From: Mycteria americana
Lineage: Eukaryota > Chordata > Aves > Ciconiiformes > Ciconiidae
Length of the DNA stretch: 64,000 bases
NCBI RefSeq assembly: GCF_035582795.1
Contig: NC_134373.1
Coordinates: 33,078,501 to 33,142,500 of the forward strand
Direction of reading: 5' to 3'
Shown here: in pieces, positions 1 through 64,000 of the stretch
Numbering within the stretch: the stretch's first letter is position 1
How the letters are laid out: each line of letters begins with the position of its first letter
The notes under the pieces: generated by a model
Databases searched by the model: none
Told to the model about the DNA's origin: nothing
What the model saw: the letters and a program-made list of their open reading frames with translations, nothing else
Program-made: the position numbers and the translations under genes

Positions 1-225
1 CTTCCCCAACACTTTCCCCCTGAGCAAAGGCCAGCAGGGAAAGAGGGAAGAGTGGAGAGGATCCACAGCCTTCATCTGGGGACCTTTGTCTCCCCTGGGA
101 GAGGAACTCAGGGAAACGCGGGCAGGGGAACACGTCCCTGGCCGGGGGGGCTGCAGAGCTCCCTGGGAACGAGTTACTGCAACCTGTCCTCAGAAGGGGC
201 TGCCTGCGGGCTTTTTGCTCCTCAC

Positions 226-282
226 CTGGAGTTGCTGCTGATGTCGTCTCAGGTGGGGCAGTAGATGTTTTAGGGACATTTC
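226..282 (-). CDS. MUC13: Mucin mini-exon, array copy 1 from left (standard type)
   Basis: A 57-bp phase 1-1 exon. The acceptor is a pyrimidine-rich tract ending CCTTCCTCAG and the donor is CCAG|GTGAGG. It encodes the 19-residue repeat GNVPKTSTAPPETTSAATP, in which the first Gly codon is split across the junction. Eleven of the 19 residues are Thr, Ser or Pro, as expected for an O-glycosylated mucin domain. It is the most 3' array exon seen, and the gene continues off the left edge. Confidence 0.8.
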
Positions 283-1418
283 CTGAGGAAGGGAAAAGAA
301 GAGAGATGGTAGCAGTGATTAGTGTTGTGTGGAGGAAAAGTCCTGGGGAACACTGTGTGTGCAGGGTAACCTCTGAGCAGGTAAGCGGGGGACCTGCGTG
401 GGACTGAGCAGCCACAGCCCTGGGCAGCCTTGCCCTGCCTTGGGGCTCTCCCTGGCCGTGATGCCTGTGCAGTCTGACGCGTCCACGGCCCCTTCTCTCC
501 CACGTGCCAGGGCTCGAGCACGCGCCCCACACGCGCGCTGTATTGCCCCCAGCTCAGCTGCGCTCGCTGGCCACAGCCGGCCCAGCCACCGGCACACCTG
601 TGCCTCCCTGCTGGAAAGCTCCCTCCGCCTGCCCAAGGCAGCACCACACGGCCAGCAGCGGCTGCCAGAGCAGGTCGAGGGGTGTCATCAGCCTGCGTAC
701 AGCCACCACACCCCCCACTCCTCCATAGTGGCCGTCTCCCCACAAGCATTTGGAGGAACGTCGGAGGGAGCTGGTCTTTCCAGATGGTGGGCAGGCACGG
801 TGGGAAAGTGGGGTGCCAGCAGGAAGGATGCGCTCCTCCGAGCCCACCATGGAGGAAGAGCTGAGGGGGTGGCTTCCCCTCCTCAGGGTGGCCCCAGAAG
901 GAGCTTCAACCCACCGGCATGGGGCTCCTCAGCACCCCGCTGGGACGGGGCTTGCAGTGGCACGGAGGATGGATTCCTGGCTGGGACCGCTCCGTGGCCC
1001 CCACGACTCAGCCCCATGCCCCTGCGTGCCCCGGCTCCCTCCCTGCCCGTGCTCCAACGAGCCACGGGAACAACTCCCTGCAGGGCCCCGTCACCGGCTT
1101 GTCCTGGGCACCACGTCTGCAGGGATCCTCTTGCACCCGCGACTGGTGCGGGAGGCAAAGGCACCCAGCAGGACAAGAGCAGCCTCTTCAAATCTTCCCC
1201 AACACTTTCCCCCTGAGCAAAGGCCAGCAGGGAAAGAGGGAAGAGTGGAGAGGATCCACAGCCTTCATCTGGGGACCTTTGTCTCCCCTGGGAGAGGAAC
1301 TCAGGGAAACGCGGGCAGGGGAACACGTCCCTGGCCGGGGGGGCTGCAGAGCTCCCTGGGAACGAGTTACTGCAACCTGTCCTCAGAAGGGGCTGCCTGC
1401 GGGCTTTTTGCTCCTCAC

Positions 1419-1475
1419 CTGGAGTTGCTGCTGATGTCGTCTCAGGTGGGGCAGTAGATGTTTTAGGGACATTTC
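1419..1475 (-). CDS. MUC13: Mucin mini-exon, copy 2 (standard type)
   Basis: Identical in sequence and splice context to the standard copy: 57 bp, phase 1-1, repeat ending ETTSAATP. A CTAAT branch-point-like site lies about 40 nt upstream of the acceptor AG, within CACTAATCAC. Confidence 0.8.
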
Positions 1476-2611
1476 CTGAGGAAGGGAAAAGAAGAGAGAT
1501 GGTAGCAGTGATTAGTGTTGTGTGGAGGAAAAGTCCTGGGGAACACTGTGTGTGCAGGGTAACCTCTGAGCAGGTAAGCGGGGGACCTGCGTGGGACTGA
1601 GCAGCCACAGCCCTGGGCAGCCTTGCCCTGCCTTGGGGCTCTCCCTGGCCGTGATGCCTGTGCAGTCTGACGCGTCCACGGCCCCTTCTCTCCCACGTGC
1701 CAGGGCTCGAGCACGCGCCCCACACGCGCGCTGTATTGCCCCCAGCTCAGCTGCGCTCGCTGGCCACAGCCGGCCCAGCCACCGGCACACCTGTGCCTCC
1801 CTGCTGGAAAGCTCCCTCCGCCTGCCCAAGGCAGCACCACACGGCCAGCAGCGGCTGCCAGAGCAGGTCGAGGGGTGTCATCAGCCTGCGTACAGCCACC
1901 ACACCCCCCACTCCTCCATAGTGGCCGTCTCCCCACAAGCATTTGGAGGAACGTCGGAGGGAGCTGGTCTTTCCAGATGGTGGGCAGGCACGGTGGGAAA
2001 GTGGGGTGCCAGCAGGAAGGATGCGCTCCTCCGAGCCCACCATGGAGGAAGAGCTGAGGGGGTGGCTTCCCCTCCTCAGGGTGGCCCCAGAAGGAGCTTC
2101 AACCCACCGGCATGGGGCTCCTCAGCACCCCGCTGGGACGGGGCTTGCAGTGGCACGGAGGATGGATTCCTGGCTGGGACCGCTCCGTGGCCCCCACGAC
2201 TCAGCCCCATGCCCCTGGGTGCCCCGGCTCCCTCCCTGCCCGTGCTCCAACGAGCCACAGGAACAACTCCCTGCAGGGCCCCGTCACCGGCTTGTCCTGG
2301 GCACCACGTCTGCAGGGATCCTCTTGCACCCGCGACTGGTGCGGGAGGCAAAGGCACCCAGCAGGACAAGAGCAGCCTCTTCAAATCTTCCCCAACACTT
2401 TCCCCCTGAGCAAAGGCCAGCAGGGAAAGAGGGAAGAGTGGAGAGGATCCACAGCCTTCATCTGGGGACCTTTGTCTCCCCTGGGAGAGGAACTCAGGGA
2501 AACGCGGGCAGGGGAACACGTCCCTGGCCGGGGGGGCTGCAGAGCTCCCTGGGAACGAGTTACTGCAACCTGTCCTCAGAAGGGGCTGCCTGCGGGCTTT
2601 TTGCTCCTCAC

Positions 2612-2668
2612 CTGGAGTTGCTGCTGATGTCGTCTCAGGTGGGGCAGTAGATGTTTTAGGGACATTTC
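2612..2668 (-). CDS. MUC13: Mucin mini-exon, copy 3 (standard type)
   Basis: 57-bp phase 1-1 exon of the standard type (repeat ending ETTSAATP), with unchanged acceptor and donor. Confidence 0.8.
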
Positions 2669-3804
2669 CTGAGGAAGGGAAAAGAAGAGAGATGGTAGCA
2701 GTGATTAGTGTTGTGTGGAGGAAAAGTCCTGGGGAACACTGTGTGTGCAGGGTAACCTCTGAGCAGGTAAGCGGGGGACCTGCGTGGGACTGAGCAGCCA
2801 CAGCCCTGGGCAGCCTTGCCCTGCCTTGGGGCTCTCCCTGGCCGTGATGCCTGTGCAGTGTGACGCGTCCACGGCCCCTTCTCTCCCACGTGCCAGGGCT
2901 CGAGCACGCGCCCCACACGCGCGCTGTATTGCCCCCAGCTCAGCTGCGCTCGCTGGCCACAGCCGGCCCAGCCACCGGCACACCTGTGCCTCCCTGCTGG
3001 AAAGCTCCCTCCGCCTGCCCAAGGCAGCACCACACGGCCAGCAGCGGCTGCCAGAGCAGGTCGAGGGGTGTCATCAGCCTGCGTACAGCCACCACACCCC
3101 CCACTCCTCCATAGTGGCCGTCTCCCCACAAGCATTTGGAGGAACGTCGGAGGGAGCTGGTCTTTCCAGATGGTGGGCAGGCACGGTGGGAAAGTGGGGT
3201 GCCAGCAGGAAGGATGCGCTCCTCCGAGCCCACCATGGAGGAAGAGCTGAGGGGGTGGCTTCCCCTCCTCAGGGTGGCCCCAGAAGGAGCTTCAACCCAC
3301 CGGCATGGGGCTCCTCAGCACCCCGCTGGGACGGGGCTTGCAGTGGCACGGAGGATGGATTCCTGGCTGGGACCGCTCCGTGGCCCCCACGACTCAGCCC
3401 CATGCCCCTGGGTGCCCCGGCTCCCTCCCTGCCCGTGCTCCAACGAGCCACAGGAACAACTCCCTGCAGGGCCCCGTCACCGGCTTGTCCTGGGCACCAC
3501 GTCTGCAGGGATCCTCTTGCACCCGCGACTGGTGCGGGAGGCAAAGGCACCCAGCAGGACAAGAGCAGCCTCTTCAAATCTTCCCCAACACTTTCCCCCT
3601 GAGCAAAGGCCAGCAGGGAAAGAGGGAAGAGTGGAGAGGATCCACAGCCTTCATCTGGGGACCTTTGTCTCCCCTGGGAGAGGAACTCAGGGAAACGCGG
3701 GCAGGGGAACACGTCCCTGGCCGGGGGGGCTGCAGAGCTCCCTGGGAACGAGTTACTGCAACCTGTCCTCAGAAGGGGCTGCCTGCGGGCTTTTTGCTCC
3801 TCAC

Positions 3805-3861
3805 CTGGAGTTGCTGCTGATGTCGTCTCAGGTGGGGCAGTAGATGTTTTAGGGACATTTC
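3805..3861 (-). CDS. MUC13: Mucin mini-exon, copy 4 (standard type)
   Basis: 57-bp phase 1-1 exon of the standard type (repeat ending ETTSAATP), with unchanged acceptor and donor. Confidence 0.8.
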
Positions 3862-4997
3862 CTGAGGAAGGGAAAAGAAGAGAGATGGTAGCAGTGATTA
3901 GTGTTGTGTGGAGGAAAAGTCCTGGGGAACACTGTGTGTGCAGGGTAACCTCTGAGCAGGTAAGCGGGGGACCTGCGTGGGACTGAGCAGCCACAGCCCT
4001 GGGCAGCCTTGCCCTGCCTTGGGGCTCTCCCTGGCCGTGATGCCTGTGCAGTGTGACGCGTCCACGGCCCCTTCTCTCCCACGTGCCAGGGCTCGAGCAC
4101 GCGCCCCACACGCGCGCTGTATTGCCCCCAGCTCAGCTGCGCTCGCTGGCCACAGCCGGCCCAGCCACCGGCACACCTGTGCCTCCCTGCTGGAAAGCTC
4201 CCTCCGCCTGCCCAAGGCAGCACCACACGGCCAGCAGCGGCTGCCAGAGCAGGTCGAGGGGTGTCATCAGCCTGCGTACAGCCACCACACCCCCCACTCC
4301 TCCATAGTGGCCGTCTCCCCACAAGCATTTGGAGGAACGTCGGAGGGAGCTGGTCTTTCCAGATGGTGGGCAGGCACGGTGGGAAAGTGGGGTGCCAGCA
4401 GGAAGGATGCGCTCCTCCGAGCCCACCATGGAGGAAGAGCTGAGGGGGTGGCTTCCCCTCCTCAGGGTGACCCCAGAAGGAGCTTCAACCCACCGGCATG
4501 GGGCTCCCCAGCACCCCGCTGGGACGGGGCTTGCAGTGGCACGGAGGATGGATTCCTGGCTGGGACCGCTCCGTGGCCCCCACGACTCAGCCCCATGCCC
4601 CTGCGTGCCCCGGCTCCCTCCCTGCCCGTGCTCCAACGAGCCACGGGAACAACTCCCTGCAGGGCCCCGTCACCGGCTTGTCCTGGGCACCACGTCTGCA
4701 GGGATCCTCTTGCACCCGCGACTGGTGCGGGAGGCAAAGGCACCCAGCAGGACAAGAGCAGCCTCTTCAAATCTTCCCCAACACTTTCCCCCTGAGCAAA
4801 GGCCAGCAGGGAAAGAGGGAAGAGTGGAGAGGATCCACAGCCTTCATCTGGGGACCTTTGTCTCCCCTGGGAGAGGAACTCAGGGAAACGCGGGCAGGGG
4901 AACACGTCCCTGGCCGGGGGGGCTGCAGAGCTCCCTGGGAACGAGTTACTGCAACCTGTCCTCAGAAGGGGCTGCCTGCGGGCTTTTTGCTCCTCAC

Positions 4998-5054
4998 CTG
5001 GAGTTGCTGGTGTTCTCGTCACAGGTGGGGCAGTAGATGTTTTAGGGACATTTC
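4998..5054 (-). CDS. MUC13: Mucin mini-exon, copy 5 (variant VTRTPATP)
   Basis: 57-bp phase 1-1 exon with splice sites identical to the other copies but a different peptide, GNVPKTSTAPPVTRTPATP. Four base changes relative to the standard exon change four residues (E to V, T to R, S to T, A to P). The surrounding intron is almost unchanged. Confidence 0.8.
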
Positions 5055-6190
5055 CTGAGGAAGGGAAAAGAAGAGAGATGGTAGCAGTGATTAGTGTTGT
5101 GTGGAGGAAAAGTCCTGGGGAACACTGTGTGTGCAGGGTAACCTCTGAGCAGGTAAGCGGGGGACCTGCGTGGGACTGAGCAGCCACAGCCCTGGGCAGC
5201 CTTGCCCTGCCTTGGGGCTCTCCCTGGCCGTGATGCCTGTGCAGTGTGACGCGTCCACGGCCCCTTCTCTCCCACGTGCCAGGGCTCGAGCACGCGCCCC
5301 ACACGCGCGCTGTATTGCCCCCAGCTCAGCTGCGCTCGCTGGCCACAGCCGGCCCAGCCACCGGCACACCTGTGCCTCCCTGCTGGAAAGCTCCCTCCGC
5401 CTGCCCAAGGCAGCACCACACGGCCAGCAGCGGCTGCCAGAGCAGGTCGAGGGGTGTCATCAGCCTGCGTACAGCCACCACACCCCCCACTCCTCCATAG
5501 TGGCCGTCTCCCCACAAGCATTTGGAGGAACGTCGGAGGGAGCTGGTCTTTCCAGATGGTGGGCAGGCACGGTGGGAAAGTGGGGTGCCAGCAGGAAGGA
5601 TGCGCTCCTCCGAGCCCACCATGGAGGAAGAGCTGAGGGGGTGGCTTCCCCTCCTCAGGGTGACCCCAGAAGGAGCTTCAACCCACCGGCATGGGGCTCC
5701 CCAGCACCCCGCTGGGACGGGGCTTGCAGTGGCACGGAGGATGGATTCCTGGCTGGGACCGCTCCGTGGCCCCCACGACTCAGCCCCATGCCCCTGCGTG
5801 CCCCGGCTCCCTCCCTGCCCGTGCTCCAACGAGCCACGGGAACAACTCCCTGCAGGGCCCCGTCACCGGCTTGTCCTGGGCACCACGTCTGCAGGGATCC
5901 TCTTGCACCCGCGACTGGTGCGGGAGGCAAAGGCACCCAGCAGGACAAGAGCAGCCTCTTCAAATCTTCCCCAACACTTTCCCCCTGAGCAAAGGCCAGC
6001 AGGGAAAGAGGGAAGAGTGGAGAGGATCCACAGCCTTCATCTGGGGACCTTTGTCTCCCCTGGGAGAGGAACTCAGGGAAACGCGGGCAGGGGAACACGT
6101 CCCTGGCCGGGGGGGCTGCAGAGCTCCCTGGGAACGAGTTACTGCAACCTGTCCTCAGAAGGGGCTGCCTGCGGGCTTTTTGCTCCTCAC

Positions 6191-6247
6191 CTGGAGTTGC
6201 TGCTGATGTCGTCTCAGGTGGGGCAGTAGATGTTTTAGGGACATTTC
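6191..6247 (-). CDS. MUC13: Mucin mini-exon, copy 6 (standard type)
   Basis: 57-bp phase 1-1 exon of the standard type, with intact acceptor and donor. Confidence 0.8.
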
Positions 6248-7383
6248 CTGAGGAAGGGAAAAGAAGAGAGATGGTAGCAGTGATTAGTGTTGTGTGGAGG
6301 AAAAGTCCTGGGGAACACTGTGTGTGCAGGGTAACCTCTGAGCAGGTAAGCGGGGGACCTGCGTGGGACTGAGCAGCCACAGCCCTGGGCAGCCTTGCCC
6401 TGCCTTGGGGCTCTCCCTGGCCGTGATGCCTGTGCAGTCTGACGCGTCCACGGCCCCTTCTCTCCCACGTGCCAGGGCTCGAGCACGCGCCCCACACGCG
6501 CGCTGTATTGCCCCCAGCTCAGCTGCGCTCGCTGGCCACAGCCGGCCCAGCCACCGGCACACCTGTGCCTCCCTGCTGGAAAGCTCCCTCCGCCTGCCCA
6601 AGGCAGCACCACACGGCCAGCAGCGGCTGCCAGAGCAGGTCGAGGGGTGTCATCAGCCTGCGTACAGCCACCACACCCCCCACTCCTCCATAGTGGCCGT
6701 CTCCCCACAAGCATTTGGAGGAACGTCGGAGGGAGCTGGTCTTTCCAGATGGTGGGCAGGCACGGTGGGAAAGTGGGGTGCCAGCAGGAAGGATGCGCTC
6801 CTCCGAGCCCACCATGGAGGAAGAGCTGAGGGGGTGGCTTCCCCTCCTCAGGGTGGCCCCAGAAGGAGCTTCAACCCACCGGCATGGGGCTCCTCAGCAC
6901 CCCGCTGGGACGGGGCTTGCAGTGGCACGGAGGATGGATTCCTGGCTGGGACCGCTCCGTGGCCCCCACGACTCAGCCCCATGCCCCTGCGTGCCCCGGC
7001 TCCCTCCCTGCCCGTGCTCCAACGAGCCACGGGAACAACTCCCTGCAGGGCCCCGTCACCGGCTTGTCCTGGGCACCACGTCTGCAGGGATCCTCTTGCA
7101 CCCGCGACTGGTGCGGGAGGCAAAGGCACCCAGCAGGACAAGAGCAGCCTCTTCAAATCTTCCCCAACACTTTCCCCCTGAGCAAAGGCCAGCAGGGAAA
7201 GAGGGAAGAGTGGAGAGGATCCACAGCCTTCATCTGGGGACCTTTGTCTCCCCTGGGAGAGGAACTCAGGGAAACGCGGGCAGGGGAACACGTCCCTGGC
7301 CGGGGGGGCTGCAGAGCTCCCTGGGAACGAGTTACTGCAACCTGTCCTCAGAAGGGGCTGCCTGCGGGCTTTTTGCTCCTCAC

Positions 7384-7440
7384 CTGGAGTTGCTGCTGAT
7401 GTCGTCTCAGGTGGGGCAGTAGATGTTTTAGGGACATTTC
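7384..7440 (-). CDS. MUC13: Mucin mini-exon, copy 7 (standard type)
   Basis: 57-bp phase 1-1 exon of the standard type, with intact acceptor and donor. Confidence 0.8.
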
Positions 7441-8576
7441 CTGAGGAAGGGAAAAGAAGAGAGATGGTAGCAGTGATTAGTGTTGTGTGGAGGAAAAGTC
7501 CTGGGGAACACTGTGTGTGCAGGGTAACCTCTGAGCAGGTAAGCGGGGGACCTGCGTGGGACTGAGCAGCCACAGCCCTGGGCAGCCTTGCCCTGCCTTG
7601 GGGCTCTCCCTGGCCGTGATGCCTGTGCAGTGTGACGCGTCCACGGCCCCTTCTCTCCCACGTGCCAGGGCTCGAGCACGCGCCCCACACGCGCGCTGTA
7701 TTGCCCCCAGCTCAGCTGCGCTCGCTGGCCACAGCCGGCCCAGCCACCGGCACACCTGTGCCTCCCTGCTGGAAAGCTCCCTCCGCCTGCCCAAGGCAGC
7801 ACCACACGGCCAGCAGCGGCTGCCAGAGCAGGTCGAGGGGTGTCATCAGCCTGCGTACAGCCACCACACCCCCCACTCCTCCATAGTGGCCGTCTCCCCA
7901 CAAGCATTTGGAGGAACGTCGGAGGGAGCTGGTCTTTCCAGATGGTGGGCAGGCACGGTGGGAAAGTGGGGTGCCAGCAGGAAGGATGCGCTCCTCCGAG
8001 CCCACCATGGAGGAAGAGCTGAGGGGGTGGCTTCCCCTCCTCAGGGTGGCCCCAGAAGGAGCTTCAACCCACCGGCATGGGGCTCCTCAGCACCCCGCTG
8101 GGACGGGGCTTGCAGTGGCACGGAGGATGGATTCCTGGCTGGGACCGCTCCGTGGCCCCCACGACTCAGCCCCATGCCCCTGGGTGCCCCGGCTCCCTCC
8201 CTGCCCGTGCTCCAACGAGCCACAGGAACAACTCCCTGCAGGGCCCCGTCACCGGCTTGTCCTGGGCACCACGTCTGCAGGGATCCTCTTGCACCCGCGA
8301 CTGGTGCGGGAGGCAAAGGCACCCAGCAGGACAAGAGCAGCCTCTTCAAATCTTCCCCAACACTTTCCCCCTGAGCAAAGGCCAGCAGGGAAAGAGGGAA
8401 GAGTGGAGAGGATCCACAGCCTTCATCTGGGGACCTTTGTCTCCCCTGGGAGAGGAACTCAGGGAAACGCGGGCAGGGGAACACGTCCCTGGCCGGGGGG
8501 GCTGCAGAGCTCCCTGGGAACGAGTTACTGCAACCTGTCCTCAGAAGGGGCTGCCTGCGGGCTTTTTGCTCCTCAC

Positions 8577-8633
8577 CTGGAGTTGCTGCTGATGTCGTCT
8601 CAGGTGGGGCAGTAGATGTTTTAGGGACATTTC
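8577..8633 (-). CDS. MUC13: Mucin mini-exon, copy 8 (standard type)
   Basis: 57-bp phase 1-1 exon of the standard type, with intact acceptor and donor. Confidence 0.8.
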
Positions 8634-9769
8634 CTGAGGAAGGGAAAAGAAGAGAGATGGTAGCAGTGATTAGTGTTGTGTGGAGGAAAAGTCCTGGGGA
8701 ACACTGTGTGTGCAGGGTAACCTCTGAGCAGGTAAGCGGGGGACCTGCGTGGGACTGAGCAGCCACAGCCCTGGGCAGCCTTGCCCTGCCTTGGGGCTCT
8801 CCCTGGCCGTGATGCCTGTGCAGTCTGACGCGTCCACGGCCCCTTCTCTCCCACGTGCCAGGGCTCGAGCACGCGCCCCACACGCGCGCTCTATTGCCCC
8901 CAGCTCAGCTGCGCTCGCTGGCCACAGCCGGCCCAGCCACCGGCACACCTGTGCCTCCCTGCTGGAAAGCTCCCTCCGCCTGCCCAAGGCAGCACCACAC
9001 GGCCAGCAGCGGCTGCCAGAGCAGGTCGAGGGGTGTCATCAGCCTGCGTACAGCCACCACACCCCCCACTCCTCCATAGTGGCCGTCTCCCCACAAGCAT
9101 TTGGAGGAACGTCGGAGGGAGCTGGTCTTTCCAGATGGTGGGCAGGCACGGTGGGAAAGTGGGGTGCCAGCAGGAAGGATGCGCTCCTCCGAGCCCACCA
9201 TGGAGGAAGAGCTGAGGGGGTGGCTTCCCCTCCTCAGGGTGACCCCAGAAGGAGCTTCAACCCACCGGCATGGGGCTCCCCAGCACCCCGCTGGGACGGG
9301 GCTTGCAGTGGCACGGAGGATGGATTCCTGGCTGGGACCGCTCCGTGGCCCCCACGACTCAGCCCCATGCCCCTGCGTGCCCCGGCTCCCTCCCTGCCCG
9401 TGCTCCAACGAGCCACAGGAACAACTCCCTGCAGGGCCCCGTCACCGGCTTGTCCTGGGCACCACGTCTGCAGGGATCCTCTTGCACCCGCGACTGGTGC
9501 GGGAGGCAAAGGCACCCAGCAGGACAAGAGCAGCCTCTTCAAATCTTCCCCAACACTTTCCCCCTGAGCAAAGGCCAGCAGGGAAAGAGGGAAGAGTGGA
9601 GAGGATCCACAGCCTTCATCTGGGGACCTTTGTCTCCCCTGGGAGAGGAACTCAGGGAAACGCGGGCAGGGGAACACGTCCCTGGCCGGGGGGGCTGCAG
9701 AGCTCCCTGGGAACGAGTTACTGCAACCTGTCCTCAGAAGGGGCTGCCTGCGGGCTTTTTGCTCCTCAC

Positions 9770-9826
9770 CTGGAGTTGCTGCTGATGTCGTCTCAGGTGG
9801 GGCAGTAGATGTTTTAGGGACATTTC
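9770..9826 (-). CDS. MUC13: Mucin mini-exon, copy 9 (standard type)
   Basis: 57-bp phase 1-1 exon of the standard type, with intact acceptor and donor. Confidence 0.8.
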
Positions 9827-10962
9827 CTGAGGAAGGGAAAAGAAGAGAGATGGTAGCAGTGATTAGTGTTGTGTGGAGGAAAAGTCCTGGGGAACACTGT
9901 GTGTGCAGGGTAACCTCTGAGCAGGTAAGCGGGGGACCTGCGTGGGACTGAGCAGCCACAGCCCTGGGCAGCCTTGCCCTGCCTTGGGGCTCTCCCTGGC
10001 CGTGATGCCTGTGCAGTGTGACGCGTCCACGGCCCCTTCTCTCCCACGTGCCAGGGCTCGAGCACGCGCCCCACACGCGCGCTGTATTGCCCCCAGCTCA
10101 GCTGCGCTCGCTGGCCACAGCCGGCCCAGCCACCGGCACACCTGTGCCTCCCTGCTGGAAAGCTCCCTCCGCCTGCCCAAGGCAGCACCACACGGCCAGC
10201 AGTGGCTGCCAGAGCAGGTCGAGGGGTGTCATCAGCCTGCGTACAGCCACCACACCCCCCACTCCTCCATAGTGGCCGTCTCCCCACAAGCATTTGGAGG
10301 AACGTCGGAGGGAGCTGGTCTTTCCAGATGGTGGGCAGGCACGGTGGGAAAGTGGGGTGCCAGCAGGAAGGATGCGCTCCTCCGAGCCCACCATGGAGGA
10401 AGAGCTGAGGGGGTGGCTTCCCCTCCTCAGGGTGACCCCAGAAGGAGCTTCAACCCACCGGCATGGGGCTCCTCAGCACCCCGCTGGGACGGGGCTTGCA
10501 GTGGCACGGAGGATGGATTCCTGGCTGGGACCGCTCCGTGGCCCCCACGACTCAGCCCCATGCCCCTGCGTGCCCCGGCTCCCTCCCTGCCCGTGCTCCA
10601 ACGAGCCACAGGAACAACTCCCTGCAGGGCCCCGTCACCGGCTTGTCCTGGGCACCACGTCTGCAGGGATCCTCTTGCACCCGCGACTGGTGCGGGAGGC
10701 AAAGGCACCCAGCAGGACAAGAGCAGCCTCTTCAAATCTTCCCCAACACTTTCCCCCTGAGCAAAGGCCAGCAGGGAAAGAGGGAAGAGTGGAGAGGATC
10801 CACAGCCTTCATCTGGGGACCTTTGTCTCCCCTGGGAGAGGAACTCAGGGAAACGCGGGCAGGGGAACACGTCCCTGGCCGGGGGGGCTGCAGAGCTCCC
10901 TGGGAACGAGTTACTGCAACCTGTCCTCAGAAGGGGCTGCCTGCGGGCTTTTTGCTCCTCAC

Positions 10963-11019
10963 CTGGAGTTGCTGCTGATGTCGTCTCAGGTGGGGCAGTA
11001 GATGTTTTAGGGACATTTC
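10963..11019 (-). CDS. MUC13: Mucin mini-exon, copy 10 (standard type)
   Basis: 57-bp phase 1-1 exon of the standard type, with intact acceptor and donor. Confidence 0.8.
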
Positions 11020-12155
11020 CTGAGGAAGGGAAAAGAAGAGAGATGGTAGCAGTGATTAGTGTTGTGTGGAGGAAAAGTCCTGGGGAACACTGTGTGTGCA
11101 GGGTAACCTCTGAGCAGGTAAGCGGGGGACCTGCGTGGGACTGAGCAGCCACAGCCCTGGGCAGCCTTGCCCTGCCTTGGGGCTCTCCCTGGCCGTGATG
11201 CCTGTGCAGTGTGACGCGTCCACGGCCCCTTCTCTCCCACGTGCCAGGGCTCGAGCACGCGCCCCACACGCGCGCTGTATTGCCCCCAGCTCAGCTGCGC
11301 TCGCTGGCCACAGCCGGCCCAGCCACCGGCACACCTGTGCCTCCCTGCTGGAAAGCTCCCTCCGCCTGCCCAAGGCAGCACCACACGGCCAGCAGCGGCT
11401 GCCAGAGCAGGTCGAGGGGTGTCATCAGCCTGCGTACAGCCACCACACCCCCCACTCCTCCATAGTGGCCGTCTCCCCACAAGCATTTGGAGGAACGTCG
11501 GAGGGAGCTGGTCTTTCCAGATGGTGGGCAGGCACGGTGGGAAAGTGGGGTGCCAGCAGGAAGGATGCGCTCCTCCGAGCCCACCATGGAGGAAGAGCTG
11601 AGGGGGTGGCTTCCCCTCCTCAGGGTGGCCCCAGAAGGAGCTTCAACCCACCGGCATGGGGCTCCTCAGCACCCCGCTGGGACGGGGCTTGCAGTGGCAC
11701 GGAGGATGGATTCCTGGCTGGGACCGCTCCGTGGCCCCCACGACTCAGCCCCATGCCCCTGCGTGCCCCGGCTCCCTCCCTGCCCGTGCTCCAACGAGCC
11801 ACGGGAACAACTCCCTGCAGGGCCCCGTCACCGGCTTGTCCTGGGCACCACGTCTGCAGGGATCCCCTTGCACCCGCGACTGGTGCGGGAGGCAAAGGCA
11901 CCCAGCAGGACAAGAGCAGCCTCTTCAAATCTTCCCCAACACTTTCCCCCTGAGCAAAGGCCAGCAGGGAAAGAGGGAAGAGTGGAGAGGACCCACAGCC
12001 TTCATCTGGGGACCTTTGTCTCCCCTGGGAGAGGAACTCAGGGAAACGCGGGCAGGGGAACACGTCCCTGGCCGGGGGGGCTGCAGAGCTGCCTGGGAAC
12101 GAGTTACTGCAACCTGTCCTCAGAAGGGGCTGCCTGCGGGCTTTTTGCTCCTCAC

Positions 12156-12212
12156 CTGGAGTTGCTGGTGTTCTCGTCACAGCTGCGGCAGTAGATGTTT
12201 TAGGGACATTTC
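12156..12212 (-). CDS. MUC13: Mucin mini-exon, copy 11 (variant AAAVTRTPATP)
   Basis: 57-bp phase 1-1 exon encoding GNVPKTSTAAAVTRTPATP. It shares the VTRTPATP end with copy 5, seven kilobases away, and also changes the PP pair to AA. All differences from the standard exon alter the protein, and the splice sites are unchanged. Confidence 0.8.
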
Positions 12213-13348
12213 CTGAGGAAGGGAAAAGAAGAGAGATGGTAGCAGTGATTAGTGTTGTGTGGAGGAAAAGTCCTGGGGAACACTGTGTGTGCAGGGTAAC
12301 CTCTGAGCAGGTAAGCGGGGGACCTGCGTGGGACTGAGCAGCCACAGCCCTGGGCAGCCTTGCCCTGCCTTGGGGCTCTCCCTGGCCGTGATGCCTGTGC
12401 AGTCTGACGCGTCCACGACCCCTTCTCTCCCACGTGCCAGGGCTCGAGCACGCGCCCCACACGCGCGCTGTATTGCCCCCAGCTCAGCTGCGCTCGCTGG
12501 CCACAGCCGGCCCAGCCACCGGCACACCTGTGCCTCCCTGCTGGAAAGCTCCCTCCGCCTGCCCAAGGCAGCACCACACGGCCAGCAGCGGCTGCCAGAG
12601 CAGGTCGAGGGGTGTCATCAGCCTGCGTACAGCCACCACACCCCCCACTCCTCCATAGTGGCCGTCTCCCCACAAGCATTTGGAGGAACGTCGGAGGGAG
12701 CTGGTCTTTCCAGATGGTGGGCAGGCACGGTGGGAAAGTGGGGTGCCAGCAGGAAGGATGCGCTCCTCCGAGCCCACCATGGAGGAAGAGCTGAGGGGGT
12801 GGCTTCCCCTCCTCAGGGTGACCCCAGAAGGAGCTTCAACCCACCGGCATGGGGCTCCCCAGCACCCCGCTGGGACGGGGCTTGCAGTGGCACGGAGGAT
12901 GGATTCCTGGCTGGGACCGCTCCGTGGCCCCCACGACTCAGCCCCATGCCCCTGCGTGCCCCGGCTCCCTCCCTGCCCGTGCTCCAACGAGCCACAGGAA
13001 CAACTCCCTGCAGGGCCCCGTCACCGGCTTGTCCTGGGCACCACGTCTGCAGGGATCCTCTTGCACCCGCGACTGGTGCGGGAGGCAAAGGCACCCAGCA
13101 GGACAAGAGCAGCCTCTTCAAATCTTCCCCAACACTTTCCCCCTGAGCAAAGGCCAGCAGGGAAAGAGGGAAGAGTGGAGAGGACCCACAGCCTTCATCT
13201 GGGGACCTTTGTCTCCCCTGGGAGAGGAACTCAGGGAAACGCGGGCAGGGGAACACGTCCCTGGCCGGGGGGGCTGCAGAGCTCCCTGGGAACGAGTTAC
13301 TGCAACCTGTCCTCAGAAGGGGCTGCCTGCGGGCTTTTTGCTCCTCAC

Positions 13349-13405
13349 CTGGAGTTGCTGCTGATGTCGTCTCAGGTGGGGCAGTAGATGTTTTAGGGAC
13401 ATTTC
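13349..13405 (-). CDS. MUC13: Mucin mini-exon, copy 12 (standard type)
   Basis: 57-bp phase 1-1 exon of the standard type, with intact acceptor and donor. Its unit and the next one to the right are almost identical and share private variants. Confidence 0.8.
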
Positions 13406-14541
13406 CTGAGGAAGGGAAAAGAAGAGAGATGGTAGCAGTGATTAGTGTTGTGTGGAGGAAAAGTCCTGGGGAACACTGTGTGTGCAGGGTAACCTCTGAG
13501 CAGGTAAGCGGGGGACCTGCGTGGGACTGAGCAGCCACAGCCCTGGGCAGCCTTGCCCTGCCTTGGGGCTCTCCCTGGCCGTGATGCCTGTGCAGTCTGA
13601 CGCGTCCACGGCCCCTTCTCTCCCACGTGCCAGGGCTCGAGCACGCGCCCCACACGCGCGCTCTATTGCCCCCAGCTCAGCTGCGCTCGCTGGCCACAGC
13701 CGGCCCAGCCACCGGCACACCTGTGCCTCCCTGCTGGAAAGCTCCCTCCGCCTGCCCAAGGCAGCACCACACGGCCAGCAGCGGCTGCCAGAGCAGGTCG
13801 AGGGGTGTCATCAGCCTGCGTACAGCCACCACACCCCCCACTCCTCCATAGTGGCCGTCTCCCCACAAGCATTTGGAGGAACGTCGGAGGGAGCTGGTCT
13901 TTCCAGATGGTGGGCAGGCACGGTGGGAAAGTGGGGTGCCAGCAGGAAGGATGCGCTCCTCCGAGCCCACCATGGAGGAAGAGCTGAGGGGGTGGCTTCC
14001 CCTCCTCAGGGTGACCCCAGAAGGAGCTTCAACCCACCGGCATGGGGCTCCCCAGCACCCCGCTGGGACGGGGCTTGCAGTGGCACGGAGGATGGATTCC
14101 TGGCTGGGACCGCTCCGTGGCCCCCACGACTCAGCCCCATGCCCCTGCGTGCCCCGGCTCCCTCCCTGCCCGTGCTCCAACGAGCCACAGGAACAACTCC
14201 CTGCAGGGCCCCGTCACCGGCTTGTCCTGGGCACCACGTCTGCAGGGATCCTCTTGCACCCGCGACTGGTGCGGGAGGCAAAGGCACCCAGCAGGACAAG
14301 AGCAGCCTCTTCAAATCTTCCCCAACACTTTCCCCCTGAGCAAAGGCCAGCAGGGAAAGAGGGAAGAGTGGAGAGGACCCACAGCCTTCATCTGGGGACC
14401 TTTGTCTCCCCTGGGAGAGGAACTCAGGGAAACGCGGGCAGGGGAACACGTCCCTGGCCGGGGGGGCTGCAGAGCTCCCTGGGAACGAGTTACTGCAACC
14501 TGTCCTCAGAAGGGGCTGCCTGCGGGCTTTTTGCTCCTCAC

Positions 14542-14598
14542 CTGGAGTTGCTGCTGATGTCGTCTCAGGTGGGGCAGTAGATGTTTTAGGGACATTTC
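14542..14598 (-). CDS. MUC13: Mucin mini-exon, copy 13 (standard type)
   Basis: 57-bp phase 1-1 exon of the standard type, with intact acceptor and donor. Confidence 0.8.
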
Positions 14599-15734
14599 CT
14601 GAGGAAGGGAAAAGAAGAGAGATGGTAGCAGTGATTAGTGTTGTGTGGAGGAAAAGTCCTGGGGAACACTGTGTGTGCAGGGTAACCTCTGAGCAGGTAA
14701 GCGGGGGACCTGCGTGGGACTGAGCAGCCACAGCCCTGGGCAGCCTTGCCCTGCCTTGGGGCTCTCCCTGGCCGTGATGCCTGTGCAGTCTGACGCGTCC
14801 ACGGCCCCTTCTCTCCCACGTGCCAGGGCTCGAGCACGCGCCCCACACGCGCGCTCTATTGCCCCCAGCTCAGCTGCGCTCGCTGGCCACAGCCGGCCCA
14901 GCCACCGGCACACCTGTGCCTCCCTGCTGGAAAGCTCCCTCCGCCTGCCCAAGGCAGCACCACACGGCCAGCAGCGGCTGCCAGAGCAGGTCGAGGGGTG
15001 TCATCAGCCTGCGTACAGCCACCACACCCCCCACTCCTCCATAGTGGCCGTCTCCCCACAAGTATTTGGAGGAACGTCGGAGGGAGCTGGTCTTTCCAGA
15101 TGGTGGGCAGGCACGGTGGGAAAGTGGGGTGCCAGCAGGAAGGATGCGCTCCTCCGAGCCCACCATGGAGGAAGAGCTGAGGGGGTGGCTTCCCCTCCTC
15201 AGGGTGACCCCAGAAGGAGCTTCAACCCACCGGCATGGGGCTCCCCAGCACCCCGCTGGGACGGGGCTTGCAGTGGCACGGAGGATGGATTCCTGGCTGG
15301 GACCGCTCCGTGGCCCCCACGACTCAGCCCCATGCCGCTGGGTGCCCCGGCTCCCTCCCTGCCCGTGCTCCAACGAGCCACAGGAACAACTCCCTGCAGG
15401 GCCCCGTCACCGGCTTGTCCTGGGCACCACGTCTGCAGGGATCCTCTTGCACCCGCGACTGGTGCGGGAGGCAAAGGCACCCAGCAGGACAAGAGCAGCC
15501 TCTTCAAATCTTCCCCAACACTTTCCCCCTGAGCAAAGGCCAGCAGGGAAAGAGGGAAGAGTGGAGAGGATCCACAGCCTTCATCTGGGGACCTTTGTCT
15601 CCCCTGGGAGAGGAACTCAGGGAAACGCGGGCAGGGGAACACGTCCCTGGCCGGGGGGGCTGCAGAGCTCCCTGGGAACGAGTTACTGCAACCTGTCCTC
15701 AGAAGGGGCTGCCTGCGGGCTTTTTGCTCCTCAC

Positions 15735-15794
15735 CTGGAGTTGCTGCTGATGTCGTCTCAGGTGGGTCAGTAGATGTTCCATTGGTGACATTTC
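15735..15794 (-). CDS. MUC13: First mucin mini-exon of the array (60-bp variant with two sequons)
   Basis: This is the 5'-most array exon in transcription order. It is 60 bp long, one codon more than the others, and still phase 1-1. It encodes GNVTNGTSTDPPETTSAATP. Two N-glycosylation sequons (NVT and NGT) replace the VPK region of the standard repeat, and A becomes D. The signal-peptide exon at 19628-19685 ends in phase 1 with G and joins it in frame, giving ...SLPK-GNVTNG... at the predicted mature N-terminus. Confidence 0.8.
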
Positions 15795-16394
15795 CTGAGG
15801 AAGGGAAAAGAAGAGAGATGGTAGCAGTGATTAGTGTTGTGTGGAGGAAAAGTCCTGGGGAACACTGTGTGTGCAGGGTAACCTCTGAGCAGGTAAGCGG
15901 GGGACCTGCGTGGGACTGAGCAGCCACAGCCCTGGGCAGCCTTGCCCTGCCTTGGGGCTCTCCCTGGCCGTGATGCCTGTGCAGTCTGACGCGTCCACGG
16001 CCCCTTCTCTCCCACGTGCCAGGGCTCGAGCACGCGCCCCACACGCGCGCTCTATTGCCCCCAGCTCAGCTGCGCTCGCTGGCCACAGCCGGCCCAGCCA
16101 CCGGCACACCTGTGCCTCCCTGCTGGAAAGCTCCCTCCGCCTGCCCAAGGCAGCACCACACGGCCAGCAGCGGCTGCCAGAGCAGGTCGAGGGGTGTCAT
16201 CAGCCTGCGTACAGCCACCACACCCCCCACTCCTCCATAGTGGCCGTCTCCCCACAAGCATTTGGAGGAACGTCGGAGGGAGCTGGTCTTTCCAGATGGT
16301 GGGCAGGCACGGTGGGAAAGTGGGGTGCCAGCAGGAAGGATGCGCTCCTCCGAGCCCACCATGGAGGAAGAGATGAGGGAGTGCATTCCCCTTC

Positions 16395-16740
16395 TGTGTG
16401 GGCAGGATAACCTCTGAGCAGGTAAGTTGGAGACCTTCATGGGGCTGAACAGCTACAATCTTTGCAGCTTTGCTCTTACTTCGGGTTGTCCCCAGCTCCG
16501 ATGCCTCATTGCTACCTTGTATTGCCACGTAGTCCTTCTCCCACATCTTGGTGTTTGGCTCCTTCCCACCAATAGCACTTTTGTACCCTTCCCTCTTTCC
16601 TTCTCTAGGTGATTTTGGCATGCTGAGTTGCCCGCACAGGCATCTCTCCTTGCAGGAGAGCTTTCTCTGATTTCCTAATGCAGCACCACACTTCTGCACC
16701 GGCTGCCAGAGCAGGGTCACAGGCACCCCATTAGGTTGGG
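16395..16740. repeat. Diverged, exon-less partial copy of the 1,193-bp unit
   Basis: Immediately right of the array the sequence jumps back to an internal part of the unit. GGATAACCTCTGAGCAGG matches GGGTAACCTCTGAGCAGG of the standard unit. Alignable stretches continue through the GCAGCACCACAC and GGCTGCCAGAGCAGG segments, with many substitutions and indels between. The region that would contain the mini-exon is absent from this copy. Weaker similarity (TCTGACG, then CCCCTTCTCTTGC) may extend to about 16810. Confidence 0.8.
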
Positions 16741-17640
16741 CATACGCTCCAACCTGCGAGCTAGCAGAGCTGTGGTCTGACGTAGTGCCAGTGTTGCCCC
16801 CTTCTCTTGCTATGTCAATTTGCTTTTCTCATCCCCTAAACAAGCGGTGCTTTTACCATCATGCATCTTCAGTTGTTGTACTGGTTTTAATTAGATTTAC
16901 ATGACATTGCACTCCACCGTTAACATGTTCACAGTGACTCTTCATATTCTGCTCTAGACCTCAGATAAATCCACAAAAAATACATTTGCTGCAAGGTATG
17001 CATATATAGATATTTTGCAACCATGGAAGATGGTCTCAGGAGAAGTATCATTAAAAACTCTATATAGACTCTTTCAGAGCAGCAGTGGAAGAATGATTGC
17101 CTTTGCTAACACTTACACCTATGCTGTTACATATTCAAGTGGGCATTGAAAGCAGAGTATTTTTATTGAAGGAATGCATATTCTGCTAAATTATCATCAG
17201 TGATATCAAGACCCTCTTTCCAGGACTACACTTCCATGCAATTATGACAGTATACATTATTTTTTGTCATTCTTTTCCTTCCTTGTTATAATTCTTTCTG
17301 AATAAAGAGAAACCTGGCTGATACCAGACAATAGTTGAAGAAAATTTTCCTCACATTTTGGTTTCAGCATTACCTGTTATTACGTTTACTGTTCCGAAGT
17401 ATTTTATCTATTTATTTTTAGGGTGTTTATTTAATATTTAAACTATGTCATTCTTAACTCTTGATACAAGGAATCCTTTGGGGTTTTTCTGTCTAGAAGT
17501 AAGGAGAACAAATAATAAAACAGCCTTGCTGATAAATGTGTGATACTGACAAATGGCCAGTTTGGATCATATGATCTAACTTTAATCTGAATTAGTTAAT
17601 ATATGAGCTAAGAATAAACATATTTATTCTGAGTTAATGC

Positions 17641-17711
17641 CCCTGCAATCATAATTTAATCTAAGTCATTCTCAGCAATCATAATTTAATCTAAGTAAGT
17701 CATTCTCAACA
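17641..17711. repeat. Small tandem duplication (about 32-36 bp, two copies)
   Basis: The block GCAATCATAATTTAATCTAAG followed by TCATTCTCA occurs twice in succession. The second copy has an extra TAAG. It is a local duplication in putative intron 1 with no sign of function. Confidence 0.85.
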
Positions 17712-18922
17712 TGCAGCTGGAAGACTAATGTATTTGTGGCTGAAATCCTTGGCACTAACACACTTTTATAGCTGGTTTATTAAAAAAAAATTGCAAATCT
17801 CAACAGACATCTGAAAAATAGACTCCACTTTTCGAGAGCTTTGTAGGGCTTTGAAAATCCAAAGTGAGGCAAATTTTATAAACTTGTTTTCTTCTGATCA
17901 ATAAAGCTGATATAGAAAAGGCACCTCAAAAAGACAATGCCTGAAGTAATCCATTAGTCTCCTCCAGGTGAAGAGGAAACATGAGCAATTGTGCCAGTTG
18001 TCTGCCAAGGCTTCTGCCTCCACTGTTTACTGAGTCCTATAGGCAGCATTATTTGTTCCTGTCAATGTGAAGAAATGTACATTTTTCTTATACACTGATA
18101 ATATGAATCTATGTTGGTCACAAGCCACGGTTTTGTAGTATTGTTTATACTGCATTCTCAAAATGGATGTTGGGGCAGTAACCTCCTACAGAGCTAGTCC
18201 TTAGTCCTTGTAGAGCCTCTGGCTAACAGTTGTCCAGGAGCACCCTTTGGATCCAGGAAGAATCACATCCCTGGTGACAGCAGAGCACATGAGCTGCAAT
18301 TGAGCCTTGTTGGTGGGCTTGTCAAAGGTAACCTGAGCAAAGGTGGCTATTTTATGGCTCTATCTGCCTAGACCCAACCTTCTGTGTAAGGAAACAGGAT
18401 GTGTAATAGACTTAGGCATTTAGTACGGAGATAAAGAAATGGATGTTACAATCGAGGTTATGGAATAACAGAGACATCTGACTGCCGAGCAGAGCAGGGC
18501 CTTTGCCAGTAATATTCAAATGGACGCATCCTGCAGAGCTTTTACAATGTTTGCTTAGAATGAAAAAGGTTTCTGGGCAGGCCCATCCTGATGCAAAGTC
18601 TGTTCAAGTGAAAGACTCACATTGCTTTCAGTAGCTCTTGGGTCAAGATTTTTCACATCTTGCTGTTACCCACAAGCCTCCAAACAGAAAACCAACCAAC
18701 TGACAATCTTGAAGACTTCTATGCTTATAATGTATAGCTAAAAATTGGTCTGTAGCATTTTGTAGATGTTGCTGGAAATACATATGTTCATTCACAGTGG
18801 TCAACAGAAACCCACAACCATCTGTCACCAGTGGCAAGCTTAACAGCATCAGTGAAGGTCTTAATTTGGCTCATATCTCTGGACCTTTATCTCCATATTA
18901 GCTGGGAGTTCCTGTTCTCTCA

Positions 18923-19027
<105 letters not shown>

Positions 19028-19627
19028 TCAGGCGGACACTCTGGCCCACAACTACCGAGTTTGTCACAATGCCAGAAAAAGTAGTAAATGGCTTAAGGAA
19101 TGACACCTGCCCTTCAGTTTGAATAGACCATGGTGCAAGCCTCTGTCACCCAAGTTCATGGTGAAGTTCCCATTAATTAATTTCAACAGGAGGGAACAAA
19201 TGCTCTGTGAGTCAGCTCAGGCGGCACTGCTTTCCAGACTGATTGTTTAAGGAGCCTCTGGCCGGAAGGCCAGCGGCAGCACTCCTTTCCCCAGGTACTG
19301 GGGTGGAACAGTCACACCTTTTGTGATGACTGTAATAGAGCTTGAATTACCTGGGTTTAGTGTGCAGGTCCTGAAAACTGCTCTTGGAACAGGCTAAATT
19401 AGGTTAATCACAAGCACCAGTGCTTTTGCATTGTTCTGTGAACAAGGAAAACTGTTGGCTTGCAGTGACATTTTTCATCGTTAATTAATCAAAATCTGGA
19501 CATGCTGAATTGTGTATTGCCACTGACCTCCAGCCTCTCAGCAGCTGCTGAAAGTACTAAGCAATCCATTCACTGCCACAGAATAGCTGCCCTGATAAAT
19601 CCCGCAATAGAAGATAGTGTTTCTTAC

Positions 19628-19685
19628 CTTTCGGAAGGCTCAACACCAGGCTGAGCAACACAGCAAGGAATACACAGCATCTCAT
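19628..19685 (-). CDS. MUC13: First coding exon with signal peptide, MUC13-like membrane mucin
   Basis: ATG in a fair context (G at -3) opens 19 codons, MRCCVFLAVLLSLVLSLPK, then one base (G) before a strong GTAAG donor. A short N-terminus with Arg, an uninterrupted Leu/Val/Ala core and a polar end is a typical signal peptide. The exon ends in phase 1, the phase of all the mini-exons, so the spliced product reads on into the PTS repeats. MUC13 is a transmembrane mucin of epithelial surfaces, with a PTS domain followed by EGF, SEA, EGF and TM regions. The latter parts would lie left of the window. The name is inferred from strand and position directly downstream of HEG1, as in other vertebrates; a lineage-specific mucin is the alternative. 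Confidence 0.7.
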
Positions 19686-19757
19686 TGCCGTTTCTGTTGC
19701 TGCTGCTACTTGCTGCTAAACCTAAGAGAAAGTGCTTTTCTCTTCTGGCATCAGCTC

Positions 19758-19806
19758 ATTTAAGGTCCCAGACACAGGTACAGAGTTCAGCCCCTGGCTG
19801 ACGTCA
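19758..19806 (-). promoter_or_regulatory. MUC13: Candidate core promoter: TTAAA box and perfect CRE
   Basis: Upstream of the signal-peptide exon the minus strand reads TGACGTCA (19799-19806), the full palindromic CRE/ATF consensus. About 36 bp further on comes CCTTAAATG (TTAAA at 19759-19763), a TATA-like element 75-80 bp before the ATG. The spacing suits a TSS near 19735. This is inferred from sequence only. Confidence 0.4.
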
Positions 19807-19839
19807 CGTTGACAAGCAGCAAATGATAGATCCAAGCTG

Positions 19840-22800
19840 TGTTTTTCTTCCTCCTCAGGCTGGGAGGAGATTTCTGGACCTGCAATGTTCTTCCTTTAAG
19901 TCATAAATGCTTGAGACCTGTTGACACAAGGAAGTTACTGCTAAATAAGCTGACGTGGGAACTGAGAGCACACCAGCTATCTTCTGCCAGCTCTCCATAC
20001 AGACACCTTCAGTGCAAATTAAATGGAGGGTGTTGTATAACCTGTTCTTAAAGTGGAAGAAGCTATCCCATCCCAAGGCATGCTAATTATGCACTTGGAG
20101 CAGAGTACGTGGGATCCACATGCTCACTTCCTTTGCAATAAATTACCAGTACAGACAAGCTCTATACCTCAGACCCCAATTGTTCTTTCCTTATAAGCAA
20201 AATTTCTGCCAAAGCACTTCTTACTGCTCAACGGGTAAAAACAACAGACAACACCTGCATCTTTGACATCAAAGAAACAGAACTGACCTTGGTCCTTCTG
20301 GCAGCGATTATGGCTGTTCTGTTTGCTGCTATCTTATGTGTGTTACGGGCTCACTAAAGTGGTGTGGCAAGAGAAGGGGGAGCAGGCAGGACAGCCAGCA
20401 GGTGCTTGACTTTATCTGGGTGGCAGTCCTCCTTTCTCGAGAGGAAGAGACTTTTGGAAGCAGGGATGGTCAGGCTGGAGCAGGCAGCCCACAGCAGATC
20501 TAGAAATAAGAAATAGCCTGGAATGCCATGGAGCACGTAACACAGCTGTGACACAGGGAAAACAGGTGGGAGATAGACACCTTTTGCCTTTGCATCCCAG
20601 GAAGCCTCTGAAAATTGCTAGATAGAGACCCAGATGGGAAAAAAGGTCTCTGCAGGCAGGATCTGGTTTTCCCAAACCCCCTTATTTTTAGCTGCCTCAC
20701 CTGCCCGAGTTCTCTAGCTGAACAGTGTGTTTGTTTTGCTTTGTGCTCCAGTAAAATGCACTGCTTGACACCATTAAAAATTGGATGGCCCACGGTGGTT
20801 TCCAGTTCCTCCTTCCCAGGCAAGGGTGTCATTTCTCTCACTTCAAGGTCTGGGTGACCCTGGATCCTGCCACAACTGCCAGTAAAGTCTTTCTGTGAAA
20901 TAAACACAGGTTATCCTGTCATTATCAGACATGGACAAGAAGGATGAGCAACCCATTGGTGTATCCCCCACAAAGCCACCTCTAATGGCTGTGGAGCTGG
21001 TCTCCTCTGGCAAACTCCACTGCCAGCAACACTGGAAGGTTATGAACATGTTTCCAAATACGAAGTAACAGCGCTGCGTGTTAAACGCCTCTCTTCTTCC
21101 TTCACCTGTTTTTGTTTGATCTGCTGTTTTAAGAACAAGGCGTGCAGTCTCGTGTACTAATCTCATATATTCAGAAGGTGGCTCTCCTTTATGTTGGAGG
21201 GTGGGAGAGACCAGAAGTATTACTCAAATCATTCCTGAGTTTAGGGTTGTCCTAAACTTTTAACTTGCACTGAACCAGGAAACATCGGTGGCTTACGGAC
21301 AGCAAAAATGGTTGGGTGCCTCTCTGCTGGCACGGGGAACAAGTGGCTTCGTCCCTCTGCGCCCTGCCACGCAGACCTGCTCAGGGCGCTGAGCCCGAAA
21401 CGTGCGGTGTTTTGTCTGCATCTTCCTTTGCCCCTCCAGCCCCGAAGCCCCTCCAGTGCAGCCTGCTCCCCACGCCTACCCCTAGTCCCCACAGTGACCC
21501 CTGGCAGCACCTGCCCTGCCCCATGGCAGCCTGGGACTGGCCCGCAGCTCCTGAGGGAGCCCCATGGTGGACACCCTGCATGGTCACCTGGGTGGTTATG
21601 CCGGATGGGGGAAATCCCAAGCTCTGAGGGGAGGCCGGCATCAGGGTCTCAGTGTGGCCCGCCTGCCAGGGGGTGCAGTGCCAGGCCCAGGGCCCGGTCA
21701 TGAGGGCTGCCCTGGCCTTCCCCGGGGTGGTGGGCCTGCCCAGGGCAGGGGGCAGCAGCACAGGGGATCAGGCCAGGCTAGGGGGTCCCTCAGGAGCCGG
21801 CGCTGGGGGGGCCCTGGGCTCGAGGCAGCCCACGCTCGCTGTCAGGGAGCTGTGCGGCTGAGGGCGGTGGGGGACCGGGAGCAGCCAGGGCCCATCCCAC
21901 CGCCCCCAGCCAGGGAGCAGGGCTGGCCTGCAAGGGTGGCCAGGGTCAGAGCCAGCCCTGGGGCGGCCTGGGGCATGCTCGGGCCTCCTGCAGCCCCCCT
22001 CTCCCTCCAGCCACCCTTCCAGGCCATGCTGGATCCAGCTCCTGCCCCCGCTGCTGCTGCTCACTTCCATGCTAGTTGCCCATCCCAGCCCATTGGGTTC
22101 CTCTGGGCCTCTCCTTAAAACTCCCCTTTGCCAGGGAGCTGACAGAAATAGGGAAGGAAATGTCTGGGAAGCGTTTGGCACCAGAGCGCTGTGCCTCCCT
22201 GCTCGGGCAGAGTCCTGCCTCCACCCCAAGCCACCACCGCCCTCCCAGCTTCGCCTCAGGGAGCACCCGAAAACTAACCCCGAAGTCTCATTAGAATAAA
22301 GCGTTTCAGTCCTGAGCAGACTGTACTGTGAGCCCCCAGGGAGACCCAACAACCCCGGACACTGGCCATTTGGGGAGCCACAGCATGTGCTTCAGCTGGA
22401 AATTGGTGCGCAGAGAGGGACAAACCTGGCTGTGGAGGGTGTTTGGCAGAGCTGTATGCCACCAGTCCTCTGGCGATGTCCATCGCCCATATCTAGACTC
22501 TTCAGTCATCACGATACCTCCCCATTTTCCCATGCTGCCTCAAGGTGCAACTAGACTAATCCAGGTCTTAAAATCTCCCTGTTGGCTGTGAAGTTAGCGT
22601 GTAGGACCAGGGAACTTCCCAGAGCACTATTGAAAATGAGTGTCAGGTCTTCAGTAGGTGTAAATAGTGCAGCTCTGCTGGCTACACTGGTATCTACTGG
22701 TTGAGTGTGTAGTCCTGCACATTAAAACTGTTCTCTACAGTGAATGCACATCAGAAGCTGGCGTATTACCGTATTTTTAGAGTTCACTTCCATTCTTACC

Positions 22801-25660
22801 TGGTTGTTCCTGTTTATCATGATCATAGTTTGGGAAGCATGAATCATTTGCAATGCAAAAGGCACCAGTTCCGTCATGACATAATGCGCTGAACAGATAT
22901 ACACCTTCACGTACCAGATCTTTTTGCCTCTGCTTGCCCTCCCCTGTCCATTTTGTGACACACCGGTGGTCACAACAGGCTCTCCTCAGAGAGAAGGGGG
23001 GGTGACAGGCTGTACGTGCCCCATTGCTTGCCAATTTGTGGGGGAATTAGTAATAGAGATTTGATGGTTTAGGAGAACAGGCAGAGAGAATTACCAAAAC
23101 AGGAGAACTGATGCCAGTGAAACATCAGGAGCTCGAATGCAATTATTAATGAAGTTATTAAGCACATATTTAGACAACAGGTAGTTGACTGTTAGTCCGA
23201 CAGACTTGCACAGCCACAGCAGTTGTGATGTCCTTTAAGGAATCAGAGAGAAAACTTTCTTTGCAGAAATAACAAAGTAACTTTCCAGAAGCTGTAAAAC
23301 CAAACTGTTGTGCGTCAAAGCTCAGATACGGCAATCAAGAACACTGACAAATTATTATTACGGAATAAAAACTGTGCTATATTTAGTAACAAGCATAGTA
23401 GTTGTTCTCTTGTCTTGATCTTTTTTTATGGCAGGAAAAAGAAGTATCAAAGGTAAAAGGCCTTATTTATCTATTAGAAAGTGCATAGTCCTGCGCAGCG
23501 TCACTATTTAACTGTAAGTTACATGTAATCAAGGGGTAATCATGCTGCCAGAAGACATATGTTAAAGTAGGAGCAAGTGTCTTTTATAGCTTTTTATGTG
23601 CATCAGCTGGATACTTTCTTCCTCTGTATTTTTTCAATCCTGTTCCTTACTAGATCCCTATACATTTTGCTATCTCATGTAAATTTGGTTCATCCACTGT
23701 ATACTACATACACAAGTCGAAATATATGTTGTAATTAGCTAAAAGTTCAAAAAAACCTCCAGAAAGTCTAAATCAAAGTGCTATACATACAGATTCACCC
23801 ACAATCAGGGGAATCAGATGCACTTTGACTTCTTTTTAGGTGGTTCCCAAGATGGTTGAGGGCACACACCATGGATGCATTTGATGGTCTCAGAGGCACT
23901 GGTATGCAAATCTGAAGTGGGCAGGACTGTAAAATCATGTGCTCGTCCATAACTGCAAAGGTCTTTTACCTAGTCTCATAGCAATGTTGTGACTAGTCCT
24001 TTTGCACTGCCAATTTCCTTAGAAGATACCAACGTCACACAGAAAATAGAACAACTTGCAATAGTATTGGTAATAAAACTGAGGCGCTGTAGCAGTCCTC
24101 CTCTTGCAAATGAACAGAACCTCAGGATTTAATCGGTTACTCTCTCCTTTATTTTCCCATCAGAGTCTTACTAGACAAGGAGCAGGCATTTAACACAACT
24201 CTGTACTATATCACCATAGAAAGTAGACTAAAGTTTCAGGATGTAGCAAGGAGTATGTTCTAGATTCACCATTTCTCTGTGAGCAGCAGCCACCTCATCT
24301 AGGACAGCTGTCCAGTGTGGGGTCTTGTGACACCACTGTCAAGGCTGAGGGATATCTTACCAGGGGGTGAGCTACCCTCTGCGGACGTTTATCTCTTTTC
24401 ATGGCTACTGGAGGAGCCAGATGGTGGGTTCAAACTGGCCACCTAACTTTTGGTAGAGCAGATGAATCTCACCTTAGTCCCGTCCGATTGCTATCGCAGT
24501 TGAGTGTTGTACTCCTCTGGAGTGATATAGGAAAAGATTGTCCCAGATGAACATACCTGCCATCACTCCAGATGCTCTTCCACATCACGCCTCTTCCCAG
24601 CAGCCTGGGCTGGACATTGTGTTCATCTGGACTCAAGGTACCCTCCTTCTTCCTCTGAGACACTCAGCTGTATATTCTTCATAGTCCCCGGTGGCACTTA
24701 GGGAGGTAGGACCGATCTCACTGTGGCCAGGTCCAGTCCCTTGCCCTTGCAAACAGCCCTGCTGCACCAACCTCTCCTGAGGTTTTCCTCCCCTCCAACA
24801 TGCACTCACACACACAAACGCACAACTTCACCAATTCTCTTGCATTACTAGCAGGATGAAAAATTAAATTGAGGAAAACTTTAAAATTAAACTTGGAGTT
24901 GCTTAATGCTACTGAAATAAACATCAGAACAGAACTGGTATTTCAGCTGTGCAGAAGTTCGGTTAGCACAACTAACAGAACATACCCATTTCCTCTTTGC
25001 TTTTCATTTTAGTTATTCAACCACCAAGCACCATCAGAAGAACAAAAGAACTACAAAATTTCTTATTTTATAGATTAGATTTCTAATTATTAATAAAACA
25101 ATCTGAAATTGCATAAGCATCTCTCTACAGGAAAAGCTAAAGACAATAAAAAAGCTGAGACATAGTAATATTCATAGTTTTATTGTATCCTTTTATAATA
25201 CTGACTAGAACGCCAGATTTAATAATATTGGATGCAGGTATAAAAATAATCCAATCCTTAAAAATTATATTTTGCTACTACAGTACTGTATAATTAGTGG
25301 AGGCTGAAAATATGATACAACTTTAAATAATACTGGTTTGGAAAATGTCCTCAGAACCCCAGCAGCTTGGAAGCAAACATTCAGAGATACAGGGAAGGAA
25401 ACAGGGCAATGTCAAGAACATAAAGCAGGTTTACATTCAGGTTGATAAAAGAAGCACAAACGAATGCTGAAAATTTACCTTTTTAAATAGAGCTCACAAG
25501 AGGTGAGCTTTACTACTGCAATTTGGAAAGCTGCTCAAATAAACCATTATGATTTTACACACCAAGTTTGACCTTCTGTTAGGAGAAAGTCTTGTAGAAT
25601 TTAACAGGGCTTAAAACAAATGACCGAGTTTAACAGAATTTCCTTTACAAAGGAAACTAT
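19840..25660. other. Intergenic region between HEG1 and the MUC13-like gene
   Basis: No ORF here has plausible splice sites plus recognisable protein features. A GC-rich block at about 21.3-22.3 kb has overlapping open frames on both strands with mixed low-complexity peptides, as expected from composition. The rest is AT-rich single-copy sequence. Regulatory elements of either neighbour may be present but cannot be identified by eye. Confidence 0.6.
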
Positions 25661-25663
25661 TAA

Positions 25664-28600
25664 ATATTTATTCTGTTTGTTTTTTTTTCTTTAACGTAAA
25701 CCCATCCTAGCAGATTTTATTGGAGACCTTTTATGTCAGGAGAATTCTATGGTGTTGTTCAAGAGAAGTGATCAGTTTTTACTGTGTTCCACAGGACTTT
25801 TCCATATAGGATTTTGCAGATCTGGGGGCTGCCTGCTGCAGTCATTAACCCAAGCAAGACTCCCATCCCTTCTAGCATTTTACCAGAATAAAGACCAGGG
25901 AACTTAGCATTTACATACTGCTTTTGAGGAACATCAGGCACCCTCTCTAGGTTTTCCCTCAACAAGGATATTACACTCATGCAACACAAACTAGACACAG
26001 AAGAGGCGTCATCCCACATATGACCTTACAGTACAGAAGCCACACTCACTTTAGATGTTTACTTCTGCAAAACATGTAAGCATATTCCTTTCTTCTTCTT
26101 TTTTTTTTTTTTAAATTTCTTACCCCTTCATGGAGTCCTGTCCACATTTTCAATTTCAGCAGTTCAAGGGAACAAAGAATTAAATACACATTGCAAAGCT
26201 CCCAAAATCTTACAAGCACACAGTGCTACTCCTTTCAAAAGTGGGAGATCTTGTTTCATTTCTGAAGGGACAAGGAAGAGTGAACTGTTGAGTAGTTCCT
26301 ATCTGTGACTGCAGAAAGCACCTCTACGTCCCTGGAAGATCTTACATGATAGGAAACAGGTTGGCTGATCAGTAAAACAACTTCACAAAATTCACATTCA
26401 TTCTCTTCTCAGGAAGGTGTTTCAGATCTTGAACCTGTTTGGTTCAATCTCACATAAAGGTCCTGCTACAGTAATAAGTATACTTTAAAAAAATAAATAC
26501 AACATGGAAAGGCAGCAACAGTATCACAGAAACAGGCAGAACACAGAGCCACAGGAAAGCATGTAGTACACACAGGTGACCCTGGCAGTGGAATAATTGA
26601 GGCCTAAAAAACCCCTTCATTACCGTCCATGGTCACTATAATGGATGCTGGATTAGGTCCTTTGTGTGTAAAGAGGAAAAAACATTAGTCAGCATAGGAA
26701 GAGCATTTAAGTAAAATGCATCCGTTCTTGTTAACTTAAGGAAGAAAACTAAAGATTAAACACCACTATGAGGGAATGAGAAGTCCAGTTGGATTTGGAA
26801 CGGATATGGCCATTGACCAGCATTAGAGACAAGTCCTGGGGAAGCACTTGGCGTGTCTGCAGCTATGTCCAAACCTGCTCTGCTGCTCGCTCAGGTCCCG
26901 GCAAAGAACCTTTACAAGTACTGGCGCAACAATTTCACAATGACAAACACCTCTCCCTAACTGCAATTTATTGCTACTTTTTAAAGCCTTTTACTGCCAC
27001 TCAGTGTGGAGGCAAATACCTTTTAGAAGGCTGGTCACAAGGGGTGACCAGTACCTGACCGTGGCAGTGGGACTCATGGGAAATGCCGCAACAGCAATGA
27101 GATTCATTGCTGCTGTGTTACCTAACACTTTAAATGTGGAAGGCAAAGGGCATCAAAATGCCCCTGTCCTGGCTTTTTTCCTCATATAGCCCAATTCAGT
27201 GCTGTGAGGTTTCAACAGCATGCAAAAGGCCCCTGATTTTTCCCCTGCAGCTGGGAGGGCTGGCCAGGGCGAGCCGCGGCGCACGGCAGGGACAGAGGAC
27301 GGCTGCGCGTACCAGCCTCCCTTTTGAATGATCCCGCAAATCTGCGTTTTGCTGCTCTGTTCACTGGGGCTGCCTCTCCTAGGCTGGCTGCCAGGGGTAT
27401 TTCTGTGGGTGAGGGGCTTTTGTCAGCGCAATTGGCAGAGCACCATAGTAGCAAACATGTGCCTCTCACATCTTTTCCTGTCAAGCAACAGAATTAGCAT
27501 TTTTTCCAAAGTTAATCAAAAGTACACCCACACAACTGCCCGTGGGCCCTTGCTGACTGCTCCCCTAGCTTTCCACAGCAGCCAGGAGCAAGAGCAGATT
27601 TCTGTGCAGTGTTGGTGTAGTTTTTCTTCCTTTCCCCACATCTGGCTGAACCACTTGCATCCTCCTTACAAGAAACATGCCACTTCTATCTCATCCTCCT
27701 GGACAGTAGAGAGCAATTCCCCTTGGCAAAAACATCCAATATGCTCAAAATTTGCAATTGGGGGTAGCTAAAAGTAATCTAAATAGTCTGAGAAATAAGC
27801 TGCATTTATTTAGACATCCTACGGGGAGTTAGGTACTGACCAGAGAGGCATCCGCATTTGAAAGTGGGCTTGAGGGCATGTGAAGACCCCTCTCACATCT
27901 GACAGGAGCAACAAACCCCACTCCACTGCCAGAGGGTGCTTAGTTTATGGCAGAGATGGAAGCAGACAGAGAGGATCCCGGTGGCAGCTTTAACAGAGGC
28001 AAGCTGCACAGAAACAGGTCACACCCCAGCGCGGCCAGGCAAGCCCATTGCTGCAGGGACGTGGTAGTAAATAATTGCGGTAAAATAATTGTCATAAGTT
28101 GTGGCAAAACACACCGCGCCGCACTCGCCCCTTCTGCCCTAGTGGAGCTGGAAGCCGGCGGGGCTTGGGTGAAGACGGAGGCATTGCGGCACAGGGAGTG
28201 GCTGGGCTGGTGGAGAGCCGGAGGCTGAATCACCTCAGGCTGCACCCGCCAGCTCCGCAAAGACTTCCCGGATCACCGCGCAGAAAAGCACCTGCAGTCA
28301 CCCCGCTGCTGACACCTGCCTAAATCCTCTCCTGCCTGCTGAGCGGGGCCTCCCAGGTCACCCAGAGAAGGTGCTGCAGCCCAGGAGAGACCCTTTTCCT
28401 CCTCCTGTGGGCTATGCATTGGCTCCGTGACTCCTTTCTTACCAAAGCTAAAAGGTCAGGCTGCAAGGGATACATTCTCATAAGAAATTTCCCTATGTTC
28501 ACCTGCTCTGGCAGAGAGAAAATTTCAGTGCAATAAAGCTCTCTCTTTTGGAAAAGGCCAAGTTTTACAGTCCTCACTCAGAAAATCCTGCTGGGTTTAC

Positions 28601-30676
28601 TGAGACCCTTTCACTCCAGATACAGCATTAAGAAGAATTTGAAGATCATTAAGAAATGAAAATTAATTACTTGCAAACTTTTGTGTGATCTCAGTTAGGA
28701 ACAGTCATATCTCATTTCCACTCAAATCCCTTGCAATTTGCAATTTGCTGTGAGATACAGACCAGGAGTTTTGTTCATATAGTCCATGTTACTCTTTATA
28801 TAGAAGGATTGACCTGCAATTGTGAGTTGATATTTCCTACTTTGTCCTTTGTACTTGGCACACTCGGGAACATTTCCAGTCTTTGAACTAACCAAGCAAT
28901 TAAACATATTTGCCTATAAGTATGTGCCTAAACACTTCCCTTTGCCAACAAAATGCTGGCACCTGGTTAAATCCTACCATCATTGCTGGGACACTCTGCC
29001 TTTTTGCTGCTTCCCTAAGCTGCTCTAGTAAATAGGGGCACAGCCCAGTGCCTGTCTATATGCTTTGGATTTAGATTTAGCATGAATCCCAGCTTCCCCC
29101 TTTCTTTTGTAACACAGACAAACCCCTCCTCCATACCATGGGAAAGGCAGTCCTTTCTGTCCTAGGCACGCTCAGAAAAAGAGGCAACTCACCCACACAG
29201 AAATGACCCTGCCAATGTCCTCTCTGAAGGATCTGTATCTGGACCCTGTATCTGGATAGGGTTTGGATGACTCAGGTTAACACTGCAGTAAAGGTAAGCA
29301 GTAAATATACTTCATTAATAAGATCTCTTTCAACACCCAGCTCAGGTCACAATACAGTGTGCGAGCTTTCAATCTATCTTTGGTAAGGAATGTAATAACT
29401 TACATTCTTCAGCTTTTGCTGAGGTAATTAATATGAATTAACACACCTAGGTGAAGAAACCTGCCTGGTCTGAATCACTCAAAACGAGGATGGAAGAAAC
29501 CAAAACACTTCAAAATAAGTGATCTTTGTTCCGCCAGGATTGAAAGCATCATGTTTTTCTCTCCCTTAAATGCAACTGACTGCAGAGAGCCTTATTTTCC
29601 AATGTACTGAAAGCCTCCACAGCTCCTACTGAAGTCAAGGTGGGCTGTGGAGGCTTGAAAACTATGTCCCACTTGCAGTGCCCAGAATTCATGTTCCACC
29701 TGCCCACCCAGGGCTATAGCATTATTGCTCCTTCCCAGATTCCTTGTAAGGAGCATGCTGAATTCCCATCTCATGTTTTTCTTCCCTGTGAGCAATTATT
29801 TAACATTATATTGCTGTTTCTACAGGGATTTAAATCCCTGCAGGGAAACAGAGTCCCATAAGATCCTATACGGAAGCACGATGATGACATGTAGTGGCAT
29901 CACTTCTGAACAACACTGGCTGACAAAACAACAACATACTCGGACTCTTCCCTACATACAGGAAATTTTCAAAGTGGCACATAGGATCAACTGTGTCTTT
30001 TTTCAGTTAGAATTGCAGTGGTATGACTAACTTTCCCGTACTCCTTGGAGACAATCAACCCACGAATTCAGCCAACATTGCAGGCATCAGGCTTCAGCAA
30101 GGACCCAGCCATCTGGAGAACTTCTACCAGTAAGAAGGTGAAGGCCAGAGAACCAGGCAGCTTCCCTGCTGTGTACGAAGCAGAAAGCAATGCAGCAATG
30201 GAAAAGGGAGTGGACAAATTTGCCCTGTGAAAAGGAGTTGCACAGCTAATCTTTGCATGAAGGATGGCTAAGAAGACAAGCACAGTCAACAGTGAACAGG
30301 ATCTGTAAACAAAACACTCCCTAGTGATACTCAATGCAGAGTGCTGGGCACAGTTCATCTGCCTGTACTGATCCATGCTTGCCATGTAGCGTAAAGAGTG
30401 AAGAAGCAGCACAGAACAAATCCGGAGTACATGTGTTAACTTCCATCTGGGTCTTTTAGTGATGTGCACCTTGAGCCATTCCCTCCTCCTCCTCTCTGCT
30501 GCTCAGCGAGTGTAACCACTCCTCAGGGCAGCAACGCTCGGCATGAAGTTCAAAGTCCTTCCGGTTAAAAGGGAAGAGTAAGATTGATGTGGGCTGAACT
30601 GCCCAGGAGACAGATTGTACCTGGGGATCAAGGGCCACAAAACTGTGTCAATCTTCCACTCCCTCTCCACTCCCCG
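25664..30676 (-). other. HEG1: HEG1 3' untranslated region (downstream limit uncertain)
   Basis: The region follows the HEG1 stop codon. AATAAA signals on the minus strand occur at about 27807, 26965 and 25667. HEG1 transcripts in other vertebrates have a multi-kilobase 3'UTR, so any of these could end the message. Open frames here are short and unrelated to known domains. The true polyadenylation site cannot be chosen from sequence alone. Confidence 0.4.
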
Positions 30677-30826
30677 CTAAAAATAGTCTCTTCTTCTGGT
30701 TTCGTCACTAATGAAGGATGGATTGTATTGTCCAGGGTAGATGCATGAATGTCGAGATCCAGGCAAACCAGTGTAGGGAGGATAAAGTCCGTTTCTTTCC
30801 AGTTCAGGATTTCTTAGTCCAGTTGG
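30677..30826 (-). CDS. HEG1: HEG1 last coding exon (KRIT1-binding C-terminus)
   Basis: The exon begins in phase 0 after TAATACAG and encodes 49 residues, then TAG. The peptide starts PTGLRNPELERNG and ends NPSFISDETRRRDYF. This end is the conserved HEG1 signature: the terminal Tyr-Phe is the part known to dock on the KRIT1 FERM domain, linking HEG1 to the CCM complex at endothelial junctions. It is the strongest evidence for the gene's identity. Confidence 0.95.
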   Translation of the reverse strand, partial: PTGLRNPELERNGLYPPYTGLPGSRHSCIYPGQYNPSFISDETRRRDYF

Positions 30827-32464
30827 CTGTATTAGCAAAAAAATGAAATAAAAAGGGTCTTATTCTCACACTCAAATCTTCCTTCAGGAACAGCCTTAGC
30901 ACCCTTCCCAGAAGTTATTTCAGTACCTAGAAGGAACAACGTGATTGCTAATGATCTCTATAACCTAGAATGATTTTTACTGTGGGAGTTATACATTGCC
31001 TGAAGGGATTATTCTGATGCAATCTACTTTCGACACCTTGCCAGTTAGAAGACTTTACCTGACTCCACCAACAACAGTCTAAGTGCACAGTTAATTTTTA
31101 ATCCAAGAGAATTGTGCTGATGAGCTCAGGCATTGAAACAACTCTCACGAAAAGGATATTGTCCCAAAGCCATCCTTAAAGGAAACGCTTCTAGAAAATC
31201 AAAGTTAGTCTCTTGCTTTGAGCATTACCTGGGAGCCCCTCTCTCCCTGTTAACCATAGGTACCTACTCTCCCAACACAGGGACTTGAATTATATGTCAA
31301 ATACAAAGTGATCTGACCTTCCTTTCTCTTCCCTTCTCTTACTTAAGTAAATCTCCTAGGGACACTTGGTTGAGGAAATTTGATGTCTAAGACCAAGACT
31401 GTACAATCCTTTCACCCAGTAAATAACACCAAGCCACCTGGTTTGATCTGTTACAGAGCAGATCCATGCAAAGCCCTCATCACCTACTCCTTGCTAAAAA
31501 GCTCCCCTTTCTAGTCGCCAGCATAATAAAAGTCTTAAAAAATGTTTAGGAAATGCATTTTCATTTCCAAATCTCTCATTCTTACTGGAAGCAGGAAGGA
31601 GGATTATTTCCCTTCATGCTGTGCAACCCAGTAAACTTGCTTACTGGAAAACTTAAAATACAAGTCAGAAAAAAACGTATTGCTCGCTGCTCTCTGCTCT
31701 GGAAAGTAGGAGTCCAGAATGTGTGATTTGGGTGAAATCCTGCAACCTTCACTCACATGAGTAACCCCCACACACCTTAAGTACATCCAGTATGTTGCTG
31801 TAGATTAGTGACAGACAATACACCAGCATCACAGCTCTGAATACAGACATTAGCAGATGGTGCCAACCATGACAGCAGGTCTTGTGCTTGTGTCTTTCTC
31901 TGCCCGACACAGCCCATTACTCCTCCACCGCTTCCTCCCTACCACTTGTTCCCCCAGAGCTGGAGGGATGCTCCTTATGCACCCTTCCTGCTGCAGGAAG
32001 GGGCCTGTACCCTGGAGAGCGGGAGGAGTGGAAGAAAAGAGGGGTCCTCCGTGACCAGCATCTTCCCATCTTGGGGTGAAGTTCCCCAGGCAGAGGTCTC
32101 AGCCTTCCAGCATCATCAGTGAGGGTGGAAGGGAGAAAACTACCCACAGGGATTCCTAGAAGCCTGTCCAAAACCTTTAAGTCTCCCTGTCTACTCTAGG
32201 ATTGGGCTTTTTAGGCATCTACCAAAACGTGCCTAGACATTTCCCTAGCAGACATTTCCCTTCCTCTTCCTAATGACATCTCTGTGATATTCACCACATG
32301 TGTAATAGCTGGAGTCCATATGACTACCAATGCCTTGCTGTCTATGGAAGCCATTTATTTGCTCTTTTATTTTGCAGGAAAGGGATCTGTCCTTCCAAAA
32401 ATAAAGGAAGGTGTCTTTGCTGTATCAGGCACAAAGGGTTAATAGCTAAGCTATGGATAGATAC
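30827..32464 (-). other. HEG1: HEG1 intron between the two cytoplasmic-tail exons
   Basis: Phase 0 intron with donor TTCG|GTATCT and acceptor CTAATACAG. No other coding feature was seen in it. Confidence 0.8.
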
Positions 32465-32639
32465 CGAATAATACACATCTGTCATCTGCAACAGATTCTT
32501 GGTGCTTCCGTTCTCTTGCATCTCGATGGTCTCTCTGCCCCATTCCTGTGCCCGGGGGTTCTTCGGATATTCAGCATACGGTGACATCTGGAAATCTCCA
32601 CTCTTGAAAATGAGTTTACTTATGTCATTTTTATTCTTC
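32465..32639 (-). CDS. HEG1: HEG1 cytoplasmic-tail exon
   Basis: A 175-bp exon that starts in phase 2, completing the Arg of CCR, and ends in phase 0. It encodes the juxtamembrane tail KNKNDISKLIFKSGDFQMSP, then a segment with YAEYPKNPRAQEWGRE, and ends MTDVYYS. This intracellular sequence is strongly conserved in HEG1 across vertebrates and contains several tyrosines. It joins directly to the KRIT1-binding exon. Confidence 0.95.
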
Positions 32640-32737
32640 CTGTTTATAAAAGAATGAAGGAAAGTGAAAACATACAACTTACCTTGCTATCTTTTATGCA
32701 TTTCTGATGTGATCTCAGGAGATTTATGTCATGTTAT

Positions 32738-32995
32738 GAACCTTGACTAGGAACAAAGATCACCTCAGAAGGGCTATAGTCCAATCTTCTGCTCCAAGGC
32801 AAAATCAGATATGAGGTCAGATCATGCTATTCAGGGAGTTATCTGGTGGGACTTGAAACCTCCAAGGATGGAGATGGCATAACCTCTCTGAGGCCTGTTC
32901 CACTGCCTTACTGTCCTCTCGGTGAAAGAGTTTTTCCCCACATTCAGTTTGAACCTCTCCTGTTGCAACTTATGCCCATTGTCTCTTAAAAATGT
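32738..32995 (-). mobile_element. CR1-type LINE 3' fragment
   Basis: Read on the minus strand, this segment matches the familiar 3' region of CR1. It contains a motif like GTGGAACAGGCCTCAGAGAGG, an AAACTGAATGTGGGGAAAAACTC-like stretch and a TTGGAGGTTTCAAG-like stretch. It is a truncated, old copy in a HEG1 intron. CR1 is the dominant retroposon of birds and other sauropsids, which supports the taxonomic call. Confidence 0.8.
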
Positions 32996-34133
32996 GTGTG
33001 TTCACCTGAGTCAATGAAAAAGTCACAGAAATACAGGAAGAAAGAAAAATGTATGGGAGCCCCCATGCTATTCAAGTCTCCAAGTGCTTAACTATAGCAC
33101 TTCTGGGTACTATGGTAATTCCTAAGAAGACAGGCCTGCAAGCTGCCAGTCTGAATGGCACCATATGCCCCTACATGAGTACCATGTTGTATGAGTGGAC
33201 TTTGGTGACACTTCCAGTTCAAAGTAGAGTACCCTCCAGGAAGTCACATAAGCTGCCAAAGGCCAGGATTCATGAGAAGATCAGTCCATCCCTGCAGAGA
33301 TCTGCACTCTGGTGCCTGGAGGTGTACTGGCCATCACACCTCCTGGCTGGGGCTTGCTCGCGTCTCTCTGGCTGAAAACACGTGTGAACAAGTGCACACC
33401 ACTGTGCCACCCAAACCACTGCCACGTCTATGTTACTGATAAATCCAGCTGCTGACTTTAATCAGAGAGCTTCGAAATCCTAGATTTGGGGGCTGGAATG
33501 GGGGGGAGAGGGTGTTAGTGCAAGGCAGCCCATTTCATTTCAATCATTTGCATGATTGGCAGCCCAATCATGAAGCAGAGCTTCCTCGGCAAGCACATCT
33601 TGCCTCCAGTCTGAAGCTACCTGCTGGTACGGGAACCACATGTGTACATGCGTGTGTGCATCTCAGAGGGAAAGACACACAGAGTGAGAGCACATGCAGG
33701 ACTTGTCCATAAAGGAAAATGAAAATAGCCTTAAATACTCTCAAACACCACTTAGCAATGGCCAGTAACCCCTCCTGTTGCCTAAGCTTCTCCTTTCTAC
33801 TTAGCTTGCATTTTTGGAGACTGCTCCCTGGCTGCCTTACAGCTCTGAGTGGGAAAGACTCCTTTGCCTCTCCATCCTTAGAGGACATGATTGCCAGGTG
33901 CATCTTTAAGAGACACCGAGTTGAATTTTTTAGCCTGGTTGCTGGAAAAACAAAAGATATGCCCCAAAAGAAAGCACAATGTAATAGTTCAGTATCTCTG
34001 ATTACCCCACTTGCTTAGCTATCCTACGTGTTCACCTATGTTTTGGTCCTTTGGTCCTTTGGGTTCACCTGTGGAGCACTAAGTGCTCCACCAAGAGGAT
34101 GCCATGCGAGCCGGGGCCGGCAGCGGTACCTAC

Positions 34134-34221
34134 CGGCAGCAGGTGACAATCAGTGCTATGCCCATGATAAGCAGAAGTCCCCCTCCTGCAGCCGCGATCA
34201 CCACAGTGATGAGCTGATATG
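34134..34221 (-). CDS. HEG1: HEG1 transmembrane exon
   Basis: An 88-bp exon, starting phase 1 and ending phase 2. It encodes YQLITVVIAAAGGGLLLIMG followed by IALIVTCC, one hydrophobic helix of about 23 residues followed by Cys-Cys-Arg. This is the single membrane span of HEG1, with the stop-transfer basic residues (RKNK) provided by the next exon. Confidence 0.95.
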
Positions 34222-34764
34222 CTAGAGATGGGAAAGACAGAGACCCACTTAGGAACATCGATGTGGTTGTAACTACTAATGTAAACATATCCACAGTCCT
34301 CATGCAAAGGGATTAACTGTTTATTTCCCACTTTCCCTCCCTCTGTAAGCAACATGGCCTTAAATTTTCAAGTGAGATGGATGGAGTTGGGGATCTCCTG
34401 CTGAAGGAAGAACAAGCTCTTGTTTCCCTAGGGGACAGATTCCCTTCACTGATAGGCGGAATAATTCAAATGATATTTCACGGATTCACCTCCGAATATC
34501 TTGCTTCAAGAGTGCCCACTATATGTGTTATCATGACAGAGTATCCAGAGAAAGGAGATCTCCTTTCCTTAGGAGATAACATTAAGTCAATTTTGTCAAA
34601 GAAGGTCAACAAAACACTTTTCAACAGAAAATGAAGAAACAAAAAACACTGGCAAGAGTAGCGTGTACCTACTGCATTTTAGACATAGTCATTTGCAATT
34701 ACTTGTTTCAAATTTCCCATTTCTGATGCTGTGGAAATTAAAGGAAACAAAACTCAGTACTTAC

Positions 34765-34802
34765 GGTTTCCACAGTTGAATCCACCTAAGCCAAACGGGC
34801 AG
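34765..34802 (-). CDS. HEG1: HEG1 mini-exon closing the Cys-rich EGF module
   Basis: A 38-bp exon encoding CPFGLGGFNCGN between a split Ser codon and a split Pro codon. The CPFGxGGxNCG motif immediately before the membrane span is characteristic of HEG1. The acceptor is TTACCAG and the donor GTAAGT. Confidence 0.92.
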
Positions 34803-34913
34803 CTGGTAACAGAAAACAACAGGGAGTTTCAGCGGCTTAGTTGTGCCGACAGGTCGCCAAAGCAATATTAAGAAGGATGGCGAGGTAGGAGGAGGGCAGA
34901 ACAGTCACCATAC

Positions 34914-34956
34914 CTCACACAGGTCTCATTTTCCAGCTTATATCCGTCTTCACAGG
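34914..34956 (-). CDS. HEG1: HEG1 mini-exon, central part of the last EGF
   Basis: A 43-bp exon encoding CEDGYKLENETCV, starting phase 1 and ending phase 2. Its Cys residues pair with those of the flanking exons in the juxtamembrane EGF. NET is a potential N-glycosylation site. Confidence 0.92.
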
Positions 34957-37900
34957 CTAAAAACACAGAAGAGAGAAGGGCCATGAGCACCGCGTAGTGG
35001 TGCCGGGGAGGCACTTCCCATCGCCGCTTCCTACCGCAGCCTCACCCCAAACAGCCTTGGGGACCGACAAGCTGGTCTGCACTGCTGGCACAGCAGGAAT
35101 GCCACGCTCTCTGGTGTGATGCAATATCTCCTCTGGTTTAGGCAAAGCACTGTGCACTGAAATTCACCTCCCACTGGCTTTGACGGGACCATTTCAGGGC
35201 TTCCCGGCAGAGCTAGCCTGCAGCCTGGCACAGGGTGGGCAGCTGGTAACGTAATTCCCAGCAGAACCTCTTCTTGCCAAATGGAAACTCACTGCGCACT
35301 TGTATTGCTTCCCACAAAACAGCAGCTCCCACAAAACTTCAGTAATCTGAAGTGTCTCCAGCTTTTGTTTTGAAACCTCATTTGAACAGTGCTACTTTAG
35401 CGCTGATGCGCATTATTCATTACTTTTAAATGTTAGTACTGCAACAAAATATTATGCAAACAGAGTCATGGTTAACCCAAGGTGATATATTATGTTTTGC
35501 TTCAAGAAAAATGTCACTTTTTAAAAATTTATTTCAAATTTGGAGCGAAATCAAATTTTAAAATATCATATTTTACTATAGAATAGAAATTAAACGTTTT
35601 ACAATTAATTTCTTGTTACAGTTAAATAATGCAGAAAACTGCTATGTACAAAATGTTGGTAAAAAGACTGAAGCCATCACTTCAAAATAACTGCTGTGCT
35701 TAAAGGGCAGCTATCTCATCACCTGAATTATCTCAGAAAATTATACTACCCTTCTGATGACCAGCAAAGGTGATGATACGCTGGACACACAATTATAAGC
35801 TTCAAATCACTGATAAGATCACTGCTTTTCTCAGCACTAGTCCCACCAGTGCCCCTGCAGATCTGCTGCCTTTCGCAGAGGCAGTGAAGGTGGTCGCTCA
35901 GAGACCCGGCTAGGAGCGACACGGACGGAGTTGCTTGGGGCGGAGGGACGAGCCAGGGCCAGCACATGCAGCAGCCCTCGGGGGTCTGCGGGACATCACC
36001 CAGGGGTCTGGGAAACCCCTGCAGCACACTCCACAGGGAATAAAACTAGATTAAGTGAAAACAAAAATGCTGATGGATTTTTTTTCCCCTCAAACACCAT
36101 ATGCTTAGAAACGGTGAGGCAGCAGCTCTCAAGCCCTCTTCCCTCTGCCTCGCTCTCTAACCGTAGGGGCAACCCGCAGCTGAAAGCTCAGGCGCTCTCT
36201 AACCCCAGCAAGCGTGAGGAAATCTGCGGGGAGCAGAGGGGCTGCCCAGCAGAGGTCCCAGCTAAGCCGCAGCAAAGCCCTCGCCTCCTCTCCTCCTCCT
36301 CCGCTGCTCCCAGCACACCAGACGCCTTTTCCCCTCCGGCACGGCCGACAACTGTATTTTCAGAAACATTTGGCACAGGAGGGGAGGAAGGAAGGAAAGA
36401 AGGACAAACGTGCAACGTTGTCCATTAGGATGGGATGGCAATATCATAGTAAACCAAGAGAGAGCACTAGTTTTCTGGCTGGATTCAGAAGTTTATGGCT
36501 CTTCCAGCATCAATAACAAGCAACATTGATGCCAGCAGGGAGCAATGTGACTGTGACCTCCCCCTCATAATACAGGTCACAGAACTTCCCTAAATTTAAT
36601 TCCATTTTCAAATCAAATAGTTGAACTGGAGCTACATTTTAAAGAACCATCCAAGATTGATTTTAATATTTTCAGTGACGGACAATCAACCACAACCCGG
36701 GGTCAGATGCTCATAAAGTTAATTTCCCCAGCCATTAAAAACATTCACCTTCTTTCTGGTCTGAATTATCCCAGTGTCAAATTCCAGCCTTTGGATGTTT
36801 ACTTGCTAGATTGGAAAAGGTTATACGATCACATTTCTCCTCCTCACCATCAAATCACTCCTTTGCCTTTAATAAAGCCAAGTGCACTGAGATCTTTGAG
36901 TCTCCCTGGTTATTGCAGCTTTTCTCTGAACACTCACAGGTTCTCTTTGAGCCTTTTGATTTCTAGTTCCCAGAAATAGATGTCGCAAGCCCAGGGATAA
37001 CAAAACTTCCCCTCTTCTGCCTGCCCATGGCCCCTAAATGCACCCCGGGACCATATTAGCCTTACAAGCCAGGGCTGAGGACCTCTTCTTTACCTGCCAG
37101 GCCCCCTTCACAGCTCTGCCCAAGTCTCTGTTTTCCAGGAGAGGCAACCCACAGTGTGCCTGGCACTCTGCTCTTGGGTGCCTGGCCTTGCTTGTGGAGA
37201 TATTGAAATACCGTTTGCTTATATACCATTTACTAAGCGTCTCATGTCACTCAGCATGCCATTTTCCCTGCGGGGTGTGTGGACGCAGATGAGTGATGTA
37301 CCCACACCATGAATATTGCAGCTCTAGGCACAGACTTGCCATAGCAACTGGCACCAATGATGCCGGGGGTCTGATGTCCATGATAGGTGGTTTTTCACCC
37401 TTTTCTCTGCCTTATATAGCCCCACTACTCCTCCACTACCTCTTTCACTCCATTTATTCCCCCAGAGATGGGGATGGGGAGGGTGAGGCTCTTTGCGTAG
37501 CCCCCCTGCTGCATCTCATCATGATGCTTTTTGCACTGGATTTATTTTTCTCTCTCTAAGATGGTTTCTTTGAAGTCAAGGAAGAGACCAGAGGTAACTG
37601 GACAAGAGTTAAGAGCTTCAGTCAATGAACAGCCAGGGCAAGGGTAGTAAATCCCAAAAGATCCTTGTCTGGCTCATTCATAACACTGAGGCATTAGCAA
37701 AATGAGACTGGATGTGTTGCTCCTTTCACTCACTAACAAAAGCAGACCAAAACCATGATGGAGCAAATGTTCTACCAAAGTGAGCCACAAGATCAGGCAA
37801 CAACGAAATCTGCAGTGAAGGGGAGGGAGGCATCACCTCGACAGCTCGCTGGAGTCGCCTTCTCTAATGAGCGCAGCAGCCCCGTGTACCCCAGCCCGAG

Positions 37901-40521
37901 CCCCAGCCTGCCACTTGCGTGTTGGGAGGGCCTGGAGGAGCCTGCAGGCAGATGCTGGAGCCCAGCCTAATCTCAACCCCTCAGCCCTAGCTCAATAACG
38001 TGTGTAGGGCACATACACCCCGAGTGGTCTCAAAGCTGGAGCCGTGCCTTGGGCAGGAGCAGCCCTGGGACCCCACTGGCACACAGCTCTCAGGCCAGGA
38101 GGCAGTGAAGAGGAAAAGCAAGATCCTGAACATGCACCTCTGTCTTACTTAAACGCTCGGTGTTTATGTCTTTTCCTCTCCTCACCCTGCCTTTTCCTGC
38201 CACGTTGCTTTCTCCTCTGGCATCTTTCCTGCTCCTCTGAACACGCTCCCAGGAGAGCTCGTGCTGTCACACTCACTCGGCAAGCTTTCAAACACGAGCA
38301 GGGATCAGAGGAAAGGCTTAAGTGTCAGGGGCCAAGCAAAGCTATCAAGTTGTGCTTTTCTCCTCAGGATTCCTTTGCCTTTCTCTTCCCGAAAGAGACT
38401 CAGGCATCCCTTTGGAAACCTGCTTTGCTGCTCCTTGCTTTGCTCCAGAAACGCTCTGTGCTATTAAAAATAGCATGCCCCTGAAAAGCTGGCACATTGG
38501 GTTTGTTGCCCTGTTTCTAAAACAGCCCTGAAGATACCGAGAAGGTTGAAAACCAGCAACGACCCAGAGACCACCAAACTGCACACCAAGAGGTACCATG
38601 GCCGACATGTCAAAACTCCTGTGGCTCAGAGACCCAACCCTTCCTTGGCCCAGGGGATGCTTTTTCGAGCACGCCCCAGGGGACAGGCACCGCAAGGCAG
38701 GACAGAACAATCCCTGGGAGTCGGGGCGGCCGATCCCCTGCGCCCCAGCGGCTCTCCCAGCCGCACCCGCCTCTTCCCACGGGGAAGACCGGACAGGGCA
38801 GCACAATAGCTGTTTCCCTCTTTGCAAATACTATAATTGGAGTTACCGTGCCACATTTTCACGACCCACAATGAGGGTCAGATGCTCAGGAGACCTCAGT
38901 TCCTGTTTAGTCACTAAGAGGGCAGAGATTTTCAAAGAGGCTGGCATATTGTATGCTATATTTATCAGAAAATAGCCCTAAATATCAAATGAGGGCCATA
39001 GCTTGGCTTTTGAAAAAGCCTCTAAAAATCCCAACCATTTGGCTTACCCAGATGGGAACAAAGTGATGCTGAAAATCTGGTACCTTGACGGAGCGTGGCA
39101 CCATGCAGTCGGTGCTACCCTCATGCCACTGCACTGCAGCCTAAATCTCGCATCAACCCTGTCCCTCAGACATGCTCAAGGTGGTCAGTAAGATGTTTCC
39201 TACTGACAGCAGTGAGCTGAAGGTGGAATTGAGGCCGCACTGTATGCAGGTAGGGTTTTTTATATTTTGCACAGCGAACAGGACCCATAAGTAGGGAGTA
39301 ACCACATGTACGAGATGTTAGTTCTCTTAGCCCTCTCCAACCATCGCATCCGAGTGCCTCACAGCCTTTCAGGTATTTATCTTCACGACACTGCTTGACA
39401 AGAGACATGGATGAGAAAAATGGAGTAACTCGCCCTGGGTCCCCATTGGGAGCAAGATGATGGAGCAAGAATTCGGCAAAAGCCTCCCAGGTTTCAGCTC
39501 AGCTCCCCACTCACTACATAAGCCCTGCTCTGACTCTCAAGGGTCGGTGGAGATGGTCAGTATTTCCTAATAGAAATCCTTCTCCCAACATAGAAGATGA
39601 AGGGAGGGAAGGAAAACACAAAGGAGAAAGGTTTTCCCTGGAGCCGCAGAGTGGAGGAGAGGCAGGACCATGACCTGGGACCCAGAGATGCCTATCTCCG
39701 AGATGTCCATCCCAGAGCCTGCAGGACATGAGTTATTTCCAGGCACATTTTTCTCACTCTCTGATCAGATTTGGAATCGACAAAGCATCTCCTCCTATTT
39801 CAACAGCAACGCAGCAGATACTGCCAGAAGCATATGTAACCACTACTGCAATTCTTATTGATATGTCATCAGAAAACTGCATTTCTTAAGCCCTACACCA
39901 ACCACTGGAACTAGGGAATGGACACCCTGATCCTACAGAAGTCATTTTGACCACTGGCACGCAGACAAAGACCTTGTTTAAAATGTAGCAAAACCAGATT
40001 TCATGATCTGAGGAGTAGCTAAAAAATAATAATACTTATATAAAATAACACTTAAGCTTCAAATTTCTATTGGGAACCCAGCTGAAAAATAAATTCATAA
40101 TCATTTTCAGATACTTATTTTAAAAATATTGATGATGTATTAATATAAGCTTGTGAGTTTAAAGCACTGCTCCTAAGTTCGCTGAGAGTTCAGACAAAAT
40201 CAAAACAGGCAGAGACGCACGTCATCTCTGCTCTGTGCCACTGAACTGGAGCCCAAAGCAGTCGGGCCCCTTTCTCCCTCTTCTCAATCACTGTGACTCA
40301 CAGCGTGCTCCAGAAAGAGATAATATTATTCCTAGGGAGAGACCGTATCTTCAGCGTCTGCTGAAAAGTCCCCTAACTAAATAAAAGAAACTTGAGCTGC
40401 TAATATTTATTCATCATATTGAGCTTCTTGCATGCACAGCAATACACACACACACTCATTTCCACTGGAACAAAAAGCTTAAGCAAAATTTAGGCAAAAT
40501 ACGCCACATAAAGAGCAATAC
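34957..40521 (-). other. HEG1: Large HEG1 intron inside the last EGF module
   Basis: Phase 1 intron of about 5.6 kb between exons coding ...HSCR and CEDGY.... It contains a GC-richer patch at about 35.9-36.4 kb and a MIR-like SINE at about 39.35 kb. No exon fitting the frame was found. Confidence 0.8.
39340..39525 (-). mobile_element. Old MIR/CORE-SINE-like fragment
   Basis: The + strand shows the reverse-oriented MIR pattern: CTCACAGCC, then ATGAGAAAAATGGAGTAACT, CCCTGGGTC, and later CCAGGTTTCAGCTCAGCTCC. Similarity is patchy, as for an ancient amniote element. The call rests on remembered consensus order only. Confidence 0.45.
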
Positions 40522-40656
40522 CTCTGCAGGAGTGGTCCATCTTGTTGTATTTGAAGTACCCACTTTTGCACTGGCAGAGTGCGACTCCATTGAAGTCGGT
40601 GCATTCGGAAGTTTCCTTGTCGCATTCGGGGTCTTTCTGCTTGCACAAGCTGCCAA
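40522..40656 (-). CDS. HEG1: HEG1 EGF-like exon (first part of the juxtamembrane EGF)
   Basis: A 135-bp phase 1-1 exon encoding GSLCKQKDPECDKETSEC, then TDFNGVALCQCKSGYFKYNK and MDHSCR. Six cysteines are visible. The spacing and the CQCKSGYF block are typical of HEG1. The module is completed by the two small exons at 34914 and 34765. Confidence 0.95.
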
Positions 40657-42416
40657 CTGTCGGGAAGAGGCGGCCAAGATCAGCACGGTTCTCTCTGAAC
40701 CCACCGTTATGCACATTTGCTTTCCCCGTGCATCACATTCAGCTCATGTGCTGCTTTAATCTCTTCTCTTTTTTTAAAAATAGTATTTGTTCCATTAGGA
40801 GACAGTCAGCATTACACTATGCCACCATTTCTTGCGTATCTACCATCATTTGTACAGGCAAACAGAGGGGGCGAATAATAAATGTTTCAGCTCAGAGGCA
40901 GAAGGGGAAATGAAAAAGAAAAACTTGGTTTGGCTCAAGCTGAAATACATTCACCCCCTGAGACAGTTCAACGAATCAATTTTTAAGTTTATATCAAGCA
41001 AAACATTTTGCTCAGCCCAAAACAATTTTTTTCCATTTCAATATTAAGCACTGGATTTTTTCATTTTTCAAACAAAGAATTTGTCCTTTCATTACATTAC
41101 TTTGAAGCAGTGTTTTACTTTAGAAAGTCAGATTTGTACAATGAGCATTCAGCAAAACTGTGGGTAAATGATGACAATTGGGTCACCGAATTTTCATTTT
41201 TTACTGAGAAGTCAAACTGCATGGAATGAAAAAATGAAAAAATATTCATGAGAAATAGGATTTTATGGAAAACGTGTCATTCATTTGGCACTCACCTTTT
41301 ATAAACCTCTCCCTGCTAGATCCATCTTTTTTTTTTTTTTTTGACCTGACATCTTTTCTTTAAAGTACTTGAACAAGAACATAATTTTTTTCTTATTCTG
41401 CTCATTTCAAGTTGGAAGTAGACTTTACCAGAAGCATTGTATCAGAGGCAACGGCTAGATATAATCTGAGCGGGTCTACCAAAATAATTTAATTCAATCC
41501 ATGGTGGAGTGTGGTTTTAAAATACAGCACATTAAAATAAAAGCACACGCTAAATTTCTCATCTTCGTGTTTACTGTGCCAAAACGATCCGAGGGGTTTC
41601 CCACTACACCCAGGCTAAGCGCTGCCGCCCTTCATCCTCTAAGCTAAACCTCGAAGCCTCAAACCCCGAAGTCGCAGAGCTCCACGCGCAGAAGTTTCCT
41701 TGCAGGAGCCCATCTTTCAAGGGAGCCCACTCCCTGCACCCTGCCGGTACCTCTCACGGCTAAGTCTCCTCCATTGCTCCCTGGGAACGCGAGGTGCAGG
41801 GCACAGGGCCACACCATCGATGGGGTCCACCTGGAGAAGGTCCTGCACAACACTGATGTGCTTCTCTAGGTCTCTCTGTGCCGCACCCGTGGTTCCCGTT
41901 TGGCAGGTAGAGGATTCGGTACAGAAATCGAAAGCTCTGGATCGTTAACCATTTTTACACCCTGCAACACTGAAATTGGGCAGGCAGGAGAGCGCAGCTC
42001 CCTGCGTAGCCTCCAGCGGCTCCGGTCGACTTCCCTGGGGAGTTTTGTCTCTTGGCTTTCATGCCATTTCCCCAGCTCCCGGCCGTGCGGGTGGAATTAA
42101 GACTTATGGTTTTTTGATCTGGCCGGGGCCTGGTGTCACAACCCGGAGATGAAAGGCTGCCCTACAATGCCTCTAATCCTGTGCTGTGTGATGTTTTCAC
42201 AGAGAGGCAGATTTCTCACACATGTGGCGAAGATAAGGCTCGATATCTGCAACCCTTTTGTACTGCGAGGCTCTTAAGATGACTCCCATTTGAATGAGAT
42301 AAAAAAGATTCAGAGGGGTTTTTCCAAACGCCAAAATCTTTCTCCCCCTGTTATAAAAGAAGCCAAATAAAACATCCCTTTCCCCTCCCGTCACAGTCCC
42401 TCCAGATGCTATTTAC

Positions 42417-42577
42417 CTCTGTGGAGCGGCTTCAGGCTGGAGATTAACTGGCAGGCTTCGGTGGGGGATTTGCAAGCTTGAATGTAGCTTTTCGTGCTGC
42501 TGACAACGTCGTAGAAAGTCACGTTGGATGCTAAAGAGAACGTGGATTGCACTGAAACATGCACAAAATTTGCCTCC
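42417..42577 (-). CDS. HEG1: HEG1 juxtamembrane (SEA-position) exon 3
   Basis: A 161-bp exon starting phase 2 and ending phase 1. It begins EANFVHVSVQSTFSLASNVT and ends ACQLISSLKPLHR. It is the C-terminal part of the folded region between the two EGF modules, where related membrane mucins carry a SEA domain. The Cys pair (QACKSPTEAC) is a HEG1 feature. NVT is a possible N-glycan site. Confidence 0.92.
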
Positions 42578-43066
42578 CTAACAGAAAACAAAACAAAACA
42601 GCCCTGAGTACCACGGGTCAGCCTGATGTCATTGTTAGCACCTTATACATAGGACACTTATTAACACACATTATACATAGGACTCTTATTAATGCAAGCA
42701 ATGCTTATCACAGACACAATATTGCACACATACTGAAACAGCCGTGCATTGTAACAGACCTTAAAAACAGGACAAACTTACACACAGAGAGGTAGATTTG
42801 GGGCTGGAAGGGGTGCTGGTAGCTCACTTTGAAACCAGCCATAAATCCCCCCTGGGCAGCTCACAAGCCCATCCCCAAGCTGCTCAGACCAGGAGGAAGG
42901 ACTGGGAGAGCCAGGCAAAGTGGTCAGGCATTCCCCATGCCCTGGGCTACCGCCGGGCCGGATTGCATCAAGCCCGGCACCAACTCAAAATGGAGAATGT
43001 GGGTCTTGAGCCGAACATCCTGAACGCTCAAGTTTCTCATTCGTCCCCTGGTAGCCTTAGCCTTAC

Positions 43067-43125
43067 CTGGTCGCCTTAACTGTGGAGTGGTGGTACCCCG
43101 GCAAGCCCGACAGCGATGCATTGAG
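43067..43125 (-). CDS. HEG1: HEG1 juxtamembrane (SEA-position) exon 2
   Basis: A 59-bp exon encoding LNASLSGLPGYHHSTVKAT, starting phase 0 and ending phase 2 so that AG|G codes Arg. The SLSGLPGY segment is conserved in the family. No canonical GSVVV autoproteolysis motif of cleaved SEA mucins is seen. Confidence 0.9.
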
Positions 43126-44390
43126 CTGCAAGGAAGGAGAGAGCAGCTGTTAGTGCCCGGGGGATGGTGGAGGGAGGCAGCCTGGCAGGACGCAGCACCG
43201 GACAGCCCTCCTGGGTCACCAACACCATCCCCTGTGTTCACCAGAGCTGCCTGCTGAGGCTGAGGGGGCTCTCAGCATCCCAGCGGTTCATCTGCTGGAG
43301 AAGAAAGATGCGCCGTCCTGTTGCCAGCAAGGGATGGCTGAAGTCACCATCACGCAGCCTTGGACAGGAACGAAGACCTGGGGATTTTGACATGAGCATC
43401 TGCCTGGGGCCCCACTGTGCAATGATTGCAAAGGCTCAGGACGAGCCAGAAGCCAGCAGGGAGAGAGCCCCGTGCGAGGCCGAGCTCAAAGCGGCACCCT
43501 TGGAGACTGCGCATCTTCCAAGGATCCCCGGATCCATGCGGTTGTTTGTGTTCACTCCCCCGCACAAGCCGTGCAGGCAGCATCAAGGCAACTCACCCTG
43601 GCTCCCCCCTCCTTTGGCGGCATGTCCACATCACCTACTCCAAAAAGAGCTGGGATGAACTGCAGCCAGTCCAGGAACTGCTAACAGGACGAACTCATGC
43701 ATGCAATGATCTGGCTAAAAAACGCACAGAGATGTACCTATCCCCAGCCCAGGGGTCTTTTGGGGGCAACTGATGGCCAGCATATGGGGAAGCCACCAGC
43801 TCACCCAGCGCTTGCTCTCAACTGACTGAGGGCCACGTGATCGCGATAGCATGGCTGGGAAACTCCACCAAGAGGAAGGTATGTTTGGGTGGGTGGCTAA
43901 GAGCAAGGTGGCACCAGCTGCAGCCCAACCCGCCCCAGCACCTGTGAGATGTACTGATGAACAATGAAGCCCAGAGTTACTGTTTTAATGTTCGACCTTG
44001 GAGGAGCACTAATGCCCTTTTGAGGTCTGCAAAAGGCAATGCAGCCAGAAGGCACTAGGAAAGGATGGAGGCTGCAGAAGAGTGAACCCAGCCACACCAC
44101 TTCACAAAAAGGGCTTCAGGATTTTCTGGGCAGATATGCTGTCTTAAGCCCCATAGGAGCTGGATCTCTCCACTGCTGTCTTGACAGCCTGGGCAGGGCA
44201 GCAGAGAGAAGCGTGCTGGGATTTAGAAGTGTACGTCTCACCAGTCCTACTTACACCAGACCAGGACAGTTCAATGATTAAAAAGGCTAAATCCACGCTA
44301 CAGAGTCTCGTGGCTTCCCATGACAACACTAGGAGGAGCGAAGGGGACCCGTCCCATCAGCATTGCCAAGGTCCTGGCAATGACACTCAC

Positions 44391-44485
44391 CATCGCCAGG
44401 ATTTCACCCTCGATGTGGAGAATCTCTGTGTACTTCCCATGGGTACTATTAAGTTTCAGGGGGACCTGGCCGATAAATATTCTTA
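44391..44485 (-). CDS. HEG1: HEG1 juxtamembrane (SEA-position) exon 1
   Basis: A 95-bp exon encoding RIFIGQVPLKLNSTHGKYTE then ILHIEGEILAM. It starts phase 1 after TTTTTAG and ends phase 0 at GTGAGT. The alternating hydrophobic pattern of a first beta strand and helix fits the start of a SEA-like fold directly after the calcium-binding EGF. Confidence 0.9.
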
Positions 44486-46120
44486 CTAAAAAGGAGAATA
44501 AGACAAGTTAGTGAGAACACATGTCGCTGTGCCATGTGTAGCTGCGGTTTCATCTGCCTTACATGAGAGACTGTCTGCATGGAAAATCCCTTCACACAGC
44601 AGACAGAACACTCACGTCTGAGAGTCACTGCCCCAATAAAGCAAAGTCCCAGCCTCGGGATTTTTCCCAAGGGTTGCTGCGATGTTCCCGCAGCCCCAGT
44701 CAAACCCCAGAACTCAATATTGCTGAACAGCCATCATTTCACCACAGCATTCATACATTTCATATAGAAACATAGACTAATTTAAAAGAACCCCCAAACA
44801 CAGAGAGAGCTGAGTAAATTTAGTAACAATGCAGTTTCAGGTACCGAAGCTATTTATAATAATTTGGGGTAAACATGTCAAATCTCTTACCCCTCCCTGC
44901 AATGGAAGGAAAGCTAATCAGCAAGTCAAAATAAAGCACTATAGAAAGGACATTTTCATTTTTCAAATTGTGGGACAGAATGAGCAATAACATTTGAAAA
45001 GAGGTCCAAAAGATGCATTTTTCCATGCTTAAATTCATATTTGATTCATGGCAGCAGAATGCAATAATCCGAGTTCTCCAGACTCGGAGAGATAATATCC
45101 CTAAATCTTGTATTAAGTGTCATGAGATACTCGGTGGAAATGAGAACTCAGAGCTCCAGTTTTATGTTCCACCAGAAAAATGAATCCAGTTGCAGATAAC
45201 ATTATAAAGCCTCCAATTCTTTCCCATTTTTTCCCATCCACAGAGCCTATCTTCACCACAAATTTTGTATCAGACAGCTCTAATGTAACAACTGTGGGTA
45301 AAAATAAGATGAGAATCACCTTCACAGTATTTATATAATCTGCCCGTATCCCAGTTCAAGGCATAATCAAAACAACTCTCTAAATTAGAAGCTGACACAT
45401 TCCAACTCGAAGAAATGTTTCAAAACACCCTTCAGGGACACCTCACCCATGTTTCCTTAGCAAAATTTCCATGCCTCTAATCCTCGCTGATTAAGGGTCA
45501 GAAGAAACTCTAGCAAAACAAATTCCCCTTTACAATGGGATATTGTAAGTCCTTGAGATGGAGAGTCCTCTAATAGAAAGGAGGGGGTCAGAACCTGAGT
45601 TCCAACTAATAACTGTGCTGCATAAAAAATGCTAAAGGTACGAAACAAGACCTTGATCTTACAAAGACTTTCACGGCTGCTTAATTTTCCGCACATGGCT
45701 GATCCCACTGAAGCCAGGTTACACAACAGCCCCACTCACTTCTCCCAAGCCAAGCGCCGTCGCCCGGGTTTGCAGGGCTGGGAGCTACAATAAGCTTCTG
45801 AACGCTTTTTGGGGGTTGTAAAACACATTAGGAACAGAAGGGGCACATTTGTCCTTACTAACAAGCATGAGCCCACTGCTCTGCTGCTGTGTTTTTAAGA
45901 AACCCTCAGCTATCACTGCGCCTGCTCCCCGGGGCACCCCAACATGACAGGCTTTAGACACTGCACTTGTATAAACAGTAAAAGGCTCTTGTTAAAAGTG
46001 GTGGTTGGGAGGAACATTAAGCTCCTGAACTAGTCTGAGCCTAGGTTAATTTATTTTAGAAGATTACAGATAATTATTTCCATATTTTTCTCCCCTGGTT
46101 TTTCACTTTTGTTTTCTTAC
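44486..46120 (-). other. HEG1: HEG1 intron before the SEA-position exons
   Basis: Phase 1 intron, AT-rich, with no further feature seen. Confidence 0.7.
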
Positions 46121-46240
46121 CTAAATTGCACTTTCCTTTTTCCAGCTCGTATCCAAGAGGACACTGACAGATATAGGAGCCACGGGTGTTGTTGCAGGTG
46201 GCCAGCGCAGGACAAGGGTTGGAAAGACATTTATCCACAT
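46121..46240 (-). CDS. HEG1: HEG1 calcium-binding EGF exon
   Basis: A 120-bp phase 1-1 exon encoding [20 protein letters not shown] followed by [20 protein letters not shown]. It has six cysteines in EGF order, the DVDxC calcium site and the C-x-N-x4-Y-x-C pattern ([10 protein letters not shown]) for Asn beta-hydroxylation. This corresponds to the calcium-binding EGF of HEG1. The first Asp codon is split with the preceding mucin exon. Confidence 0.95.
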
Positions 46241-48484
46241 CTACAAAAGCAGAAAAAAACTCAGGCTATAGTTACAGAATCACAAAAATCATCAACTGTT
46301 GGGCTAAAAAAAGATCAACTTGGCTCCTCTTCTGTGACCCCCTGAGCATTATCAGATGCTTCATTGCATCATTTGCACTTACTATTTATCCTGTTCTTAA
46401 TTATTCTGCTGGAGCTGAAAGAATAAATACAAACCACTTTCTCTTGAATATTCATTCAAAAGCCCTTGGGATCCAGTGTTGATCCACGTTAATGTGAACA
46501 CCCAGCTCGACTACCGCACTGCTCATCTGCAGCTCTCAGGGTGCTTTTCAAAGACAAACAACCCTACGGTTATAGATGGAGAGACCGAAGAAGGGACCTC
46601 GACAGCCAGAGCTAGACACAGGAGCACGGGCTGCTTCACCAAAGTCCTGCCCTTTTCATGCAAGCCCTGTTTCCATGATCCAAAGCTAGTGCTTGAACAC
46701 TGATGCAGTCCGTAGACCACCCAGTAATGGTGGAGGCAGCCCTGGCTGCCGTCACCTCCTTTACCGGGGCTGCAGCCTCCGTGCCAGGCTGGGGACGGTC
46801 ACAGCAGCGATCCCTGCCTGTGCCACCACTCGTACTGCACTTCCTGCTGGGTGAGCAAGGGCTGGGGAGCAGACACCCACCGTGAGATATGGAGTCTGAG
46901 TATTAATGACTGTAGTCTCAGACGCTTCATAGATTAGCCAACTCAAACTGCAAATTCTGGAGAAGATATCCAATACTTCCCTTTGGAAAAAAAAAACATG
47001 TCCTGGTCAAAAATGCTCCTCTTGCTGTGTGTATGACTCACAGGAGCACAAAGGCAGGTCACACACACGTGCAAGGGCAGATCGTAGGCAGCACTGTGGG
47101 CTTGTCAGCGACACGGCGCTACAAGATGAGCAAGACAGCTCACACACCACTCGTACCTATTTTGCAGCTGCTGCCGAGCACTGCAGCAGAGGCAGGAAGG
47201 ATGGGCTTTGCGGTTAAAGCACAAAGCGCGAGAGCCAAACCCATGTGTGTATTTCTGACAGCACCACGATACCCCATGGCATCACGCAGGCCCTGCAGAC
47301 CAGACAGTCCCGAGCTGACCTCCGCGTTCGGACACACCATTTGACGCAATCTCCGTGCCTTGACTAGCCTGGCACGGCTACCTCAGCATCAGCGAGAAGG
47401 AGATTTGCTGTCTCTGATCTAAGCAGCCAGAAATGAGCGGGCGTATTTTAAAACGTTGGCTTTCACTTCGCTGTCCTTCAGTTTGCGCTTTGTACAGTGG
47501 GGACCAGGGCAGCTCCTTCTCTCGCGGCAGCGAGTGCCCATGTACAAAGCATCTTGTCCAAGGCAGCAGAAGGATCTTTTGCATTCTGGTAAATGGCAAA
47601 ACTCGGTATTTAAAGGAAAGAGTAACTTGGCAAAAGTGTGAATCAGTTGGTAAAAAAGATACATTACCTTAATTTTTCGGTTAAAAAAACCCCATTCCCC
47701 TACAGTGAATATTTTTCCATGAAGCCATAGCTATAATTAAAACCAACCAGCCTGAGAAATAACCTTTAAATACTTAATTATTGGAAGGAATATATACTAT
47801 TGCCAGTATTTCACTGAGATTAATGCAATTAGCACACACAATATCCTACAGTGGCATGAGGGCCAGGCTCCTGAACTTTAAATACACAATCGATTTCCAT
47901 ACATATAAAACTTCGGTCAGTGTATTTACTTGAGAAGATAAGGAGCCTGGCAGCAGCAATAAATCATTGTAACAACACACTCAGCAAGACTACGGTATGT
48001 AGCCTACCAGGAGAAGCAACAGGCCCTTAGTGAGGTGGGGAGAAAACGACCATAGGTCGTAATAACAGAAGAAGTTCCAACACAAATACTGAGTGCCGGC
48101 CAACCACCTTTTCTCATGAATAAGATAGATATTGGTCGATAACGATTGATATTGTCGACTGATCGACAAATATAAAATGCATCCTACGCTTACCTGGAAG
48201 GTCAGTCAGCTTTATTTTCTTGAAATTCTCAAATTTCAGCTTAACATTTCTATCAGAAATGTTCACCAAAATGCTCACCCTTTTCCAGCAGTTCAGCTTG
48301 ATTGCTAAACCCTTAGCTTAACCATACCAACATGGAGACGGAGTTCTTATCCTCAAACCCTGCTGACAACAGACTTGTCATACATACATACATAACCCTC
48401 TGAAGAGCCTTAAAGTGGGACCCAGGTGTTCCTGGCCCCCTTGTCCCTGGCCCCACCACTGATGAGTGCCCTTAGACACGTTAC
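46241..48484 (-). other. HEG1: HEG1 intron between the large mucin exon and the calcium-binding EGF
   Basis: About 2.2 kb, phase 1. Other vertebrate HEG1 proteins carry an additional EGF just before the calcium-binding one. I searched this interval and saw no six-cysteine phase 1-1 exon. One non-mucin open segment ends at a strong donor near 48198 and is listed under findings. Confidence 0.6.
46270..46325 (-). mobile_element. Possible CR1 3'-tail fragment
   Basis: ACAGAATCACAAAAATCATCAA followed by a GTTGGG and AAAAGATCAAC order resembles the reverse complement of the extreme 3' end of CR1. The fragment is too short for certainty. Confidence 0.35.
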
Positions 48485-49846
48485 CTGTTGCCAGAGATGA
48501 TGTCCTCAGCCCGGTCGTGCTACTTGACGGAGGAACAGTGGTTGGTTTGGTAGCAGCCAAAGTAGTTGCAATGCTCACAGTGGTCTTGCTGGTTGGAGGG
48601 GCTTCAGAAGGACTCGTAACAGGGATGTTTTCCTCGGTGACTTTACCAGGCCTTGCAGTGGTGGGATCCACAGCTTCTGTGCTTTCCCCAGTGGTATACA
48701 CGTGCTTAGTGGCAGTGGGCGTTTGAGCTCCGTGGGCTTTCGTGGTGCTAGCATCACCTGGGGTTGGCCGGCGACTGGCCGGTGTTGTCAGTGCAGGAGG
48801 TTTCACTGTGGTCAGTGCAGGGACGATGATGCTGTGGTTTGTTGCGCTTGGTGAGGCACTAAGGGGTGCAACCGTTGGCCCAGACTGTGGGGCATCGCTG
48901 GCTGTGGTGAGCAGCGATGTTGCCTTCCCAAAGCTGCCTCCCTGGACAGTGGTGGCTCTCGATGAGGCGGTCTCCGTTACCGTCACAGGAACGGACACGG
49001 ACACAATGAGTCCACCAAGCTGCTCCATGGGCGCCGTGGGGAGAGGAGGAGACCCGGTGGAGGTGAAGGTGGTGCTGTCTTGGGGCTGGTGCGTGACGTT
49101 GTGCTTGTCGGTCCCTCTGGGTGAGCTCCCGGCCATGGTGGCTGTGGAGGGCACCCGCCTGACCACAGTCGTAGCCACAGGGGTGCTTCCTTGACCACTA
49201 TCGTTGGACTGCGAGACGGATGATGGCGACGAAAACAGAGGCAATAAAGATGCTAATGAGTAAGATGGGGAAAGCAATGAGGAAGTGGGTGAGGAGGACG
49301 ACAAAGCCTGCAGAGGGGGTGAAGATGCCACCACAGAGGACGAGAGTGGCTCAGATGACTCTGATGATGTAAACAAATAAGTTGTTGGTGGTGTTGATGT
49401 CAGCGAGTGATGCAGCGATGACACTGAGGAAGAGGCTGGAAATGCTGATGAAGATAGAGACGATTGGCCAGTGGTCAACAACTCAGAGTCAGCGTTGAAG
49501 GAAGTTGTATTTTGTATGCTGCCTGCGGAAGCAGAAGTCAACAGTTTGGAAGAGTGTACCAGCAACGGCTCTGTAGATGGTTCAACAAAACTGCCATCGC
49601 TGGATACGTTGCTCTTCCTGTCCTGTGCCACAGAAGACTTCAATGAATCAGAAGGGTTAGAAATTTCGGAAAAAAAGGTGGAACTTTCTGAGGAGTCAGC
49701 AGAGGTGCTGCTATTCGAGATAGACAAGAGGGTCCTTTCTCCTCCTCTGGTATATGTAGTTGAAATGTATGTGCCATCCGTATGAGAAACCGAGGTCCGT
49801 TTCTCAGCATCGATGCTACTGACTGGCTGATGGCTACTTGAAAAGC
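48485..49846 (-). CDS. HEG1: HEG1 large mucin exon (453 codons)
   Basis: A 1,362-bp phase 1-1 exon, with acceptor TTTACTCCAG and donor CAACAG|GTAACG. The product is overwhelmingly Ser, Thr and Pro with many runs of Ser, no cysteine, and a few Asn-X-Ser/Thr sites (NVSSD, NTTS, NVTH). It is the main O-glycosylated stalk of HEG1. It begins FSSSHQPVSSIDAEK, the same opening found in the neighbouring shorter exons, and ends GLRTSSLAT before the split Asp of the EGF exon. Its frame is open over the whole length. Confidence 0.93.
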
Positions 49847-50597
49847 CTGGAGTAAAAGCACAAAATATATTAGAAAGACAGAGTAATATGAAAGTGGTTT
49901 CATGTCATATTAAAATCACTTGCTAAATACATAAAATGTTCTTGTCTGTGAACTGGCATATGCTCTTCTAACAATTTAGAGCACCATACAAGCATGGCTA
50001 TCAAATTAGGAATCTTCTGCTTTTCTTAATTCATTCTAAAATGGTGAACTCAGACAGACACAAGGCTCCCATGAAACATGTAGGTTTCTAAAACACTATT
50101 CTTCCAGTATTGCTTTTCTAACGGAATTGAGCACTTAGTGTTCTGTGATATTTTGTGGCAAGCTAAGCAGGTAAGCTGTTATCTTTATCACTCATAATTT
50201 ATAAAACTCATATCATCTCCCTCTTATCCTCCATTCCCAACTAAAGAATATCTATCTTCTTCAGTCAGTTTGTTTTTAGACACAGTGAACTTCATGCCTC
50301 TGCAGGATGAAATTATTACTTTATACTAATTTGCAGTTTATCGTGAACTCATTGATTGAACACTTTGCAGTCAGGAAATCCTAAATGAGTAGCACAACAG
50401 TCTGCAAAAAAATTCAGATTATTTAGCATAAAAGGTGCAGTCAATCTTATAATATGAATTTCAGGATATACAGCTAAGTTCAGCAATCTCTAAAAATAAA
50501 AAACAGGGGTTTGAAAATTTGGTTTAATTCTACAATTGACTTACGTCATCATGAAACATTTCTGAAAGCACTACCCAAAAGAAACCAAAATAATAAA

Positions 50598-50653
50598 TAG
50601 GGTTAGGGTTAGGGTTAGGGTTAGGCTTAGGCTTAGGCTTAGGCTTAGGCTTA
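50598..50653 (+). repeat. Interstitial telomere-like repeat, TTAGGG switching to TTAGGC
   Basis: Four tandem TTAGGG hexamers are followed without break by five TTAGGC hexamers, then a degenerate TTAGG end. The tract sits in the HEG1 intron between the large mucin exon and the next one upstream, G-rich on the + strand. Confidence 0.95.
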
Positions 50654-50910
50654 TTTTGGTTAGGCTGCAAAAAAATAATGTGGCCATCAACACAGGAGAG
50701 TTTCCCTGGCAGGTTCATGGCTTCACTTCTGGAACAATTCCCCAGCCAGGTGGGATCTGGCTTTGAGTCCTTTGATGAAAACAGCCTCCTGAGTGCACCC
50801 GCAGTGGCACTGCATGTACTAATGAATGAGAACTTTGTATGCAACACAGATAAATGCAGGATAATGCGAACTTCCCCCAAAAAAATGTACACCAGGAGAC
50901 ACTAACTTAC

Positions 50911-51249
50911 TTGTGAGATCATTTTGGAAAGAAGAAGTGGGTATCTTGGAAGAGCGTGTGAAGAGCGTCTCCGTCGCAAAGCCCGCGAAGCCCCCACCGC
51001 TGGTGGAGGTGTTGGCCGCCCCGCTCTGCTCCACCGATGCCGGCTCAACCGGTGCTGGAGAGCTGGCGGTTTCGGCATAGGAAGCAGAGCTCTCCGTGCC
51101 ACCGGCCAGTGTGCCATCTGTCACCGAGTGCAGCGTCCTCTCTCCATCACCAGCAGACATGGATGAACTGTATGCAGGATCAGTGATGGGGCTGGACATC
51201 CTTTCCGCGGCACTCGAGCTGCTTAGGGACTGATGGCTGCTGCCCATGG
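50911..51249 (-). CDS. HEG1: HEG1 mucin exon (112 codons)
   Basis: A 339-bp phase 1-1 exon with acceptor CTATTCCAG and donor CACAA|GTAAGT. It begins MGSSHQSLSSSSAAER and is rich in Ser, Thr, Ala and Gly throughout, without Cys. The opening motif and length show that it belongs to the duplicated exon family. Confidence 0.9.
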
Positions 51250-51786
51250 CTGGAATAGGATCGAAAAGCAGGCATCTGATTTTATCATCTCAGAGCAGAG
51301 AGCACTTGTGAGTTCTACAATAATTCTGTTTGGAAATGCAGATGAATAAAATCGCACAGATAAACACAGATTAAATACAGATTAAGTAGATCTTGTATAT
51401 CTATCACCTTAAATGTGGATTTAACACACAAAGCCTACTCCAAAGAAACAGGACTGTCCAAATACAGAGGGACAAACGGTACCGTTAGAGACATAATGGC
51501 ATATTTGTGTTATATATAATTATTACCCCAACCCAGGCAGGTAGGAGATGTCTCCTACAGCAAGAAGCTACATGTCTCATTCCTGAGAGTTTTTTGTTAA
51601 GCACCAACAGCTGCAGATATACAACACCAAGGAGCAGAATCACCACCGCTTATAAATCCTGCCCATGACACCCGCAACAGCTCTGACACATGTGGGTGGT
51701 CATATCAACCCCACGGAAGAGGGGGAGGGAAAGGGAGTGGGTTTCTTCCTAATTCAATCACCATCCCTGAGTTCAGAAAAACTCAC

Positions 51787-52083
51787 TGGAAGGTTCATCG
51801 GCAGCCGAGTAGGTGGAGACCCTGGACGAAAGGGTGACCTCGGGCTCTGGGTACCCCGCGTGGCTGGATGAGACGTGTCCCACTCCAGGCCATGGCGTGG
51901 AGGATGGGAGGGGGCCAGTGCGGGGCTCCCCAGCCATGTCTGGGTGAGACGTGGGGCTTGCCGCCACCGTGCTCCACGTGCCGTGGTTAGAAGCAGCCCG
52001 AGATGTCCCCTCCTCATTGCTGGAGAGTGCAGTCGAGACGTACGTGGTCTCAATAGGAGGACCAGAAACTCTCTTTCCTCTCT
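51787..52083 (-). CDS. HEG1: HEG1 mucin exon (98 codons)
   Basis: A 297-bp phase 1-1 exon with acceptor GCAATTCCAG and donor TTCCA|GTGAGT. It begins RGKRVSGPPIETTYVSTALS, contains NHGTWSTVAASPTSHP, and ends ADEPS. It is Ser/Thr/Pro-rich, with the GSSHQ opening degraded. Confidence 0.87.
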
Positions 52084-52113
52084 CTGGAATTGCAAAGCAG
52101 AGATATACATGCA

Positions 52114-52116
<3 letters not shown>

Positions 52117-52152
<36 letters not shown>
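52117..52152. repeat. (AT)n microsatellite
   Basis: About 18 uninterrupted AT dinucleotides, preceded by CATGCATGCAT. It lies just upstream (in transcription sense) of a HEG1 mucin exon and is probably length-polymorphic. Confidence 0.95.
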
Positions 52153-52159
<7 letters not shown>

Positions 52160-52811
52160 GTATTTTATATATTAACAATACCTTTAAGGCCTCTACAGGG
52201 ACTAAAATCTGAATATTTAAATTCCCACAGCAGAGGTGGTGCTTGGTGACCAGCACCACTTATTTGCTAAGTGGGGTTCCCAGATGATCTGTACTTTTCC
52301 CCTTTACACCAGAAAAATAAAACAGATTGGGATGCATGGCGTTTCTGAAGGAGAACGGTGCCAGGGAGGTAGGACCTGGTCTTGGACGTCCTGCAGAAAA
52401 TTCCCTTGAGAGGACCAGCAGGTTTCAAACCAGCGCTGGTGGGACCCTGGAAGCAGAGCTGAGGCTGAAACACATGATAACTGGGATATAAAGAAGGGAA
52501 AAACGTCTACCGATCCCTCGCCACATCTCATGCCAGGCTCCCCCGGTTTGAGGGCTGAGGTCAAGGCTCCACGGCAGCCTTCACGTGTGGCCCAGAAGAG
52601 CTGCCTGGCTGTCTAGCTCCTGATACGAGAAGCGCTGCCCCAAGTGCCGTGAGGCGAATAACTCACCAGCCGTGCAGTGCTCAGACGCCCTTCGCTATAA
52701 ACCGGGCTTGCTAAAAAGGCAAACCTAGTTTAAAGCTAGAAAAAGGAAGGTGGGAGCTCAGGAAGGGGGCGAGGAGGAGGGATGCCCTCCATGGCAAACC
52801 ACAAGACCCAC

Positions 52812-53141
52812 CTGAAGCACTTGGTGAAGGCGAAGGCACTGAAACGCCGGGAGGAAACACAGGCAGTGGCTTTGTTGCAAGCTCACCGAGTCCGGCACCG
52901 CTCTGTGAAACATCGCTCTGCCTCCCAGGCTCTGCTGCTGATGAGGACGGCAGAAGGACCACGTCCAAGGACCTGGTGTGGGGGGAAGCGGGAGCGGAGC
53001 TCCCTGCCATGCTGGATGCTGCGTGGGTGTCTGACACGGGCACTGTGGTCCTCTCCCCACCGCTGGTGGCCGTCACTGAGCTGGGCGTACTGGTGAGAGG
53101 AGCATTGGTCAGGCGTCCTCTCGTAGCCGAGGTCCCTTCTG
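52812..53141 (-). CDS. HEG1: HEG1 mucin exon (109 codons)
   Basis: A 330-bp phase 1-1 exon with acceptor CTTTCACAG and donor CTTCAG|GTGGGT. It begins EGTSATRGRLTNAPLTSTPS and ends VPSPSPSAS. It is PTS-rich without cysteine, and a TSGGERT motif recurs in sister exons as GGGRT or RGGERT. Confidence 0.87.
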
Positions 53142-53836
53142 CTGTGAAAGGACAGAGCAAAACAGATTTATGCCTACTAAGCTGTAAACAGGCGGGCGCG
53201 GTCTCTTCCATCACCACCCTCAGGCTGGCGGCACAGATATGACGTGGCAGATCTAAACTTGGAGAAAACTGTGAAGACACAACCCTTTCCAGTGCAAGGA
53301 AGTGCTGCTCACGGGAGGACACCCTGAAGAGGGCACTAGGAACAAGTCGTGGGAGCGCTGCTGGGTTTGCTTCCCTTCGGCGCTGCTCCTGGCGCTGCAC
53401 TCCAGCCGCGGGCACCACGCGCCCGCGCCGACACCGCAGCGCCCGCGGTGAGCGAGGTGGGGTTACAGCAGCACCCAACTCCCGGGTACTCGACACAAAG
53501 CTTGGCAGGGCTGCACGGGTCAGCAAACGCTGCGTTTGCATCCCAGGGCGGGAGTCAGGAATGACTGGTGTTGCCTCCTGCTTGTATAAACACAGCCAAC
53601 AGGGCGGTTTTGAAATTGTGCTGTCTCAGAAAACACACCAAATCTCGGGGCCAGACTGCTCTTGCAGTAAGGCTGGGCTTTTCTGGTGACTAAATGCAAA
53701 AAACAGCTAATGCATGAAATTTTCCTCCATAATGCACGATGCCATTGTCCAGCATCTTCTAGCGTGCCCTCACTCTACACAGAGAGGATGTTTGTGGTCT
53801 ACGGAAAGAAGCCCCGTGGGGATGGTCAGAGCTCAC

Positions 53837-54145
53837 CTGGGGAAGCACTTTCCAAAGCAGATGGTGAGCCCGTGAGCAACGGGTCCATGGACAGCGCTGT
53901 GGCACCTCTGCCACCAGCAGCCTGGGCTCCCGAAGAGGACCGGGTATGGTCTGGAGAGCTGATGGTTTCGGTACCACTGGTGGAAATCTCTGTTGTCTGG
54001 GCCAGCCTGGTGCTGGCTGGCAGAGACCTTAATGTCCTCCCTCCACCCTTGGTGGCTGTTGTGGAAACAGAGGTACCGGTGGTGGGGAAATCAGTTCTTC
54101 TCTCTGTTGACAGGATGCTGAATGACACATGGCTGCTTCCAGTAG
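53837..54145 (-). CDS. HEG1: HEG1 mucin exon (102 codons), near twin of 57261-57569
   Basis: A 309-bp phase 1-1 exon with acceptor ATCTTAG and donor CCCAG|GTGAGC. It begins TGSSHVSFSILSTERR and contains TLRSLPASTRLAQTTEIST. Length and much of the sequence match the exon at 57261-57569, marking a relatively recent exon duplication or gene conversion. Confidence 0.9.
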
Positions 54146-54672
54146 CTAAGATGTGATAAAGAAGCAATTTACATTTTTACACATGTGAAACTATAAATAA
54201 ACAGACGAGCTTTCTTCCAGTAACACCCAGAGGCAGCAAGTACAAGCACAAGTAAATATGAGAACATGTCAATCCAGAGAAAATAGGAAATTTCCAAAGA
54301 TGTGAAACCTCTTTACAGGAATTTGTCTTCTTAAAAATGTGGTTTGATGCTGAGAACAGTGCTATTATATACAAACTGTCGAACTGCTATGCCATGCACT
54401 TGATTTCACCATTACGTGCCTGAGCACACTCCATGCTGCTAGAACAAACAAGGATCGTAACAACCCAGAAAAGCCTGGAAATCAGTTCAGACAAGACACA
54501 ATGCTGAGCAGTGTGAAGGTCTTAGAGAAGAAGTCTGAAGAAATGGGGTCAGGGGCATCAGACACCTTCAGCACCGCAGAGGGGTCTAGGACCAAACAGC
54601 AGCATGAAGGGCCTCAGAGACCACGTTCAAAGTTGCCTTAAATTTGTTGAACTGGTTCAATTTCTGGGAACC

Positions 54673-54800
54673 AGCATGGTCCAAGGGGTAGGACAGAGGG
54701 CAGGAACCGAAGTCCAGTCCCTGGGACTGTAGGGACATGATCTAACCCCCCCTTGCTTAGTCCTCTTGCCTATAAAATGGAGATAGCAACTGGAGATAGT
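54673..54800 (+). mobile_element. Possible MIR/CORE-SINE-like fragment
   Basis: The order GCATGGTCCAAGGGGTAGGA, GGGCAGGAACC, and later CTTAGTCCTC followed by TATAAAATGGAGATAG resembles a forward MIR element (its tail reads CTCAGTTTCCTC then TGTAAAATGGGGATAA). It is diverged and uncertain. Confidence 0.4.
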
Positions 54801-55079
54801 AAAAAAAGAATTGTGATTTGAAGGTTAATTATTTTTCTTGGCATAATGAAACTTTCCACACATGTGCCCTTTCTGTAAAAAACCCAAACCACATTTTTGG
54901 TCAAGCAAGAGCTGAAATATTTCAGACACAAAAATCACACTGCATCCTTCCAAACAATATATTCTGCAGAGCTGTCACGTCTTTTGACAGCAGAAAAGAG
55001 TCAGGCAAGTGTAAGATACAATAGCAGTCCTCCTTTTACCTACAAGAAAAATGGTATTTCACTTCTAACTTGAGCTCAC

Positions 55080-55412
55080 CTGGGGAAGGACCTTCTGAAG
55101 GAGAGTGAGAGCGTGTTAGCAAAGGGCCTGCCACCTGCTCTGTGAAATCCGTGGTTTCTCTGGACCCACGAACTCCGTAGGGGTCTGTCACAGAAGACGC
55201 AGACGAGGATCGGGTCGTGTCCAAGGTCTTGTACATGCCACCACTGGACATGGAGACTTCTGCTGCCCATCGGCTGCTGCCCGTGGCAGACCTCGGGGGC
55301 CTCCCACTGCTGCCAGTGGCCGTGGCTGAAATGAAAGCACTGGTGGGAGAGGAAGCAAAGGGGTTTTTCTCTGTCGTTGAGCTGTTAACTGGTTGGTGGC
55401 TGCTTCTGACAC
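55080..55412 (-). CDS. HEG1: HEG1 mucin exon (110 codons)
   Basis: A 333-bp phase 1-1 exon with acceptor GTATCTTAG and donor CCCCAG|GTGAGC. It begins VRSSHQPVNSSTTEKNPF and ends SPSEGPSP. The opening is closest to that of the large mucin exon (SSSHQPVSS). The intronic sequence on its 5' side resembles that beside the exon at 57261-57569. Confidence 0.9.
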
Positions 55413-56535
55413 CTAAGATACAATAAAACCAGGTTTCATTTATGCGTATATACATTTGAGGGATCGTTTGTACAGTCTATGTTTGTACACTGTTCTTGAA
55501 ATACTGAATAGACCAAGTTCTCAAGCTGGAAAAGACGCTGCTCTGGGAAGAGGCGAATCCCTTATGTTCAGGCACATGTGGCTTACAAAAAGCCGTGAAA
55601 ATCACAGCTTAAAACCATGTTTTTTAACTGCAGGCTGTGCGCAATACCCGATTTATGCATTTAAGGTGCCTTTGAGCCTGTTTAAATCAGGACTATATAC
55701 CTTTAACTTCAAAACATATCTAGAGGATGAGCTAAAAAAGGTCTGGTTTAGGTTTTCTAGTGACAGTCTAGAGAGCCAAGCTGCCATTTCAGTGCCGGGC
55801 TGATGGCACGGCCACGGGGCCGAGCCCCCTGCGGCACCGGGCACCCAGGACCACAGAGGGCCGGACACAGCCTCGCCCATAAGACGCTCAGAAACACCCC
55901 GGCACCCCAGCCTGGCGTTCGAGCCAGCCTGATTTACCCCACGTTTAGCAGACGTGCTGCCCCAGGGCTCTCCCAAACCACAGCGCTGGGGATGCCGATA
56001 TTTCACCAGCTCACCGGGAGCAGGAGCTGCACTACGACTTGCAAAGTGATGGGCTTAATTGTGAATTAACGGTGAATGGTGGGGCAGAGCTCACTGGGGA
56101 CCCCTCCAAGGGCACGGGGCGAGTCAGCACTGTCGTGGCTGCCGGGGACTCCCAAAATGCCGCCTCTCTCACAGAGCAGCCTGTAAGATACCAGCCTGTT
56201 CAGCAGACACAGCGCCGGGCGGCAGCTGCAAATCCCCAGCAAAAGTGCCTCCAGTAGGGAAAAAGCGCATGCACGTATTTCTAAATGATGGCTGCTTTTC
56301 CCAGCACGAGAGTTTCGTTAGCAATGAGGACATCGACGTTTTTCACTTTTTCACCCAAAAGCTGAGATCCACTCCCACCCTTCCCCCCCAGCCCTGCTGC
56401 CAGCCCGAGGCAGCTAGTAATAAAAATACCCACATATCCAATAGCGACTGATGGCCATATCTAAAGAAAAACAGTGTGGGGATGTGAAATCCCATCCAAC
56501 CCCAAAGCAGCCAACTTTCAGACTAACAAATTTAC

Positions 56536-56850
56536 CTCTGAAAGCACTTGCGGAGGCAGAGAGGGAGCTTGTGAGCACAGGCTCCCCGGGAGGCACAGGG
56601 AGGTCGGTGGCTTCCCGTGAGCCGTTAGGATGGTGTGTCCCAGCCCCTGAGGAGGAGAAGGTCCCCCCCAGAGAGCTGGTGGGGTCGGTGCTGGTGGCAG
56701 GGCCCCTCGTCACCCCGGCTGTGCGGACGTTTGGGGGGGACCCCCGTGCCCCCGCTGACACGCTGGGCACGTCAGCACCACGGGCACCCAAGTGCAGCGT
56801 CGCCTCTTCTGCAGCTGGGATGCTCTTGGGTTCATAATTGCTGGTAAAGG
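56536..56850 (-). CDS. HEG1: HEG1 mucin exon (104 codons)
   Basis: A 315-bp phase 1-1 exon with acceptor CCTTTTTTTAG and donor CAGAG|GTAAAT. It begins FTSNYEPKSIPAAEEATLHL and ends LSASASAFR. It is rich in Ala, Gly, Pro, Ser and Thr and free of Cys. The opening is a diverged GSSHQP-type motif. Confidence 0.87.
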
Positions 56851-57260
56851 CTAAAAAAAGGAGAACAGAAATATAAAACTGCATGCACGTAAATGAAAAC
56901 AGCTGGAAAGGTTTAATCCCACTATCAGTAGATGTAGACAATGTATGTGTGAATATTCAATACGGAAATATTTAATACTGGGAAATCATTAAGACAGGGA
57001 AAAAAAATGGTCTCTATATAGGAACTCCTGAAGTTACTTCTTGCAAAATTCAACTGAAAGTTTTCAAGGAAAATCTATCCTCCTCTTCCAACAAGAATAA
57101 TATTTATCCATATTTTCATTTCTGTGAAATGTATTTAAACGTACAGAATGTGCCAAATACAATATTATTCCTCCTTTCTTTAAAATAAAAAGGATGTATT
57201 TTGTTTATAAAGAGTCTTTAAATAATGTTCTGAGTTACACAGCTAGCTATCAAAACTCAC

Positions 57261-57569
57261 TCGTGGAAGCGCTTTCCGAAGCAGACAGCGAGCCCGTGAG
57301 CAGCGGGTCCGTGGCACCTCTGCCACCACCACCCTGGGCTCCCAAAAACATCCCAGGAGACCAGGTCCGGTCTGAAGAGCTGGTGATTTTGGTACCAGCG
57401 GTGGAAATCTCTGTTGTTTGGGCCAGCCTGGTGCTGGCTGGCAGAGACCTTAATGTCCTCCCTCCACCCTTGGTGGCTGTTGTGGAAACAGAGGTACTGG
57501 TGGTGGGGAAACCCGAAACTCTCCTCTCCGTGGCTGAGACATTGGACGGCTGGTAGCTGCTTCCAACGG
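57261..57569 (-). CDS. HEG1: HEG1 mucin exon (102 codons), near twin of 53837-54145
   Basis: A 309-bp phase 1-1 exon with acceptor TGTGCCGTAG and donor CACGA|GTGAGT. It begins VGSSYQPSNVSATERR, shares TLRSLPASTRLAQTTEIST with its twin, and ends LSASESAST. Confidence 0.9.
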
Positions 57570-58091
57570 CTACGGCACAATAAAAAAAACCTGGATTTAT
57601 ACGTATGAAATTATAAACAGATGGATCCATTTTCTTCCCAGATGCTTACAGCGCACATACGGATATTAAGCATAGGAAGTTTTCAATCTGGACAAAGTGC
57701 TCTTCTGGAAAGGCATGAATCCCCTCGCCGCAGGAAGACCTTGCACAAAACCCGGGGCTCGCTGCCAGGACAGCACGGCTTCACAAGAGCCGGGGCGGCT
57801 CGGCCAGTGGGAAACCCCACGGGACAAGGACTGCAGGGACTTGCCTTTAAATCCCACCCTTGCTTTAAGACTGGTGGAAATTGGCCCAGGCTCTCTTAGT
57901 ATTTTTTTGGAGCTCGAATATGGTATCAAACAGCAAAGGGGGGAAACCTGAGCACAGCCACGTTCCCATATGAGCCTGCAGCTTACTATACATCCCAGGG
58001 CTTAACGGGACACAGGGAAAAACGCTTAAGGAAGTGCAAAATCCAGCACAAAATAGGGTAAAACAACAACTCGTAGACTCACCAAGCTCAC

Positions 58092-58280
58092 CCGCAGCAG
58101 TGCTTTCTGAAGCGGGGCGAGAAGGGGCCAGCCGGCGCTCCGTGGAGGGCCCAGGGAAACGTCCCCATGCTGGGGCCACCGAGGAGGGCGCCGAGGCTGG
58201 GGGCTGAGCCGCGGAGCCGGGCACTGCCCTTCGGATACCGGACCTCGGGTTTTCCGTAGCCGTGCTGCTGCTCCTAGCAG
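58092..58280 (-). CDS. HEG1: HEG1 mucin exon (62 codons, short)
   Basis: A 189-bp phase 1-1 exon with acceptor TCTGCCACAG and donor GCGG|GTGAGC. It begins ARSSSTATENPRSGIR and ends PASESTAA. It is shorter than its sisters, more GC-rich, and biased to Pro, Ala and Arg. Confidence 0.8.
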
Positions 58281-58953
58281 CTGTGGCAGAGGGAAGGGAC
58301 GTGTTAATGTGAGAGCCCTGGGGAGGCGTTTGCTCCTGGCAAGCCCCGGGCATAGGATAAGGACTCGGCAATGCTGAGGTTTTCAGTAAGTTCATGTGGA
58401 GTGGGGCAAAGTCTCTGTTTTGGAGAGCTCTAGGAATAGCTGCTGGCAAAACAAACGAGGGGAAGATGTGGCGCCAGGGATCTCAGGTTTGTTGCCCCGT
58501 ACAGGTTGTTGGAGCACGGGCGTCTCGCCCCATCTAGCCGAGAGCAAACCCACCCGGCATGGCGTGAGCGTGGGTTACCGACCGCACGCCCCACTACAGC
58601 ACCCCTCGGGTGGGACACACAGCGCGGGGGGGCTGGGACCTCGCCTTTGCTCTGCAGCTGGCACTGAACCAGCCGAGACGTTTCGCAGCTGCAGTTGCCC
58701 GCCCTGCAGAAAACACAGTGATAAGGTCCAAAGACCTTTTCTTTTTTTTTAAGTGGAAAACGATGGGGGTTTCTGACCAAATTATTTTTTCCGTTGCTTT
58801 TTCCTGCTTTCAGCGGGGAATTTCAGCTAACCACCCAAATAATAACAAACAGAGCGCATGCAAAGCACAGCATCTCCTCTGTTTCAAGAAAGCAAAAGCT
58901 ATATAAAGGCTTTTTAAAGCTCTAAAACAAACCCGTGGGCCAGCAAAGCTCAC

Positions 58954-59247
58954 CTCCGAAAGCACTGTCCGTGGCAGGCAATGCCGTGAGGAAAGGGCTT
59001 GTGGAGTCCCCTGTGACATCCCTGAGGTGCAGTGCCACGCTGTTCACACCAGTCTGGGTACTGGAAGTTTGGGGGGAGGACTGGGGCTGTCCCGGAGAGC
59101 CAGGGAGGGGGGTGCTGGGTAGGGGCCACAGCGTCCCCCCACCGCCCCCCGAGGGTCTGAGTGAAGCGGCCCCGGTGCCCGTGGGAGGGCTGCTGGGGGG
59201 CTCCGTGCCCACCCAGCTGCTTGCCGGTCGAGAGGGGCTGCCGGTGC
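58954..59247 (-). CDS. HEG1: HEG1 mucin exon (97 codons)
   Basis: A 294-bp phase 1-1 exon with acceptor TTGCCTTGCAG and donor CGGAG|GTGAGC. It begins TGSPSRPASSWVGTEPPSSP and ends LPATDSAFG. It is PTS- and Gly-rich, lies in a GC-rich segment, and has no cysteine. Confidence 0.85.
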
Positions 59248-59615
59248 CTGCAAGGCAATGGGGGAAAGCAAATGAGAGCACAGAGACAGGCTGAGCTGCC
59301 CACCCACCATCCTCCGCTGTCACCCTCCGCCTCCCCCCGCAGCCCGCAGTCCCCTTGCCTGTACTCTGCCTACAGCAACTCCATGTTTGGGAGCTGCACT
59401 GAGTAATTCTTAATTTTCAAGGTCAGGAGAAGCCACATGGATCCTCCTCTCCACCCTCATGCATGAAGCAAGCCTGAGAACTGCCCTGCCCTGGTGAGGA
59501 TGGAGGGCCGGATCCAGCGCACAAAGCTCTAGCAACGCAGGGAAGCCAGGCTTAACCGATGCCCAGTTTCTCCGGGGAACAGCATCCACCTCCAGGCCGG
59601 GATGGGGTGGCTCAC

Positions 59616-59846
59616 CCGGGGGTCGAGTCTCCATGGAGAGCAGCAGCAGCACCGTCCTCGTCGCATTGTCGAGCCCTGCCGCATCCCAGGCCGTGCGGTG
59701 CCCGCCCAGCGTCCTCTCGGCCAAAGCGGTGCTGACGGCTGCCAAAACCCATGGGGTCCTCTCGGCAGCTGCAGGGGTGCCAGGAGAAGCCAGAGCCCTG
59801 TTGCCTCTCTCCCAGCTGCCCGCAGCACGGTGATGGCTTCCAGCGG
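59616..59846 (-). CDS. HEG1: Probable HEG1 mucin-type exon (76 codons)
   Basis: A 231-bp open phase 1-1 segment with acceptor TTGCTTTCCAG and donor CCGG|GTGAGC. It begins AGSHHRAAGSWERGNRA and ends SMETRPP. Splice sites, phase and opening motif fit the family. However, the peptide is less Ser/Thr-rich and contains a hydrophobic VLLLL stretch, so it may be a degenerate or rarely used exon. Confidence 0.55.
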
Positions 59847-60859
59847 CTGGAAAGCAACGCAGAGAGAGTCACGTTCCCCCTGGGCAGGTTAACGTAACTC
59901 GGCTGGGGTGGCAGCAACATCACCCGCAGTGGTACCCAGCCCTACCGTATGCAAAACACAGGGTCACAGCAGCATCCCCCATCTTTCCTCTGTTTAACAT
60001 AGAGCACGCTCTAAGAGGGACTGCTGGGAACAGAGGGTTTCTGTCACCAAAAAATATCGGTATTTCAAAATTTGTCTTCATTTGTGCACGGCAAGAGAAA
60101 CACAGGGTTTTTGGTTTTTTAAACATTAAAAATGCACAAGGCAGTAAATAGCTTATGCCAGGACAGCCAGCAACTGGCAGCCTGGGCATGCCAGCTCCAC
60201 ACTCTAGTCCCTAAGCAGGAAAAAAATGAGGAATTAAAGACAACCTCTATGCTCATATCTCAGAGAGACACTTATTTCATCTGGGGATATTAAGAAAAAA
60301 CCTGAAACGGGGATGGGGCAATCAGCACAGCCTTGTCCTGCTGGTGTGGGAAACAGGCTTTGATTTAGCGCATGCTTAAGAAAGTACATTAGTTTACTCA
60401 TGACCACAGTCCCACCAAAAGTGGTGAAGATTATGAACAAGCCCAAAGGTAAGTGTTCACTTGCACGATCTCCACGTGAGGACCTTAGCTACAAATCGTG
60501 ACACAGCTGGTCAGGTATTTTTAACTCGGGCACCCTTAATCTAGGCTGAGTTTGCAATGGCGTTCGGCTCCTCTCGGGAGGAGGCGTGGGGATGCAGGGG
60601 GGTCTCCGCTCTGCTTTGAGGTCCATGGATGGGCAAGACTCTCTGGGGTGCTGCTGGGTGGCGAATAACGACAGCGGCAGCTCCCAAAAATCACCTTCAC
60701 CGTAACATTTTAAAAAAAAAGTCAGCTTTCCTGGGATCGGATTTCTTCCAAAAATCTGAATTTCTAGCAACAGGGCGAGAATCCTTCCTAACCCACTGGT
60801 TGCGCTCGGTCCGTGGGCTGGGTAAGGCAAACGGCAACTCTCACGTCGATAAAACTCAC

Positions 60860-61117
60860 CAGGAGGATGGCTGCGGGCGGCAGCCGGGCTGTCCGGGGGC
60901 CCTGCTCCCGGCAGGGTGAGATCCCCACCGCCGGCGGGGGGACTGACGTGCCCCGTGACCCTGCTCGCCGCCGGCACCGTGCTGTGCCTGGCAGGCAGCG
61001 ATACCCGCTCCCTGCTCCCAGCCAGCATCGTTACCAGCTCCGTGCTGTCCACGAGAGCACCAGAAGTCCTTATCTCCGTGTCCAAACTTCTTCTTGCCTG
61101 ATGGCTGCTTTCGATGA
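60860..61117 (-). CDS. HEG1: HEG1 mucin exon (85 codons), most 5' exon seen
   Basis: A 258-bp phase 1-1 exon with acceptor TTTTTCCCTTCAG and donor CTCCTG|GTGAGT. It begins IESSHQARRSLDTEIRTSG and ends AAARSHPP. The SSHQ opening and a STELVT segment place it in the duplicated family. The signal-peptide exon of HEG1 must lie further right, beyond or near the window edge. Confidence 0.85.
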
Positions 61118-64000
61118 CTGAAGGGAAAAACAAGAAAAAATTAAAATTCCATCAGTGCTGGGTGTGCAGGCTCGGCTCGTTGCAGTAACACCAAGGCCAA
61201 GCTCTGATCTCATTTACACTAGAGAAAATTTTGCATAATCAAAACACAGACATGAAATTTATTTTTGGATTCACACCAGTGGAAATTAGATTGGTCAGTA
61301 GGGCCAAATGCTGAAACTCACCTTTGTGTGCATTCAGTTTAGCACCCCCAAGCTTTTTTGTGTGTTTGGAGAAATAAATCTTTAAAGGAGAAAAAAAAAA
61401 GGCTTAAACAAATAACGGATGGAGATATGTGCAGTGTGGAGTCCATGGGAGGAGTGTATAGGTCTCCAGAGCTGACGGCCAGCTGGAGCCCAGCACAGCC
61501 CACGTGCCCCATCCCGAGGGTGCGATGGGAGCGGGGAGGGCCCCGCAGCTCTCCCCTCTCTCCGCCCGGCCGGTGCTTGCTGGATGCCTGACCTCAAATC
61601 CCACTGCCTCCAGAGAGCCAGTGTGAAGCTGTCTGAGAACTGCAGGGCAAACAGGAGGGTTGGCATAACCCATCCAGGCACCGTGAGGCACCGGGACAGA
61701 AGAGAAGAGATGAACATACAGTGTGGATTACACTGGCCATCCAGGTGCTGAAGCACCTCAAGGTGATGGACATTTTGGTGTATCTGATGTTAATGTCTAC
61801 CAGAGCATGAGAAACAAGATGGAGAAGAAATTTGAGTATCTGCAGGTCCATTTTCTGTGAGCAAACATGGCCAGAGCCCCTGATCCATCCTAAAAGTGTT
61901 TGGGTCTGCTCTCTTGCTACTGCTGGAAGGCTGCTCCAAACTCCCACCTCTTCCATCATTCAGAATCGTTTTCTCATTTCATTAGAAAATGAATAAACAC
62001 ATTTACGGAATAAATGTTGGTTCCCAAGCCAGCATTACCCGTTAGCTTAGCTAGTTCTTCCCCTCCCTCCGCTTGCTCCCCACCATGCCGATGTGTCACA
62101 GCAGCAATCTCGTCCCCATCTTTGCACAAGTTTCTTCCGCATTTCTACCATCTGCTGTATCTCATGGACCCAAAAATGACTGCCCCAGGGAGGTCAACAG
62201 GTATTACATGCTTTACGGGATCTCCAAAAGCATACAGATGGCTGTGTGCATCTCTAGAATATAAACATGTTCCCAAATCGGGCCCTAAGCAAGGACTGAA
62301 GACATTCCTCAGTAGCCAATTTCTCGGCTCAGTCATTAACGCTGACCGCCAGCAGCAGCAGCAGGACTTGGTGTGGTAGCTGTAGCTTCAGCCTTGGGTC
62401 TGCCATCCAGCCTGACGCCGCCTGGAGCAGAGCATCTACTGACAGCTCCCACGAGCGGTTCCAGTGAGATTTGCTGGGGGAATTGGGATCTCCAGCCCGT
62501 GGTGCCAGCCAGGGCTGCGCAAGGATTTCCCTGCACATCTGTCAATGTGAAAACCAGCAGCGACTGTCCCTGCCCTATGTTACAGCCCCAAGGCCTGGCT
62601 GGAACTGCAGCCTCAGATGCTCTTCAAAGTCCACAGCAAGTCAAAGCAAGTCTATATCACGGCTGTGTCATCTGAAATGGCGAGATCCCAGTTTTGCCCA
62701 TCTTCCTTATAACCAAATGTAATCTCGGGGCTGGAACAGCCCGTAGCATGCTCTGCTCGTTGGGTGGGCAGAGCGGGAACCTGGCTAGACAAACTGCAAT
62801 TTAGGGTGGCAGGGTCTGAAGCCTCTCAAGAAACGGAGAAAAGTCATACAGGGAGAGGAACTCTCCCCACTTTGCAGCTCGAAGATCCACCAGGCTACAG
62901 GACATAACCTGCCTGGCACGCACACAGCGTCTCAAATCAGGGCTGCGGATGACACACAGGCAGTGGCTAAAGGCACCGCTCAGTCTCTGCCCAAAAGCTC
63001 TGATGTTCAAGGTTAAGCCTTGCACATCTGTCCTTGGCCTCCAAGCACTTTCTGTAAGAAAGCTGTGCCTCAGAGAAACCCCCCTGGGACACCTACTCCT
63101 CCTTGCCTTGCATGTCTCCTTTGGGGTTGCTGTACCTGCCACACCAGAGGTGGCATTTCGGGAGCGGTCTCCTCTCTCCCGTAATAGCTCCAGTGGGAAC
63201 TCACCAAGAAGAAAAGAGCTATGCAGGTAGGACAGTCTGCATTTCATCCCAGGAGTCTGAGCACCACGAGGCCCAAGGAGACAAGCTGCAGGGGAGCAGA
63301 GCCCCTTGGGTGCCTTTAATGACAGCCCCAGCCGTGGTTGCAATGCCCACCTCACCGAGCACACCGAGCAGCTGCTGCTGGTTGGAGCCTGCCCTGTCCC
63401 CTGAGCCCACTCCCGTCCCACGTAACAAGCTGCTTGTTGTTGCCCCTTGTATGAAGGGATGCAAAGTCTCAGGGGATGCTCGCTACGCTCATTTGCAAGC
63501 CAATACCCAGCCTGTAATTGTAGCCCGCAAATCCATTTATAGCAGCCTTGATGCTGAAAAATTTGCGTGTGCTGGAGGGTGGCACACTGAATTTCCCTCC
63601 ATTCTCCTCTCGCTAAAAGCTTTCAGCTGTGCAACTCATGCTTACTGTGCCCCAGCAGCCAGCTTTGCTGCACAGAAAAAAGGCAAAGCAGCAGTTGCTT
63701 AGAGAAACCCTTAGGGGATGAGACTAGACAGGGGGAAATTTGTTTTCTCAGGTTGCCAAGTCATTTGTCAACAAGCACTCCAGCCAGGCACGCTAAAATA
63801 TATAGCGGGGCACTGCAGCAGGCATTTAATTGCCACTTCTTAAAAATAACCCTGGAAATGCCAGCAAGCAGTACCTTCCGCTATGACCCTTGATTGAACG
63901 GTAACTGGTTTGAAAGTAAAATGCTGCCGGTTGCTTGTCTGGTTGTTGTTCGCCCTGCAAATCCACCCCGGAGTTTTCTCTATCCTCTTTTGGCTCTGCA
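61118..64000 (-). other. HEG1: Upstream HEG1 intron sequence
   Basis: No exon could be supported here. A 206-codon open frame at 62801-63421 (minus) has no family features. A TATATATTT motif near 63800 is not followed by a plausible signal-peptide exon. The region is most simply read as part of a 5' HEG1 intron. Confidence 0.5.

Follow-up and report, generated by a model that had tools for sequence, protein, structure and literature searches.

Can a mucin's Pro/Thr/Ser-rich (PTS) domain be built from many small exons, each of them copied together with its intron? The question is raised by a window of 64,000 nucleotides of the Mycteria americana genome (C9:33078501-33142500, the whole stretch of DNA analysed here), in which a long tandem array lies downstream of the first coding exon of a minus-strand gene. 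The analysis described below leads us to a probability of about 93% that the PTS domain of MUC13 in this bird consists of 20 serial phase 1-1 mini-exons, each copied with its intron.

A 1,193-bp array and its exons

Self-comparison at lag 1193 places the in-window part of the array at 1..16393 on the minus strand. Identity at this lag is 96.8% over positions 1-16400, and every other lag between 1180 and 1205 gives 27.5-34.2%. Tandem Repeats Finder was used with a longest period of 500, so the 1,193-bp array is invisible to that program. Across the genome (1.35 Gb in 279 contigs), the whole array was found to comprise 20 units and 23.7 kb (C9:33071152-33094892), crossing the window start; the window and the eight genome stretches that we fetched contain no N. 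A 101-bp exon probe matched at least 20 places in the 1.35-Gb genome, all of them in the array (probe counts for repeats being lower bounds), and all 20 candidates were scored. On these matches a dispersed repeat or satellite was rejected. A contiguous coding repeat was also rejected: 1193 is not divisible by 3 and, because the longest open frame on either strand is only 288 codons, no frame runs through the array and its coding repeats cannot be contiguous.

Instead, every unit has a single short exon on the minus strand, preceded by a polypyrimidine tract that ends in CAG and followed by a GTGAGG donor. Fourteen such exons, all phase 1-1, lie in the window. PTS exon 1 of 20, at 15735..15794, is 60 bp long and encodes GNVTNGTSTDPPETTSAATP, which includes two N-X-T sequons. 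The other 13 are 57 bp each: exon 2 (14542..14598, encoding GNVPKTSTAPPETTSAATP), exon 3 (13349..13405), exon 4 (12156..12212, with the variant GNVPKTSTAAAVTRTPATP), exon 5 (10963..11019), exon 6 (9770..9826), exon 7 (8577..8633), exon 8 (7384..7440), exon 9 (6191..6247), exon 10 (4998..5054, with the variant GNVPKTSTAPPVTRTPATP), exon 11 (3805..3861), exon 12 (2612..2668), exon 13 (1419..1475) and exon 14 (226..282). PTS exons 15-20 lie beyond the window start, as do the EGF-like exon and the further exons described below. The array as a whole has 18 exons of 57 bp and two edge exons of 60 bp, near-identical and with one repeat per exon in 20 of 20 cases; they encode 18x19 + 2x20 = 382 residues, of which the window accounts for 13x19 + 20 = 267.

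Most of this had been anticipated. The original prediction described an exact 1,193-bp period with a minus-strand exon in each unit, which the lag identity and the 14 copies bear out, and it took the repeat unit to be exon plus intron, with the PTS domain arising from copied whole units; the 14 window exons and the 20 genomic units agree with both. Its statement that all copies are phase 1-1 holds for 14/14 exons in the window and 20/20 in the array, and its minimum of 14 exons and 267 residues from 16.4 kb is correct for the window; the full array is larger. The 57-bp open segment that it assigned to every unit is present in 13 window copies; the segment at 15735-15794 is 60 bp.

Are these segments exons, or do they only look like exons? 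The unit has a GC content of 64.5%, compared with 46.1% in window positions 16801-48000, and 95% of its 1,193 bp is non-coding. Both properties would suit a GC-rich minisatellite that sits within intron 1 of MUC13 and in which the 57-bp segment is an unused pseudo-exon. The splice sites argue against this. We scored the minus strand of the window (4,779 AG and 3,491 GT sites) with simple matrices of approximate splice-site frequencies. The score of the array acceptors was reached by 14 of the 4,779 AG sites, which are the 14 array acceptors themselves, and the score of the array donors by 19 of the 3,491 GT sites, including all 14 array donors. When the unit was shuffled 1000 times with dinucleotides preserved, a phase 1-1 exon whose acceptor scored at least 11 and whose donor scored at least 7 never arose. 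Moreover, positions -40 to -1 of the acceptor and +1 to +10 of the donor are invariant across all 20 units. As judged from these sites, the array exons are probably spliced in Mycteria americana.

Traces of older units flank the array. At its gene-5' edge, 16394..16720 (minus strand) is a degenerate, exon-less and apparently old partial copy of the unit, identical at 213 of 315 aligned bases; at the other edge is a diverged 94-bp piece (C9:33070975-33071068, 72.8%). Directional differences between the unit and the 16394-16720 copy comprise 69 sites with S in the unit and W in the flank, and 14 of the reverse kind. Biased conversion fits this GC excess of the unit over the flank copy, and AT drift of the flank fits it too.

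The gene and its neighbors

The gene is MUC13, the orthologue of chicken Muc13. Upstream and on the same strand lies HEG1, whose C-terminal coding end is at 30680..30820 (minus strand): of the final 26 residues of the protein, 24 are identical to those of PDB 3u7d_B (Protein HEG homolog 1). Downstream, at about C9:33004 kb on the minus strand and about 57 kb past the last Cys-rich exon of MUC13, is an exon of an integrin beta gene (best PDB match integrin beta-3, 2.2e-43), which we take from human gene order to be ITGB5. These two flanks, together with the in-phase EGF-like exon described below, raise to an identification what the original prediction had called probable. In chicken, human and mouse, too, Muc13 adjoins HEG and points the same way, according to the available portions of the chicken study (Lang, Hansson, Samuelsson 2006, PMC1552070), and for these two genes the order and polarity seen here agree with that published locus.

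Several other features were observed around HEG1. Its PTS region, at 48378-61151 on the minus strand, looks like serial phase 1-1 exons too, with six candidates of 86-120 residues. Further candidates for HEG1 PTS exons occur among the open frames. Several of the candidates share the motif SSHQP...TEKR...STTATKGGGRTL, and the stretches 53826-54090 and 57250-57511 have 82% DNA identity. Between HEG1 and MUC13 exon 1, an open frame on the plus strand (20145-20357) contains a transmembrane-like stretch and has a Pfam match at chance level (Glycophorin_A, E 0.16). The segment directly upstream of MUC13 exon 1, 20001-22000, is GC-richer (55%) and could be a promoter-side island.

The order of exons is that of MUC13: a signal-peptide-like exon 1, 20 PTS exons and an in-phase EGF-like exon. 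The coding part of exon 1 (19628..19685, minus strand) begins with the start codon, encodes MRCCVFLAVLLSLVLSLPK and ends in phase 1 at AAAG/GTAAG; judged by eye from its hydrophobic stretch, it is a putative signal peptide. After the array, the EGF-like exon has a phase-1 acceptor and is entered in frame (G+GG AAC TCG TGT, GNSCNPDSC), encoding GNSCNPDSCGTNLAQCVALNSTFVCQCQYGFYYNNKDC. Its Pfam match to EGF_3 (E 0.0036) does not reach the curated cut-off, and its PDB sequence matches are Micronemal protein 6, L-selectin and protein S (best E 0.008), all of which we presume to be EGF-bearing chains. It is followed by a phase-1 exon starting GKIFPGVITL and by more Cys-rich exons. Three Cys-rich exons were compared with Pfam, giving sub-threshold EGF matches in two and none in the third. 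The C-terminal part also includes an exon with CPVGYSGDNC. The exons KIFPGVITL... and ...VTVTNLFMENSTADNETV resemble human MUC13; a Pfam search of these two candidates for SEA gave no match, the one weak hit being unrelated (FNG, E 0.018). A simple hydrophobicity scan between C9:33040000 and 33061500 found no transmembrane exon. Because Pfam detects no SEA and the EGF matches are sub-threshold, the assignment of C-terminal domains draws partly on exon order and on the likeness to human MUC13.

Could the PTS domain be encoded elsewhere in the gene? A looser scan for PTS exons accepted phase 1-1 candidates with an acceptor of at least 3, a donor of at least 2.5 and at least 35% Pro/Thr/Ser. Neither intron 1 (window 15800-19627) nor the interval from the array to the EGF-like exon yielded a further candidate. 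In C9:33040000-33072300, a search for single PTS exons returned the last array exon alone, under strict thresholds that would miss the short EGF exon as well. On these scans the array would supply the entire PTS domain; if it were a mere minisatellite, MUC13 would, at the thresholds used, have no PTS domain at all. The array exons are also in phase with both exon 1 and the EGF-like exon, and the chicken orthologue is reported, with EST support, to be spliced in this way (PMC1552070, in the portions available). We therefore regard an unused pseudo-exon in an intronic minisatellite as very improbable.

The features observed directly, namely sequence, phases, splice-site quality, unit count and gene neighbors, suggest the following model. 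Exon 1 would provide the signal peptide, and the 20 mini-exons would each add one Pro/Thr/Ser repeat of 19 or 20 residues before the C-terminal part begins with the in-phase EGF-like exon. The DNA unit that is copied is exon plus intron, 1,193 bp in all, and unequal exchange together with gene conversion would lengthen and homogenize the array. The product would be a membrane mucin with a stalk, predicted from its sequence to be O-glycosylated, whose length tracks the number of units.

Stalk length could also vary by splicing. Because all the array exons are phase 1-1 and have lengths divisible by 3, gain, loss or skipping of a unit preserves the reading frame. The exons might thus be real but many of them skipped, the array serving as a reserve from which splicing sets the length of the PTS domain. 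This is compatible with the serial mini-exon model. With identical splice sites in all 20 exons, any subset would be in frame, and Lang et al. proposed for chicken that alternative splicing might set PTS length (PMC1552070, available portions). Strong sites in every copy nevertheless favor inclusion, and we consider widespread skipping rather unlikely.

Variation within the array

Interior units have a mean identity of 99.5% (range 98.8-100%), and some match one another at all 1,193 positions. Mean identity to the interior is 98.6% for the first unit and 91.9% for the last, which differs mostly where the array ends. Unequal exchange and conversion acting in the interior would be expected to leave such a near-identical interior between divergent edges. 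Perfectly identical units in a single assembly could also mean that the unit number is an artefact of collapse or expansion, the more so as the assembly of Lang et al. is gapped at this locus in chicken (PMC1552070, available portions). Against this, many units can be told apart by their particular set of variants, the two edge units are unlike the interior ones and abut unique sequence, and no N interrupts the sequence. An assembly artefact is accordingly unlikely, and would bear on the count of units rather than on the design of the gene.

Within this homogeneous array, differences concentrate in the exon. In the 18 interior units, variable positions number 6 of 57 in the exon and 14 of 1136 in the intron (Fisher p 2e-4). 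Averaged over pairs of units, the difference per site is 0.0296 in the exon and 0.0035 in the intron, about 8 times higher in the exon. By comparison of codons with peptides, all six interior exon changes alter the protein. Four of the changes are linked within 12 bp and define a second exon type (PETTSA to PVTRTP), found in units 4, 10, 17 and 18; a clustering test gave p 0.011. The four copies of this type (12156-12212 and 4998-5054, with units 17 and 18 past the window start) sit on differing intron backgrounds. If the linked changes are taken as a single event, the counts over the 13 window units that carry a 57-bp exon become 3/57 and 12/1136 (p 0.03). As the excess of exon over intron variation weakens in this way, we do not claim selection: diversifying selection and one conversion event drawing on an older exon type fit the exon excess equally.

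The edge exons, GNVTNGTSTDPPETTSAATP and GNATNGTSTDPPETTSAATP, share a different form. Each has 20 residues and two N-X-T sequons; in the 18 interior exons neither the 20-residue length nor any N-glycosylation sequon occurs. Because this form is present at both ends of the array, and because the chicken repeat is also 20 residues long, the edge form is probably the older one. Its sequons are predicted sites of N-linked glycosylation.

Taken together, the 8-fold exon excess, the protein-changing nature of all six changes, the four-change type on four backgrounds and the confinement of sequons to the edges suggest a tentative reading of the array as a coding VNTR, in which exchange homogenizes the 1,193-bp units and selection on the peptide drives the 57-bp exons apart. 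We hold this reading possible but doubtful. The original prediction likewise used the term VNTR, which for an array known from one assembly stands as a hypothesis about allele length. The array offers a clean test case of how an exon can out-diverge its own introns inside a homogenized array.

Comparison with known systems

In human MUC2 and MUC13, according to the available portions of PMC3549977 and PMC1552070, a single large exon holds the PTS domain. These mucins share tandem PTS repeats with the gene described here, which divides them among many mini-exons. The original prediction knew of no mucin domain built from copied mini-exons, and in this respect it did not survive the literature. 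In chicken MUC2, ten PTS cassettes of 69 residues extend over exons 32-44/45 (Jiang, Applegate, Lossie 2013, PMC3549977, available portions). There too PTS cassettes are spread across exons with repeated flanking DNA, but that mucin is gel-forming, its exons are larger and irregular, and CysD domains lie between the blocks. Outside the mucins, the kringle IV type 2 (KIV-2) VNTR of human LPA has a unit of exons plus introns, 5.6 kb long and present in 1 to about 40 copies (PMC11462820, in the part available). It too is a protein-coding tandem array of exon-plus-intron units. Unlike the array described here, which is known from one assembly, it has two exons per unit, encodes a kringle in a non-mucin and is demonstrably polymorphic in copy number.

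The closest precedent is chicken Muc13 itself, and the basic multi-exon design of the PTS domain was already published for it in 2006. As reported in the available portions of PMC1552070, its PTS domain lies on multiple near-identical exons with one repeat each. At least 12 such repeats, each 20 residues long, were counted there in a gapped assembly, and EST AJ452523 supports the arrangement; the PTS domain of the zebrafish homologue is also split over several exons, an observation given there as unpublished. Chicken and Mycteria americana have in common one repeat per near-identical exon, a signal sequence placed first and a HEG neighbor of the same polarity. They differ in that the chicken repeats have 20 residues, whereas 18 of the 20 repeats here have 19, and in that the chicken assembly has a gap where the 20-unit array is complete here. 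The text of PMC1552070, as far as it was available, does not describe exon plus intron as a single DNA period. Our search, which left most subscription journals outside its scope, found no later description of this repeat unit; the available portions of PMC8521165, PMC4136736, PMC4672187 and PMC5900928 merely name MUC13 or cite the 2006 paper. What is new here is thus the resolved array of 20 units, the copied DNA period, the 99.5% interior identity, the exon excess and the sequon-bearing edge exons. The locus that was gapped in the assembly of the chicken paper is now available as complete sequence, and the copied DNA period is visible in it.
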